Notes under the pieces: model-generated
What the model saw: only the letters and a program-made list of their open reading frames with translations
Told to the model about the DNA's origin: nothing
The model's database searches: none
Made by a program: the position numbers and the translations under genes
Origin: a virus
Strand: one strand, 5' to 3'
DNA: 43,081 nt
IMG/VR virus record: IMGVR_UViG_3300024262_000070
Coordinates: 1-43,081 of that record
Shown here: positions 1 through 43,081 of the stretch, piece by piece
Layout of the letters: the number at the start of each line of letters is the position of its first letter
Numbering within the stretch: the first letter of the stretch is position 1

Positions 1-483
1 TCGCTAACAAACAAAACCACAATACAAGTAGCAAAGAAGGTGGGTGTTGGTGAAAATACATACAGACACTACAAGAAAATAGTAAAAGAAAAACCTGATG
101 TCATAACAAAGATAGAGAAAGGACAATCAAGTATCGATAAGGAATATAAAAAACTAACAGAAACACGAACAATACCTAATATGCCATTTAGACAAAAACA
201 CATACCGATGATTAGAGATGGCACAAAGACACAAACAAGTAGGTTTCGTAATATGTGGAAAGTCGGAGATACTGTGGAAGTTGTACTATATGAACCAAAG
301 ATAACAACTATTAAAATAACAAAGGTAACTAGAAAGAAACTAGATGCATTTACCGAATCTGATGCAAAACGAGAGGGTGGTTATACTTTGGCTAAATTCA
401 AAGATATATGGAAGTCTATTCATGGGGAGTGGAAAGACAATAGTGATGTACATTGTATTGAATTTAAGGAGGTAAAAGAATGA
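1..483 (+). CDS. ParB-like HTH / ASCH domain fusion, 5' truncated
   Basis: The frame is open from base 1, so the true start lies outside the window. The visible 160 residues begin with a helix-turn-helix stretch (QVAKKVGVGENTYRHYKKI) followed by a segment resembling the end of a ParB/Spo0J DNA-binding region (KPDVITKIEKGQSSIDKEY). From about residue 60 comes an ASCH (PUA-like) domain, with the family pattern of phenylalanine, H-P-M-I, G-T-K-T-Q-T-S-R and V-G-D. ASCH domains bind RNA or modified nucleotides; ParB-like HTHs bind DNA. The combination suggests a nucleic-acid-binding regulator, which is inference. A GTG at 40 exists, but the reading frame clearly continues upstream through conserved HTH residues. 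The stop overlaps the next gene's ATG. Confidence 0.7.
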   Translation, partial: SLTNKTTIQVAKKVGVGENTYRHYKKIVKEKPDVITKIEKGQSSIDKEYKKLTETRTIPNMPFRQKHIPMIRDGTKTQTSRFRNMWKVGDTVEVVLYEPKITTIKITKVTRKKLDAFTESDAKREGGYTLAKFKDIWKSIHGEWKDNSDVHCIEFKEVKE

Positions 484-1130
484 TAATAGAAGATGCTGTC
501 ATATTAGCTATCGCAAGACCTATAAAACTAAAAAATGGTAGAATAAGCAGGTGTGTTATTGCCTATAGCGAAGAATTAAAAGAGTTAATTAGATTATATC
601 CCACATATCATCTATCGAAAAAAATTAGTGAAGGTAATATGGTTAGGTTAATGGTTATTCGTGGCGACAGTAGGGATTACAGTTTTAAATTGATTAATTC
701 AAAAGATATGAAAAAAGCAGATGACAACATTAAAATAGTAAAAACACTATCAAAACAAGAAATGAGTATTTTAATTAGAAGTATAGAAGCAACAACAATA
801 TATAGCTTAAATAAGGAACATAAAAGCATGGGTATAGTAAAACCCACCAATATAAACATTACGTTGGAATATGATGAAAACTGTAAATTATTTAAACCAT
901 ATATTACTTATAGTTGCGGTCAACTGTGCAAAAACAAAGGATTACACCATCAACAATTATTGGATTATAATGCATATGGAAAAACAAGAGGATTGCGACC
1001 AGATAAATTACGGAGTTTATACAACATTGATAATGTGCGATTCATTCCGTATTTAATAGTGGGTAATCATCACGCACATCGTAATGTCTTTATGGTAATA
1101 AGTATATACAGTAGAGAATATGAGGCATAA
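480..1130 (+). CDS. Hypothetical protein, 216 aa
   Basis: I do not recognise this family. The 216-residue protein starts at an ATG overlapping the preceding stop, with a GGAGG ribosome binding site 8 bases upstream. The N-terminus (VILAIARPIKLKNGRISRC) and a C-terminal half with a histidine-rich segment (VGNHHAHRNVF) look like a folded mixed alpha/beta protein. There is no membrane segment or signal peptide. It is cotranscribed with the ParB/ASCH gene. Confidence 0.75.
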   Translation: MIIEDAVILAIARPIKLKNGRISRCVIAYSEELKELIRLYPTYHLSKKISEGNMVRLMVIRGDSRDYSFKLINSKDMKKADDNIKIVKTLSKQEMSILIRSIEATTIYSLNKEHKSMGIVKPTNINITLEYDENCKLFKPYITYSCGQLCKNKGLHHQQLLDYNAYGKTRGLRPDKLRSLYNIDNVRFIPYLIVGNHHAHRNVFMVISIYSREYEA

Positions 1131-1131
1131 A

Positions 1132-1296
1132 ATGACATTCGACAAATATGGCAATAGAGATAAATTTAATGATTGCATATTCCCCAAGGATGGTTACGAT
1201 TATGAATATGTATGGACAAAAAACGGATGGACTCAAGTAAAAGGCAAAAAATTATCTGAACTACCCAGACAAAAATGGGATATAAAGGAGGTATAA
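1132..1296 (+). CDS. Hypothetical small protein, 54 aa
   Basis: A 54-residue charged, aromatic-rich protein (start MTFDKYGNRDK) begins one base after the previous stop. It ends inside a GGAGGT site that serves the next gene, a typical translationally coupled viral layout. No family recognised. Confidence 0.55.
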   Translation: MTFDKYGNRDKFNDCIFPKDGYDYEYVWTKNGWTQVKGKKLSELPRQKWDIKEV

Positions 1297-1299
1297 AAT

Positions 1300-1536
1300 A
1301 TGGAAAAAGAAATAAAATTAAGGAAAGGTTTTGTTCTGCAACAAAGTACAGACAAAAGTTATATGTTATATAATCATAGCATAGGCTTTTTCTTACATGC
1401 AGACAAAATAAAGCTAGCGACAGAAGATAGTTGTACGTGGTTAAAATTCCACAAGGACAATGATGCGTATGTAGGCTCTATTTGGTTAACTAAGTTAGCA
1501 GTTAGCAGAGTCAAAAAATTAATGGAGGAAAAATAA
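1300..1536 (+). CDS. Hypothetical small protein, 78 aa
   Basis: A strong ribosome binding site (AAGGAGGT) lies 8 bases before the ATG. The 78 residues are mixed polar and aromatic (FVLQQSTDKSYMLYNHS), with a basic helical C-terminus. No known domain, cysteine cluster or membrane segment is visible. Confidence 0.65.
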   Translation: MEKEIKLRKGFVLQQSTDKSYMLYNHSIGFFLHADKIKLATEDSCTWLKFHKDNDAYVGSIWLTKLAVSRVKKLMEEK

Positions 1537-1537
1537 A

Positions 1538-1660
1538 ATGGAAATAGTTGGATTGATAAACAAAGAAGAAAAAAACGATATATTGTTTATAGCAAAACTA
1601 GCATTAGTAGGCAATCGAGCAAGAGAATTATCTCAGGAGGTGACAAAATGGCAAAAATAG
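1538..1660 (+). CDS. Hypothetical microprotein, 40 aa
   Basis: A 40-residue helical ORF (MEIVGLINKEEKNDILFIAK) has a GGAGG site shared with the end of the preceding gene. Its last codons carry the AGGAGGTGA site of the following gene, and the two overlap by 13 bases. No family recognised. Confidence 0.5.
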   Translation: MEIVGLINKEEKNDILFIAKLALVGNRARELSQEVTKWQK

Positions 1661-1821
1661 GAAAGCAAAAGTTACACGAAATTGCTGAATTAATAATAGA
1701 GAATTTAAAGTACGACATTGAAACTATGGGATACCAAGATTATGATGTAACAGCTTACTTACAAAGAAAATATGTGCAAAAAATAATAGATGAACTCAAT
1801 AATATCTTAGAGGAGGAATAA
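1648..1821 (+). CDS. Hypothetical small protein, 57 aa
   Basis: A 57-residue mostly helical, acidic protein (MAKIGKQKLHEIAELIIENL), preceded by AGGAGGTGACAAA. The length and coiled helices would fit a dimeric accessory protein, but no family is recognised. Confidence 0.55.
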   Translation: MAKIGKQKLHEIAELIIENLKYDIETMGYQDYDVTAYLQRKYVQKIIDELNNILEEE

Positions 1822-1823
1822 AA

Positions 1824-1895
1824 ATGGATGCTCAAGATGAATACTGGATAGATGATTATATTTGGATGTATGTGCCAAAGAGAGGCGAGAAATAA
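1824..1895 (+). CDS. Possible microprotein, 23 aa
   Basis: A 23-codon ORF rich in aspartate, tryptophan and tyrosine (MDAQDEYWIDDYIWMYVPKR) follows GAGGAGG at ideal spacing. Its stop overlaps the next ATG (TAATG). The strong ribosome binding site supports translation; the function is unknown. Confidence 0.4.
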   Translation: MDAQDEYWIDDYIWMYVPKRGEK

Positions 1896-1993
1896 TGAAA
1901 CCATCTACAGCGTTATTGATAGGACTCTTGTGGAGCTTCGGTTGTATAGGAGCAATGACACTTGTAATTTTATCATGGATAGGAGGCATATAA
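1895..1993 (+). CDS. Single-pass membrane microprotein, 32 aa
   Basis: A 32-residue protein that is almost entirely one hydrophobic helix (residues 5-31, including ALLIGLLWSFGCIGAMTLVI). It starts at a TAATG overlap, preceded by AGAGGCGAG. It probably inserts in the host membrane; the role is unknown. Confidence 0.45.
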   Translation: MKPSTALLIGLLWSFGCIGAMTLVILSWIGGI

Positions 1994-2104
1994 ATGAAAG
2001 TAGTAATACCACAACAAGTTATAGACTATCTTACATTACAAGGTACGTTTGACATGTGGATACAACATGAATTAAATAATAGAACAGTAGGAGAGAAAAA
2101 ATAA
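1994..2104 (+). CDS. Possible microprotein, 36 aa
   Basis: A 36-codon ORF (MKVVIPQQVIDYLTLQGTFD) begins directly after the previous stop, with AGGAGGC upstream. Its own stop overlaps the next gene's ATG. No family recognised. Confidence 0.45.
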   Translation: MKVVIPQQVIDYLTLQGTFDMWIQHELNNRTVGEKK

Positions 2105-2352
2105 TGAATTTAATTGACAAAATAATAGCGTATAAAACAGGTAAACTAGATAGTAAAAACATTTTAGCTCTACTTACAGAACTTGTTAGAGCAAAACGAG
2201 CATGGACATTGCAAGGAGCATATCATCTTATTGAAACAAAAGGATTGAAACTAACAAAGCAAAGCAACAACGAGAATAAAACTGTTCTTAGCAAACGACC
2301 TTCAAAAGCAGTTAGAAAATATCTAGGTAACAGAGCATGGACACATATATAA
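2104..2352 (+). CDS. Small protein with KYLG-x-x-A C-terminal motif
   Basis: An 82-residue basic protein. The N-terminal half is predicted helical (LIDKIIAYKTGKLDSKNILA). The C-terminus ends RKYLGNRAWTHI, which closely resembles RKYLGKSACTRI in the protein at 3919-4134, so the two probably share a short functional module, perhaps a nucleic-acid or partner-binding motif. The family is unknown. The start overlaps the upstream stop. Confidence 0.6.
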   Translation: MNLIDKIIAYKTGKLDSKNILALLTELVRAKRAWTLQGAYHLIETKGLKLTKQSNNENKTVLSKRPSKAVRKYLGNRAWTHI

Positions 2353-2365
2353 AGAGGTATTTGAG

Positions 2366-2749
2366 ATGAATAGACAAGAAAAATTGTGGTATCTCAAAGA
2401 ATATTACTACAAGAACAAAGAAAAAATAAATGCACAAAACAAAGAATGGAGACAAAAGCACAAAAGCAAATGTGTAGATTACCAAAGAAAATATGCACAA
2501 ACTGAAAAAGGCAGAGTTAACAGAAACAAACTTGCAAATGAGACTAAGAAAAAGTATCCTGAAAAAGTAAAAGCACAAAATAAATTAAATCATTTACTAG
2601 AGAGTAAACGAAGTAATATTACAAACAATGATTTTATTTGTGCCATATGTGGTAGACAACCTATAGAGAAACATCACGAAAATTATAGCTTGTGGAATGT
2701 CTTTGTGCCGTTGTGTAAAAGTTGTCATACAAAAACAAGAGGTAAGTAA
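2366..2749 (+). CDS. HNH endonuclease
   Basis: A 127-residue HNH nuclease. Residues 1-85 are a lysine-rich helical arm (YYYKNKEKINAQNKEW) of the kind that binds DNA in free-standing phage HNH enzymes. Residues 90-127 carry the zinc-bound HNH core: CAICGR, E-K-H-H, and C-K-S-C-H near the end. Free-standing HNH genes in viruses act as homing endonucleases or nick during packaging; here homing is more likely, because no packaging gene is adjacent. The start at 2366 follows AGAGG. Confidence 0.8.
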   Translation: MNRQEKLWYLKEYYYKNKEKINAQNKEWRQKHKSKCVDYQRKYAQTEKGRVNRNKLANETKKKYPEKVKAQNKLNHLLESKRSNITNNDFICAICGRQPIEKHHENYSLWNVFVPLCKSCHTKTRGK

Positions 2750-2750
2750 A

Positions 2751-2960
2751 ATGAAAAACATAAATAATGTAGAAATAATAGAAGCTTGTGAGACAAATAA
2801 ACCCTGGATGCACAAAGTCAGAAGTTGGACAAATAGGCGTAAATGGTATGACGTTATCCAGAGGAGAGATGAAACTTTCTTCTGTACATGCCCTTCGTTT
2901 AAGTTTGGCAAACAGGAATGCAAACACATCGACATAATTAAAATCATCTTGGAGGAATAA
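2751..2960 (+). CDS. SWIM zinc-finger protein
   Basis: A 69-residue protein whose C-terminal half carries the SWIM pattern C-x-C-x(n)-C-x-H (CTCPSFKFGKQECKH). The pattern is preceded by W-Y-D-V-I, typical of SWIM domains. SWIM domains bind zinc and mediate DNA or protein contacts. The ATG at 2751 follows AGAGGTAAG of the HNH gene's last codons; an upstream ATG in frame lies inside the HNH gene and lacks a ribosome binding site. Confidence 0.7.
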   Translation: MKNINNVEIIEACETNKPWMHKVRSWTNRRKWYDVIQRRDETFFCTCPSFKFGKQECKHIDIIKIILEE

Positions 2961-2962
2961 AT

Positions 2963-3277
2963 ATGGATAAGAAAGAAGTAGAAAAAATAATAAAAAACGC
3001 TAGAGATAACAACAAAAAAATTGACTTGCGAAATGCTGACTTGCGAAATGCTGTCTTGCAATATGCTGACTTGCGAAATGCTAACTTAGATTTTTCATCT
3101 TTTCCATTATGGTGTGGTAGTTTCAATATAAAAGATGATGGAAAGTTAGTAAAACAATTACTAGGACATATTGCTAGAATTAATTGCACCGACAAACAAC
3201 TACAACAATGGATAAAGAAAATACCTAAAAAGTATGCCAATGATATATGCAAAAGACATGATGTTGAGGAGGTATAA
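2963..3277 (+). CDS. Short pentapeptide-repeat protein
   Basis: A 104-residue protein. Residues 19-43 form about five pentapeptide repeats of the A(D/N)LxN type (IDLRNADLRNAVLQYADLRN), which would build roughly one turn of a right-handed beta helix. An unrelated C-terminal helical part follows (KQLLGHIARINCTDKQLQQW). Longer relatives mimic DNA and protect gyrase; this one is too short to claim that. The gene is coupled by a GGAGG site to its upstream neighbour. Confidence 0.65.
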   Translation: MDKKEVEKIIKNARDNNKKIDLRNADLRNAVLQYADLRNANLDFSSFPLWCGSFNIKDDGKLVKQLLGHIARINCTDKQLQQWIKKIPKKYANDICKRHDVEEV

Positions 3278-3278
3278 A

Positions 3279-3479
3279 ATGAACAAGGATAAATTAAAAG
3301 GGTGTTTTGTTACATACTTAGACAAAGATGGCAAGTATAGAAGTCACAAAGTAGTAAAAGTAACAGGCTTAACACTGACTGTCAAAGATTGCCTTGGAGT
3401 CAAGCACAGAATACACCCCAAGAAGAACAAAATATTTGGCAGACAATTAAAGAAAACTATGGAGGAAATAGAATGGTGA
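3279..3479 (+). CDS. Hypothetical small basic protein, 66 aa
   Basis: The ATG at 3279 is preceded by GGAGGTATAAA. The 66 residues look like a small beta barrel (KLKGCFVTYLDKDGKYRSHK followed by K-V-T-G-L-T-L-T-V-K-D), reminiscent of KOW or SH3-like modules in nucleic-acid-binding proteins. That resemblance is weak. An upstream in-frame ATG lies inside the pentapeptide gene and is not used as the start here. Confidence 0.55.
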   Translation: MNKDKLKGCFVTYLDKDGKYRSHKVVKVTGLTLTVKDCLGVKHRIHPKKNKIFGRQLKKTMEEIEW

Positions 3480-3745
3480 AAAAACCAATTAGAGATTTTG
3501 AATTGAGGAACGTAAGCCCTGATGACTGTATTAATCAGGCAAAAGGATTGAAGCTAGTGAAAGAAAGACAAAGGCACGAAAAACATTTCCTTAACTTCGG
3601 CAATCCACGAATATCACAGTGGGTCAAAGATGCTAACAATGAACAAAAGATATTGAAACACGTAGACAAAAGACAAAAGGTATCAGACCAAATTCAACGT
3701 GGTTTTAATATAGCGGAGAAGTGGAAAGATGAAAACCAAGGGTAG
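3473..3745 (+). CDS. Hypothetical protein, 90 aa
   Basis: The start at 3473 overlaps the previous stop and follows GGAGGAAATAG. The protein is 90 residues, highly charged and helical (residues 1-40 KPIRDFELRNVSPDDCINQA). There are no cysteine clusters or membrane segments and no family is recognised. It probably acts in the cytoplasm. Confidence 0.6.
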   Translation: MVKKPIRDFELRNVSPDDCINQAKGLKLVKERQRHEKHFLNFGNPRISQWVKDANNEQKILKHVDKRQKVSDQIQRGFNIAEKWKDENQG

Positions 3746-3821
3746 AACAATAGATGAAATGTTAGCAGACATGAAGAAAACAAAAGAAGAGATAATTATT
3801 TACTTTCATCAAGAGTGGTAA
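3729..3821 (+). CDS. Possible microprotein, 30 aa
   Basis: A 30-codon helical ORF (MKTKGRTIDEMLADMKKTKE) overlaps the end of the previous gene, with GGAGAAG-type sequence upstream. It may be real because the coupling pattern matches neighbours. The function is unknown. Confidence 0.35.
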   Translation: MKTKGRTIDEMLADMKKTKEEIIIYFHQEW

Positions 3822-3823
3822 AT

Positions 3824-3907
3824 ATGAACACAAAGAGAACAGTATTAGTATGGCAATATACACATGATTTTGACTTATACTCAGAGCATGGACTATTTGC
3901 TATGTAG
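3824..3907 (+). CDS. Possible microprotein, 27 aa
   Basis: A 27-codon ORF (MNTKRTVLVWQYTHDFDLYS) begins two bases after the previous stop. A weak ribosome binding site (AGAGTGGT) lies upstream. It is included because it fills the gap in the packed operon. Confidence 0.3.
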   Translation: MNTKRTVLVWQYTHDFDLYSEHGLFAM

Positions 3908-3918
3908 GAAGAAATAAT

Positions 3919-4134
3919 ATGACAGTATGGGAAAGGATAAAAAATCTAGTTTTGCATGAGCAAATAAAAGCTATCCCTGTTAAACAAACAAGAGCTACCA
4001 GAAAATATTTAGGCAAATCTGCATGTACACGAATAGACACATCAAGGAGACAACCAGAAACAAGCAAAAATACACGTTATGCATTAAACAGTATCACCGA
4101 AGAATATAAAGACCGATGGATAATAATAGATTAA
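3919..4134 (+). CDS. Small protein sharing the KYLG motif with 2104-2352
   Basis: A 71-residue basic protein. Residues 24-39 (RATRKYLGKSACTRI) match the C-terminal tail of the 82-aa protein encoded at 2104, in a different overall context. This suggests module shuffling between small early proteins. No known family. The ribosome binding site is AGGAAG. Confidence 0.55.
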   Translation: MTVWERIKNLVLHEQIKAIPVKQTRATRKYLGKSACTRIDTSRRQPETSKNTRYALNSITEEYKDRWIIID

Positions 4135-4147
4135 AGGAATGAGTGGT

Positions 4148-4435
4148 ATGTACACAAAAACTAATGAACAACATCACCAATGGAAAGGAGATAAAGTATC
4201 ATATGAAGGATTGCATCAGTGGGTAAAGAGGCGTAAACCGAAACCTGATGTATGTGAAATATGCAAACAAAAAGAATCATATGATTTAGCTAATATCTCA
4301 GGAAAATATAAACGAGATACAAACGACTTTCAATGGTTATGTCGTAGTTGTCATATGAAACTAGATGGTAGAATAAATAATTTAATTAAAGGAGACAATA
4401 ATCGTAAAAGAGACAAAAGAGGTAGATATAAATGA
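4148..4435 (+). CDS. HNH endonuclease-like protein
   Basis: A compact HNH-type protein of 95 residues. The core is CEICKQKESYDLANIS followed by W-L-C-R-S-C-H-M-K, giving two zinc-binding CxxC pairs and the catalytic-region histidine. The N-terminus (HHQWKGDKVSYEGLHQW) is characteristic of phage HNH nucleases. I place the start at 4148 because the ATG at 4139 sits directly on the AAAGGA site. It is probably a homing or nicking nuclease. The stop overlaps the next start (ATGA). Confidence 0.7.
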   Translation: MYTKTNEQHHQWKGDKVSYEGLHQWVKRRKPKPDVCEICKQKESYDLANISGKYKRDTNDFQWLCRSCHMKLDGRINNLIKGDNNRKRDKRGRYK

Positions 4436-4587
4436 ATAATCATATCCATGTGAAATGTGGTGGTGAATTAACATTCATCAAGAAAGAAGGCAGGCGACAT
4501 TTACACAAATGCAACAAATGTAGAGCAGTAGTAAATTGCATACTTTGTTATAGCTACAAGGAAATGGAGGAAATGAAGATAATTTGA
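4432..4587 (+). CDS. Zinc-binding microprotein, 51 aa
   Basis: A 51-residue protein with several cysteines and histidines (C-G-G at 9-11, HKCNKCRAVVNCILC at 25-39), suggesting a zinc ribbon or knuckle. It is coupled by an ATGA overlap to the HNH gene and is the last gene before the control region at 4588-4722. Confidence 0.55.
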   Translation: MNNHIHVKCGGELTFIKKEGRRHLHKCNKCRAVVNCILCYSYKEMEEMKII

Positions 4588-4591
4588 GTCG

Positions 4592-4702
4592 TTTCTCGAT
4601 ATGCAGGTTTGCGTTTCTATACGTACTTCAATTGAACACGTTTATATAAACATATTCATAACTATTACGGTATAGGGATTTCAATACCTGCATAAGGAGA
4701 AG
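4592..4702 (+). promoter_or_regulatory. Early rightward promoter with flanking inverted operator-like repeats
   Basis: A TTTATATA box (4641-4648) predicts transcription starting near 4670 by archaeal spacing. The box is flanked by an element reading TTTCTCGATATGCAGG (4592-4607) and its inverted, slightly diverged partner CCTGCATAAGGAGAAG (4687-4702). Between box and partner lies a 23-base block (4657-4679, core ATTACGGTATAGGG) that recurs perfectly, inverted, at 36222-36244. The arrangement suggests a promoter bracketed by binding sites for a viral regulator. The regulator itself is not identified. Confidence 0.65.
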
Positions 4703-4722
4703 TGAAAGAAAAAGGTGATAAG

Positions 4723-5283
4723 ATGTATGGAGATATAATAGAATGTCTGAATTGTGGTAAAACGTTTAAAGATACTACAAATAAGACGGACAAATTAACA
4801 GAGAAAGGTAATACGTACCAATGGAAAGGACAAGATAGCAGAGAAGGTAACTTTAAAAATATGTGTCCTTATTGTTTAAGTACGAGCACAAAAAACACGC
4901 ATAAAAAGGCAAAGAATAAGACAAAGTTTATATACGATGCCCCCGCTAATGGCGAGGAACGACATAAAAAAGGTTGCCCTAAAAAACTAAAAAAGCCAAA
5001 CTTAGATAATGAAGTTATAGCTAAAAAAGTATTGGGATGGAGACAGCCTTATAATTTAAACGAGGACAAACGAGATATGTCTAAAGTAACAGGCATAAAA
5101 ACTTTTGCTAATAGGACAAAAGGTACGTTCCTCACACAGATAACTAAATCGTTTACGCCACAAGAATTAATGGAACGTAAACTCAAAGCACAGCACATAG
5201 AACTATTGTCGCCCCCAGACAATTATAGAAAATATAGAGGATGGCGATATGACAAGAGGTTGAAACATGGTAGAACTGATTGA
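4723..5283 (+). CDS. Zinc-finger DNA-binding-like early protein, 186 aa
   Basis: This is the first gene after the 4.6-kb promoter. I chose the ATG at 4723, preceded by GGTGA; a GTG at 4702 lies too close to its AAGGAG. Residues 8-55 hold two CxxC pairs (CLNCGKTF and CPYC), a treble-clef or zinc-ribbon pattern. The C-terminal half (SKVTGIKTFANRTKG, FTPQELMERKL) is basic and helical and could bind DNA. No family is recognised. Inside the gene (4926-4959) lies a promoter-like block nearly identical to the one before 36412, so it may have an internal promoter or share an ancestral segment with it. Confidence 0.65.
   Translation: MYGDIIECLNCGKTFKDTTNKTDKLTEKGNTYQWKGQDSREGNFKNMCPYCLSTSTKNTHKKAKNKTKFIYDAPANGEERHKKGCPKKLKKPNLDNEVIAKKVLGWRQPYNLNEDKRDMSKVTGIKTFANRTKGTFLTQITKSFTPQELMERKLKAQHIELLSPPDNYRKYRGWRYDKRLKHGRTD
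4926..4959 (+). promoter_or_regulatory. Second copy of TATA-plus-core block inside the gene
   Basis: The block contains GTTTATATA, GATGCCCCC and CTAATGGCGAGG in order. It matches 36368-36401 at 31 of 34 positions, although the surroundings are unrelated. It could be an internal archaeal promoter (predicted start near 4955) or a transferred gene start. Read from the ATG at 4937 it encodes MPPLMAR, as the other copy does. Confidence 0.45.
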
Positions 5284-5467
5284 ACAAGAATATTGTGATA
5301 AATGTGGAAGATACATGAAGTACGATGCAAAAGGAAAGTGTGTAAAGTGTGGAACTTTGATATACAAAGACAGTTCTATGAAAAACACAGCTACTTATGA
5401 CCCTGCAAAAGATATGGGTATGGACAAAAGTGAGACTGACATAGGTGGATATGATAGGAGGTATTAG
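5267..5467 (+). CDS. Zinc-ribbon protein, 66 aa
   Basis: Residues 9-29 carry C-D-K-C-G-R and C-V-K-C-G, a classical two-pair zinc ribbon. The C-terminus is acidic and probably flexible. The gene overlaps the preceding one by 17 bases; the start follows GAGGTTGAAAC. Short ribbons like this often bind nucleic acid or RNA polymerase, but the sequence does not decide the partner. Confidence 0.65.
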   Translation: MVELIEQEYCDKCGRYMKYDAKGKCVKCGTLIYKDSSMKNTATYDPAKDMGMDKSETDIGGYDRRY

Positions 5468-5824
5468 ATGAACATAGAGAAATTCAATAAAATGTTAGAG
5501 GAAAGAATTGAGAAAACAAGGAAAGTTCTGGACTCCAAGAATAAGGAGTATGCATCGGACATGGACAAATTGCACAACTTCAAACGTGCAGGCAATATGT
5601 TACAATGTTCCCCAGAGTATGCCCTTGTAGGAATGTGGACAAAACATATCATATCATTGCTAGATATAGTTGACAAAATTAACAAGGAAGATGTAAAACT
5701 TAGCAACATGTTTGTTTGCAAACCAGATGATGTGACAATTGCTATGGTTGAAGAAAAGATTGGTGATGCTATCAACTATCTTATACTACTCGAGGCATTA
5801 ATTAAAGAGAGGTATGAAGCATGA
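5468..5824 (+). CDS. Nucleotide-modification-associated (MazG/DUF1599-like) protein
   Basis: A 118-residue all-helical protein with the conserved pattern NKEYASD, KLHNFKRAGNML, SPEYALVGMW-x-KH and EKIGDAINYLILLE. This fits the nucleotide-modification-associated domain 1 / DUF1599 group, which is related to MazG-type nucleotide pyrophosphohydrolases. The EK(I/L)GDAxNY segment resembles the metal-binding helix of that superfamily. It probably acts on or senses nucleotides during virus replication. It is preceded by AGGAGG and overlaps the next start. Confidence 0.7.
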   Translation: MNIEKFNKMLEERIEKTRKVLDSKNKEYASDMDKLHNFKRAGNMLQCSPEYALVGMWTKHIISLLDIVDKINKEDVKLSNMFVCKPDDVTIAMVEEKIGDAINYLILLEALIKERYEA

Positions 5825-6150
5825 GCACAACTACAATAACAATGGTAGCAGATGCAGGTGAAAATATTGTGGATATGTTTAAGTCTGCTTATTTTAAACT
5901 GCAACATCCAGATGTAACTAAGCTAGAAATAGAACATAATGGCAAAAGATTTACAATAACAGCAGAGGAAATAGAACAGAAAAAAGAACGGGTAGAACTT
6001 TATCATGGGTCTGGATGGACTGAAACAACTGCAACTAAAGAAGATGTACTAAAAGATGAGGGCATTGATGACAGCGAATATCGTGATGGTTATGAATACT
6101 ATTATGATGACCATAGACTTGTATATAGAATTAAGAGGGAGCAAAAATGA
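5821..6150 (+). CDS. Hypothetical protein, 109 aa
   Basis: An ATGA-coupled 109-residue acidic protein. Residues 1-50 look like a small alpha/beta unit (KLEIEHNGKRFTITAEEIE) and the C-terminal third is tyrosine- and aspartate-rich (YRDGYEYYYDDHRLVYRI). No family recognised. Confidence 0.6.
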   Translation: MSTTTITMVADAGENIVDMFKSAYFKLQHPDVTKLEIEHNGKRFTITAEEIEQKKERVELYHGSGWTETTATKEDVLKDEGIDDSEYRDGYEYYYDDHRLVYRIKREQK

Positions 6151-6314
6151 AATACACCAAGGGTATTAATCTAGGCAAGTATAGATTGAACATACTTGTG
6201 ACAGATAAGGCTAGTTTTGAGGAGTGTAACAAAGAGATAATAGAAGAACTTAATAATCATTCTGAAATAAGTGACTCAGAAAAAATTGAAATAATTAAAG
6301 AGGTATTGATATGA
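6147..6314 (+). CDS. Hypothetical small protein, 55 aa
   Basis: Fifty-five residues starting at an ATG that overlaps the previous stop. The layout LGKYRLNILVTDKASFEECN followed by IIEEL parallels the adjacent gene at 6311, so the two look like a duplicated pair. The function is unknown. Confidence 0.55.
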   Translation: MKYTKGINLGKYRLNILVTDKASFEECNKEIIEELNNHSEISDSEKIEIIKEVLI

Positions 6315-6490
6315 AATATTTGAAAGAAGTTGTGTTAAGTCTAGCTCCATACAAAACCGTCAAGCTTGGAGTATCTGAGGGCGATAGTTTTGAAGAAGTA
6401 GATAAAGCACTTTTAAAAGAGCTAGACAAACGCCAAAAAGTTAAGAAGCTAAATGCAGAAGAAATAGAAAATAGTTTAGGAGGCAATTAA
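6311..6490 (+). CDS. Hypothetical small protein, 59 aa, probable paralogue of 6147-6314
   Basis: Fifty-nine residues, coupled to its neighbour by ATGA. YKTVKLGVSEGDSFEEVDKA followed by LLKELDK aligns with YRLNILVTDKASFEECNKE-IIEEL upstream: one beta strand, then an acidic helix. Possibly a tiny dimeric binding protein; the family is unknown. Confidence 0.55.
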   Translation: MKYLKEVVLSLAPYKTVKLGVSEGDSFEEVDKALLKELDKRQKVKKLNAEEIENSLGGN

Positions 6491-6491
6491 T

Positions 6492-6701
6492 ATGGCAAAA
6501 GGAAATCAGAAAGCAAAACAACGGGCAACAGAAGAGGCAAATATAGAAGAAGGTTTTGTTAAAATTCTTACATCAATAGACAGTATAGCAGACCATGTAG
6601 AACAAACTATGCCCCTAGTAGCACAATCGCTTAGACTGACAATATCAATCACTAAGTTATATCAGAAGGCATACTATGTCACCAAAGACAACAACAAATA
6701 A
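6492..6701 (+). CDS. Hypothetical helical protein, 69 aa
   Basis: Sixty-nine residues with a basic, glutamine/lysine-rich start (AKGNQKAKQRATEE) and an amphipathic helical C-terminus. The ribosome binding site is TTAGGAGGC. Its start resembles that of the late protein at 32089-32694 (AKGNRKNKAKE), perhaps only compositionally. Confidence 0.6.
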   Translation: MAKGNQKAKQRATEEANIEEGFVKILTSIDSIADHVEQTMPLVAQSLRLTISITKLYQKAYYVTKDNNK

Positions 6702-7125
6702 GCCTAAAAGTATAGCGGTATTTTTGCTAATATCACAACCACCAAATGCTAGTGAAATAGTCGCTGTATTACAAGCAGTAGAAAAGTTTGATGCTCTTAT
6801 ATTATGCATCAAGACACCAATAAAAGTAATGCCTATACAACATGCATCAAAAATATGGCAAGCGATTCTAAAACCATACAAAGAGAAAACTTTACTAACA
6901 TCAAGTGACGTAGATTTTACAAGTGTTTCTAAGTTACCAGAATCTTTCAATGACAAAATAATTCTAACCTTGTCGAAAAAAGTATTCGTACATTTGTCTA
7001 CTATGGGCATAAAAGTTTTGTTGGTGGATAGATTAACAGGGTATCACGATGTTTTTCTCCGTAGTGCATATATGCAGGGGCGAGCATTGGATTACATAAC
7101 AGAAAATTATGGAACTAAGAGGTAA
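6676..7125 (+). CDS. Putative alpha/beta (nucleotidyltransferase-like) protein, 149 aa
   Basis: Residues 10-50 look like the first strands and helix of a Rossmann-type fold (SIAVFLLISQPPNASEIVAV, then DALILCIKTP). The later part alternates strands and helices (KIILTLSKKVFVHLSTMGIK, VLLVDR). The pattern recalls cytidylyl/nicotinamide-nucleotide transferases but the HxGH signature is absent, so the assignment is weak. It overlaps the previous gene by 26 bases. Confidence 0.5.
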   Translation: MSPKTTTNKPKSIAVFLLISQPPNASEIVAVLQAVEKFDALILCIKTPIKVMPIQHASKIWQAILKPYKEKTLLTSSDVDFTSVSKLPESFNDKIILTLSKKVFVHLSTMGIKVLLVDRLTGYHDVFLRSAYMQGRALDYITENYGTKR

Positions 7126-7130
7126 TATAT

Positions 7131-7505
7131 ATGACCAAATTTGTAAACAATGAGGCACAAGAGGATGACATATTATTCGTCACTTTTGGTGCTCTAAAAG
7201 CAAATCAAGACAGAGCGAAAGCTTATCTTGTAAAAGCAGGTGAATCTATAGAGGGAATAGTAACATCAATTAAAGACTCCCCAAAAAAGTATAAGAAAAT
7301 CTATACTTTGAAAGTTAAAGGAGAAGAAAAACCTCTAATAATCACAGGAAAGACCGACCTAGTAAAGAAAATGGGTCACGACCCAACAGTTAAAGTACCA
7401 AAGGTTGTCGCAGTAAATGACCTTGTACAAATAACTTTTGTGGGCGTTACAAAGACCAGCAATAATAACAACTACTTTAATTTTGAAGTAGGTGTTGCAC
7501 AGTGA
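7131..7505 (+). CDS. Possible single-stranded DNA-binding or beta-barrel protein, 124 aa
   Basis: A 124-residue beta-rich protein: segments ESIEGIVTSIKDS, KIYTLKVKGEEKPLIITGK and VNDLVQITFVGV resemble the strands of an OB-fold. Its position just before the DNA polymerase module supports a single-stranded DNA-binding role. This rests on fold pattern and context only. The start ATG at 7131 follows AAGAGGTAA. Confidence 0.45.
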   Translation: MTKFVNNEAQEDDILFVTFGALKANQDRAKAYLVKAGESIEGIVTSIKDSPKKYKKIYTLKVKGEEKPLIITGKTDLVKKMGHDPTVKVPKVVAVNDLVQITFVGVTKTSNNNNYFNFEVGVAQ

Positions 7506-7774
7506 AACAAACTAAACTAACACGCTTGGAAAAATCTGTTGATAATACTTTAGGTACTGTTGATAAGCTAGTTCAAGTCTTGTCAAACACCAAGGAAGAT
7601 GCTTTGAAACTTGTTTCTCAAACAGAGGAAGAATGGACAAAAGCAAAAGCAGAATATGAAGCTACTTGGGAAGATGCTAAAGCAAAGTATGATGCTACTG
7701 AAAGCAGACTTCAACAGTTGCAAAAGCGTTGTCTAAAAACAGCCAAATACGTAGACAAAATACTAAACCAGTAA
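7502..7774 (+). CDS. Coiled-coil protein, 90 aa
   Basis: Ninety residues starting at GTG 7502, which overlaps the previous stop. Most of the length is a heptad-bearing helix (LEKSVDNTLGTVDKLVQVL and KAEYEATWEDAKAKYDATE). It is probably an oligomeric accessory of its overlapping neighbour. A stem-loop terminator follows directly. Confidence 0.6.
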   Translation: MKQTKLTRLEKSVDNTLGTVDKLVQVLSNTKEDALKLVSQTEEEWTKAKAEYEATWEDAKAKYDATESRLQQLQKRCLKTAKYVDKILNQ

Positions 7775-7779
7775 TTTTG

Positions 7780-7803
7780 GGGGTCATTCCCCACTTTTAT
7801 TTT
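7780..7803 (+). terminator. Stem-loop terminator
   Basis: GGGG (7780-7783), loop TCATT, CCCC (7789-7792), then ACTTTTATTTT. It stands six bases after the coiled-coil gene stop and directly before the structured RNA, so it separates the two transcription or processing units. Confidence 0.65.
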
Positions 7804-8057
7804 AGCAGGGATGCGACTGCTGTGGACACGATTCCACAAGAATAACGCATAGTTTATTCACTCATGTTTCCCAGGACTTCGAGACTCCTGTTGAGAGAAC
7901 GTGAGACAAAGAACCCTCCTCGTATGAGGTACGCCAGTAGTAAATTGGGTCTGGTAGGTTATAACCTGGCTGAACATAAGGAGTTAACATTGCCCTTACC
8001 ACAAAGAGATGGTATAGGTGTTGCGTGTTTGTATGGGTTCGATTCCCACCAGCTAAA
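7801..8057 (+). ncRNA. Structured non-coding RNA with tRNA-like 3' end
   Basis: About 257 bases with no convincing gene, visibly richer in G and C than the flanks. Perfect local stems: ATGCG 7811-7815 with CGCAT 7846-7850; TGTGGA 7821-7826 with TCCACA 7833-7838; CAGGA 7872-7876 with TCCTG 7886-7890; CCTC 7918-7921 with GAGG 7926-7929; GCCAG 7933-7937 with CTGGC 7966-7970; TACCA 7997-8001 with TGGTA 8010-8014. The 3' end GGGTTCGATTCCCACCAGCTAA has a tRNA-style T-loop, and CAGCTAA can pair (six of seven) with TTAGCAG at 7802-7808 to close the molecule. ATGCGAC 7811-7817 could alternatively pair with GTTGCGT 8020-8026. A tmRNA-like molecule, an intron-bearing tRNA or a new viral RNA are possible; no tag peptide ending is seen. 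Confidence 0.55.
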
Positions 8058-8058
8058 T

Positions 8059-8166
8059 ATGAAACAATGTCCAAAATGTAAAACAGAAATGGTGCTATAC
8101 CAATTACTAGGTGGTAAATTTAGATGGGAATGCCCTAATTGTAAGTATGAAGGTGAAATAGAATGA
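8059..8166 (+). CDS. Zinc-ribbon microprotein, 35 aa
   Basis: Thirty-five residues with two CxxC pairs (CPKCKTEM and CPNCKYEG), a minimal zinc ribbon. The ATG at 8059 starts two bases after the tRNA-like acceptor strand and has no ribosome binding site, so it may be translated leaderless after RNA processing. Its stop overlaps the polymerase ATG, implying coupling. A longer frame upstream runs through the structured RNA and is not believed. Confidence 0.6.
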   Translation: MKQCPKCKTEMVLYQLLGGKFRWECPNCKYEGEIE

Positions 8167-9890
8167 TAGCAATAGATACTGAAACAATTTCATTAGAAGA
8201 TAGAACCCTTGTAGGATTTAGCATTGCTAATGAAACACAAGCAAAATATTATCCTATTTTACACAGCAAATTTAAAAATGTAGATTGGGATGAAGCAAGA
8301 GAAACATTACAGCATATAATAGATACAAATCCAATTGTATTTCATAACTCTTCTTTCGATATACCTGTTCTGACAAATTGGGGAATTGACTTATCTAAAG
8401 CAGATATACATGACACATTAATTATAGCAAATTTACTAGATGAAAATGTAAGACATGGATTGAAGGTACTTTCTAAGAGGTACTTACATCACACCATGAC
8501 AGAGCTTAAAGAGATTGTTGGTACTGGTAAGAAGAGAATTAGTGTTGCAGATGCCGATGAACGTATCTTAAAGTATGCAGCCGATGATGCTAGACAAACG
8601 CTTAAACTTTTTTACTACTTGTATCCAAAACTGTCACAAGATAGAAAATTGTTTAAGTTATACAATGAAATAGAGAAACCTTTGTTAAAAGTCATAGCAG
8701 ATATGCACATTGGAGGCATAATGATAGATGCAGGCAGAATTAAAGAAATTGAACAACTTTGCATCAAGAAAACAGACTCGGCAAAAGAGAAATTAGACTA
8801 TGTTATGGAAGGTGTAAATTGTAACAGCACCAAACAGCTAAGAGAATTTTTTATTGGCAAAGAACGTATGCCTATATTAAAACAGACAGACAAAGGTGCT
8901 CCATCAATGGACAAAGAGACACTTAAAACATACGCTGAAACAAATAGTACAGCCAAATTGCTCTTGGAGTATCGTAAGTATGCCAAAATCCTATCAACAT
9001 TTATCCCTGCACTTTCACCAAAAGAGATAGATTTAAAGACTTGTAGGGGTAAGATTCATGCTTCGTTTAATCAAGCAGGTACAACAAGTGGGCGATTCAG
9101 TAGCTCTAAACCTAACATGCAGAATATCCCCAAGGGAGAGAAGGATGAGTTTGGTATCAGAGATTGCATAGTAGCTGACCCTGGACAAATTCTTATTGGG
9201 GCAGATTATTCGCAGGTCGAGCTAAGAATCATGGCTCACTTCTCACAGGACTTTAACTTAATGAAAGCTTACAATGGTACAACAGATGTGCATACTATAA
9301 CTGCGGAAGCTTGTGGTATCACCAGAGACAAAGCAAAAACAATTAACTTTGGATTAATCTATGGTATGAGAGCTAAGACTCTGGGAAAACGGATTGATGT
9401 AGGATATGATGAAGCACAGTCATATATTGATAAATACTTCGAAACTTACAATGCGATTAAACCGTTCTGGGAGCTTACTGAGCAGCAAGTAAGGGGAAGA
9501 GGGTATGTTGAGACCTTCTTTGGTAGAAAGAGGCGTAGGACACGTGAGTTTCAAGCTAAAGACAAGTTTGACCAAAGCAGAGAGATAGGTTCTATGACTA
9601 ATGCTATTATTCAAGGCACAGGTGCAGATATGATGAAGAAATCAATGGTTACTATGTATCCACAGTTAAAAGCAATCGGGGCACGTATCGTTTCTACTGT
9701 GCACGATGAAGTAATTGTTTCATGTCCAATCAAGAACGCCAAGAAGGGGTTTAAGATAGTGCATGAGAGTATGATGCAAGCTGGCAAAGATTTAACTGTT
9801 CCGATTGCAGTTGATTGCAAGTATGGTAGAACCTGGGGCGAGGCACATGGAGATGGAATTAAATTGGAGGAGATAAAATGCCAAGAATAG
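8163..9890 (+). CDS. polA: Family A DNA polymerase with 3'-5' exonuclease
   Basis: A 575-residue replicative or repair DNA polymerase of the Pol I family, lacking the 5' nuclease domain. Proofreading exonuclease: D-T-E at 5-7, HNSSFDIPVL at 61-70, and YAADDA at 138-143. Polymerase: motif A DYSQVELR near 348, motif B RDKAKTINFGLIYG at 388-401, motif C VHDE at 513-516, so all catalytic aspartates are present. The length matches compact phage enzymes. The start overlaps the zinc-ribbon stop and the end overlaps the phosphatase start. It probably copies the viral genome together with the primase-helicase at 38.7 kb. Confidence 0.97.
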   Translation: MIAIDTETISLEDRTLVGFSIANETQAKYYPILHSKFKNVDWDEARETLQHIIDTNPIVFHNSSFDIPVLTNWGIDLSKADIHDTLIIANLLDENVRHGLKVLSKRYLHHTMTELKEIVGTGKKRISVADADERILKYAADDARQTLKLFYYLYPKLSQDRKLFKLYNEIEKPLLKVIADMHIGGIMIDAGRIKEIEQLCIKKTDSAKEKLDYVMEGVNCNSTKQLREFFIGKERMPILKQTDKGAPSMDKETLKTYAETNSTAKLLLEYRKYAKILSTFIPALSPKEIDLKTCRGKIHASFNQAGTTSGRFSSSKPNMQNIPKGEKDEFGIRDCIVADPGQILIGADYSQVELRIMAHFSQDFNLMKAYNGTTDVHTITAEACGITRDKAKTINFGLIYGMRAKTLGKRIDVGYDEAQSYIDKYFETYNAIKPFWELTEQQVRGRGYVETFFGRKRRRTREFQAKDKFDQSREIGSMTNAIIQGTGADMMKKSMVTMYPQLKAIGARIVSTVHDEVIVSCPIKNAKKGFKIVHESMMQAGKDLTVPIAVDCKYGRTWGEAHGDGIKLEEIKCQE

Positions 9891-10264
9891 TAATAATGTC
9901 AATACAAAATTTACTGCGAATACCCTATTTAAAAAATTCGTTTAAACATGCAATTATATTTGTTACGACAAATCCAGAGTATTATGATTTTGGACACACA
10001 CAATTTTGGCAAATGAATACTGCTGATAATGATACACCAATAGTTAGTGACCTTTCTATATGGGCGTTAAAACAAATAATACAAACTGGTCAAGATTATG
10101 ATACAATCTATGTATGTTGTGATGCAGGCTTATCACGTAGTCCAGCAGTAGCACATTTCATAGCAGTACACTTACATGAATTTAAACAAGCAGCAGTAAT
10201 GCAAAAGAAATATAGGTTTATGAATTATGAATTACATTTAAAATTAATGAGGGAAATACCATGA
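9878..10264 (+). CDS. Cysteine-based protein phosphatase (dual-specificity-like)
   Basis: A 128-residue protein with the P-loop CDAGLSRS (C81 to R87), the C-x5-R signature of tyrosine and dual-specificity phosphatases, followed by the typical SPAVAHFIA helix. An aspartate in MNTADNDTP could be the general acid. It would remove phosphate from tyrosine or serine residues of host or viral proteins, or from RNA 5' ends as some relatives do. The start has GGAGGAG upstream and overlaps the polymerase stop by 13 bases. Confidence 0.8.
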   Translation: MPRIVIMSIQNLLRIPYLKNSFKHAIIFVTTNPEYYDFGHTQFWQMNTADNDTPIVSDLSIWALKQIIQTGQDYDTIYVCCDAGLSRSPAVAHFIAVHLHEFKQAAVMQKKYRFMNYELHLKLMREIP

Positions 10265-10515
10265 TAGGAGATATATTATTCACACTGGCTGCAATTGGAT
10301 TTACATATTCAGCAGTACCACAAATATTAAAACTACATAGAGTTAAAAATTCTTTAAGTGTTAGTTATCAAAGACATAAAATTATACTTGCATGTGTAAT
10401 TGTTTCTATTGCTGCATGTATTTACACTGAATTATGGTTATCCACAGCAATGAATACTGTACAACTAGCATGTGTACTTATTTTAATGTATCAAATTAAA
10501 AAATATAGGAGATAA
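10261..10515 (+). CDS. PQ-loop / SemiSWEET-like membrane protein
   Basis: An 84-residue membrane protein with three predicted helices. The first includes SAVPQILKLHRVKNSLSVSY: P20-Q21 is the PQ-loop signature, followed by the typical K-N-S-x-S-V-S-Y. SemiSWEETs are three-helix sugar transporters that dimerise to form a channel. A viral copy might move sugars for the glycan cassette that follows, which is inference. It is coupled to the phosphatase by an ATGA overlap. Confidence 0.75.
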   Translation: MIGDILFTLAAIGFTYSAVPQILKLHRVKNSLSVSYQRHKIILACVIVSIAACIYTELWLSTAMNTVQLACVLILMYQIKKYRR

Positions 10516-10518
10516 AAA

Positions 10519-10974
10519 ATGAAAACATTATATCTAGCCCACAATTTTAATATAAGAAAAGCTATAAGAAGGTGGGAATTAACGATAGAAGGCAAGTATA
10601 ACATCAACCTAGACAATCCATTCTATGACCATGATAGAAACGATATTCAAGCGTTGGACAAATTAGAAGATGATAGTCCAGAGCAAGCAAAATACTTCAA
10701 GGAAAGAAACACACTTACTATGGTGGACAGTATTGTTGAGGGCGATTTAGAATTGATACGCAAATCTGATGGACTTGTAACCAGAGTTAAAAACCCAAGC
10801 ATCGGAACAAGTATGGAGATATTCTTCGCCAGTAGAATCTTGAGGATACCTGTTTATATAATTACTAAGAAACATGCGAACCATCCCTGGATTAAGAAAC
10901 ATTCAACCATGACATTCAACAATATGAAAGAATTTGAAAATTTTGTAGAACGTGAATGGGGGAAAAGAAAATAA
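10519..10974 (+). CDS. Nucleoside 2-deoxyribosyltransferase-like protein
   Basis: A 151-residue protein with the family layout: YLAHNF strand at 5-10, then VEGDLELIRKSDGLVTRV (D76, D84), then GTSMEIFFASRI (E100 as probable nucleophile) and PVYIITKKH. Such enzymes cleave or exchange the base on deoxynucleosides; relatives also act on nucleotides (DNPHs). With the DUF1599-like gene this hints at nucleotide-pool manipulation. The C-terminal tail FVEREWGKRK resembles that of the next protein. Start ATG 10519, after AGGAGATAAAA. Confidence 0.75.
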   Translation: MKTLYLAHNFNIRKAIRRWELTIEGKYNINLDNPFYDHDRNDIQALDKLEDDSPEQAKYFKERNTLTMVDSIVEGDLELIRKSDGLVTRVKNPSIGTSMEIFFASRILRIPVYIITKKHANHPWIKKHSTMTFNNMKEFENFVEREWGKRK

Positions 10975-11300
10975 TGCTTCCAGAAAGAGAGAAAAGATAT
11001 AGGCAAAGTGAAAAAGGAAAGTCAACAATAGCCAAACTTTCCTCTAAACATAGAGGATTAGGTCATATTCTTGTATCTTCTAATCCATTTGCCAGTTCTG
11101 TTCTTGTAGACCATCATCATCTTACAGATACTTATGCTATAGCAATTCCTAGAGAATTACATAGATTATATCAAGGCAAACATCACAAAGAAATGATGAT
11201 GGATATTATAAAACAGATTTATTTAAAAGATACTGTGACAACTATTAACATGGTTCAAAATGAAAAATTTGTAGAAAAAAATTGGGGCAGAAAAAAATGA
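10974..11300 (+). CDS. Putative HNH-like nuclease, 108 aa
   Basis: The start is the ATG of a TAATG overlap at 10974. The N-terminus REKRYRQSEKGKSTIAK resembles basic arms of phage HNH proteins. VLVDHHHLTDTYAIAIPREL, followed by H-R-L-Y-Q-G-K-H-H, looks like a cysteine-free HNH core. The C-terminal tail KFVEKNWGRKK repeats the tail of the gene before. Family placement is tentative. Confidence 0.6.
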   Translation: MLPEREKRYRQSEKGKSTIAKLSSKHRGLGHILVSSNPFASSVLVDHHHLTDTYAIAIPRELHRLYQGKHHKEMMMDIIKQIYLKDTVTTINMVQNEKFVEKNWGRKK

Positions 11301-11545
11301 AATTTATGTCTGTTGATGGTTTTAAATGTACATATGGTAAGGATAAAATATTAAAAGTAAAAACTGACGGATGGGAAGTAATAACTTTTGATGAAATTTT
11401 ACACATTGTAAGACATATATTTGAGAATGAAGAAAGAATATATCCTAAGTCACATGGATTTATGGGCAGCGATATGTTCTTCAAGAAAATAAAGGAGGAG
11501 AAAGATGCCATACATAAAAAAGATGCAGAGAAAAGCAATAGATGA
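11297..11545 (+). CDS. Hypothetical protein, 82 aa
   Basis: Starts at ATG 11297, overlapping the previous stop. It is mixed alpha/beta (KFMSVDGFKCTYGKDKILKV), ending in a charged lysine-rich tail. No family recognised. The end carries the GGAGGAG site for the next gene. Confidence 0.55.
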   Translation: MKFMSVDGFKCTYGKDKILKVKTDGWEVITFDEILHIVRHIFENEERIYPKSHGFMGSDMFFKKIKEEKDAIHKKDAEKSNR

Positions 11546-11765
11546 AATAGTTGATGATGCACATTTTAATCTTGCGGCAAATGGAAGTCTTAACTATTTC
11601 CTAGTAAAATTAATGCTAGCAAGACGTAAAAAAGAAATGGAGAGCTACACATTTTATAAGTGTTTCCTTGGAGAATTAGAAATGTGCAAGCAAGAAATTT
11701 ACAGACGATACGTTGCTCCATATGAAGATAAAAAGATAAAAGAAAATGGAGATGTTGAAGAATGA
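11505..11765 (+). CDS. DUF6899-like small protein, 86 aa
   Basis: The pattern MPYIKKMQRKAIDEIV, then A-N-G-S-L-N-Y-F-L-V-K-L, and the C-terminus YRRYVAPYEDKKIKENGDV match, from memory, a small uncharacterised family (DUF6899) frequent in virus and metagenome data. It is helical with no catalytic signature. It is preceded by GGAGGAG and overlaps the previous gene by 41 bases and the next by 4. Confidence 0.7.
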   Translation: MPYIKKMQRKAIDEIVDDAHFNLAANGSLNYFLVKLMLARRKKEMESYTFYKCFLGELEMCKQEIYRRYVAPYEDKKIKENGDVEE

Positions 11766-13702
11766 AATTTGCAGCATATACAAAAGATAGAGAGGCACTT
11801 AAAGAAGCTTCATCAGGTGGAATATTCTACGAGTTAGCTGAATACTTTATCATCAATGGTGGAGTTGTAGTTGGAGTAACAATGGAAGAACTAACACCTG
11901 AATTTCTTATGACTGATAACTTAGAAGATGTAAAAAAGATGCGTGGTTCTAAGTATCTATGGGCGAATCCACTTCCTATATTTGAATGCATAGAATTTGC
12001 AAAAACTCCTGTACTATTCGTTGGATTACCTTGTCAAGTAATAGGTTTAAAACGATACCTTAAAAATAGAAACATACCAGACAAGCATATAACTTATGTA
12101 TCTCTTCGTTGTCATGGAGTAATCAAAACAAAAATATTTAAGGATTATATAGCCTGGATAGAAAATGTAACAAAAAAGCATCTTGTTAATGTTAAATTCA
12201 GAAGTAAAGTAAACGGATGGAAAGGTGCTGGAGTTGGATTTACTTATGATGCTGGAAACAGCTTTAAATTCACAGTATTTTTTAAACCAAAACTTATTAA
12301 AGATTATATAAAACAACATAATGTATTTCCAATGTGTAAGAACTGCACCAAGGATAGAAACGACAGCGACATTACCCTTGGCGATTATTGGGGTTGTCAT
12401 CCAGCACTAAAGAACAGATATGGTACAAGTATTGTAGAAACTAACACAGAAAAAGGTCATAAATTATTTACAAATTTAAAGAATGTAAAATGGGAAATTG
12501 TTTTTACCATTAAACATAAACCACACGTTTTTGTAGATAATAATAAAATAGGACTTCTCAAGGTTGCAGACTTTCATAACTTTGGTAATCTTATGCTTTC
12601 CAGTAATTTTATAACTTATACGAAAGCTGTAAATAAAGATGCAAAATTTGTCTTTATTGAAAACGAATCGGCACAAGATGTAATAGAAAAAGCAACAGGT
12701 GTAACAGATATTGAGTACAGACATATAGAAACATTGAGTAGATTTAACTTAAAGAAGGTGCTCCTGGACACATTCATAGGACTTGTAAATCCACAAGAAA
12801 TGGAACAGGTCAAGGTATTTGCAGACTGTAAACATGTGGCTGTCTTAGGAGGCGACCATTTCTCAGGTGGAATACACTATGCAACCTGGATTATAAATCT
12901 CATAAGACTTAATGCTCTTGCCAAGTGTGGAAAGCAGGTTCATATAGTTAGTAACACTGTAGGCAAATTCCCCTGGTTCTTGAAACCTTTTGTTACACAT
13001 GCTTTTAATAATCTGGAATCAATATGGTGTAGAGATGAGGACAGTATAAAAAGACTAAACAATATAAATGTATATAAAAATGTTTGCTATGCACCAGACC
13101 TTGCATTCTTACCCCTACACAATGAGCTTGAAAATGAAGTAGAAGCAGTAAAAAATGGGTACTGTACCATAGTCACATCGACCTTGTGGAAACAATATGC
13201 AAATACATACAAAGAATATATCAGTGGAGTAAAGAGAATGGCACAAGCATTAATTCTCTTAACACATAAAAATGTAATGATTTTGCCTCACAGCACATAT
13301 GAAAGTGATTTACAGATAGCTAGAGATGTAGCAGATAACAACAGTATCTTTGCTCTCATTGGTGATGAACCTATGACACCAAGTAAAGCTAGAGCAGTAT
13401 TGGCAAACAGTTATCTCAATGTCTCGTTCAGAATGCATGGTGCTATTTCATCACTTGCATCAGATGTTCCAGTTATAGCAATAGCATATAGTCCAAAATA
13501 CGAGGGCGTTATATCAGATGGGTATGACTTGCCTGAACTTGTTGTTGATAAAATGAGTAGAAAAAACTGGCAAAAATGCATTGAAGAAACTATAAGCTCT
13601 ATCAAATATGTAGAAAAATATCGTGACATTATTGTTATGAAAATAGTAGAAGCAAATGAAGTAATGAAAATGGCATTGAAACCATTAGGAGGAATAAAAT
13701 GA
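11762..13702 (+). CDS. FrhB-like / polysaccharide pyruvyl transferase fusion
   Basis: A 646-residue two-domain protein. Residues 1-250 resemble the F420-reducing hydrogenase beta subunit family (FrhB/FdhB): SSGGIF at 17-22, GLPCQVIGLKRYL at 88-100, cysteines 117, 192 and 195 (CKNC), and SDITLGDYWGC at 202-212. Such domains bind Fe-S and flavin, and relatives occur in polysaccharide clusters. Residues about 350-640 are a polysaccharide pyruvyl transferase: VLGGDHFSGG, VNSYLN-type region, SFRMHGAISS near 555-564, then VPVIAIAYSPK. It should ketal-pyruvylate a sugar in the host cytoplasm. It stands first in the glycan cassette, coupled by ATGA. Confidence 0.85.
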   Translation: MKFAAYTKDREALKEASSGGIFYELAEYFIINGGVVVGVTMEELTPEFLMTDNLEDVKKMRGSKYLWANPLPIFECIEFAKTPVLFVGLPCQVIGLKRYLKNRNIPDKHITYVSLRCHGVIKTKIFKDYIAWIENVTKKHLVNVKFRSKVNGWKGAGVGFTYDAGNSFKFTVFFKPKLIKDYIKQHNVFPMCKNCTKDRNDSDITLGDYWGCHPALKNRYGTSIVETNTEKGHKLFTNLKNVKWEIVFTIKHKPHVFVDNNKIGLLKVADFHNFGNLMLSSNFITYTKAVNKDAKFVFIENESAQDVIEKATGVTDIEYRHIETLSRFNLKKVLLDTFIGLVNPQEMEQVKVFADCKHVAVLGGDHFSGGIHYATWIINLIRLNALAKCGKQVHIVSNTVGKFPWFLKPFVTHAFNNLESIWCRDEDSIKRLNNINVYKNVCYAPDLAFLPLHNELENEVEAVKNGYCTIVTSTLWKQYANTYKEYISGVKRMAQALILLTHKNVMILPHSTYESDLQIARDVADNNSIFALIGDEPMTPSKARAVLANSYLNVSFRMHGAISSLASDVPVIAIAYSPKYEGVISDGYDLPELVVDKMSRKNWQKCIEETISSIKYVEKYRDIIVMKIVEANEVMKMALKPLGGIK

Positions 13703-14124
13703 AAATATGTAGAAAATGTGGAACTGAGTTAATTATAAATAAAAATTGGTGCAAAACTCAGGCTATAAGTCGAAATTATGTTTGCCATGACTGTGAAAAT
13801 AAAAGACAGAAAAAATGGAGAAAAGAAAATAAGGAACGTGTAGCAATAAGAGAAGCAAGATACCGAAAAAATCAAAGAAAAGAGCTAGATAAATTAAAAG
13901 TAAATGGATGTGCAATATGTGGATATAATAAATGTAACGCTGTACTAGACTTTCATCACGTTAATCCACAAGATAAAAAATTTAGTTTACAATGTTCAGC
14001 TATGAATCGTTCACCTGTTAATATAATTATAGAGGTCAACAAATGTATTTTGTTGTGCTCAAATTGTCACAAAGAAATTCATTATGGAGGTAAATACGAT
14101 GAAAATTTTATTCATACACCATAA
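13699..14124 (+). CDS. HNH endonuclease
   Basis: A 141-residue HNH nuclease. An N-terminal zinc finger (CRKCGTELI ... CHDC) and a basic helical arm precede the core CAICGYNKCNAVLDFHHVNP, then C-S-N-C-H near 120. The core is nearly identical to that of the nuclease at 38162. It sits between the pyruvyl transferase and the GT4, which suggests a homing gene inserted into the cassette. It is coupled by ATGA and overlaps the GT4 start by 26 bases. Confidence 0.85.
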   Translation: MKICRKCGTELIINKNWCKTQAISRNYVCHDCENKRQKKWRKENKERVAIREARYRKNQRKELDKLKVNGCAICGYNKCNAVLDFHHVNPQDKKFSLQCSAMNRSPVNIIIEVNKCILLCSNCHKEIHYGGKYDENFIHTP

Positions 14125-14974
14125 GTTAAACGCAACTTTTATTAAGAACGACCTTAAAATTTTGAAGAGACATTATGATGTCACAGATTTTTACTTTACC
14201 ATCAAAAAAATTCCACAGTTAATTAAAGAAATTAAAAATACAGACGTGGTTTATGTATGGTTTTTAAGTTATCCTGCATTCCTGGCAGCTAAAATTGCTA
14301 GAGTATATAAAAAACCTGTCATTTTAGTAGCAGGTGGATATGGAGTACAGAGTGATATACTAGAGAAACACAAAATCTTTAAGCTTATGGTAAAATCTGC
14401 AATCAAAAATGCAACAAAAATTTTAGCAGTATCTACATTTACATTACTAGAGGTACAAAAACTAGACTATACCGTATATAGACATGCAAAATGTAAAGTA
14501 GTTTACAATGGTATAGATACAAAACTATTCAAAAACTACAATATAAGAAGTAATAAAAATCCTATAGCATTGACTGTTGGAAACATATTCTCTATGGACA
14601 GATATTATTTAAAAGGCATAGATAGATTCATAAATTTAGCCAGGGTAAATCCAAAAGGGTTATTTTATGTCATTGGAATGTGTAATAAGGTTGCAAAAAA
14701 TATAAAAGATGTTCCTTCAAACTGTCACTTTCTTGCTCCAATACCACAAGAAGCATTACCATTTTTCTACAACATAGCAAACACATACTATCAACTCTCG
14801 ACATATGAATCATTCTGTCTTACATTACTTGAAGCTAGAGCATGTGGCTGCAATGTAGTAACATCTGCTGAAAGAACAGGCATGGATGAAATTCAAGGCA
14901 TGTTTATCAGTGAATTGACACTAGAAAAAAGAGAAAAGAAATTAGTGGGGGTATTAGATGGATATAAAAACTGA
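14099..14974 (+). CDS. GT4-type glycosyltransferase
   Basis: A 291-residue GT-B glycosyltransferase. N-terminal acceptor domain: KILFIHHKLNATFIKNDLK, VVYVWFLSYPAFLAAKIARV, and the hinge YNGIDTKLF near 140. Donor domain: ALTVGNIF, KGIDRFI, then TYESFCLTLLEARACG, the E-x7-E signature holding the nucleotide sugar. The family is GT4-like. Start ATG 14099 follows GGAGGTAAATACG; an ATG 15 bases upstream lies within the site. It likely adds a sugar to a glycan modified by the neighbouring genes. Confidence 0.85.
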   Translation: MKILFIHHKLNATFIKNDLKILKRHYDVTDFYFTIKKIPQLIKEIKNTDVVYVWFLSYPAFLAAKIARVYKKPVILVAGGYGVQSDILEKHKIFKLMVKSAIKNATKILAVSTFTLLEVQKLDYTVYRHAKCKVVYNGIDTKLFKNYNIRSNKNPIALTVGNIFSMDRYYLKGIDRFINLARVNPKGLFYVIGMCNKVAKNIKDVPSNCHFLAPIPQEALPFFYNIANTYYQLSTYESFCLTLLEARACGCNVVTSAERTGMDEIQGMFISELTLEKREKKLVGVLDGYKN

Positions 14975-15869
14975 ATTTAGAAAAGGCTGTAGTATTATAA
15001 TCCCTACATGGAACTGTGAACTAACGATAAAAGAGTGCATTGAGAGTATTCCGAAAGCATTTCCTAAAGATGTTCCATTAGAGTTAATCATTGTCGATAA
15101 AAAAAGTGATGATTGGACAATAGCAGATATAGTTTTTTGGAACATGCACTATGATAATATTAAACTTAAAATTTTGTCTGATACAGGTGCATTAGGAGCA
15201 GCAAGGCTAAGAGGAATAGACAATGCGAAATATCCTACAATCTTTTGGCTCGATGCAGATATTATATTGCCTGAAAATTACATTGAAGATTTGTTCAAAG
15301 AACTAAAAAAATTTAAAGGTAAACCAGTTGCACAGATTCAAGGTAGAATGCATGGTACAGACAATTTAGCATTTAGATGGTGGGCTGGATATGGAATAGC
15401 CACAAGGAGAAAAAACAAAATAAATTATGTAGAGGCAATTAATGGAGCAACAGCAAACGCCCTAGTAATTAAGTCTACTTTAAAAATGACAGACAAAGAA
15501 CGTGAATATCTTAAAAAACTACATTCGACTGAGGATTCATTCTTATCGTCTGTGGTGCAAAGTAAAGGTTACTGTCAGTTGATGTTTCCCATAGATACTA
15601 TTCACCTTGTACGTGAAGTCTGTGACGTTGAGGGGTCGCATAAGATAGTTTGGTCATTGGTAGGTCTAAAAGACAGAGGTTACGGCAAATTAAATGCTTT
15701 ATGGCATATGAAGTTTCTTTGGCGTAATGGATACTATGCATTCTTGGAGTATCAGACCCTAGATTTAGTAACATATACAATTAGACTACAATTAAATCTT
15801 ATCAGGGCATGCCTCAAGGATAAAAGAATCATCAATCAACGTAGACTGATTACATTAAAGGAGTGGTAA
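14958..15869 (+). CDS. GT2-type glycosyltransferase
   Basis: A 303-residue GT-A glycosyltransferase of family 2: CSIIIPTWNCELTIKECIES at the N-terminus, LELIIVDKKSDD near 45, LGAARLRGI, and the metal-binding DxD in FWLDADI near 100. Acceptor side: TEDSFLSSVV. No transmembrane helix. It overlaps the GT4 by 17 bases, so the two are coupled. The target may be a virion or cell-surface glycan. Confidence 0.88.
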   Translation: MDIKTEFRKGCSIIIPTWNCELTIKECIESIPKAFPKDVPLELIIVDKKSDDWTIADIVFWNMHYDNIKLKILSDTGALGAARLRGIDNAKYPTIFWLDADIILPENYIEDLFKELKKFKGKPVAQIQGRMHGTDNLAFRWWAGYGIATRRKNKINYVEAINGATANALVIKSTLKMTDKEREYLKKLHSTEDSFLSSVVQSKGYCQLMFPIDTIHLVREVCDVEGSHKIVWSLVGLKDRGYGKLNALWHMKFLWRNGYYAFLEYQTLDLVTYTIRLQLNLIRACLKDKRIINQRRLITLKEW

Positions 15870-15870
15870 A

Positions 15871-15990
15871 ATGATAAGCGAGACAGCAGTAGAGTTAGTA
15901 ACGGTAGATGATTTTACTATTTTCTGGTTTGCTGTTACTATATTAATTTTTGTGAAAGTGTTTGTATATTTCTCTAGCAAGTGTAAGTAA
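15871..15990 (+). CDS. Membrane microprotein, 39 aa
   Basis: Thirty-nine residues with AAAGGAGTGG 6 bases upstream. One hydrophobic helix spans roughly residues 14-33 (IFWFAVTILIFVKVFVYF). It is the last plus-strand gene of the block and overlaps the opposite-strand ORF at 15943-16038 by 48 bases. Confidence 0.5.
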   Translation: MISETAVELVTVDDFTIFWFAVTILIFVKVFVYFSSKCK

Positions 15991-16038
15991 TGCCATACTA
16001 AACATACCTGCACATATTCCAATAAAATAGATTGACAT
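15943..16038 (-). CDS. Membrane microprotein, 31 aa
   Basis: Thirty-one residues on the minus strand, read from ATG at 16038 after CGGAGGAATT, an excellent ribosome binding site. The helix SIYFIGICAGMFSMALLTLA is hydrophobic and the tail is basic. It would be the final gene of the late operon, next to the holin-like genes, so a role in lysis is possible but not shown. Confidence 0.4.
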   Translation of the reverse strand: MSIYFIGICAGMFSMALLTLAREIYKHFHKN

Positions 16039-16062
16039 AATTCCTCCGAAGTGAGAGCACTA

Positions 16063-16107
16063 GGGGCGAAGAGGTAGAAACGCCCCATGTCTCTCTAATT
16101 ATTTTTT
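16063..16107 (+). terminator. Terminator at the convergent boundary
   Basis: GGGGCG (16063-16068) pairs perfectly with CGCCCC (16081-16086) around a 12-base loop, followed on the plus strand by ATGTCTCTCTAATTATTTTTT. It ends the rightward transcript after 15990 and would also fold in leftward RNA. Confidence 0.65.
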
Positions 16108-16275
16108 AAAAGTTATTTCCTCTTTTGTTATAATTCTTAGCAGAAGAACAATTACTCCAAGGATTAATACCTCTGCTTCTGGTGTTAAGGTCAATCCTAG
16201 TTCTGCTCTTATGATTACATTCGCTATGGCGATTAAACTTGTCCATAGTAATTTACTTTTGTACCAATCTTTCAT
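16099..16275 (-). CDS. Holin-like two-helix membrane protein, 58 aa
   Basis: The ATG at 16275 follows TAGGAAGTAAGAAA; longer in-frame extensions run into the next gene. Two hydrophobic segments (LLWTSLIAIANVIIRA and EAEVLILGVIVLLLRII) are joined by a proline turn, with a charged tail KEEITFKK. Length and topology fit phage holin-like or small membrane proteins seen at late-operon ends. Confidence 0.6.
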   Translation of the reverse strand: MKDWYKSKLLWTSLIAIANVIIRAELGLTLTPEAEVLILGVIVLLLRIITKEEITFKK

Positions 16276-16286
16276 TTTCTTACTTC

Positions 16287-16517
16287 CTATAGTAAAATTG
16301 CTAATGTGATAGCTACTGGTATAAATGCCAATAACATCTTCACTCTTATTTTTAATGTTAGTATTTCTTCGTCTTGTTCTACTTGTTTTCCTATGAGCCA
16401 CAAGAGTAATTCTTTATTACTTATTCTTAGGCTCGAATTTCCATTTTGATTTTTAAATTCTTTGCTTGTGATTTTTGCTTCCTTAATTATTTTTGCTAAT
16501 ACATCAACTTTTTTCAT
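16287..16517 (-). CDS. Small tail-anchored protein, 76 aa (spanin or holin-accessory-like)
   Basis: ATG 16517 after AAGAGGTATCAAA. The soluble helical N-terminus (KKVDVLAKIIKEAKITSKEF) is followed by a C-terminal hydrophobic helix (MLLAFIPVAITLAILL). This arrangement resembles hemolysin-XhlA-like phage membrane accessories. Adjacent to the holin-like gene, it may act with it. Confidence 0.55.
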   Translation of the reverse strand: MKKVDVLAKIIKEAKITSKEFKNQNGNSSLRISNKELLLWLIGKQVEQDEEILTLKIRVKMLLAFIPVAITLAILL

Positions 16518-16537
16518 TTTGATACCTCTTATACATC

Positions 16538-17866
16538 TTATACATCTATAACTCTTTCTAAACTTAACGTCCAAGTGAATGCATCAGGAACTCCTTTTAT
16601 TGTATTAAAAGTAAAGTTTCCTATTACATATACTCCGTTAAGGCAATCTCCAAGTTCATTAATTGTGAATGTCTCCCCGTTATTCATTGCGGTTTTTATA
16701 CTATCTAACCATATTGTCATTGTAGCATTATCACACCAATTAGCTACACCATCATATATAAAAACTGTTCCACCAATAGTTAAAGGTTGTGCATTAATCC
16801 CTCTATCAACTGTATCTAAATCCCCACTCTTGAAATTAAACAAGCTTACATTTTTACTTATACTATTATTTGGATTAGCCCACTCTGGTTTAGGAAAAAG
16901 TATATTAGTAGATGTTCCATAAAGTGTAAATGTAGGACATGGATATTCAACTACAGGTGGTGGTGGCGAATTATCACTATACAAATCACTTGCCTTTGCA
17001 ATATCAGCAAGATTTATTTCTGCTTCAAATGTTAAAGCATCACTTGCTTTTGCGGTATCTTCTACAAGATGTGCATGACACATTTGAAAAGATATACTAT
17101 CACTTGCTTTTGCAGTATCTTCTATTGTTGCAGGTTGAGCATTATATCCAACTGAATCACCAGCTTTTGCAGTATCAGCTAAATGTACACCAGCATTAAA
17201 CGTATTTGCATCACTAGCATTAGCATCATCAGTTAAGTTTTTTCCAGCATTAAATGTAACTGAATCACTAGCATTTGCATCATCTGTTGGGTCGTGTGTT
17301 TCCTCTTCTTGTAAGTCAAGGTCGTTAATTGTACCATCACAAGTTGGTGCAGCACCAAGGTCTAAGCTACCACACACAATTATATCGCTGTATGTGGTGT
17401 TTGTACAAGTAATAGTTAATGTGTCTACCAAAACTGTTCTTGCTGAATCACTGTAAATCTTGTTTGTGAGTGTTGTACCATTTCTTTCAATTTTATAGTA
17501 ATATGCTGTATCTTTAGCACCAGTATAAAAATCATTGTTACTGTTAGTAAAATCTGCTATTCGTATTTTTATATCTGTGGCGTATACATTTATATAAGCT
17601 GCCATGCCCTCATTTGCAGTATCCATATCGCCATATGTAGCTGCACCATCTGAGATACCCCAATAAATAGTAAACCCATTGGTAATACCAGTTATTTTTG
17701 TATCTATCAAATGTTCGAAATCACCAAAATGATTTGCTCCCTTATCTTCACTAACCCATGACACAGCATCTTGTCTCATGGTAACAATAGTTATTGTATT
17801 CTCAGCGACAGTTAAATCCCCATCGGAATCAACTTCATCATATGTGGTAAAATCTTCAAGAGCCAT
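16538..17866 (-). CDS. Tail fibre/adhesin with DxAxASD repeats, 442 aa
   Basis: Three parts are visible. Residues 1-190 look like a LamG/concanavalin-like carbohydrate-binding domain (ENTITIVTMRQDAVSWVSED, YYYKIERNGTTLTNKIYSD). About residues 195-315 hold six repeats of 19-21 residues with the pattern DxAxASDSxxFxA. A proline run (SPPPP) leads to a C-terminal domain of about 110 residues that is also found at the end of the 930-aa protein at 18650-21442. It is probably a receptor-binding virion fibre. Confidence 0.75.
   Translation of the reverse strand: MALEDFTTYDEVDSDGDLTVAENTITIVTMRQDAVSWVSEDKGANHFGDFEHLIDTKITGITNGFTIYWGISDGAATYGDMDTANEGMAAYINVYATDIKIRIADFTNSNNDFYTGAKDTAYYYKIERNGTTLTNKIYSDSARTVLVDTLTITCTNTTYSDIIVCGSLDLGAAPTCDGTINDLDLQEEETHDPTDDANASDSVTFNAGKNLTDDANASDANTFNAGVHLADTAKAGDSVGYNAQPATIEDTAKASDSISFQMCHAHLVEDTAKASDALTFEAEINLADIAKASDLYSDNSPPPPVVEYPCPTFTLYGTSTNILFPKPEWANPNNSISKNVSLFNFKSGDLDTVDRGINAQPLTIGGTVFIYDGVANWCDNATMTIWLDSIKTAMNNGETFTINELGDCLNGVYVIGNFTFNTIKGVPDAFTWTLSLERVIDV
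16970..17290 (-). repeat. Tandem repeat array in fibre gene
   Basis: About six imperfect units of roughly 57-63 bases encode DDANASD / DTAKASD-type units. In plus orientation TCACTTGCTTTTGC recurs every 60 bases or so. Such in-frame arrays can change length by slippage and alter fibre length. Confidence 0.65.
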
Positions 17867-17874
17867 TCTTCATC

Positions 17875-18144
17875 CTATTCCTGTATATTAGATAAGCTTG
17901 CTGAATTTTTTGTATCTTCTTTTAGCGATTTACGATATTTACATATTTCAGTAGAGATTAAATCACTTTTCGGGTCAAAATCATTTAGTTGATATTCCTT
18001 CCATTGCTCTTTTGTTATTTCAGCATTTCTAAATTGAGTTCCCTTTTCATTATGCTCAAGTTTAAGTAATTCCTGTAAACGATATAAATAAGCATATCTA
18101 TCATTGTTGCTTTTTACGTCTACAGGATATTTTATACTTACCAT
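17875..18144 (-). CDS. Hypothetical late protein, 89 aa
   Basis: Eighty-nine charged, helical residues (NDRYAYLYRLQELLKLEHNE, EITKEQWKEYQLNDFDPKSD). It lies between two tail genes and could be a chaperone for fibre assembly; no family recognised. The ribosome binding site is AGGTGAG. Confidence 0.6.
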   Translation of the reverse strand: MVSIKYPVDVKSNNDRYAYLYRLQELLKLEHNEKGTQFRNAEITKEQWKEYQLNDFDPKSDLISTEICKYRKSLKEDTKNSASLSNIQE

Positions 18145-18153
18145 TTTCTCACC

Positions 18154-18636
18154 TTAATTTGAATGTGTTATTACCCAAGTTACAACTAATGTATCTCCAG
18201 CACCCTTGGCATAACTTAATGAATCATCATAAAGTTTCATATCAGCAGTTGCTTGTGCGACATTAGAAAACAGTCCACACTCTTCTAAAGCACCAGTACA
18301 TACGCCTGCACCAAAAGTTGTAATAACTGTTACTTTATGTGCATCTGCTCCAGCACCTTGCGTTGAACTATCAATTGCAGTTCTAACTTCTGCACATACA
18401 GTATCTAAATTTGTATCTGTAGCAACTTGTCCAGAGCCAGTTCCACAATGACCATGTGTTATGAGAGTATCTGCTCCCCCAGCCATACGGTCAGCAATAA
18501 GGTCATAATACAAATCGCATACCGTATTGTGTTCTTTTGGAAAATCGTGCTTATGTTTATAAACTAATTTTCCATTTTTATCATAAGCTTCGTATGTAAC
18601 GCAGCCCATAATTCCTTTTACTTTATCTTCTATCAT
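18154..18636 (-). CDS. Putative tail/baseplate protein, 160 aa
   Basis: A 160-residue beta-rich protein (CVTYEAYDKNGKLVYKHKHD, then HGHCGTGSGQ and a C-terminal strand TLVVTWVITHSN). The early MGCVTYEAYDKNG start, threonine/glycine-rich centre and the tail position suggest a structural component close to the fibres. No named family is recognised. Confidence 0.6.
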   Translation of the reverse strand: MIEDKVKGIMGCVTYEAYDKNGKLVYKHKHDFPKEHNTVCDLYYDLIADRMAGGADTLITHGHCGTGSGQVATDTNLDTVCAEVRTAIDSSTQGAGADAHKVTVITTFGAGVCTGALEECGLFSNVAQATADMKLYDDSLSYAKGAGDTLVVTWVITHSN

Positions 18637-18649
18637 TTATTTTGCCTCC

Positions 18650-21442
18650 TTATAATTCACTATCCTCTAATTGCAGTATCCATTTGTAATGTTCTGGTTT
18701 CTCACTTATTTTATCCCATCCAAATTGACAAATTCTATAATTACCATTGAAATACCCCAAGGATAAGCCACTAACTGTAATCACAGTACCATTTCGTGCC
18801 ATTTCTCTTATACATAATATGGTATCACAAGAACCATCATATTGTTCATTACCAGTAAGAACCATAGATTTGCCACCTCTATTCAGGTCATAAACTTCTC
18901 TTTCGCCATCCCAGAAATTCAACATCTGAATATTTCTTTTATGATTTGTACTTATTTCTTGTGGTTTATTTAAACTACAAGAGCTTTCTGGTGGGGTATA
19001 ATTTACTTTCAAATAACTTTGGCATGTTTTAATTTTAGGACTCACACTTGTAGTTCCACTTATTACAATATAACATCTTGAACAAGTAGCATAATGAGTA
19101 CCATCTCCATACAACCCTACTCCAGCTTGTAGTGCTTGAACTTCTGCTAATGTCCATGCTGCTGTTGTATTAGGATTTTCTGCATAAGTATGAACGTAAT
19201 ATCTTTGCTTAGACTCCAAGGTGAAATAATCCGCACTTGTGTTAAATTCATTTCCACCTGTCTTAATAGTAAAACAACCTCTTATGTCTGCTTGGTCATC
19301 TGCGGAAGGGTCTTTTCCCATCTGGGCGACAACTGTTACAGATTCAATATCATCAGTTAAATATTTAGGAGTAGTTCCAGCAGCTACAGTAGCTAGTTCT
19401 TTAAGCTCACTGCCATTAAATGAATGTATAGTTGCTACAGGGTCGTCTGGATGTGCATATTCCATAGTATAAATAAATCTACCATCTGTTTTTAAACGAT
19501 TTTTTCTTACCGCAAAAGGTTCAGTACCCACTAAAGTAAAATCTGTGCCATCAAATGAATAAATGTATAAGTTGCCATCTGCTTCTGACCATATATAAAC
19601 ATACTCACTGTCGCAACATAATCTATTAACTAAACTTTGAAGTCCGACACCAACACTTCCTTCTAATGTATATGCAGTACCATCAAATGAATATGCCCTT
19701 AAATAAGCATTGAATCCAACATTATCAGTAGCATATAAATACGTACCATCTCCAGCCCATATATCATCATTTCCACCTGCACATATATTGGTTAAAGTTG
19801 TTCCGTCAAAGGAATATGCAGAAGAATTTACGTGTATATATGTTCCATCACCATAAATTGCAAATCTTGCTCCAGCAGCAATAGTATCTTCTTGTGTAAA
19901 TGTAGAACCATCAAATGATAATACTTCTAAAATACTGTTTGACCCTACAAAATAAACATAACCATCATTTGAATCAGCAGTTCCATTAATAGTTATTGCT
20001 GTAGGGTCATTTATTCCAGCATCAAATGTACCTCTCATAGTAAGAGTTTCCCCATTAAATGAATATGCAAAAATGACAGATGCTCCAGCAGTAGTACCAC
20101 CAACGTAAAAATATGTTCCATCATATGTAATACATAAAGTAGTAACAGGTGTGGTATCTTTAGTTATATATTTTAAATATTCTCCTGTCCACTCATAAAC
20201 CCATACACCCTCATCCCAGGAACATAGTATAATATAATCTTTATTTTTATATGTAAAGTAAGCAATATCTCTTTCATTATCTGTTACAGCATAATCTGCA
20301 CCAGCTTGTATAAATGTATATAAATCGTATTTCCATGCAGCACCTTCTTCAAAAACTTCTGCATATGGTTTTGATTTTTCTATTGCTTCCCAATGCTCAT
20401 ATCCAGTTGTAACATTTGTAATATCCGTTCTATCACCATCGGCTGTTGGTAATATAGGAAACGGTGACATTAAAACACTAGGACTAGAACATTCAAAACC
20501 ACATTGAAGAGCATCTACTTCATCCCAAGTCCAATCTGTATCTGTCCAAGGACTTTCTGCCCATGCGTGTTCGAATAATCCATATCCAGTACAAAGAGGC
20601 ATATTATCAGACGTTGCAAATTTATCACAAACATATCCAGATTCGTATGTTACTTCCACATACATTTGTGAAACATACAACAGACCTCCAGCAAGATATT
20701 CTACACCTATTTGTAAGGCATCTATATTAGTCCATGTCCATGCTCCACCATCAGGATTTGTAGCAAATTCGTGACTTTGACTATTCCATCCAGAAGCAGT
20801 AAGACATGTTAATGTATGAGTTTGGCGAGTAGTCGTTCCTGTATCATATATTACCAAGCTACATGTAGTATTAGCAGATGAATTAAAACAAATAAAAACT
20901 TCTACTTTTGTAATTGCTCCAGTTTCAGTTGTATGGTCTGTTACATTATAATAATCTTTATGTCCATTTGTAACAGATTGTACAGTAGTTGTACCGTTAT
21001 CACATACTGCTTCATCAACATCTTCATAATTTGATTCACCAGCATCAGGGAACGGTTGCCACTGTTCAAATGCTCCCACAGCATTAGGTCTTAATGTTAA
21101 AGTAGTATATCCTACCGTAGTACCATTTCCAATTGCAACTTTATAAACAGCATCAACATGAGGAGCATACTTATCACTTTTAGCTTTATCATGTGCTTTA
21201 ACATAATTTATAGTTCCAGTTTCAGTAGTATGATTTCCCGTAGCATATAATTCTGAACAAGTTGTAGCACCATCCATCCACACATAGTCAGTTTCAGGTT
21301 CTAATGCATCATGTGCATCATTAACACAGTTAGAATTAGGAGCATCTCCGAAAGCAAAACATTCATTTATACATCCATTATTGTCTGGATATAGAAAAAT
21401 GTTTTTTGAAGCAGGTGATTGTGTGATTTTGAATTTTCCCAT
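18650..21442 (-). CDS. Large tail adhesin with beta-propeller-like repeats, 930 aa
   Basis: Residues 1-380 are beta-rich, with repeated T-T-E-T-G-x-I/A modules. About 380-690 carry about six repeats of the type AYSFDGTTLT, preceded by GDGTYIYV-like strands, which reads as a beta-propeller. A further jelly-roll-like part follows. The last ~100 residues (RNIQMLNFWDGEREVYDLNR through P-E-H-Y-K-W-I-L-Q-L-E) are homologous to the end of the fibre at 16538. It probably binds host surface glycan or S-layer. Confidence 0.75.
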   Translation of the reverse strand: MGKFKITQSPASKNIFLYPDNNGCINECFAFGDAPNSNCVNDAHDALEPETDYVWMDGATTCSELYATGNHTTETGTINYVKAHDKAKSDKYAPHVDAVYKVAIGNGTTVGYTTLTLRPNAVGAFEQWQPFPDAGESNYEDVDEAVCDNGTTTVQSVTNGHKDYYNVTDHTTETGAITKVEVFICFNSSANTTCSLVIYDTGTTTRQTHTLTCLTASGWNSQSHEFATNPDGGAWTWTNIDALQIGVEYLAGGLLYVSQMYVEVTYESGYVCDKFATSDNMPLCTGYGLFEHAWAESPWTDTDWTWDEVDALQCGFECSSPSVLMSPFPILPTADGDRTDITNVTTGYEHWEAIEKSKPYAEVFEEGAAWKYDLYTFIQAGADYAVTDNERDIAYFTYKNKDYIILCSWDEGVWVYEWTGEYLKYITKDTTPVTTLCITYDGTYFYVGGTTAGASVIFAYSFNGETLTMRGTFDAGINDPTAITINGTADSNDGYVYFVGSNSILEVLSFDGSTFTQEDTIAAGARFAIYGDGTYIHVNSSAYSFDGTTLTNICAGGNDDIWAGDGTYLYATDNVGFNAYLRAYSFDGTAYTLEGSVGVGLQSLVNRLCCDSEYVYIWSEADGNLYIYSFDGTDFTLVGTEPFAVRKNRLKTDGRFIYTMEYAHPDDPVATIHSFNGSELKELATVAAGTTPKYLTDDIESVTVVAQMGKDPSADDQADIRGCFTIKTGGNEFNTSADYFTLESKQRYYVHTYAENPNTTAAWTLAEVQALQAGVGLYGDGTHYATCSRCYIVISGTTSVSPKIKTCQSYLKVNYTPPESSCSLNKPQEISTNHKRNIQMLNFWDGEREVYDLNRGGKSMVLTGNEQYDGSCDTILCIREMARNGTVITVSGLSLGYFNGNYRICQFGWDKISEKPEHYKWILQLEDSEL

Positions 21443-21450
21443 ATTTATAC

Positions 21451-22011
21451 CTACATTTTAAATGGTATTGTAATTTTTATATCTTCCCAAGTAGCATCAT
21501 TTGAATGCCACAAGTATGCATCGGCTGAATCAGCATCAACCTGAACTCGTAAAAATATTCTTTCATGGTCGAATAATTTTGCTTTATCCCATGCATCAAT
21601 TCTAAACGGATAAACTATTTCATCGCCCACACTATACACAGCATCCCATTCTAAGTAAGTTCCTGTAGTTATCCATCCAGTAGTAAACAATTCTGTTTTA
21701 ACTCCAGCATCATCTACTTTACAAACGGTTACTCTATAATCATTAACTGTCACTGATGCACTTGTGGCGACTATAGTTATTTGTCCTTTAATAACTCCTT
21801 CTATAAAGTACACTTTTTTAATGTGCTCAGGATAAAGAAATTCGTAAGTCTCACTACAAGAAGAGGCATCTAAAGTTGAACAGCCCTCACTCTCGTATTC
21901 TTTTGTTAATAATTTATGATGATTTACAAATGAACCATATGTCTCCATCCAATCATTTAGATGAACAGCAAAAAATGTGTCATAGTATCTCATATCATCG
22001 TTGCCAGCCAT
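21451..22011 (-). CDS. Putative tail protein, 186 aa
   Basis: A 186-residue beta-sandwich-like protein (IKGQITIVATSASVTVNDYR, RIFLRVQVDADSADAYLW). Its last strands ITIPFKM fit a trimeric or hexameric tail-tip component. Its start overlaps the next gene's stop by one base. No named family. Confidence 0.6.
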   Translation of the reverse strand: MAGNDDMRYYDTFFAVHLNDWMETYGSFVNHHKLLTKEYESEGCSTLDASSCSETYEFLYPEHIKKVYFIEGVIKGQITIVATSASVTVNDYRVTVCKVDDAGVKTELFTTGWITTGTYLEWDAVYSVGDEIVYPFRIDAWDKAKLFDHERIFLRVQVDADSADAYLWHSNDATWEDIKITIPFKM

Positions 22012-22535
22012 TACCTACTCACTCTCCCTCTATAATTTGTATTTCCACCATTGTCATTATTCCATCCTTGCGTTGGTATGAACTTAACTAATAATCTGCT
22101 AGTTTGTGACCCACTTATTAAACTGTCAGCAGAAGCAGTTGTTTTAACCTGTATATAGTCTCTTCCTTTAAGATATATAATGAAATGTAATGTTATACAA
22201 GCACAAGCTGCTGCTCCTTGACCAGTATCATATGCACAACCTACAGCAGTTGCTCCAGTAACGACTTCACCGTTTTTATATAATGTACATACTGCTGCTC
22301 CAAGTCCAGCACCACTTTTTGTAAAGCTACATTCAAATGTAACTTCATAATATCCAGCACTAGGAATATTTATCAAAACTCTGTCATCATCTTCTGTATA
22401 ATGAAAATCACTCGTTTTAAAAGATATATTATCCCATGTATGAAACTCTCCTACTGTAGTAAATACTTGTAAACCAGTATCATGTAATTGTATAAACGGT
22501 ATTACAGGTGTGTTAGTTCTTTTTCTGTTTGTCAT
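22011..22535 (-). CDS. C1q/TNF-like jelly-roll tail protein, 174 aa
   Basis: ATG 22535 (TNRKRTNTPVIPFIQLHDTG), chosen because the longer frame overlaps the tape-measure gene. The pattern VLINIPSAGYYEVTFECSFT, then L-Y-K-N-G and YLKGRDYIQVKTTASADS matches C1q/TNF-like head domains of tail spikes: pseudo-symmetric jelly-rolls that form trimers and bind receptors. Confidence 0.7.
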   Translation of the reverse strand: MTNRKRTNTPVIPFIQLHDTGLQVFTTVGEFHTWDNISFKTSDFHYTEDDDRVLINIPSAGYYEVTFECSFTKSGAGLGAAVCTLYKNGEVVTGATAVGCAYDTGQGAAACACITLHFIIYLKGRDYIQVKTTASADSLISGSQTSRLLVKFIPTQGWNNDNGGNTNYRGRVSR

Positions 22536-22539
22536 TTTA

Positions 22540-25326
22540 TCACAACCTATATTTAGTTCTCCCCATTCTATCAGATACTCCAGATTGTCTTGTTGCTCCA
22601 AGTGCAGCACCCATTTTCTCAACGCTATCAATATCTGCAATTTCTTTGACATTAATTGTTACTTGTTGTATAATCGTACCACCATTGCCAGCATCCTTTC
22701 CAGCAGGTGTAATTCTTTCCCCTCTATGAATCATGGCAGGCATGTCATAAGGTACAGATTCTATACCACGTTTAAAACCAAATAAACTCAAGAAAGATGT
22801 AGGATTAGGTATATTAGAAAGTCCGTCTAACATAATTTCTAGGAAATTACGAGTATCATTTCCTTCTACCCTTTCATTTCTCTCTGTAGCTCTATCTGGA
22901 AAGTATGATTGCCAGGGAGTTTCTTGCTCTTCTTGTGCAGGCGTTAAAGCAACCTCTGCTTCTGGTTTCCAAAAAGGATTATATGTTCCTTTTTCTTGCT
23001 GAGTTTTTTGCCTTCTTTCTGTAGCAGACTCTACCATTCCAGCAACATCAATATCTTGTTCTTGTTTTAAAAATGCTGCAACAGGAGATGGTAACGCATC
23101 CATATCTAATATAAGTTGAGCAGCAGTATTAAATATATCATTGTTAACTTTTTCCCACTGGTCTTGTCTACTATCCAAGAGAGCTTTCTCACTGTCGATA
23201 AATATAGTTAATTCTGCTATATCATAATCATATTTATATTTTAATTGATAAGATTCCTCTTCTAACTTTGCTAAAAATTCCGCAATGAACTGTTTTTTAT
23301 CTTGATAGTTATCATACATTTCTACAGTTTCATCTTTAGTATTCTTTAAATTTTCTAAGCGAAGTTTTGCTTGCTCAATTTGAAGTTTCTTCATTTGCTT
23401 CTCTTCACTTCTGGTCATACCTCTTCTTCTCATCATACCAGCTAATTGAATCTCAAGCATTGCTATTTGTAAATGTCTCATAGCTATAGTCATTTTTGCA
23501 GTTGCTATAGTATCTGCTTTTTGTGCATCTTCATGCTCTCTAACTATATCAACAGCTTCTTTTAATGCAGAATTATTAGTTTTCCACCCGTAAGTTGAAT
23601 CTATTAAACCCATTTTTACGTCATGTTGTGAATCCTGTAATTTCTGAGCCATCACTAATTGTTGTAACTCTAAATCTAAAGTTCCTTCTAAAGTTTTCTC
23701 AAGGTCGCCCCATCCAACTGTAACAGGATGTTCTACTTCCTCACGCAATCTCTCTATATCTAGTTCTAGTTCACTAAGAGTAACTTCAAGTTCTCCAAAG
23801 GCATCCTGAGTGTCCTTTATTCCACCTATTTGATTGTTCCAAATTTCTTCTAAAGCAGGTTCTAAAGCAACTAGAGCCTCTAACTGTTCTGTTTCTTTTG
23901 AAAAATCTTGACCACTGGAACGTAAGCCTGCAATTTTTTCTGATAAATCTGCTTCCTCTTTTTTTAAGCCAATATAATTTTCTAAATTGTATGCTAAATT
24001 TTTATCTCCATCAATAACTCTATACTGTGCTGTTGCAATTCTTGTCCATTGAGCCTGCATCATTGTTCCTTTTAATTCCATTGCAGTAAAAATTGCTCCA
24101 ATTACAGGTAAAAGATTTTTCCAATGTTGAACAATCCATACTGTTCCACCTTGCAACTTTAGTACGAGTTCATCCCAACTCTCACCTATCTCCCTAGATG
24201 ATTTCTCCATTTCTTGTGCTAATTGCTTAGCAGCAAAGGCAGACGTATCCATCATTTTAGTTAAAGCCTCTTCTGTTCTGCCTGTTACATTTTCAAGATA
24301 CCTTAAATCTTCTGCAAATCCTAGTGCTCCCTCTTCACCAGCTAGAACCATAGCAACTCTCAAAGAACGCATATTTGGTACAAGTTCACCAAGGATAGAT
24401 TTCCCATACTTGTCCATTGCTACACCTAATTGGTCGAACCATCCTTTTAATCCAAGAACACGCAAAGATAATCCGTTCATCTCTACCCCATACTTCTGAG
24501 CAGCCTTAGTTGCTTTCTCACTTGGATTTATAATACCTTGGATTGCTAGAGCTAAACCTCTTGCTGTCATATCAATATGCAAACCATGTCTTGTAGCAGT
24601 TGATAATGCAGCACTTAATTCATCAAATGACAAACCAGCTTGAGCAGCGATAGGAACAACATATCCTAATGCCTGTTCTAAATCAGCAAATTGAAACTTA
24701 CCACGAACAACTGATTGAAATAATACATCTGATACATGAGAAGCTTGTTCCGCACTTTTTCCATACGAATTAAGAACAGTTGTAAAAATTTTCACAGACG
24801 TTCTAACATCTGAAAGACCTGCAATTGATGCCTTAATACTTGTGTTTAATAAGTTTACAGCATCTCCTGTACTAAATGCAGCAGATAAAATATCATAAAG
24901 ACCTTTTGATATATCAGAAGTTGCTTGTCCATATGCTATAGATAAATTTGTAATACTTGCTTTAAATCTGTCCATCTGAGTTACATCTTCTTGCAAAATT
25001 GTGCTAACCTCAGCAAGACGAGTCTCAAATTCCCTAAACTTAGTAACTGATTCTTTTATAAACTCTACTAACTTTTGTTGAGCACCCATGACTTGATTCA
25101 TTACAAGGTTATATCCAACGAATTTAAGGGCAAGACCTGTCATAGCACCTGCATGCCCTTTAGTAGCAGCAGCAGCTTGTTTATGCCCACCTGCGAGCTT
25201 TCTAGTCAATGTATTTTGTATTCGCAAGTTTGTATTAATCCTTGCAAGATTGTTATTCATTGCTAGCAAAGCGGTCATAATCGCTTGACCTTGAAAACTT
25301 CCTTGAATATTTATTCCTTGTGACAT
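22540..25326 (-). CDS. Tail tape measure protein, 928 aa
   Basis: The ATG at 25326 follows AAAGGTAATAAC. Residues 1-430 show the TP901-type tape measure core (LAEVSTILQEDVTQMDRFKA, SDISKGLYDILSAAFSTGD, and HGLHIDMTARGLALAIQGI). Residues 480-750 are long coiled coils. A hydrophobic segment near 400-430 may cross the membrane during DNA entry. The length sets the tail length (about 140 nm by the usual 1.5 Å per residue, inferred). It follows the chaperone frameshift pair, the canonical order. Confidence 0.9.
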   Translation of the reverse strand: MSQGINIQGSFQGQAIMTALLAMNNNLARINTNLRIQNTLTRKLAGGHKQAAAATKGHAGAMTGLALKFVGYNLVMNQVMGAQQKLVEFIKESVTKFREFETRLAEVSTILQEDVTQMDRFKASITNLSIAYGQATSDISKGLYDILSAAFSTGDAVNLLNTSIKASIAGLSDVRTSVKIFTTVLNSYGKSAEQASHVSDVLFQSVVRGKFQFADLEQALGYVVPIAAQAGLSFDELSAALSTATRHGLHIDMTARGLALAIQGIINPSEKATKAAQKYGVEMNGLSLRVLGLKGWFDQLGVAMDKYGKSILGELVPNMRSLRVAMVLAGEEGALGFAEDLRYLENVTGRTEEALTKMMDTSAFAAKQLAQEMEKSSREIGESWDELVLKLQGGTVWIVQHWKNLLPVIGAIFTAMELKGTMMQAQWTRIATAQYRVIDGDKNLAYNLENYIGLKKEEADLSEKIAGLRSSGQDFSKETEQLEALVALEPALEEIWNNQIGGIKDTQDAFGELEVTLSELELDIERLREEVEHPVTVGWGDLEKTLEGTLDLELQQLVMAQKLQDSQHDVKMGLIDSTYGWKTNNSALKEAVDIVREHEDAQKADTIATAKMTIAMRHLQIAMLEIQLAGMMRRRGMTRSEEKQMKKLQIEQAKLRLENLKNTKDETVEMYDNYQDKKQFIAEFLAKLEEESYQLKYKYDYDIAELTIFIDSEKALLDSRQDQWEKVNNDIFNTAAQLILDMDALPSPVAAFLKQEQDIDVAGMVESATERRQKTQQEKGTYNPFWKPEAEVALTPAQEEQETPWQSYFPDRATERNERVEGNDTRNFLEIMLDGLSNIPNPTSFLSLFGFKRGIESVPYDMPAMIHRGERITPAGKDAGNGGTIIQQVTINVKEIADIDSVEKMGAALGATRQSGVSDRMGRTKYRL

Positions 25327-25330
25327 GTTA

Positions 25331-25522
25331 TTACCTTTGTGCTTTTCTTTTTGCAATCATATCCTTAGTAGACTCAGGTAGTGCTCCCTCTTCGATATAA
25401 GGATGACCAGATTCAATTTGATTAATTTTATGGGCTGTTTTTAAGATTGATAGAAATCTCCAATAACCCATACTTAATATTTCGTTAAGATTACCATGCT
25501 TTACATAAAAACCGTGAATCAT
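25331..25522 (-). CDS. Tail assembly chaperone, T-frame
   Basis: Read alone this frame starts at ATG 25522 (IHGFYVKHGNLNEILSMGYW), overlapping the upstream stop. The same frame is open upstream to the slippery site at 25564, encoding EKLYLEEEFKNFDEM. A -1 shift there would give a fusion of about 187 residues (110 + 77), the equivalent of lambda gpGT. This C-terminal extension would bind the tape measure next door. Confidence 0.7.
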   Translation of the reverse strand: MIHGFYVKHGNLNEILSMGYWRFLSILKTAHKINQIESGHPYIEEGALPESTKDMIAKRKAQR

Positions 25523-25893
25523 CTCATCGAAGTTTTTGAACTCTTCTTCGAGGTACAGTTTTTCTTTTTTGGAGGTTTTTCCTCCTGGCGAAAATATATG
25601 TCTTTTTTTCCAGCATAATATACAGCGTTGAAAAATTCCACAAGGTTTTCTGGATGTATAAAATATTTTGCAACACTTTCTAACTCAACTGTTTCATCTA
25701 TCTCTATTAAAGTTTGATAAATAATAGCGTACTTTAACCAATTTTCTTTAACTGTATCACTAATATTTTTCTTATCTTTTGTGTATTCGATAGCTAAAGC
25801 AATTGCTTTTTCATGCTTTTCAACTGTCCAATCTGTTACTTCAAACGGTTTTCCTTCATTCACAAACTCTAAATTATATTTTGTTTTTTTCAT
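25519..25893 (-). CDS. Tail assembly chaperone, G-frame
   Basis: A 124-residue helical protein (DWTVEKHEKAIALAIEYTKD, VESVAKYFIHPENLVEFF) located between tail tube and tape measure, where the chaperone always sits. The C-terminus is lysine-rich (KPPKKKNCTSKKSSKTSM). Near its end a slippery heptamer lets ribosomes move to the -1 frame. The start is close to a terminator-like hairpin that follows the tail tube. Confidence 0.75.
   Translation of the reverse strand: MKKTKYNLEFVNEGKPFEVTDWTVEKHEKAIALAIEYTKDKKNISDTVKENWLKYAIIYQTLIEIDETVELESVAKYFIHPENLVEFFNAVYYAGKKDIYFRQEEKPPKKKNCTSKKSSKTSMR
25564..25586 (-). other. Programmed -1 frameshift cassette
   Basis: On the minus strand the order is AGGAGG (25586-25581), ten bases, then the heptamer A AAA AAG (25570-25564) in the correct zero frame (CCA AAA AAG). 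AGGAGG plus the spacer also forms the stem GGAGG / CCTCC. The heptamer and upstream anti-Shine-Dalgarno-like spacing copy the dnaX stimulator of E. coli. The -1 frame runs directly into the T-frame ORF. Confidence 0.75.
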
Positions 25894-25924
25894 TTTTTCT
25901 ACCTCGTTTTTTAAAAAGAAAATA

Positions 25925-25937
25925 GGGGATGAACCCC
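25925..25937 (-). terminator. Terminator-like hairpin after tail tube gene
   Basis: On the minus strand GGGG, loop TTCAT, CCCC, followed by TATTTTCTTTTT, 8 bases after the tail-tube stop. It would raise tube over chaperone output or stabilise the 3' end. Confidence 0.6.
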
Positions 25938-25944
25938 AAAATCT

Positions 25945-26877
25945 CTAAGCTGGTACTGCGGATACAATAAGACTGCAACCAGTTGGTTTACAATCGAATG
26001 GAACTGAGCTTGACATTGCTTCGCCTGAAACATTCTTATCAAGAGAAGTGTTTTTCCATTGACAAGCAGGTAAAGTAATTCTTGGTGCTCCAGCAGCACC
26101 CATATCAACTACAATTTCAAATGCTGTGTTAGCCAATACTTCTCCGTAATGTTGTGCTCCACCACCGTCTAGTGTAATATCTACTGAACCTTCAACATCC
26201 ATCGCACCTTCTACAAGATAAGATTTAGTTAAAGCATCATGGTCAGTTTGTCCACCTAGATTTTGATTCACTGTAATGTCTATTGAGTTTGTAATAAACG
26301 CAATATGGTCAGTGTTAACAACAAGTCCACCTGTCTTTCTAATCTCTCCAGCCACATTAAACTGTAAATATGCTCCAGCTAAAGCAGCAGGGGCAGTTCC
26401 TAATTCATCAGCACCTACAGAAACTATAGATTGAGTTTCATAATCAACTACAACCATATACTCTGTATTCTTTGAACCAGTAATACGAACTGTACTAGGT
26501 TTTGCTCCTTTTACTCTGAACCAAGACGAGTCTATGCCAGTTTTGCACTTATTGAATCCAACTGCAAACGATAAAGATTGCAATGCACAACAATTGCCTA
26601 CCCTGTCAATAGCATCATCTATCATAGTATCATCCAATTGTGGAATATACTCAAGATGTAATTTTGGCTCTGTAATTTGTTTTAGAAAGTGACAGACTAA
26701 TGGTGATTCTATGCTTCTAAGAGATTTATGCCTATCGCCACTATCAATTCTTACATCTTGTACTTTGCAAGAAACTGGTAATGAGTTAAGGCTAATTTCA
26801 GTCACAACTCCATAGGAATCTTCGACCCAGTAATAAATAGTACCGTCAAACGGATTACCTAATTCGGTCATTGCCAT
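25945..26877 (-). CDS. Major tail (tube) protein
   Basis: A 310-residue protein beginning TELGNPFDGTIYYWVEDSYG. The layout is typical of tube subunits: an initial loop-strand region, a long beta-barrel middle (KLHLEYIPQLDDTMIDDAID), a ligand-like second domain (NLGGQTDHDALTKSYLVEG), and a C-terminal strand (CSLIVSAVPA). Location, length and strong ribosome binding site (AAAGGAGG) support high expression. Confidence 0.7.
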   Translation of the reverse strand: MAMTELGNPFDGTIYYWVEDSYGVVTEISLNSLPVSCKVQDVRIDSGDRHKSLRSIESPLVCHFLKQITEPKLHLEYIPQLDDTMIDDAIDRVGNCCALQSLSFAVGFNKCKTGIDSSWFRVKGAKPSTVRITGSKNTEYMVVVDYETQSIVSVGADELGTAPAALAGAYLQFNVAGEIRKTGGLVVNTDHIAFITNSIDITVNQNLGGQTDHDALTKSYLVEGAMDVEGSVDITLDGGGAQHYGEVLANTAFEIVVDMGAAGAPRITLPACQWKNTSLDKNVSGEAMSSSVPFDCKPTGCSLIVSAVPA

Positions 26878-26909
26878 AAGTTTTTTCCTCCTTTTATTTT
26901 TTTAATATC

Positions 26910-26936
26910 TCTTTCTATGCGTGGAATTTAGAAAGA
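26910..26936 (-). other. Eight-base-pair hairpin upstream of tail tube gene
   Basis: TCTTTCTA (26910-26917) and TAGAAAGA (26929-26936) pair perfectly around 11 bases, just before the AAAGGAGG site of the tube gene. It could be a 5' mRNA stabiliser or a processing site. Confidence 0.45.
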
Positions 26937-26943
26937 TGTTAAT

Positions 26944-27435
26944 CTAAACACAATGGTCATAGTAAAGACAGTGTACAGTTGCCACATAATGATAAACAAG
27001 TTGATTACCTGTTGTCTCTGGTAAATAAGTATCACTATCTAAATTTATCCATTGCATGTCTGTAAATGTATATTGATAAGTTCTTACTGCATTTTGTAAG
27101 AAATCCTTAATTTTTTTACCTACAGCTTCTCGGTCTATGTTATCGGTATCGGTCACATATACATGCAAGTCGATATACGAATCCATTTTCCTTGTAGTCG
27201 CCCCTACATCATGCTCAAGGTAATATGTTTTAACTATTTGCATTTCAATATAAGGCATAGCAGGTAAATTTTCAGATTTTATTTTCTCTGAAAAATACAT
27301 TGGAATATATAAAGGGTCATTATGATTATCTGTGATAATAATACATTTTACTGTTGTACCAGTTTCTTCTACATCCCAATCTGTACCTATCTTATCTCTA
27401 ATAGACTCTCTAGGGTCAAATGAAATAAATGCCAT
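26944..27435 (-). CDS. Putative tail terminator/completion protein, 163 aa
   Basis: A 163-residue protein (DPRESIRDKIGTDWDVEETG). The part LPAMPYIEMQIVKTYYLE, then the strand-helix pattern SYIDLHVYVTDTDN followed by DREAVGKKIKDFLQ, matches tail terminator-like proteins that cap the tube. Its position directly before the tube fits. No strict signature. Confidence 0.6.
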   Translation of the reverse strand: MAFISFDPRESIRDKIGTDWDVEETGTTVKCIIITDNHNDPLYIPMYFSEKIKSENLPAMPYIEMQIVKTYYLEHDVGATTRKMDSYIDLHVYVTDTDNIDREAVGKKIKDFLQNAVRTYQYTFTDMQWINLDSDTYLPETTGNQLVYHYVATVHCLYYDHCV

Positions 27436-28418
27436 TATCTACCTTCTCCTGGCAACATTCCACCACCTACAATTGGTCTACGAATTTTACGTCTTAGTTT
27501 TTTATACTTAGCCTGTAATGATTTTCGTCTTACATTAAATTTAATGACATTTGGATTTAAATCAGCTTGTGTAGTTCCTTGTAAACTTGTAAATTTAATT
27601 AAACACTCATATGCAGCAAGATAAACTACTGCTTTTCTCAGAATTTTCTCGTTAAATGTTCTCCATTCTGTACGATATGTAACTGTCGCCCATTGTAAGT
27701 CAGCAGGCAATGCGGAATCATCATCTTGAGTAAGAGTTACGTTACCACATTTAGATTCATTCACAGTAACCTTTCCATCGTGACAGTCGCCATCTGCATC
27801 TTTCCATAGTAATGTTATGTCAGAAATACAGCTTGTACCGTCAGCACCCGTTACAGAGCCATCTCCGTTATAGTCTGCTATAGGTGGATTTTTAACTGCA
27901 AACACTTTATTTGTTCCGTCAACCCATTTTCCATCATCGGGATTACATAAGAAAGTTTCGTTTTCATGCAGCACATAAACTTCTTCTAAGATTTCCTCAT
28001 ATGCTTCAAGAATTATAAGTGCAATATCTTTATCGTCAACTGATTTTTTAGATAGAATACCTGCTTTACGTCTTACTTCTTGTGTAGCATTCCAAGGCAA
28101 TAAAATATATCTGTCTCTGTATATATTTGTATAAACAGAAGGAGAAGTAGCTATAATTTCTACCTCATACTCTCCATACAATGCATCAGCAGCAATTTCA
28201 TAGTAATATTCGTACACACCTGTTGCAGATGTGCTCATTGCTTGTGCAGTTATCAGGTCTGTTCCACAAGGGCTGCGAATAGTGATAGAAACTGATGTAG
28301 GGTCAACGAGTACATGACTCTCATTCTTAATATTTATTTTTATGAAATTTGTTTCTGCTCGTTCACAGATTACATTTTTTTGCTCATCTGGAACATAAAA
28401 TTTATAAATTGACCCCAT
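27435..28418 (-). CDS. Head-tail connector with Ig-like and dockerin-like segments, 327 aa
   Basis: N-terminal ~100 residues form an immunoglobulin-like sandwich (FIKINIKNESHVLVDPTSVS). Around residues 187-200 lies a Ca-binding loop DYNGDGSVTGAD of dockerin/EF-hand type. The C-terminal part is helical and basic (LRKAVVYLAAYECLIKFTSL, then KYKKLRRKIRR), as in gp6-like connectors. The three-domain mix is unusual; the connector role is inferred from position. Start ATG 28418 after GGAGAGAG. Confidence 0.6.
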   Translation of the reverse strand: MGSIYKFYVPDEQKNVICERAETNFIKINIKNESHVLVDPTSVSITIRSPCGTDLITAQAMSTSATGVYEYYYEIAADALYGEYEVEIIATSPSVYTNIYRDRYILLPWNATQEVRRKAGILSKKSVDDKDIALIILEAYEEILEEVYVLHENETFLCNPDDGKWVDGTNKVFAVKNPPIADYNGDGSVTGADGTSCISDITLLWKDADGDCHDGKVTVNESKCGNVTLTQDDDSALPADLQWATVTYRTEWRTFNEKILRKAVVYLAAYECLIKFTSLQGTTQADLNPNVIKFNVRRKSLQAKYKKLRRKIRRPIVGGGMLPGEGR

Positions 28419-28430
28419 ATTTCTCTCTCC

Positions 28431-28610
28431 TTAATTTTTCTTTTTAGGTGTATATTTTTCTTTAAGCTGTTTTTCCCGTTCTTTGTTAAGCTCTTGTTGA
28501 ATCCTGACTCTAAATGTTCCAATTATCATACCTACTTTTGGTAAGCACTCAACTTTATTTAATATTATATCGAGAGCCTGAATTTCTTTTTGATTTATTT
28601 CTACCTTCAT
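28431..28610 (-). CDS. Hypothetical small protein, 59 aa
   Basis: ATG 28610 preceded by AAGAGGTAGATAAT. A basic helical protein (KVEINQKEIQALDIILNKVE, tail EKQLKEKYTPKKKN). It sits between the nuclease and the connector; unknown function. Confidence 0.55.
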   Translation of the reverse strand: MKVEINQKEIQALDIILNKVECLPKVGMIIGTFRVRIQQELNKEREKQLKEKYTPKKKN

Positions 28611-28615
28611 ATTAT

Positions 28616-29332
28616 CTACCTCTTAACATTACTCCATATCCCTTTCTTGTTTTCACATTCATACAAACCGAGGGCATGTAAGTAACCTTTAAACTCTAAC
28701 ACTAATTCATCATAAGTCATTTCTTTGACCCTGATTTTACCATTACGAAATTGAGCAATAAATGCTCCCTCTAACTTAACTCCTGTAAGCTCTTCAAATG
28801 CCATAATATATGCAGCCATTTGTAACCAGTATTGCGGATATATGTCAGCACTTGTTTTCCAATCTCCAATAACTCTGGACTCTTTTATAAACTTAGACTT
28901 ATGCCCACGAACTAAATATTTAGCAAAACTTTTGTATTGACCTATGTAATCAGCAGTTCCAGCATATCCATGTTTGTTGCTCCAAATATTTTGCTCCAAT
29001 GCTTCTGGTTCAAGGCACGTATTAATTTTAAACTCATCAAATAAATTTAAATCGTCTTGTATTTCTTTTTCATAGTTTCCAAGATTAAACGATTCACCCT
29101 TTAATGTTCTTTCAAATAAATTATGAACAATCGTTCCAAGGTCACATCGTCTCTTTATGATTGCCTCAACTTTCTTTCTACCTACCCTTGCAGCCCATGA
29201 AGTTATACCTGGTTTAGCAATTATATTTAAGACTTGAGTAACACGAGCATAGTCTTTTCCGTTGATACGATAGTTCTTACTGTCTACCTCAAAATCTTCG
29301 GGTTTTACAATGCTCCAAGATTTTTTATTCAT
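28616..29332 (-). CDS. PD-(D/E)XK nuclease, RecB/Cas4-like
   Basis: A 238-residue nuclease. H70 in LGTIVHNLFE, D128 in GTADYIGQ, the D157-W-K159 pair in VIGDWKTSAD and the QMAAY motif at 171-175 give the full RecB-nuclease set. It lacks the four cysteines of Cas4. It could trim DNA ends, degrade host DNA or assist recombination. It lies inside the virion operon between capsid and tail genes, an unusual place. The start overlaps the 39-aa ORF next to it. Confidence 0.8.
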   Translation of the reverse strand: MNKKSWSIVKPEDFEVDSKNYRINGKDYARVTQVLNIIAKPGITSWAARVGRKKVEAIIKRRCDLGTIVHNLFERTLKGESFNLGNYEKEIQDDLNLFDEFKINTCLEPEALEQNIWSNKHGYAGTADYIGQYKSFAKYLVRGHKSKFIKESRVIGDWKTSADIYPQYWLQMAAYIMAFEELTGVKLEGAFIAQFRNGKIRVKEMTYDELVLEFKGYLHALGLYECENKKGIWSNVKR

Positions 29333-29444
29333 TAGAGAACATCTCTTTCCACTTGTAACTGTTTAACAATGTTCTCAGCCTAGCGAAACTCCATTCGGAG
29401 ACATATTTTATCTCGCCTGTTTTAACGTTCATAAATTTTCTCAT
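29325..29444 (-). CDS. Microprotein, 39 aa
   Basis: ATG 29444 after TTAAGAGGTAGAAAA. Compact sequence MNVKTGEIKYVSEWSFARLR. Its last 8 bases overlap the nuclease gene start, suggesting coupled translation. No family recognised. Confidence 0.5.
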   Translation of the reverse strand: MRKFMNVKTGEIKYVSEWSFARLRTLLNSYKWKEMFSNE

Positions 29445-29471
29445 TTTTCTACCTCTTAATTCATTCCACTT

Positions 29472-29487
29472 TTGGTTTTGAAACCAA
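29472..29487 (-). repeat. Perfect hairpin after capsid terminator
   Basis: TTGGTTT and AAACCAA with two bases between. It stands 32 bases beyond the capsid terminator and may be a processing site. Confidence 0.4.
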
Positions 29488-29519
29488 GTCCTTTCGACAG
29501 TGATAAAAAATATAAGAAA

Positions 29520-29533
29520 GGGGTTTAAGCCCC
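29520..29533 (-). terminator. Terminator-like hairpin after capsid gene
   Basis: On the minus strand GGGG-CTTAAA-CCCC, followed by TTTCTTATATTTTTTAT, ten bases after the capsid stop. It would terminate or partly attenuate transcription and give an excess of capsid over downstream genes. Confidence 0.65.
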
Positions 29534-29542
29534 TTAGTGCGT

Positions 29543-30898
29543 TTATGGGTTTACGATATGGTAGATAGCAGCAGTGTCTAGTTCACCGAAAGCTGCAAAG
29601 CACCACCAGTCGATGTGCCATGAGTTACATTCTTGCACGAATCTTTTGTACATCTTTGGTTGTTCACCGAACACTGCACCAACAGCCCGTCTTGAATCAA
29701 CAAGGATAGCGATGGTTGTTCCAGTTAAAGAAGTACAAGTTTGTGCCCTGCAATACTCGATAACATTGATTCCAGCTATTTTGCTAAGGTTTCCATCAGA
29801 ATCGAAGTGAACATCACCAGGTAATAGTACAGGTGAAGCGTGATTCATTCTTTTGAATATGTTAGCGATAGTTGGTGAAATTATCATGTAATCAAGATTG
29901 TAAGGATTTGCTCCTTCTCTAGCAGCAGCACTTGCACGGTTGACAGCATCATACAGATACATAAGTGAAACATCATCACAACATGTTGCATTTTGTGTTG
30001 GTGTACAACTTAGTGCAGCAGTAAGTGTAACATCAGTTCCAGGTGTAGCAGTGAAAAGTTCTTGGTAAATCATGTTATCAAACCAGGTTGCCCATGAATC
30101 AGCCATTGCATCAATTTGTGTATCTAGCAAAATAGAGCCTACATCGAAAATATCAAATTCACAAACCCTTCCCTCTAATCCGTATTGAAGTAGAGTAAGT
30201 GGATATGTGGTTCTGGTAATTGAAGTACAGGTTGCACACTCACAAGCTCCTAATGCAGCAGGTGCTCCCCATTGTCCATAGACACGGATTTGAATACCAT
30301 TTCCTTGACCTGGGTTTATAGCAAGTCCTTTTACACAGACTTTAAACAAGTCAGCTTTACAAACAGCAGTATTCCAAACTACTTTAGCGTAGTTATCTGC
30401 TGGACTCCATGCATCAAATAAATCTGCACAGCCTGAATCGTCATCTGTATTTTGCCACATGTCATCGAAACCAGCAACATCCCATTTGCCATTTCTCATA
30501 ACTGTCATTTGCATATCAGGAACACCTTTAACTAAATCGTTACTGTGATTAGAAAAAGACTTTACTGTTTTATGACGGTCAAAATAACCTTCACATTGTT
30601 CCTGGAATTTGCTCTTGTCTACAACGGTTTTCTTTTCACCTTCTTTTGTCAGTTTGCTTTTTGGTGCAAGTTCTGGATGGTCAGCGTAAAACTGCTCTCC
30701 AGCCTGAATTGTAAGTTCAGCAAGTTTAGCATCATCGGCTGTTTTTTGAGCCTCTTCTAGTAACTCTTTATCTTTCTTTGCACTCTCTTCAATCAATTTT
30801 TGTTTTTGTTTGATTGAATTAGATTTGATAGTCTTATCGAGAGACTCTTCATATTTTTCGAGTTCCTCTGGAGACATATCCTCAATATTTTTAGTCAT
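29543..30898 (-). CDS. Major capsid protein, HK97 fold
   Basis: A 451-residue protein. The first ~100 residues form a charged coiled coil (SPEELEKYEESLDKTIKSNS, EESAKKDKELLEEAQKTAD), like the scaffolding delta-domain removed by the protease. The remainder has typical capsid features: an extended E-loop region near SNDLVKGV, tightly folded core (NRASAAAREGANPYNLDYMI, SPTIANIFKRMNHASP) and a C-terminal strand VFGEQPKMYKRFVQ. It directly follows the protease with an 8-base overlap and is flanked by a terminator. Confidence 0.88.
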   Translation of the reverse strand: MTKNIEDMSPEELEKYEESLDKTIKSNSIKQKQKLIEESAKKDKELLEEAQKTADDAKLAELTIQAGEQFYADHPELAPKSKLTKEGEKKTVVDKSKFQEQCEGYFDRHKTVKSFSNHSNDLVKGVPDMQMTVMRNGKWDVAGFDDMWQNTDDDSGCADLFDAWSPADNYAKVVWNTAVCKADLFKVCVKGLAINPGQGNGIQIRVYGQWGAPAALGACECATCTSITRTTYPLTLLQYGLEGRVCEFDIFDVGSILLDTQIDAMADSWATWFDNMIYQELFTATPGTDVTLTAALSCTPTQNATCCDDVSLMYLYDAVNRASAAAREGANPYNLDYMIISPTIANIFKRMNHASPVLLPGDVHFDSDGNLSKIAGINVIEYCRAQTCTSLTGTTIAILVDSRRAVGAVFGEQPKMYKRFVQECNSWHIDWWCFAAFGELDTAAIYHIVNP

Positions 30899-31616
30899 CT
30901 AAATTTTCCTCCTTAGATTTAATACGTTTTATAATCTCTTGCCTTTTTTCTTCTAAGGCATCTAAAACATCTTGCTCTTCTTTAGATACATTACATGTAC
31001 CATCTAAGCAAGTGTTGTCATTTCTAACTCCGCAACCATCTTTGTCACTACATCTTCCTTGAAGAACTGTAGACACGCAAAAGGGTGTCACATTTATAAG
31101 GACAGGTACTAAGTCATTTGGAGAATAACCTTCGGATTTATAATCTACTCCAGCAGGTAATTCTTTTGCCACTACAAGCTTTCTATTTCCTAAATATGTT
31201 GTTGAGACATTAGGAATTTGTCCAGCTAGTTCACAAGTCTCAATATACGCTTCCCACGCAGATGCATACATCGTATTGTGATTCACTTTTACATCCATTG
31301 TTACTTCCTTGGTTTTGGAATTATGTTTAACGTTAGTATGATAACCTACAAAGTACAAAATATTTCCATTAGGAGCATCTGTACCTGCATGATTTATATC
31401 GTGCAATGTTCCTTCCCATTGTTCATAAACACGTTTACTTTCTTTCTCAGAGAAGAATCCACCATTCATAAATCTATCACCCACAATAGCAGTTATCCTG
31501 TAAGTTCTCTCATCTTCCTCTGCTCCAGCACTATTAGTTACTTTACTATGTATAACCTCAAATTTACTTGAGCAAGTGAACATTTCTTTTTTATCTTTTT
31601 TTGGCATAATTATCAT
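30891..31616 (-). CDS. Prohead maturation protease
   Basis: A 241-residue protein lying between portal-side genes and the capsid. The EWEGTLHDINHAG-like segment (H in TLHDINH) and PNVSTTYLG (S) fit the His-Ser pair of HK97-type proteases; LVPVLINVTPFCVSTV resembles the strand after the active site. The C-terminus is a charged helix (EKRQEIIKRIKSKEENLDD), as in scaffold-linked proteases. Cysteine-rich insertion CSDKDGCGVRND is odd. Start is coupled by ATGA. Confidence 0.7.
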   Translation of the reverse strand: MIIMPKKDKKEMFTCSSKFEVIHSKVTNSAGAEEDERTYRITAIVGDRFMNGGFFSEKESKRVYEQWEGTLHDINHAGTDAPNGNILYFVGYHTNVKHNSKTKEVTMDVKVNHNTMYASAWEAYIETCELAGQIPNVSTTYLGNRKLVVAKELPAGVDYKSEGYSPNDLVPVLINVTPFCVSTVLQGRCSDKDGCGVRNDNTCLDGTCNVSKEEQDVLDALEEKRQEIIKRIKSKEENLDD

Positions 31617-32092
31617 CTCGTATGTTTTTTTGGAATAAACATTGATTCTACTTGTGATAAACCATTTTTAGGAATTGTTCCATCCGCTTTGCCTTTTGCT
31701 GTAGCATCTATTCCATCTTGCCATACATTAGGAAACCACTCTTCGGGAGGTTTCACATAAGGCTCTATTAAAGGTAATAGTTTATCAGCCATTTTTAATA
31801 TCTTGTAAAGTACCCAGAAAAATGCATCTCGGTAAGCAGTATCTTTTACCACTAACCACAAGAAGAATTTTCCGAAAGTTCTTGTTGAGTCACGTTGCCA
31901 TTTAGGTTTAAGATTATCAGCAGTAACCTCAATCAATTTATCTAACGCCTTTACTATAGGAACAGGACTGCACTTTAAATCATCGTTTCTTACAGCCTCT
32001 TTTTTCACAAGTTTTTTGCAAATAAGCCTAAGACCCATACGGAGAATTTTTTTATCCCATTCAGCGTATTCTATTCCAGGCAAAAAAATCAC
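31613..32092 (-). CDS. Hypothetical virion-module protein, 159 aa
   Basis: A GTG start overlaps the previous stop. The 159 residues are helical and hydrophobic in places (FGKFFLWLVVKDTAYRDAFF), with no clear transmembrane prediction. No family recognised. It could be a minor head protein. Confidence 0.55.
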   Translation of the reverse strand: MIFLPGIEYAEWDKKILRMGLRLICKKLVKKEAVRNDDLKCSPVPIVKALDKLIEVTADNLKPKWQRDSTRTFGKFFLWLVVKDTAYRDAFFWVLYKILKMADKLLPLIEPYVKPPEEWFPNVWQDGIDATAKGKADGTIPKNGLSQVESMFIPKKHTR

Positions 32093-32694
32093 CGACTAAC
32101 TTTAGCCTTGGCAAGCTTTTTGTTATGCTCAACAGCTTTCTTCATAGCTATTTTAGCATCTTTCTTAGCCGCTTCTCTTTTCTTTGGGTCTATTAACTTA
32201 TCAAGTTCAGCCTCAAATAAAGTTGACTCATCTTTTATAGCAGTTCTTGCAGGTGCAATTTTCTTAGCTGTTACGTTTTGAAAACGCCTATTGAAATATT
32301 CTCTGTTTCTAATTCCAGATTCAATGAAAGTTTCATAGCGATACTCTACTTGAGTATTGACAGCTTGCAATGATTGAAGGTAATTTTTAATTGTCTCATC
32401 AAATATTTTTAATATTTCTTTCTTGTTGCCTTCTGGGTATGTCATAACTTTTGGTATTAATGTAAGATTAATTGGCATCTTTATTTCGCCATCTTGTATT
32501 TTCTTTCTACTCTTTTGCAATTGAGCCACAACATGCTCAAACTGTGTTTGCTGTGTCAATATTTTCGAGTAATCATTTGATGCTTCTTTAAGCTCTTCAA
32601 AATACTGAGCTTCCATTTGACTTAGTGGCATCAAACGTTGTGGTTTTTGCACTTCAACTTCTTTTGCTTTATTTTTTCTATTTCCTTTTGCCAT
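32089..32694 (-). CDS. Coiled-coil head protein, 201 aa
   Basis: Lysine-rich, helical, 201 residues with basic ends (AKGNRKNKAKEVEVQKPQRL at start, AAKKDAKIAMKKAVEHNKK near the end). Composition and position just before the head-tail adapter suggest a scaffold or minor head protein; no specific family. Confidence 0.55.
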   Translation of the reverse strand: MAKGNRKNKAKEVEVQKPQRLMPLSQMEAQYFEELKEASNDYSKILTQQTQFEHVVAQLQKSRKKIQDGEIKMPINLTLIPKVMTYPEGNKKEILKIFDETIKNYLQSLQAVNTQVEYRYETFIESGIRNREYFNRRFQNVTAKKIAPARTAIKDESTLFEAELDKLIDPKKREAAKKDAKIAMKKAVEHNKKLAKAKVSR

Positions 32695-32706
32695 ATTATC
32701 TACCTC

Positions 32707-33114
32707 TTATTTATTTAAATATATTAAGTCTATTGTTCTAAACATTTTTTCATTGAACTTGTGTTCTACATCCCAAATGCTACTCCTCATAAAAGGCACG
32801 CTTGCCATTTTTCCTGACGTACTTTTATAAGTTCTTAGAGATGACACATCATCGGGCACAGGAAAATATCTAGTACCGTGTTCAATGTATATAGCATGTT
32901 TAACATCACATACAATAGCGTATCTTCCTTTGCCAAGTTGTACCCATCGAATAGCTTTTACAGCATCGCCTTTATCAACAGGGCATCTCTTTCTAGCCAA
33001 GGTGACTATCTCATCAAGCATGTTTTCAAAGTCTGTTCCATCATTAAGTCTTTTCATAAATTTTTTATTAGCAATGATGAGTTCTTTAACTCCAATAGCT
33101 TTAAGACTGAACAT
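32707..33114 (-). CDS. HK97 gp10-like head-tail completion protein
   Basis: A 135-residue protein. TLARKRCPVDKGDAVKAIRW, then CDVKHAIYIEHGTRYFPVPD and the C-terminal SVPFMRSSIWDVEHKF are the hallmarks of the HK97 gp10-like tail-component family. It joins the neck to the tail tube. The 14-base overlap with the portal end shows coupling. Confidence 0.85.
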   Translation of the reverse strand: MFSLKAIGVKELIIANKKFMKRLNDGTDFENMLDEIVTLARKRCPVDKGDAVKAIRWVQLGKGRYAIVCDVKHAIYIEHGTRYFPVPDDVSSLRTYKSTSGKMASVPFMRSSIWDVEHKFNEKMFRTIDLIYLNK

Positions 33115-34693
33115 TCTCTTCCTGTTCTTTTAGTATTGCTTCTCCAAGGGCTTTTTCTTTTCTCACGTTTTCTTTACGCCTCTCAATCATTGCCTTGGTT
33201 GCAGCATCCAATTGAAACTGATACAAATCTTTTTTCTGTTTGTAATAATCATCTAAACTTATACCAAGTCTAGTAGCATCCGCTTTATCTGCATCTTCGC
33301 CTGTTAACTCTTCAACATTACCTTCTTTCTTTGCAACAGGTTTAGTATCAGGTTGTGTTGGAGGTTTAAGTGCTGGCAGTGGTGGAGGTAATCTAGCTTT
33401 AATTTTCTTATTTATATCCAATTCTATTTGACCTTTATTATACATATCTCTTGCCTCCTCAACATCTACAAATCCACCTACTCCTTTTGTTCCATTAAGA
33501 GCTAGGTCAGCAGACTCTACTCTCTTTAGCATAATTTCTGCTTCTGCTAATTCATCTATATAAATCGGATTCCAGCTAATCTCATATTTCCAAGTTTTAC
33601 CTTTGCCTTTAAGTATTTTTTTGTACAGAGCCTCAAGAAGAGGGGTATCAACAAGCTCTTGTATATCTTTTACATCCTTGTAGTAATCTCCAAATCCTAT
33701 CTCTGCTCCAGTAGTTCTACCTACTTCAATACCAGTAAGTAAATGAGTAGGCATGATAAGAGCAGCAGCAATATTCATAACTACATACTCGTAAAATGGT
33801 TTAGGGTTAATCGCAACTGGATTAACTGCTGTAATTTTTTCTTCATCCCCATGAATCCATGCACCAGGATGTTGTGCTGCTTTCTTCTCCCAATAAGCAA
33901 CATCTTCTTCATTACAACCAGGAATAGCTACATCATAAATACCATGTGCAAACCATGCAAGAATTTCTCCAGCAGCTATATCAATATTCATCTTAGACTT
34001 TATAACATTTCTCAAAAGGTCAGGAGTTGAGTTTCCAAACTGATGATATGATAAGCGGTCTTTTGACATATGTACAACTCTATCAGGATGAATCCAGTAA
34101 TCTTTATGATTTGTTCTATTTATAAAATGAAAGTGCATTATTTCTAAACTCTCATAATATTTCTTTTGTTTAGGATAATAATCAATCTCGTTTATACACT
34201 CACTATCCATTGCCTCTACTTTCCAAGGATAAGCACCCTCAGTAGGTTTTTCTGATAAGTTTGTAGTCTTGTCATCTTCAAAAGTAATAAGTAAATAGCC
34301 ATCACCATAAATATGTGAATCTACTTTTAACTGATGCCATTTAGCTCTAAAATTATTCCTTTTCTCAAAAGCACGAATTATAGATAAATCTTCCTGTATA
34401 ACATTACCTCTATCGGGCAATATAATTAACTCATGCCAAGCTCTAGTACCATCCATGCATTTCTTGCGGATTCCCTTCATCATTAGTGGAGCTTGTTCAG
34501 CAGTATTTCTCTGCTCAATAGGAGTTAGTTTTTTATGTTTAGAAAAATAACCACCATATTTCTTGTTTCCAGAACCATATTTTGTAGGAGCAGTGACATG
34601 CAGTTCCTTTCTACCTTTATCTAAATCTTCTTTTGTTGGAGCAACATAATTTTTATATAAGTCTTTTGCTCTATCTCCAAGTGTTTTCGTCAT
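33101..34693 (-). CDS. Portal protein, 530 aa
   Basis: A 530-residue phage portal of SPP1 gp6/DUF1073-type layout: N-terminal clip region (DGTRAWHELIILPDRGN), crown helix SYHQFGNSTPDLLRNVIKSK, stem near GRTTGAEIGFGDYYKDVKDI, and a wing/clip C-terminus ending in a lysine/glutamate-rich helix. Twelve copies form the DNA gate. It follows the terminase by five bases, the normal order. Confidence 0.85.
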   Translation of the reverse strand: MTKTLGDRAKDLYKNYVAPTKEDLDKGRKELHVTAPTKYGSGNKKYGGYFSKHKKLTPIEQRNTAEQAPLMMKGIRKKCMDGTRAWHELIILPDRGNVIQEDLSIIRAFEKRNNFRAKWHQLKVDSHIYGDGYLLITFEDDKTTNLSEKPTEGAYPWKVEAMDSECINEIDYYPKQKKYYESLEIMHFHFINRTNHKDYWIHPDRVVHMSKDRLSYHQFGNSTPDLLRNVIKSKMNIDIAAGEILAWFAHGIYDVAIPGCNEEDVAYWEKKAAQHPGAWIHGDEEKITAVNPVAINPKPFYEYVVMNIAAALIMPTHLLTGIEVGRTTGAEIGFGDYYKDVKDIQELVDTPLLEALYKKILKGKGKTWKYEISWNPIYIDELAEAEIMLKRVESADLALNGTKGVGGFVDVEEARDMYNKGQIELDINKKIKARLPPPLPALKPPTQPDTKPVAKKEGNVEELTGEDADKADATRLGISLDDYYKQKKDLYQFQLDAATKAMIERRKENVRKEKALGEAILKEQEENVQS

Positions 34694-34697
34694 AATA

Positions 34698-36026
34698 TCA
34701 AAATTCCCACAAGTCTCTTTTTACAATACTTAATATTCTTTTATATCCAAATGTTCTGAAATTTGTTAAAGCATATCTAAGACCGTCTAAACTATGGTCA
34801 TCTTGTTTAACAGGCTCTTCTGTAGGATTATTATTTAACCTGTCTTTCTTTCGATGATATGCTGGAAACTCTATAATTAAATGATAACAATGTCTATCTA
34901 CTTTTAATCTATCTTTTTGAAGTAATGAATTGATTTTTCCTATTCCGCTTTCTACATCATTATCTGCTTTTTCTATAGGAACACCAAGAAGTTTTGTTTG
35001 TACTATTAAATCTTTAGCTGATGGGTCACAATATACTTTTCTGTAGTGATATTTATTATGCAATGCAGCTATAACTTTTGACAACACATTAGTTGTTTTC
35101 TTATCTTCTTTATACCCGTCATTCCTATATTCGTGTACAACACGAACATCATTATCTTTTGTAACTCCTAAAGTAACTATGCTGCTAGGATTGGTCATAC
35201 CCCAATCGACACCAGCTATGTAATATTTAAACTCATCATTTGGAAATGGCTTTTTGAAATCGCCCACATGTCTCTTATTATTGAAGCACTTGTATATCTG
35301 TCCACTATATGCTCCCCATTGACCTTTCAACATTCTATTTACCCAATCTTCATCATATGCCTCTTCCATATCTGTAATGTAAGATGGAGGCAAGAATATA
35401 TTATCATAAGTACATGTATCTATATGGTTGTACTCATCATTATTCGCCTTGTTGACATAAAATCGCTGGTAAATCCAATGTGTTTCAGCACCAGGATTTG
35501 TTGTAAGCAATCCAAATGTTCTTGGCAAGTGTTTTCCTCTCAGTCTCGCCATCAACTGAGTAAATATCAATTCATCAATCTCAATAGGTTCATCAAGAAT
35601 AAAAAAATCTAAGTTGTACCCTCTAATCTTCATCTCATTATCGCAAGCAAGAAAATATATTATAGACCCGTTGTAAAATTCAGCTACCATCTTTCCTTCT
35701 GATTCTACGAGCCTTCTTAGTAATTTTACAGGAACATCGTTTTTACTTAGCCTATCTTGATATTTGACTATCTCTTCTTTAAAGGTAGTAAATACGACAT
35801 TCTTCAACTGAGTATAAGTTAAACATCCCATGAATCCTTTTGCACCAGGATTGTTAATACACGCTTCTATAGCTACATGAGCAGCGAACATTGTCTTGCC
35901 TGCTCCAACAGCACCAGAGTAAACAGTAAACCGATGCTTCTTAGTTGATGTAAAAGCTTCCATCTGTTTTGGAAGCAATGCTATAGGATATTCTAACTCG
36001 ATAAAATTTTCCACCACGCCCACCAC
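34698..36026 (-). CDS. terL: Terminase large subunit
   Basis: A 442-residue packaging motor. Walker A is GAVGAGKT at 38-45, Walker B FFILDEP at 141-147, and coupling motif TTNP at 175-178. The RNase-H-fold nuclease carries D274 in GVDWG, D334 in YCDPSAKD and D414 in DHSLDGLRYAL. It packages and cuts viral DNA. The start is a GTG at 36026, placed by AAGGAG eight bases upstream and a TATA box 40 bases upstream. It is the first gene of the late operon. Confidence 0.96.
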   Translation of the reverse strand: MVGVVENFIELEYPIALLPKQMEAFTSTKKHRFTVYSGAVGAGKTMFAAHVAIEACINNPGAKGFMGCLTYTQLKNVVFTTFKEEIVKYQDRLSKNDVPVKLLRRLVESEGKMVAEFYNGSIIYFLACDNEMKIRGYNLDFFILDEPIEIDELIFTQLMARLRGKHLPRTFGLLTTNPGAETHWIYQRFYVNKANNDEYNHIDTCTYDNIFLPPSYITDMEEAYDEDWVNRMLKGQWGAYSGQIYKCFNNKRHVGDFKKPFPNDEFKYYIAGVDWGMTNPSSIVTLGVTKDNDVRVVHEYRNDGYKEDKKTTNVLSKVIAALHNKYHYRKVYCDPSAKDLIVQTKLLGVPIEKADNDVESGIGKINSLLQKDRLKVDRHCYHLIIEFPAYHRKKDRLNNNPTEEPVKQDDHSLDGLRYALTNFRTFGYKRILSIVKRDLWEF

Positions 36027-36039
36027 TTACGAGAATTAC

Positions 36040-36080
36040 TCCTTCCACCCTTATATCCATAGAAGTATATAAGCTTTTCT
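36040..36080 (-). promoter_or_regulatory. Late leftward promoter
   Basis: On the minus strand CTTATATAC (box centred at 36069) predicts a start near 36043, 17 bases before the terminase GTG, with the GGAAGGAG site in the leader. Upstream purines (GAAAAG) fit an archaeal B-recognition element. Confidence 0.6.
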
Positions 36081-36198
36081 ATAAATATCATATGGATAAG
36101 TATATTATACATAATGAAATTGTATTTCTAGTCAGCATTTCGCCTTTTTTCGCTTTTTTCATCAAGTTGAAAATCTGAAACTCTAAAAAAAGTATGTG

Positions 36199-36349
36199 TT
36201 TCTCGTTATGCAGGTTTCAATATCCCTATACCGTAATAGTTATGGAAACGTTTTTAGTAAAAACGCTATACACGTTTCTCTAATAGGCTTTTTTGAAAAA
36301 GCTGCGTATCGAGAAAGTTATACTCTTGCTATGATTTTTAGTAAAATCA
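36199..36349. promoter_or_regulatory. Divergent control region with paired inverted repeats and hairpins (possible origin)
   Basis: TTTCTCGTTATGCAGG (36199-36214) and TGCGTATCGAGAAA (36303-36316) are inverted copies of the elements bracketing the 4.6-kb promoter. A 23-base block (36222-36244) is the perfect inverted copy of 4657-4679. Three perfect 7-bp stems follow: 36249-36265, 36287-36302 and 36332-36349, two of them sharing TTTTTAGTAAAA. It lies in the 384-base gap between the diverging terminase and 36412 genes, otherwise AT-rich and gene-free. Confidence 0.6.
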
Positions 36350-36367
36350 CTTGTTGAAAAAGCTAAG

Positions 36368-36401
36368 GTTTATATAGGATGCCCCCTCTAATGGCGAGGG
36401 A
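36368..36401 (+). promoter_or_regulatory. Rightward promoter, duplicate of block at 4926
   Basis: GTTTATATA (36368-36376) predicts a start near 36398, 14 bases before the ATG at 36412, so the leader includes the GAGGGAG site. The 34-base block matches 4926-4959 at 31 positions, extending well beyond the TATA box. Confidence 0.6.
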
Positions 36402-36411
36402 GACTGTATTT

Positions 36412-36873
36412 ATGACGATTGCCCAAGATAAACGGTGGAGAGCCGAATTAGAGATAATAGAAGAGGAAGGTAAAATACCATCTTCCAGAGAGATGCAGAA
36501 ACTACTTTTAGATAAGAAAGGTATAAAAGTTACTCACGCTATTATTTTAAAAGACTTAAAGAAAGATTTAGAAACATTGACAGAAGCAGAATATAAGAAT
36601 CAAAAAACTGGTATTATGCAGATGTTGGATGACGAGATTGATATGGCACACAAGATTGCTATGCATAGTGAAGAGGATGAAACTCGTCTTAAAGCATCGA
36701 GTGCAGTTACAAAGCTACAAAAAACTAAGTCTGATATTATGATTAAATTCAGAAAAGCTCAAGTAGAATTAAATAAAGAAGATAAACCTGTAATTAATGT
36801 TAGTATAGGAAAACCAAGAAAATATAAAGTAGGTGAGAAAAAAGATGAGAAAACTGTTGCAAAAGATATTTAA
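36412..36873 (+). CDS. Putative terminase small subunit / HTH protein
   Basis: The 153-residue protein begins TIAQDKRWRAELEIIEEEGK, and residues 20-45 (PSSREMQKLLLDKKGIKVTH) form a helix-turn-helix. A helical core and the C-terminus VELNKEDKPVINVSIGKPRK resemble small terminase and other phage HTH packaging proteins. It lies divergently from terL, so it may be its DNA-recognition partner. ATGs at 36379 and 36391 are possible earlier starts, but lie before the predicted transcription start. Confidence 0.6.
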   Translation: MTIAQDKRWRAELEIIEEEGKIPSSREMQKLLLDKKGIKVTHAIILKDLKKDLETLTEAEYKNQKTGIMQMLDDEIDMAHKIAMHSEEDETRLKASSAVTKLQKTKSDIMIKFRKAQVELNKEDKPVINVSIGKPRKYKVGEKKDEKTVAKDI

Positions 36874-37099
36874 TGCTGTTTTTCCTGTGTCAAGGAAAGA
36901 TTATATCACCCTTGCTGAAAGATTTGTTAAAACAATGGAATCGACAACTCTTGTGTTAGAAGGCTTACAAGTAGCATCTAGTCAACAAGCTTCGATGTTA
37001 ACCAGTATGGCAGAACAAGTGGCAGGATTACAAATAGTAAAAGCAGAGGAACAAGGAAAGAAAGATAAAGGTACAGTAGAAGATGTATCATTTCAATAG
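36845..37099 (+). CDS. Hypothetical protein, 84 aa
   Basis: ATG 36845 after GGTGAG (overlapping the previous gene by 29 bases). Basic amphipathic start (RKLLQKIFNAVFPVSRKDYI) and helical, acid-tailed rest. Unknown. Confidence 0.55.
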   Translation: MRKLLQKIFNAVFPVSRKDYITLAERFVKTMESTTLVLEGLQVASSQQASMLTSMAEQVAGLQIVKAEEQGKKDKGTVEDVSFQ

Positions 37100-37107
37100 G
37101 TGAAAAT

Positions 37108-37929
37108 ATGCAACTAAACATAAAGAAAATAAAATGTAGCGGAAGTAGAAATGAATGGTTTTATCTTATCCCTATTGGCGATACTCATGTGGGCAATATA
37201 GGATTTGATGAAGAGAAGCTCAGAAAATTAGTCACATGGATTAAAGAAAAGAAAAACGTGTTTTGGATGGGTATGGGAGATTACTGTGAATGTATCAACT
37301 ATACTGATAAAAGATTTGACCCTCAACAAGTTCCTCTTTGGCTTAGAGATAAGATGGATAACATGATTTCTAGCCAAGTTGCTAAGTTTGTAGAGATACT
37401 AGAGCCTATTAAAGACAAGTGTTTAGGATTACATGAAGGAAATCACGATAGAAAGATACGTATTACAAATCAATATGATGTAGTATATGAGATATGGCGT
37501 GCTTTTGGCATAAAAGATTTACCAATGCTTAAAGATGCAGCCATAACAAGACTACGCTTTGAGACACGTTCTGATGGTGCTGGTTCATATTCATTTGATA
37601 TATTCAGTGTGCATGGAAATACTGGTGGTCGTTTAGGTGGTGCAAAGGTTAATAGATTAGAACAGCTTATAGGATTCTTTGAAGCTGATATTTACCTTAT
37701 GGCTCATTCTCATATTAAATTAACAGAGAGTAAGATGCTATTATATGCTGATAGTAGAATGAATCTTAAATACAGGAAAAAAATCCTTGCTGTTACTGGT
37801 TGTTTCCTTAATGGATATACACAGGATACCACAAGTTATGTCGAAAAGATGATGTTACCGCCTACTTGTACTGGGGTCGTAAAAATTATGTTGAACCCAC
37901 GAAAGAAGGACATGCATATCTCAGAGTGA
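37108..37929 (+). CDS. Metallophosphoesterase (calcineurin-like)
   Basis: A 273-residue enzyme with all metal-binding motifs of the superfamily: D25-T-H27 in IGDTHVGN, G-D58 in GMGDYC, GNHD 111-114, VHG 168-170 and AHSH 199-202. Family members are phosphatases, phosphodiesterases or SbcD/Mre11-type nucleases; this one lacks an obvious second domain, so the substrate is open. Adjacent to primase-helicase, so DNA processing is plausible. The GGTGA site at five bases is archaeal in style. Confidence 0.87.
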   Translation: MQLNIKKIKCSGSRNEWFYLIPIGDTHVGNIGFDEEKLRKLVTWIKEKKNVFWMGMGDYCECINYTDKRFDPQQVPLWLRDKMDNMISSQVAKFVEILEPIKDKCLGLHEGNHDRKIRITNQYDVVYEIWRAFGIKDLPMLKDAAITRLRFETRSDGAGSYSFDIFSVHGNTGGRLGGAKVNRLEQLIGFFEADIYLMAHSHIKLTESKMLLYADSRMNLKYRKKILAVTGCFLNGYTQDTTSYVEKMMLPPTCTGVVKIMLNPRKKDMHISE

Positions 37930-37934
37930 TATAG

Positions 37935-38165
37935 ATGAATTGTAAACGCTGTGGATGTTATATAGGGGAATATTCAGGTCGTGGGCGACCTAAACAATAC
38001 TGTGACAGTTGTTTACCAATAGACGATAGACCTCGTTTGCAGAAAACACTTGGTACAACTGACATAGATTCAAAAATGAGTAGAGACAAGAATGAGCAAC
38101 CAGACTTTAAAAAGGAAGCAAATGTTGTTAAGAAAGAACTCAGAAAATTGGGGTTGCGTAAATGA
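37935..38165 (+). CDS. Zinc-finger protein, 76 aa
   Basis: C-K-R-C-G at 3-7 and YCDSCLP at 22-28 form a zinc ribbon; the rest is charged and helical (KKEANVVKKELRKLGLRK). It overlaps the next HNH start by 4 bases. Likely nucleic-acid binding. Confidence 0.6.
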   Translation: MNCKRCGCYIGEYSGRGRPKQYCDSCLPIDDRPRLQKTLGTTDIDSKMSRDKNEQPDFKKEANVVKKELRKLGLRK

Positions 38166-38689
38166 AAAGAAGGGTTCGGCAAAAATCTTTGTATAATTTA
38201 CATAGGTTTTCTGTAGATGTTACTTATGACATTGTAACTAAACATATAAATATAATATCAGTAATTCATAAAAAACTTGTTGATATTAGGAAGAAAAAAG
38301 AAGATGATAGGGCGTATTATCTGAAAAATACAGAACAATGTAAACAACGTTCTTCTGAACAACGAAAAATAAATAGAGAAATAGCAAGTGAAAAAAGAAA
38401 ACACTGGCGGAAAAATAATCCAGAGAAAGAACGGGCGTATTACTTAAAAACGATAGCAGGGAAAAAAGATTTTGTAGATAAAATAAAAGAGAATGGTTGT
38501 GCAATTTGCGGGTATGATAGATGTGGTTCTGCATTAGATTTTCATCATGTTAATCCACAAGATAAAAAATTTAATATAGCTAGATACACTAAAGTAAATT
38601 CTGATTTGGTAGAGGAAATTGAGAAGTGTGTTTTGGTATGTAGAAACTGTCATATGGAAATAGAAATACTTAGTAAAAGGGGGAGATAG
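38162..38689 (+). CDS. HNH endonuclease
   Basis: A 175-residue HNH nuclease. Residues 45-105 are a basic helical arm with repeated AYYLKNT / AYYLKTI; the core reads CAICGYDRCGSALDFHHVNP, followed by CVLVCRNCHMEIE. The core is very close to that at 13699-14124, with the same HHVNPQDKKF, pointing to a recent relationship between the two loci. Homing-type enzyme between the phosphoesterase and primase genes. Confidence 0.87.
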   Translation: MKRRVRQKSLYNLHRFSVDVTYDIVTKHINIISVIHKKLVDIRKKKEDDRAYYLKNTEQCKQRSSEQRKINREIASEKRKHWRKNNPEKERAYYLKTIAGKKDFVDKIKENGCAICGYDRCGSALDFHHVNPQDKKFNIARYTKVNSDLVEEIEKCVLVCRNCHMEIEILSKRGR

Positions 38690-38690
38690 T

Positions 38691-40838
38691 ATGCAACTGC
38701 CTAGGCAGCTTTGTGATAAAAGATTTCGCTTTATTAAAATTGTAGCTGGTACTAAAAAGCCGGTAGAAGAAGATTGGAATATGACTTATAACTATAAACA
38801 TGACGACCCTGAGTTTGTGAAGTACCTTAAAACAGCAAAGGCATATGGTGTAGCATGTCGGTTTGGTAAATTAGCTATTATAGACTGTGACGAGAAAGAA
38901 GTTGCCAGTGACATATTTATGAAGCTACCAAATACCTTTACTATTAAAACTGGTTCAGGCGGAACTCACTTTTATTACATTATTAAAGGATTACGGGATA
39001 AGATTGTATTGATAGACGACAATAAGAAACATTGGGGAGAAGTTCAATATACAGGTGCTTATGCTCTTGGTGCAGGGTCTCTTCATCCAAATAAGAACTA
39101 TTATGAAGTGCAGCAAGATAATAAAATTGAGACAATTACCAAAGAACGGTTAGATGAAGTTATTAAACCATATATCAAAACTAAGAAAGTATTTGTTTGT
39201 AATTCAGGTATTAACTTTCCCATTGAAGATATTGCTAAAAGTATCAAAGGATTAGATTTAAACGGTGCTGGCGAATTACAGGGCACACATCCTACACATG
39301 GAAGTGCCAAGGGAGAAAGAGGAGATAATTTCTCTATAGATGTGGAAAATAACAGGTGGCATTGTTACAGATGTGGAACAGGTGGAGATGCTATTTCACT
39401 TGTAGCTGTGCTTGAAGGAATTGTTGATTGTTCAGAATGTGATAGAGGATTTTGGAAAGACCATCCAAAGGAGTTCAAAGCAACTCTTAAAGTAGCAGAG
39501 AAAAAATATGGATATGTTAATGATACTTATAAACCGAGAGACAAGGCTAAAGAGGACACTTTAATCTTGTTTCTTGGGAAAAAACTTAATACTCAGGCAA
39601 TTGTAAAGTATATCATGGGAAAATATGATTTTGTAACTGTTAAAGATTCTACAAGTCGAAAACCTCATATTTATATTTATCAAGATGGATACTATAATTT
39701 AAATGGTAATTCAGAATTAGAGAGAATTATCAAAGAGATTTTCATAAATTCTACTTGGTCGATTCATTATAGGAACGAAATCATGGAATACATCAAATCT
39801 GAGAACACAGTGGACAGAGATGAGATTCAACCTCCGAAACATTTGATTAATGTAAATAACGGTATCTATAACTTAAAAACAGACACTCTTGAGCTACATA
39901 GCAGTAAGTATTACTTTTTATACAAGATTCCTGTAGATTATAAACCTAATGCTAAAATGTCAAGGATTATGAAGTATTTTAAATCTACGTTGAAGGAAGA
40001 GTACATTACTTTATCGCAAGAAATATTTGGGTACTGTCTTTACAATGATTACCCTATTCATGGTATCTTTTACTTATATGGTACTGGTGGAAATGGTAAG
40101 GGAGTTTGGATTCACCTATTAACTTCTATGCTTGGAAAAAGTAATAAAGAGAGCAAAGAAATAAGCAGTCTTATGAATAACAGATTTGCCTCATCTTCGT
40201 TGTATGGTAAATTAGCCAACATATGCGGAGAAATGTCTGCTGGCGTTATGAAAAATACTGACATGCTAAAAAGGTTAAGTGCTGGCGATACAATTGATGC
40301 AGAATTTAAGGGGCGTGATTCATTTAGTTTTAACAATATGGCTAAGATTATCACTGCTTGCAATGAGCTTCCTGATTGTACAGATACAACAGATGGATGG
40401 TTTCAGAGACAATACATTCTGCCTTTCTTGAAAATGTTTCGAAGGACTCCAGAGGACAACACACATTTGAAAGAGCAGTTGACAAAGAACAAGAAAGAAA
40501 TGGAAGGTTTACTCTTGTGGAGTCTACAAGGATTGAAACGCTTACTAAAGAAAGAACGGTTTTCCTATGATTACAATATGGGAAATAGATATATGATGTA
40601 TCAGAAAAACTGTGATTACTTCATAGAAAATACATATGTTCACAAAGACTTTAGCGATTTAGTTAAAGTAGATGATATTAGAGATGCTTATGAAGAATGG
40701 TGCAAAGAAAATGATGTGCCTAAAGCTAATCCTACATTGCTGGCGAGAAAATTAGATAAAGATAGTTACTCGTTAGACCGTATTCAAGATGAAACTGGAA
40801 AATGGGTGTGGGTTAGAAGATTTTTAAAAGAAGTATAA
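38691..40838 (+). CDS. Bifunctional primase-polymerase / SF3 helicase
   Basis: A 715-residue replication protein. Residues 1-165 are an archaeo-eukaryotic primase-type Prim-Pol domain: D65-C-D67, GSGGTHFYYI near 88-97, and YALGAGSLHPN near 124-134. A zinc-binding segment follows (H200/H203, then HCYRCGTGGDAISLV at 224-238), resembling a CHC2-type finger. The C-terminal half is a D5-like superfamily 3 helicase: Walker A GTGGNGKG near 464-471, and LANICGEMS as the Walker B region, then ITACNELPD. It would prime and unwind viral DNA for the polymerase at 8.2 kb. Start 38691, after GGGAGATAGT. Confidence 0.92.
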   Translation: MQLPRQLCDKRFRFIKIVAGTKKPVEEDWNMTYNYKHDDPEFVKYLKTAKAYGVACRFGKLAIIDCDEKEVASDIFMKLPNTFTIKTGSGGTHFYYIIKGLRDKIVLIDDNKKHWGEVQYTGAYALGAGSLHPNKNYYEVQQDNKIETITKERLDEVIKPYIKTKKVFVCNSGINFPIEDIAKSIKGLDLNGAGELQGTHPTHGSAKGERGDNFSIDVENNRWHCYRCGTGGDAISLVAVLEGIVDCSECDRGFWKDHPKEFKATLKVAEKKYGYVNDTYKPRDKAKEDTLILFLGKKLNTQAIVKYIMGKYDFVTVKDSTSRKPHIYIYQDGYYNLNGNSELERIIKEIFINSTWSIHYRNEIMEYIKSENTVDRDEIQPPKHLINVNNGIYNLKTDTLELHSSKYYFLYKIPVDYKPNAKMSRIMKYFKSTLKEEYITLSQEIFGYCLYNDYPIHGIFYLYGTGGNGKGVWIHLLTSMLGKSNKESKEISSLMNNRFASSSLYGKLANICGEMSAGVMKNTDMLKRLSAGDTIDAEFKGRDSFSFNNMAKIITACNELPDCTDTTDGWFQRQYILPFLKMFRRTPEDNTHLKEQLTKNKKEMEGLLLWSLQGLKRLLKKERFSYDYNMGNRYMMYQKNCDYFIENTYVHKDFSDLVKVDDIRDAYEEWCKENDVPKANPTLLARKLDKDSYSLDRIQDETGKWVWVRRFLKEV

Positions 40839-40860
40839 AAGAAATAAAGGAAGTGAGATA

Positions 40861-41055
40861 ATGGGAAGAAGCAAAAAAATTACATTCAACGGTGGTAATA
40901 CACTATCTGTGGATGAAAGATACGCTATTGGTGGAAAACTAATAAAACTAATGAAAGAAATTACTGGTGCTAAAAGACTAGGCTCAGTTCAAAAAGTTAC
41001 TATAACAGCAGAAGTCAATGAACATATAACAGTAGATTTAAAATTTTATATGTGA
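40861..41055 (+). CDS. Hypothetical small basic protein, 64 aa
   Basis: ATG 40861 after GGAAGTGAGATA. Beta-rich (KKITFNGGNTLSVDERYAIG, VQKVTITAEVNEHITVDLKF) with a lysine-rich middle. Coupled to the next gene by an overlapping GGTGAG site. Unknown. Confidence 0.6.
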   Translation: MGRSKKITFNGGNTLSVDERYAIGGKLIKLMKEITGAKRLGSVQKVTITAEVNEHITVDLKFYM

Positions 41056-41065
41056 TGGTGAGATA

Positions 41066-41404
41066 ATGGGAAAATGTAGTAAATGTGGAAATAAAATTTT
41101 GTACAACGCTTTCAAGAAAATAAAAGGAGTTATTTATTGCTTGAAATGTGAATCAGAAGAGAGAATAAGCAAGAAACTAGCTGATACTGTAAGTTCTGCT
41201 AAATTAGACTTTGACGAGTTTCAAGGTGCTATGAAAGAAGTTGCTTTAGTAGTTGTCAATGAAGAAGCAGATAAAGTAAATAAAAGACTCGCTAAAGAAC
41301 TAGGCGAACCTATAAAAATGACTATAGAGAAACCTAAAAAGAAACCTGGCGATTGGACAAAGACAATAAAAAAGAAACCAAGAAAAAAATCAAGGAAGGC
41401 TTAA
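41066..41404 (+). CDS. Zinc-ribbon protein, 112 aa
   Basis: C-S-K-C-G at 4-8 and YCLKCESE near 26-33 form a zinc ribbon; a long helical central region precedes a very basic C-terminus (KKKPRKKSRKA). It may bind nucleic acid. Site GGTGAG. Confidence 0.6.
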   Translation: MGKCSKCGNKILYNAFKKIKGVIYCLKCESEERISKKLADTVSSAKLDFDEFQGAMKEVALVVVNEEADKVNKRLAKELGEPIKMTIEKPKKKPGDWTKTIKKKPRKKSRKA

Positions 41405-41406
41405 AC

Positions 41407-41643
41407 ATGGCATGTAAAGGTTGTGGAAAAAGACAGGCTGGCATGAAATGTTGCCTATGTGGGCGAAATGTCCTTAAACCAGCTACTCCTTGGGGAAAGA
41501 CTAGAAAAATCTGCTTATACTGCAAGGAAAAGCAATTAGCACTTATTCAGGAACGTTTGACTATGAACAAAAGAACTGAAACACTTATGAAGGGAAACGA
41601 TTTCGTTGTCAAAGGTAAAAAGGTCAAAGGGTTAGTGAAATGA
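41407..41643 (+). CDS. Zinc-finger protein, 78 aa
   Basis: ATG 41407, after AAGGCTTAAAC. CKGCGKRQ, CCLCGRN and CLYCKEK give three cysteine pairs in the first 45 residues, enough for two zinc sites. Its C-terminus is lysine-rich. Like its neighbours, it belongs to a set of short zinc proteins. Confidence 0.6.
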   Translation: MACKGCGKRQAGMKCCLCGRNVLKPATPWGKTRKICLYCKEKQLALIQERLTMNKRTETLMKGNDFVVKGKKVKGLVK

Positions 41644-41831
41644 GGCTCATAGTCCACAAGATGCATGGCTGTAAGATTTGTCATAAGTGCATACAATTAC
41701 TAAAGCATTGGAATATTAGATACAGGTCTGTATATGATAAACCAAGAAGGAATCGCCCATATCCTTATATCACAATTGAGCTTGAGTATGAGGAACTTGT
41801 GGATTGGATTGCAATGGAGAAAATAAAATGA
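41640..41831 (+). CDS. Glutaredoxin-like protein, 63 aa
   Basis: A 63-residue thioredoxin-fold protein: VHKMHGCKICHKCIQLLKHW carries CKIC and an extra cysteine at the N-terminus of the first helix; RPYPYITIELEY includes the cis-proline-like part. Such glutaredoxins reduce ribonucleotide reductase or other disulfides in phages. Coupled by ATGA to the preceding gene. Confidence 0.65.
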   Translation: MRLIVHKMHGCKICHKCIQLLKHWNIRYRSVYDKPRRNRPYPYITIELEYEELVDWIAMEKIK

Positions 41832-41995
41832 AAACAATAAATTTATGTGGTGGAAGCTGTTGCCCTAAATTAATCACAACAAATAACAAGAAGCTGAAAT
41901 TTGAAGTAACAGACGATTATGGTGGAGTAGTTAAGTTAACAATAGATGAAGCACGTAATCTTGCCTTGGCGATATTTAAGGAGATAGGTAAGTGA
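41828..41995 (+). CDS. Hypothetical small protein, 55 aa
   Basis: ATG 41828 overlaps the previous stop. LCGGSCCPKL has three close cysteines; the rest (KFEVTDDYGGVVKLTIDEAR) is beta then helix. Adjacent to the glutaredoxin-like gene, it could be its thiol partner; not proven. Confidence 0.55.
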   Translation: MKTINLCGGSCCPKLITTNNKKLKFEVTDDYGGVVKLTIDEARNLALAIFKEIGK

Positions 41996-42183
41996 CACAA
42001 GCAGAGTGCCACATATGTCAAGAGACTAGCATGGAAGTTTGGTCTAAAACATATAATGCTAAACATGAGCTTGTAGGAATAAAACTTACATGTACTAATT
42101 GTGGATGTATCAAGAGTTTCGAGAAATCAGAACCATATCGCCCATGCAATAAGCACCTAAGAACATGGAGGGCATACAAATGA
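41992..42183 (+). CDS. Zinc-ribbon protein, 63 aa
   Basis: GTG start at 41992 overlapping the previous stop. CHIC at 6-9 and CTNCGC near 34-39 form a ribbon; CNK follows near 53. Unknown. Confidence 0.55.
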   Translation: MTQAECHICQETSMEVWSKTYNAKHELVGIKLTCTNCGCIKSFEKSEPYRPCNKHLRTWRAYK

Positions 42184-42284
42184 GAAATTTAGAGAGAAAA
42201 GAAGCTATAGGATATGCGATTGTTAGTATTTTAGCAATTGTTACAGGTGTCTGTGGAGCTTTGGCTGTCAACTATGTGCTATAA
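42180..42284 (+). CDS. Membrane microprotein, 34 aa
   Basis: A charged start (MRNLERKEA) then one hydrophobic helix (IGYAIVSILAIVTGVCGALA). ATGA-coupled to the zinc-ribbon gene. Unknown role at the membrane. Confidence 0.45.
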   Translation: MRNLERKEAIGYAIVSILAIVTGVCGALAVNYVL

Positions 42285-42342
42285 TGCATGAGGATTCACA
42301 GAGAGCATGAATGACGAACAATAGGAAGGTTGTAGATATAAA

Positions 42343-42690
42343 ATGACACAGAAAATGAAAAATGGCTTAAACAGCCTTAAAATGAGGTATACATATAAGT
42401 TAATTCCATTGAGTGAACTAGAAACATATGAATCTGAATGGATGTCTTGTTGTAAAGGTACTGGAATTTATATACTATACTTAAAAAACAAGGTTTTGTA
42501 TGTAGGTAGGAGTAACGATATAAAAAAGAGGTTGCAAGACCATTCTTATAAACATAAAGGAGTTTTCTATGATGCATTTTCAATTTTAACTGTGGAAGAT
42601 GACTTAGAACAAAGAATAATGGAGCTTCTTTATATAGATTTTCTATGTCCTACATACAATAAAGGAATAAGAGGTTTTGGACTACAATAG
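42343..42690 (+). CDS. GIY-YIG endonuclease
   Basis: A 115-residue single-domain nuclease: G-I-Y at 41-43, Y-V-G at 53-55, R56 and R63 in GRSNDIKKRL, E94 in RIMELLYID and N106 in TYNKGIRG. All catalytic residues of the family are in place. Free-standing enzymes of this class are usually homing endonucleases or repair nickases. A short leader follows 42284 and contains only an 11-codon ORF. Confidence 0.85.
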   Translation: MTQKMKNGLNSLKMRYTYKLIPLSELETYESEWMSCCKGTGIYILYLKNKVLYVGRSNDIKKRLQDHSYKHKGVFYDAFSILTVEDDLEQRIMELLYIDFLCPTYNKGIRGFGLQ

Positions 42691-42716
42691 GTAACAATAC
42701 TAGGGTATGAGGTTAA

Positions 42717-42959
42717 ATGAGCTTAAATGACGGTGTTTCAGAGACATTTATTTTTCATGTCAAACAGGACATATTCAAGGTTGTGTTGAATTTCACCAAG
42801 GGGATGTACACAGTTTACGCCCCCAATGGTAGAATCCTGATGAGAATAGAAAAATTACACGATTGGCAATTAAATAAATTGAAAAGGAAAATAACAACGT
42901 ATCTGAATCGTAAGAAAACTATAACCTATGATTTTTTTAAAGGTGGAGTAATAAAATGA
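42717..42959 (+). CDS. Hypothetical protein, 80 aa
   Basis: An 80-residue protein with strands HVKQDIFKVVLNFTKGMYTV, then YAPNGRILMRIEKLHDWQLN, and a basic end. It resembles a small beta-sandwich. Weak GAGGTTA site. Unknown. Confidence 0.55.
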   Translation: MSLNDGVSETFIFHVKQDIFKVVLNFTKGMYTVYAPNGRILMRIEKLHDWQLNKLKRKITTYLNRKKTITYDFFKGGVIK

Positions 42960-43024
42960 ATTGTGCAAGATGTGGAAAAGAAATAAAAAGCTTGATTGGA
43001 ACAGTAAAGCAACTAGAAGAGTAG
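42956..43024 (+). CDS. Possible zinc-knuckle microprotein, 22 aa
   Basis: ATG 42956, ATGA-coupled. MNCARCGKEIKSLIGTVKQL has one CxxC pair. Short and uncertain. Confidence 0.3.
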   Translation: MNCARCGKEIKSLIGTVKQLEE

Positions 43025-43030
43025 AGGTAA

Positions 43031-43081
43031 ATGAAAATGAAAATGATGTGTTTAGATACATTTGATGATTTCGCCATAATG
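43031..43081 (+). CDS. Start of a protein, truncated by window edge
   Basis: ATG 43031 preceded by AGAGGTAA; only 17 codons (KMKMMCLDTFDDFAIM) are visible. No function can be given. Confidence 0.4.
   Translation, partial: MKMKMMCLDTFDDFAIM

Follow-up and report, generated by a model that had tools for sequence, protein, structure and literature searches.

Ribosome rescue by tmRNA is found in nearly all bacteria, and phage interference with it is, to our knowledge, hardly known. The tmRNA surveys of 2014 and 2025 name a form that consists of the tRNA-like domain alone in one phage only, DS6A, and by their account a molecule of this DS6A type inhibits tmRNA, perhaps through titration of SmpB and irrespective of its ability to accept alanine (PMC4131195, PMC11915505). 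In a survey of phage genomes, tmRNAs were typed with ARAGORN (PMC9004378).

The DNA analysed here, referred to as the window, is a whole IMG/VR virus record of 43,081 bases, from an uncultivated bacterial virus. End repeats are absent, and the gene content suits a phage with a tail: terminase, portal, tape measure, primase/helicase and family A DNA polymerase. No integrase, as would go with a phage attachment site that copies a tmRNA 3' end, was found among the ORFs scanned, which were part of the record's ORFs. Besides a fusion of polysaccharide pyruvyl transferase with FrhB-like domains, the surface-sugar gene cluster at 11762-15869 has an HNH-like ORF and a pair of glycosyltransferase-like genes. 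The candidate RNA lies in a 284-base gap (7775-8058), with a terminator-like hairpin on one side and a zinc-ribbon gene on the other. The locus has the following features:

7778 to 7803, + strand, intrinsic-terminator-like hairpin and T tract (TGGGGGTCATTCCCCA CTTTTATTTT), at the end of the upstream operon and immediately ahead of the RNA
7801 to 8057, + strand, candidate non-coding RNA with tRNA-like ends, about 256 nt, marked by a GC peak, non-coding frames, a unique T-arm and a composite score
8059 to 8166, + strand, gene for a zinc-ribbon protein of 35 aa, leading the polymerase operon, with gene-like codon use (log-odds 0.15)
8163 to 9890, + strand, family A DNA polymerase gene, 575 aa (PF00476, E 1e-99)

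The start of a zinc-ribbon ORF just after the RNA, pointed out in an earlier sequence-only reading of the window, is the ATG at 8059; zinc-ribbon models match the 35-aa protein weakly, the best being Zn_ribbon_TFIIB (E 8e-5). Terminator-like hairpins number two in 1 kb, against 0.8 expected from shuffles, and no promoter match was found near 7801 on the + strand.

The segment 7801-8057 is a real, non-coding and unusual element. The sequence-only reading had called it richer in GC than its flanks, and it is in fact the GC peak of the record: among all 257-nt stretches the maximum falls at 7805-8061, with 0.459 against 0.341 for the genome, and seven other large gaps have GC contents of 0.295-0.338. 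The same reading saw no convincing gene, and by codon use all six frames are non-coding. The best has a log-odds of -0.25, where the reference, real genes of this genome cut into 213-nt pieces, gives 0.28 +/- 0.14 with a minimum of -0.04. Folding is less distinctive. The minimum free energy is -72.7 kcal/mol (z -1.15), a value that 29 of 200 dinucleotide shuffles match or better; 130-nt fold windows inside the RNA give z from -1.5 to +1.1, and the one at z -3.0 takes in the terminator just upstream. Since overall and local folding energies are ordinary, the local stems listed earlier, which do exist, are by themselves no evidence of structure; they are what the composition gives. A perfect 12-base palindrome, AGGTTATAACCT, lies inside the region at 7956-7967, and near copies of it occur elsewhere at chance level.

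What sets the segment apart structurally is its two ends, which can be arranged as follows:

7802 to 7808, + strand, 5' acceptor strand TTAGCAG, with 6/7 pairs to 8050-8056 (position 6 is A-A, and position 3 is A-U, not G-U)
7809 to 7817, + strand, D-loop-like motif GGATGCGAC, 7/8 against the tmRNA consensus GGNTTCGAC
7821 to 7830, + strand, 5' strand of a P2-like helix, UGUGGACACG, pairing with 8024-8033 through 10 consecutive pairs, 4 of them G-U
8024 to 8033, + strand, 3' strand of the P2-like helix, ending at the T-stem
8033 to 8049, + strand, T-arm, with stem ATGGG/CCCAC (4/5 pairs) and loop TTCGATT
8050 to 8057, + strand, 3' acceptor strand CAGCTAA and discriminator A; CCA is not encoded

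The T-loop-like TTCGATT seen earlier is indeed held in a stem. The motif GGGTTCGATTCCC, at 8035-8047, is the sole T-arm motif in the window on both strands, where 0.025 would be expected by chance, and 8033-8049 has the tmRNA-type form (UUCRANN loop on a 5-bp stem) with four of the five stem pairs. The acceptor pairing of TTAGCAG with CAGCTAA is likewise as first described, with its one A-A mismatch, and is extended by an additional T-A pair, 7801/8057. The outer pairs U-A and U-A, together with 7801/8057, are still paired at places where tmRNAs have G-C. In tmRNA a stemless GGNUUCGAC is expected a few nt past the acceptor; the window has GGAUGCGAC, 7/8, at a spacing of 0, compared with 3-4 nt in the full-length tmRNAs fetched. 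The P2-like helix has a competitor in a local hairpin, 7821-7826/7833-7838.

A 6/7 acceptor match alone is common by chance upstream of any T-arm, and the tmRNA-type domain was therefore tested as a whole. The composite test scored, in this order, an acceptor, the D-loop motif GGNTTCGAC and a helix adjoining the T-stem, and it was run over all upstream starts. The best start was 7802 (acceptor 6/7, motif 7/8, helix of 9-10 pairs; score 14.6), and this score was matched by 5 of 4000 dinucleotide shuffles. Acceptor and D-motif without the helix were matched by 11/4000 shuffles, and the P2-like helix alone by 116/4000. Thus the acceptor match is notable only when joined to the D-loop motif and the helix beside the T-stem. 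On the same scale four genuine viral tmRNAs scored 13.4-18.3. Because the test was designed after the candidate was seen, its outcome is moderate evidence. We judge that a functional tRNA-like 3' domain is somewhat more probable than its opposite.

By its defining features the window RNA is not a tmRNA. The check proposed with the sequence-only reading, an Infernal/Rfam search for tmRNA, tRNA, RNase P and group I models, came out negative: no family reached its cut-off anywhere in the window. The tmRNA model RF00023 gave 13.7 bits against a cut-off of 47, with the 3' part only (E 3.4e-5 over the record), and 8.2 bits with the T-arm only when the RNA was scanned alone; at E values up to 10, this T-arm was the only Rfam match in the RNA. 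The strong resemblance to tmRNA claimed for the 3' end is therefore confined to the T-arm and the 3' strand of the acceptor. An acceptor with G1-C72, G2-C71 and G3-U70 is absent, positions 1-3 being U-A, U-A and A-U, and so is the GGAC linker that follows P2. As was first noted, there is no tag peptide: reading in three frames gave no credible tag frame with a resume codon, and GCA TAG at 7847-7852, after AATAAC, is a weak tag lead. ARAGORN called 0 genes in the window, neither tRNA nor tmRNA, and no tRNA cloverleaf with an anticodon arm and no Rfam tRNA match were found. Group I intron, RNase P, Y-RNA-like and other Rfam classes were rejected, having no Rfam match. A covariance model built from 36 phage RNAs that consist of the tRNA-like domain only accepted just the T-arm of the window RNA (13.2 bits, E 0.41), which means that it is not a member of that class. 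Even outside the tmRNA family, the RNA may still work like the tRNA-like domain of a tmRNA.

The 5' end of the RNA is uncertain, because the best Rfam placement uses another 5' strand (7968 on). The domain-only model does not match the Rfam placement, in which a short 5' strand at 7966 gives an RNA of 92 nt with G3-U70; as the RNA start, 7801 is preferred to 7966 by both the GC peak and the composite score. In a permuted layout the 5' strand would lie downstream, at 8118-8127, which is inside the zinc-ribbon gene, and this pairing was taken as chance.

Three observations have the support of tests: a GC peak in non-coding sequence, the T-arm, and the composite tRNA-like-domain pattern. From them we consider it likely that 7801-8057 is a non-coding RNA gene, and probably one with a tRNA-like 3' domain, whose function we infer. 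Given the composite result of 5/4000, the earlier suggestion of a viral RNA that resembles tmRNA or mimics tRNA is still the best available reading, with the reservations that several features defining tmRNA are missing and that the decoy-class model does not match. Tentatively, then, 7801-8057 would encode a non-coding phage RNA whose ends are tmRNA-like and which possibly mimics tRNA or tmRNA. In such an RNA of ~256 nt the two ends would join as a tmRNA-type tRNA-like domain, made of an acceptor stem, a D-loop motif without D-stem, a T-arm, and a P2-like helix replacing the anticodon stem, with about 190 nt of other sequence where the mRNA-like domain would be. Lacking both a recognisable tag frame and the alanine signal G3-U70, the RNA should not tag proteins. 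Its elbow and acceptor could engage the proteins and enzymes that handle tmRNA and tRNA (SmpB, EF-Tu, RNase P, tRNase Z), and host ribosome rescue might thereby be reduced or redirected during infection. We infer, in this scheme, a discrete transcript, its ends, its descent from tmRNA and its decoy action; a relationship to tmRNA comes close to an even chance without reaching it, and decoy action by the window RNA is rather doubtful.

Other explanations were weighed against the mimic. The segment could be the 5' leader or regulatory region of the polymerase operon, with operators, leader hairpins and the palindrome, its T-arm and acceptor having arisen by chance. Its position, preceded by a terminator and followed by the gene that opens the next operon, fits, as do the perfect palindrome AGGTTATAACCT at 7956-7967 and the ordinary folding energy, but the other gaps of this genome have normal low GC, a T-arm is expected only 0.025 times, and the composite pattern arises in 5/4000 shuffles; we regard a leader as unlikely. 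A 106-codon protein frame, 7846-8166, with the zinc ribbon as its C-terminus, continues from the RNA into the zinc ribbon without a stop codon. It was rejected as a gene, since the log-odds for 7846-8058 is -0.25 against the real-gene minimum of -0.04 and tblastn gave no protein match, and we hold it to be highly improbable.

Two further alternatives keep a direct tie to tmRNA. In favour of a non-functional relic of a full ancestral tmRNA are the 3' acceptor CAGCUAA+A, set beside CAGCUCC+A in domain-only RNAs such as L131 or L151, the D-motif at 7/8, the loss of tag, GGAC and G3-U70, and the full and short tmRNAs that viral contigs carry. Decay alone, however, would not give the kept outer pairs U-A, U-A and 7801/8057, which are G-C in tmRNAs, and GC is high over the entire stretch. 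Such a relic seems to us improbable. Still less probable is a very divergent working tmRNA with an unrecognised tag. Its length and end architecture would suit, some tmRNAs have extremely short tags, Ala-Ala (PMC11915505), and GCA TAG follows AATAAC at 7847-7852; yet RF00023 is far below cut-off, G3-U70 is missing, the usual hydrophobic Ala-ended tag is in no frame, and space for pseudoknots between P2 and the GCA is scant. The preferred reading remains the non-coding RNA with tmRNA-like ends.

Relatives were sought by DNA and by way of the polymerase, its N-terminus and the pyruvyl-transferase-like gene. No homologue of the window RNA was found by DNA, protein-anchored and pattern searches of the viral collection, and the main weakness of the structure is that it was read from one sequence without homologues. 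Exact and degenerate patterns of the 3' end had no match in viral contigs, and the pattern GGATNCGAC...GGTTCGATTCC returned short tmRNAs, tRNAs and chance pairs, with no homologue. Polymerase relatives reach at most about 35% identity over long matches, so distant that the RNA region has no counterpart in them. The best in the viral collection (L001; 32% identity, E 2e-58) is on a contig that also carries a tRNA-like-domain-only tmRNA (G013:4265-4342). Terminase relatives L093 and L094 are 91% identical and are fragments without the RNA region; within window 25329-42985 these two are genus-level relatives, mostly at 76-80% DNA identity, across the structural genes and, in the case of L093, the primase as well.

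When RF00023 was run on the phage records behind the polymerase hits, it gave strong tmRNA matches just 77-82 nt long. These are complete tRNA-like domains in which a short closed P2 hairpin replaces the whole coding domain. As a set they are about 75-82 nt long, with GGUUUCGAC, a closed P2 hairpin, GGAC and mostly G3-U70, and a pattern for this layout found at least 120 stretches in the viral collection. The loci include:

L120, 1466 to 1543, domain-only tmRNA
L122, 336 to 417, - strand, domain-only tmRNA
L125, 286 to 362, domain-only tmRNA
L127 to L206, 80 loci, domain-only tmRNAs

The acceptor has at least 6/7 pairs in 78 of the 80 fetched, and the pattern did not require acceptor pairing; P2 pairing was not part of it either, and all seven P2 pairs change on both sides among 69 distinct rows. 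The whole-structure covariation score of those rows is 0.69, compared with 0.15 for shuffles and at most 0.13 for slid controls, although the alignment was fitted to the structure and the covariation counts are thereby inflated. Position 3-70 is G-U in 54 of the 69. Full-length unannotated copies are present in Pontimonas phage phiPsal1 (L247:2999-3081, 72 bits) and Streptomyces phage pSt2308 (L248:2501-2581, 69 bits), with full-length BLAST matches also in LuckySocke and GiJojo. ARAGORN did not call the domain-only RNAs here. They are a more solid and more interesting outcome than the window RNA, and together with the DS6A literature their number supports the use of tRNA-like-domain decoys by phages as a class.

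Other RNAs were seen on viral contigs. A conserved tRNA-like RNA of 91-104 nt lies roughly 0.5-2.5 kb upstream of the family A polymerase in phage contigs, at these loci:

L006, 1671 to 1762, tRNA-like RNA
L017, 1223 to 1314, tRNA-like RNA
L019, 2579 to 2670, tRNA-like RNA
L020, 105 to 196, tRNA-like RNA
L021, 1206 to 1298, tRNA-like RNA
L024, 1756 to 1847, tRNA-like RNA
L060, 2603 to 2695, tRNA-like RNA
L025, L027, L029 and L038, variants

It has an acceptor, a D-like stem, a variable-arm-like hairpin and a T-arm, with 98% of cells paired and 8 pairs changed on both sides. Conservation does not extend to the anticodon-like loop. There was no ARAGORN call, and no Rfam family reached cut-off in the four scanned (L006, L019, L027, L060). 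Genuine short tmRNAs with tag frames, 246-274 nt, are carried by viral contigs L071 (4179-4399), L072 (1978-2227), L073, L080 and L081 (41-261), with RF00023 scores of 110-117 bits for L071, L072 and L081. The window RNA, at ~256 nt, is close to them in length. A polymerase relative on phage contig L058 has around it, at 437-898 and 8289-8568, a full tmRNA (69.5 bits) together with a group I intron (84.7 bits).

By analogy, the window RNA would share the logic of the domain-only RNAs: tmRNA-like ends, no tag, and carriage by a phage. The widest reading is that phages broadly employ a strategy in which a copy of the tRNA-like domain of tmRNA binds SmpB/EF-Tu and blunts host trans-translation, mostly by means of 75-82 nt domain-only RNAs missed by current annotation, and that the window RNA is an exceptionally large example of it, with no tag and no capacity for alanylation; for the window RNA we consider this distinctly unlikely. 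If it is a mimic, the domain can persist when alanine identity is lost and a large unrelated sequence is inserted. Regardless of the window RNA, domain-only tmRNAs occur commonly on viral contigs and have gone unannotated in isolates such as phiPsal1 and pSt2308, and inhibition of trans-translation by phage RNA decoys becomes directly testable.

In comparison with known systems, the window RNA shares with tRNA a T-arm and a near-complete acceptor, and differs in having no D-stem, anticodon arm or ARAGORN call. The 91-104 nt tRNA-like RNAs (L006, L019, L025 and others) have in common with it a T-arm, an acceptor, carriage by a phage and a place upstream of a related polymerase gene; they are shorter, with other acceptors and their own covarying D-like and variable-arm helices, and the likeness noted is the T-arm only. 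With tmRNA (ssrA, RF00023, and the short phage forms L071, L072 and L081) it shares the T-loop TTCGATT, the acceptor 3' strand CAGCU..A, a D-loop-like motif near GGNTTCGAC, a P2-like helix abutting the T-stem and the total length, but it is below cut-off, lacks a tag frame, the G1/G2 pairs, G3-U70 and GGAC, and has a D-spacing of 0. The domain-only tmRNAs (Mycobacterium phage DS6A, PMC4131195, PMC11915505; L127-L206) are 75-82 nt, with a closed P2 hairpin, GGAC and mostly G3-U70, whereas the window RNA is 256 nt and matches in the T-arm only; what the two share is a phage origin and a tRNA-like domain without a coding domain, for which inhibition of tmRNA has been proposed.
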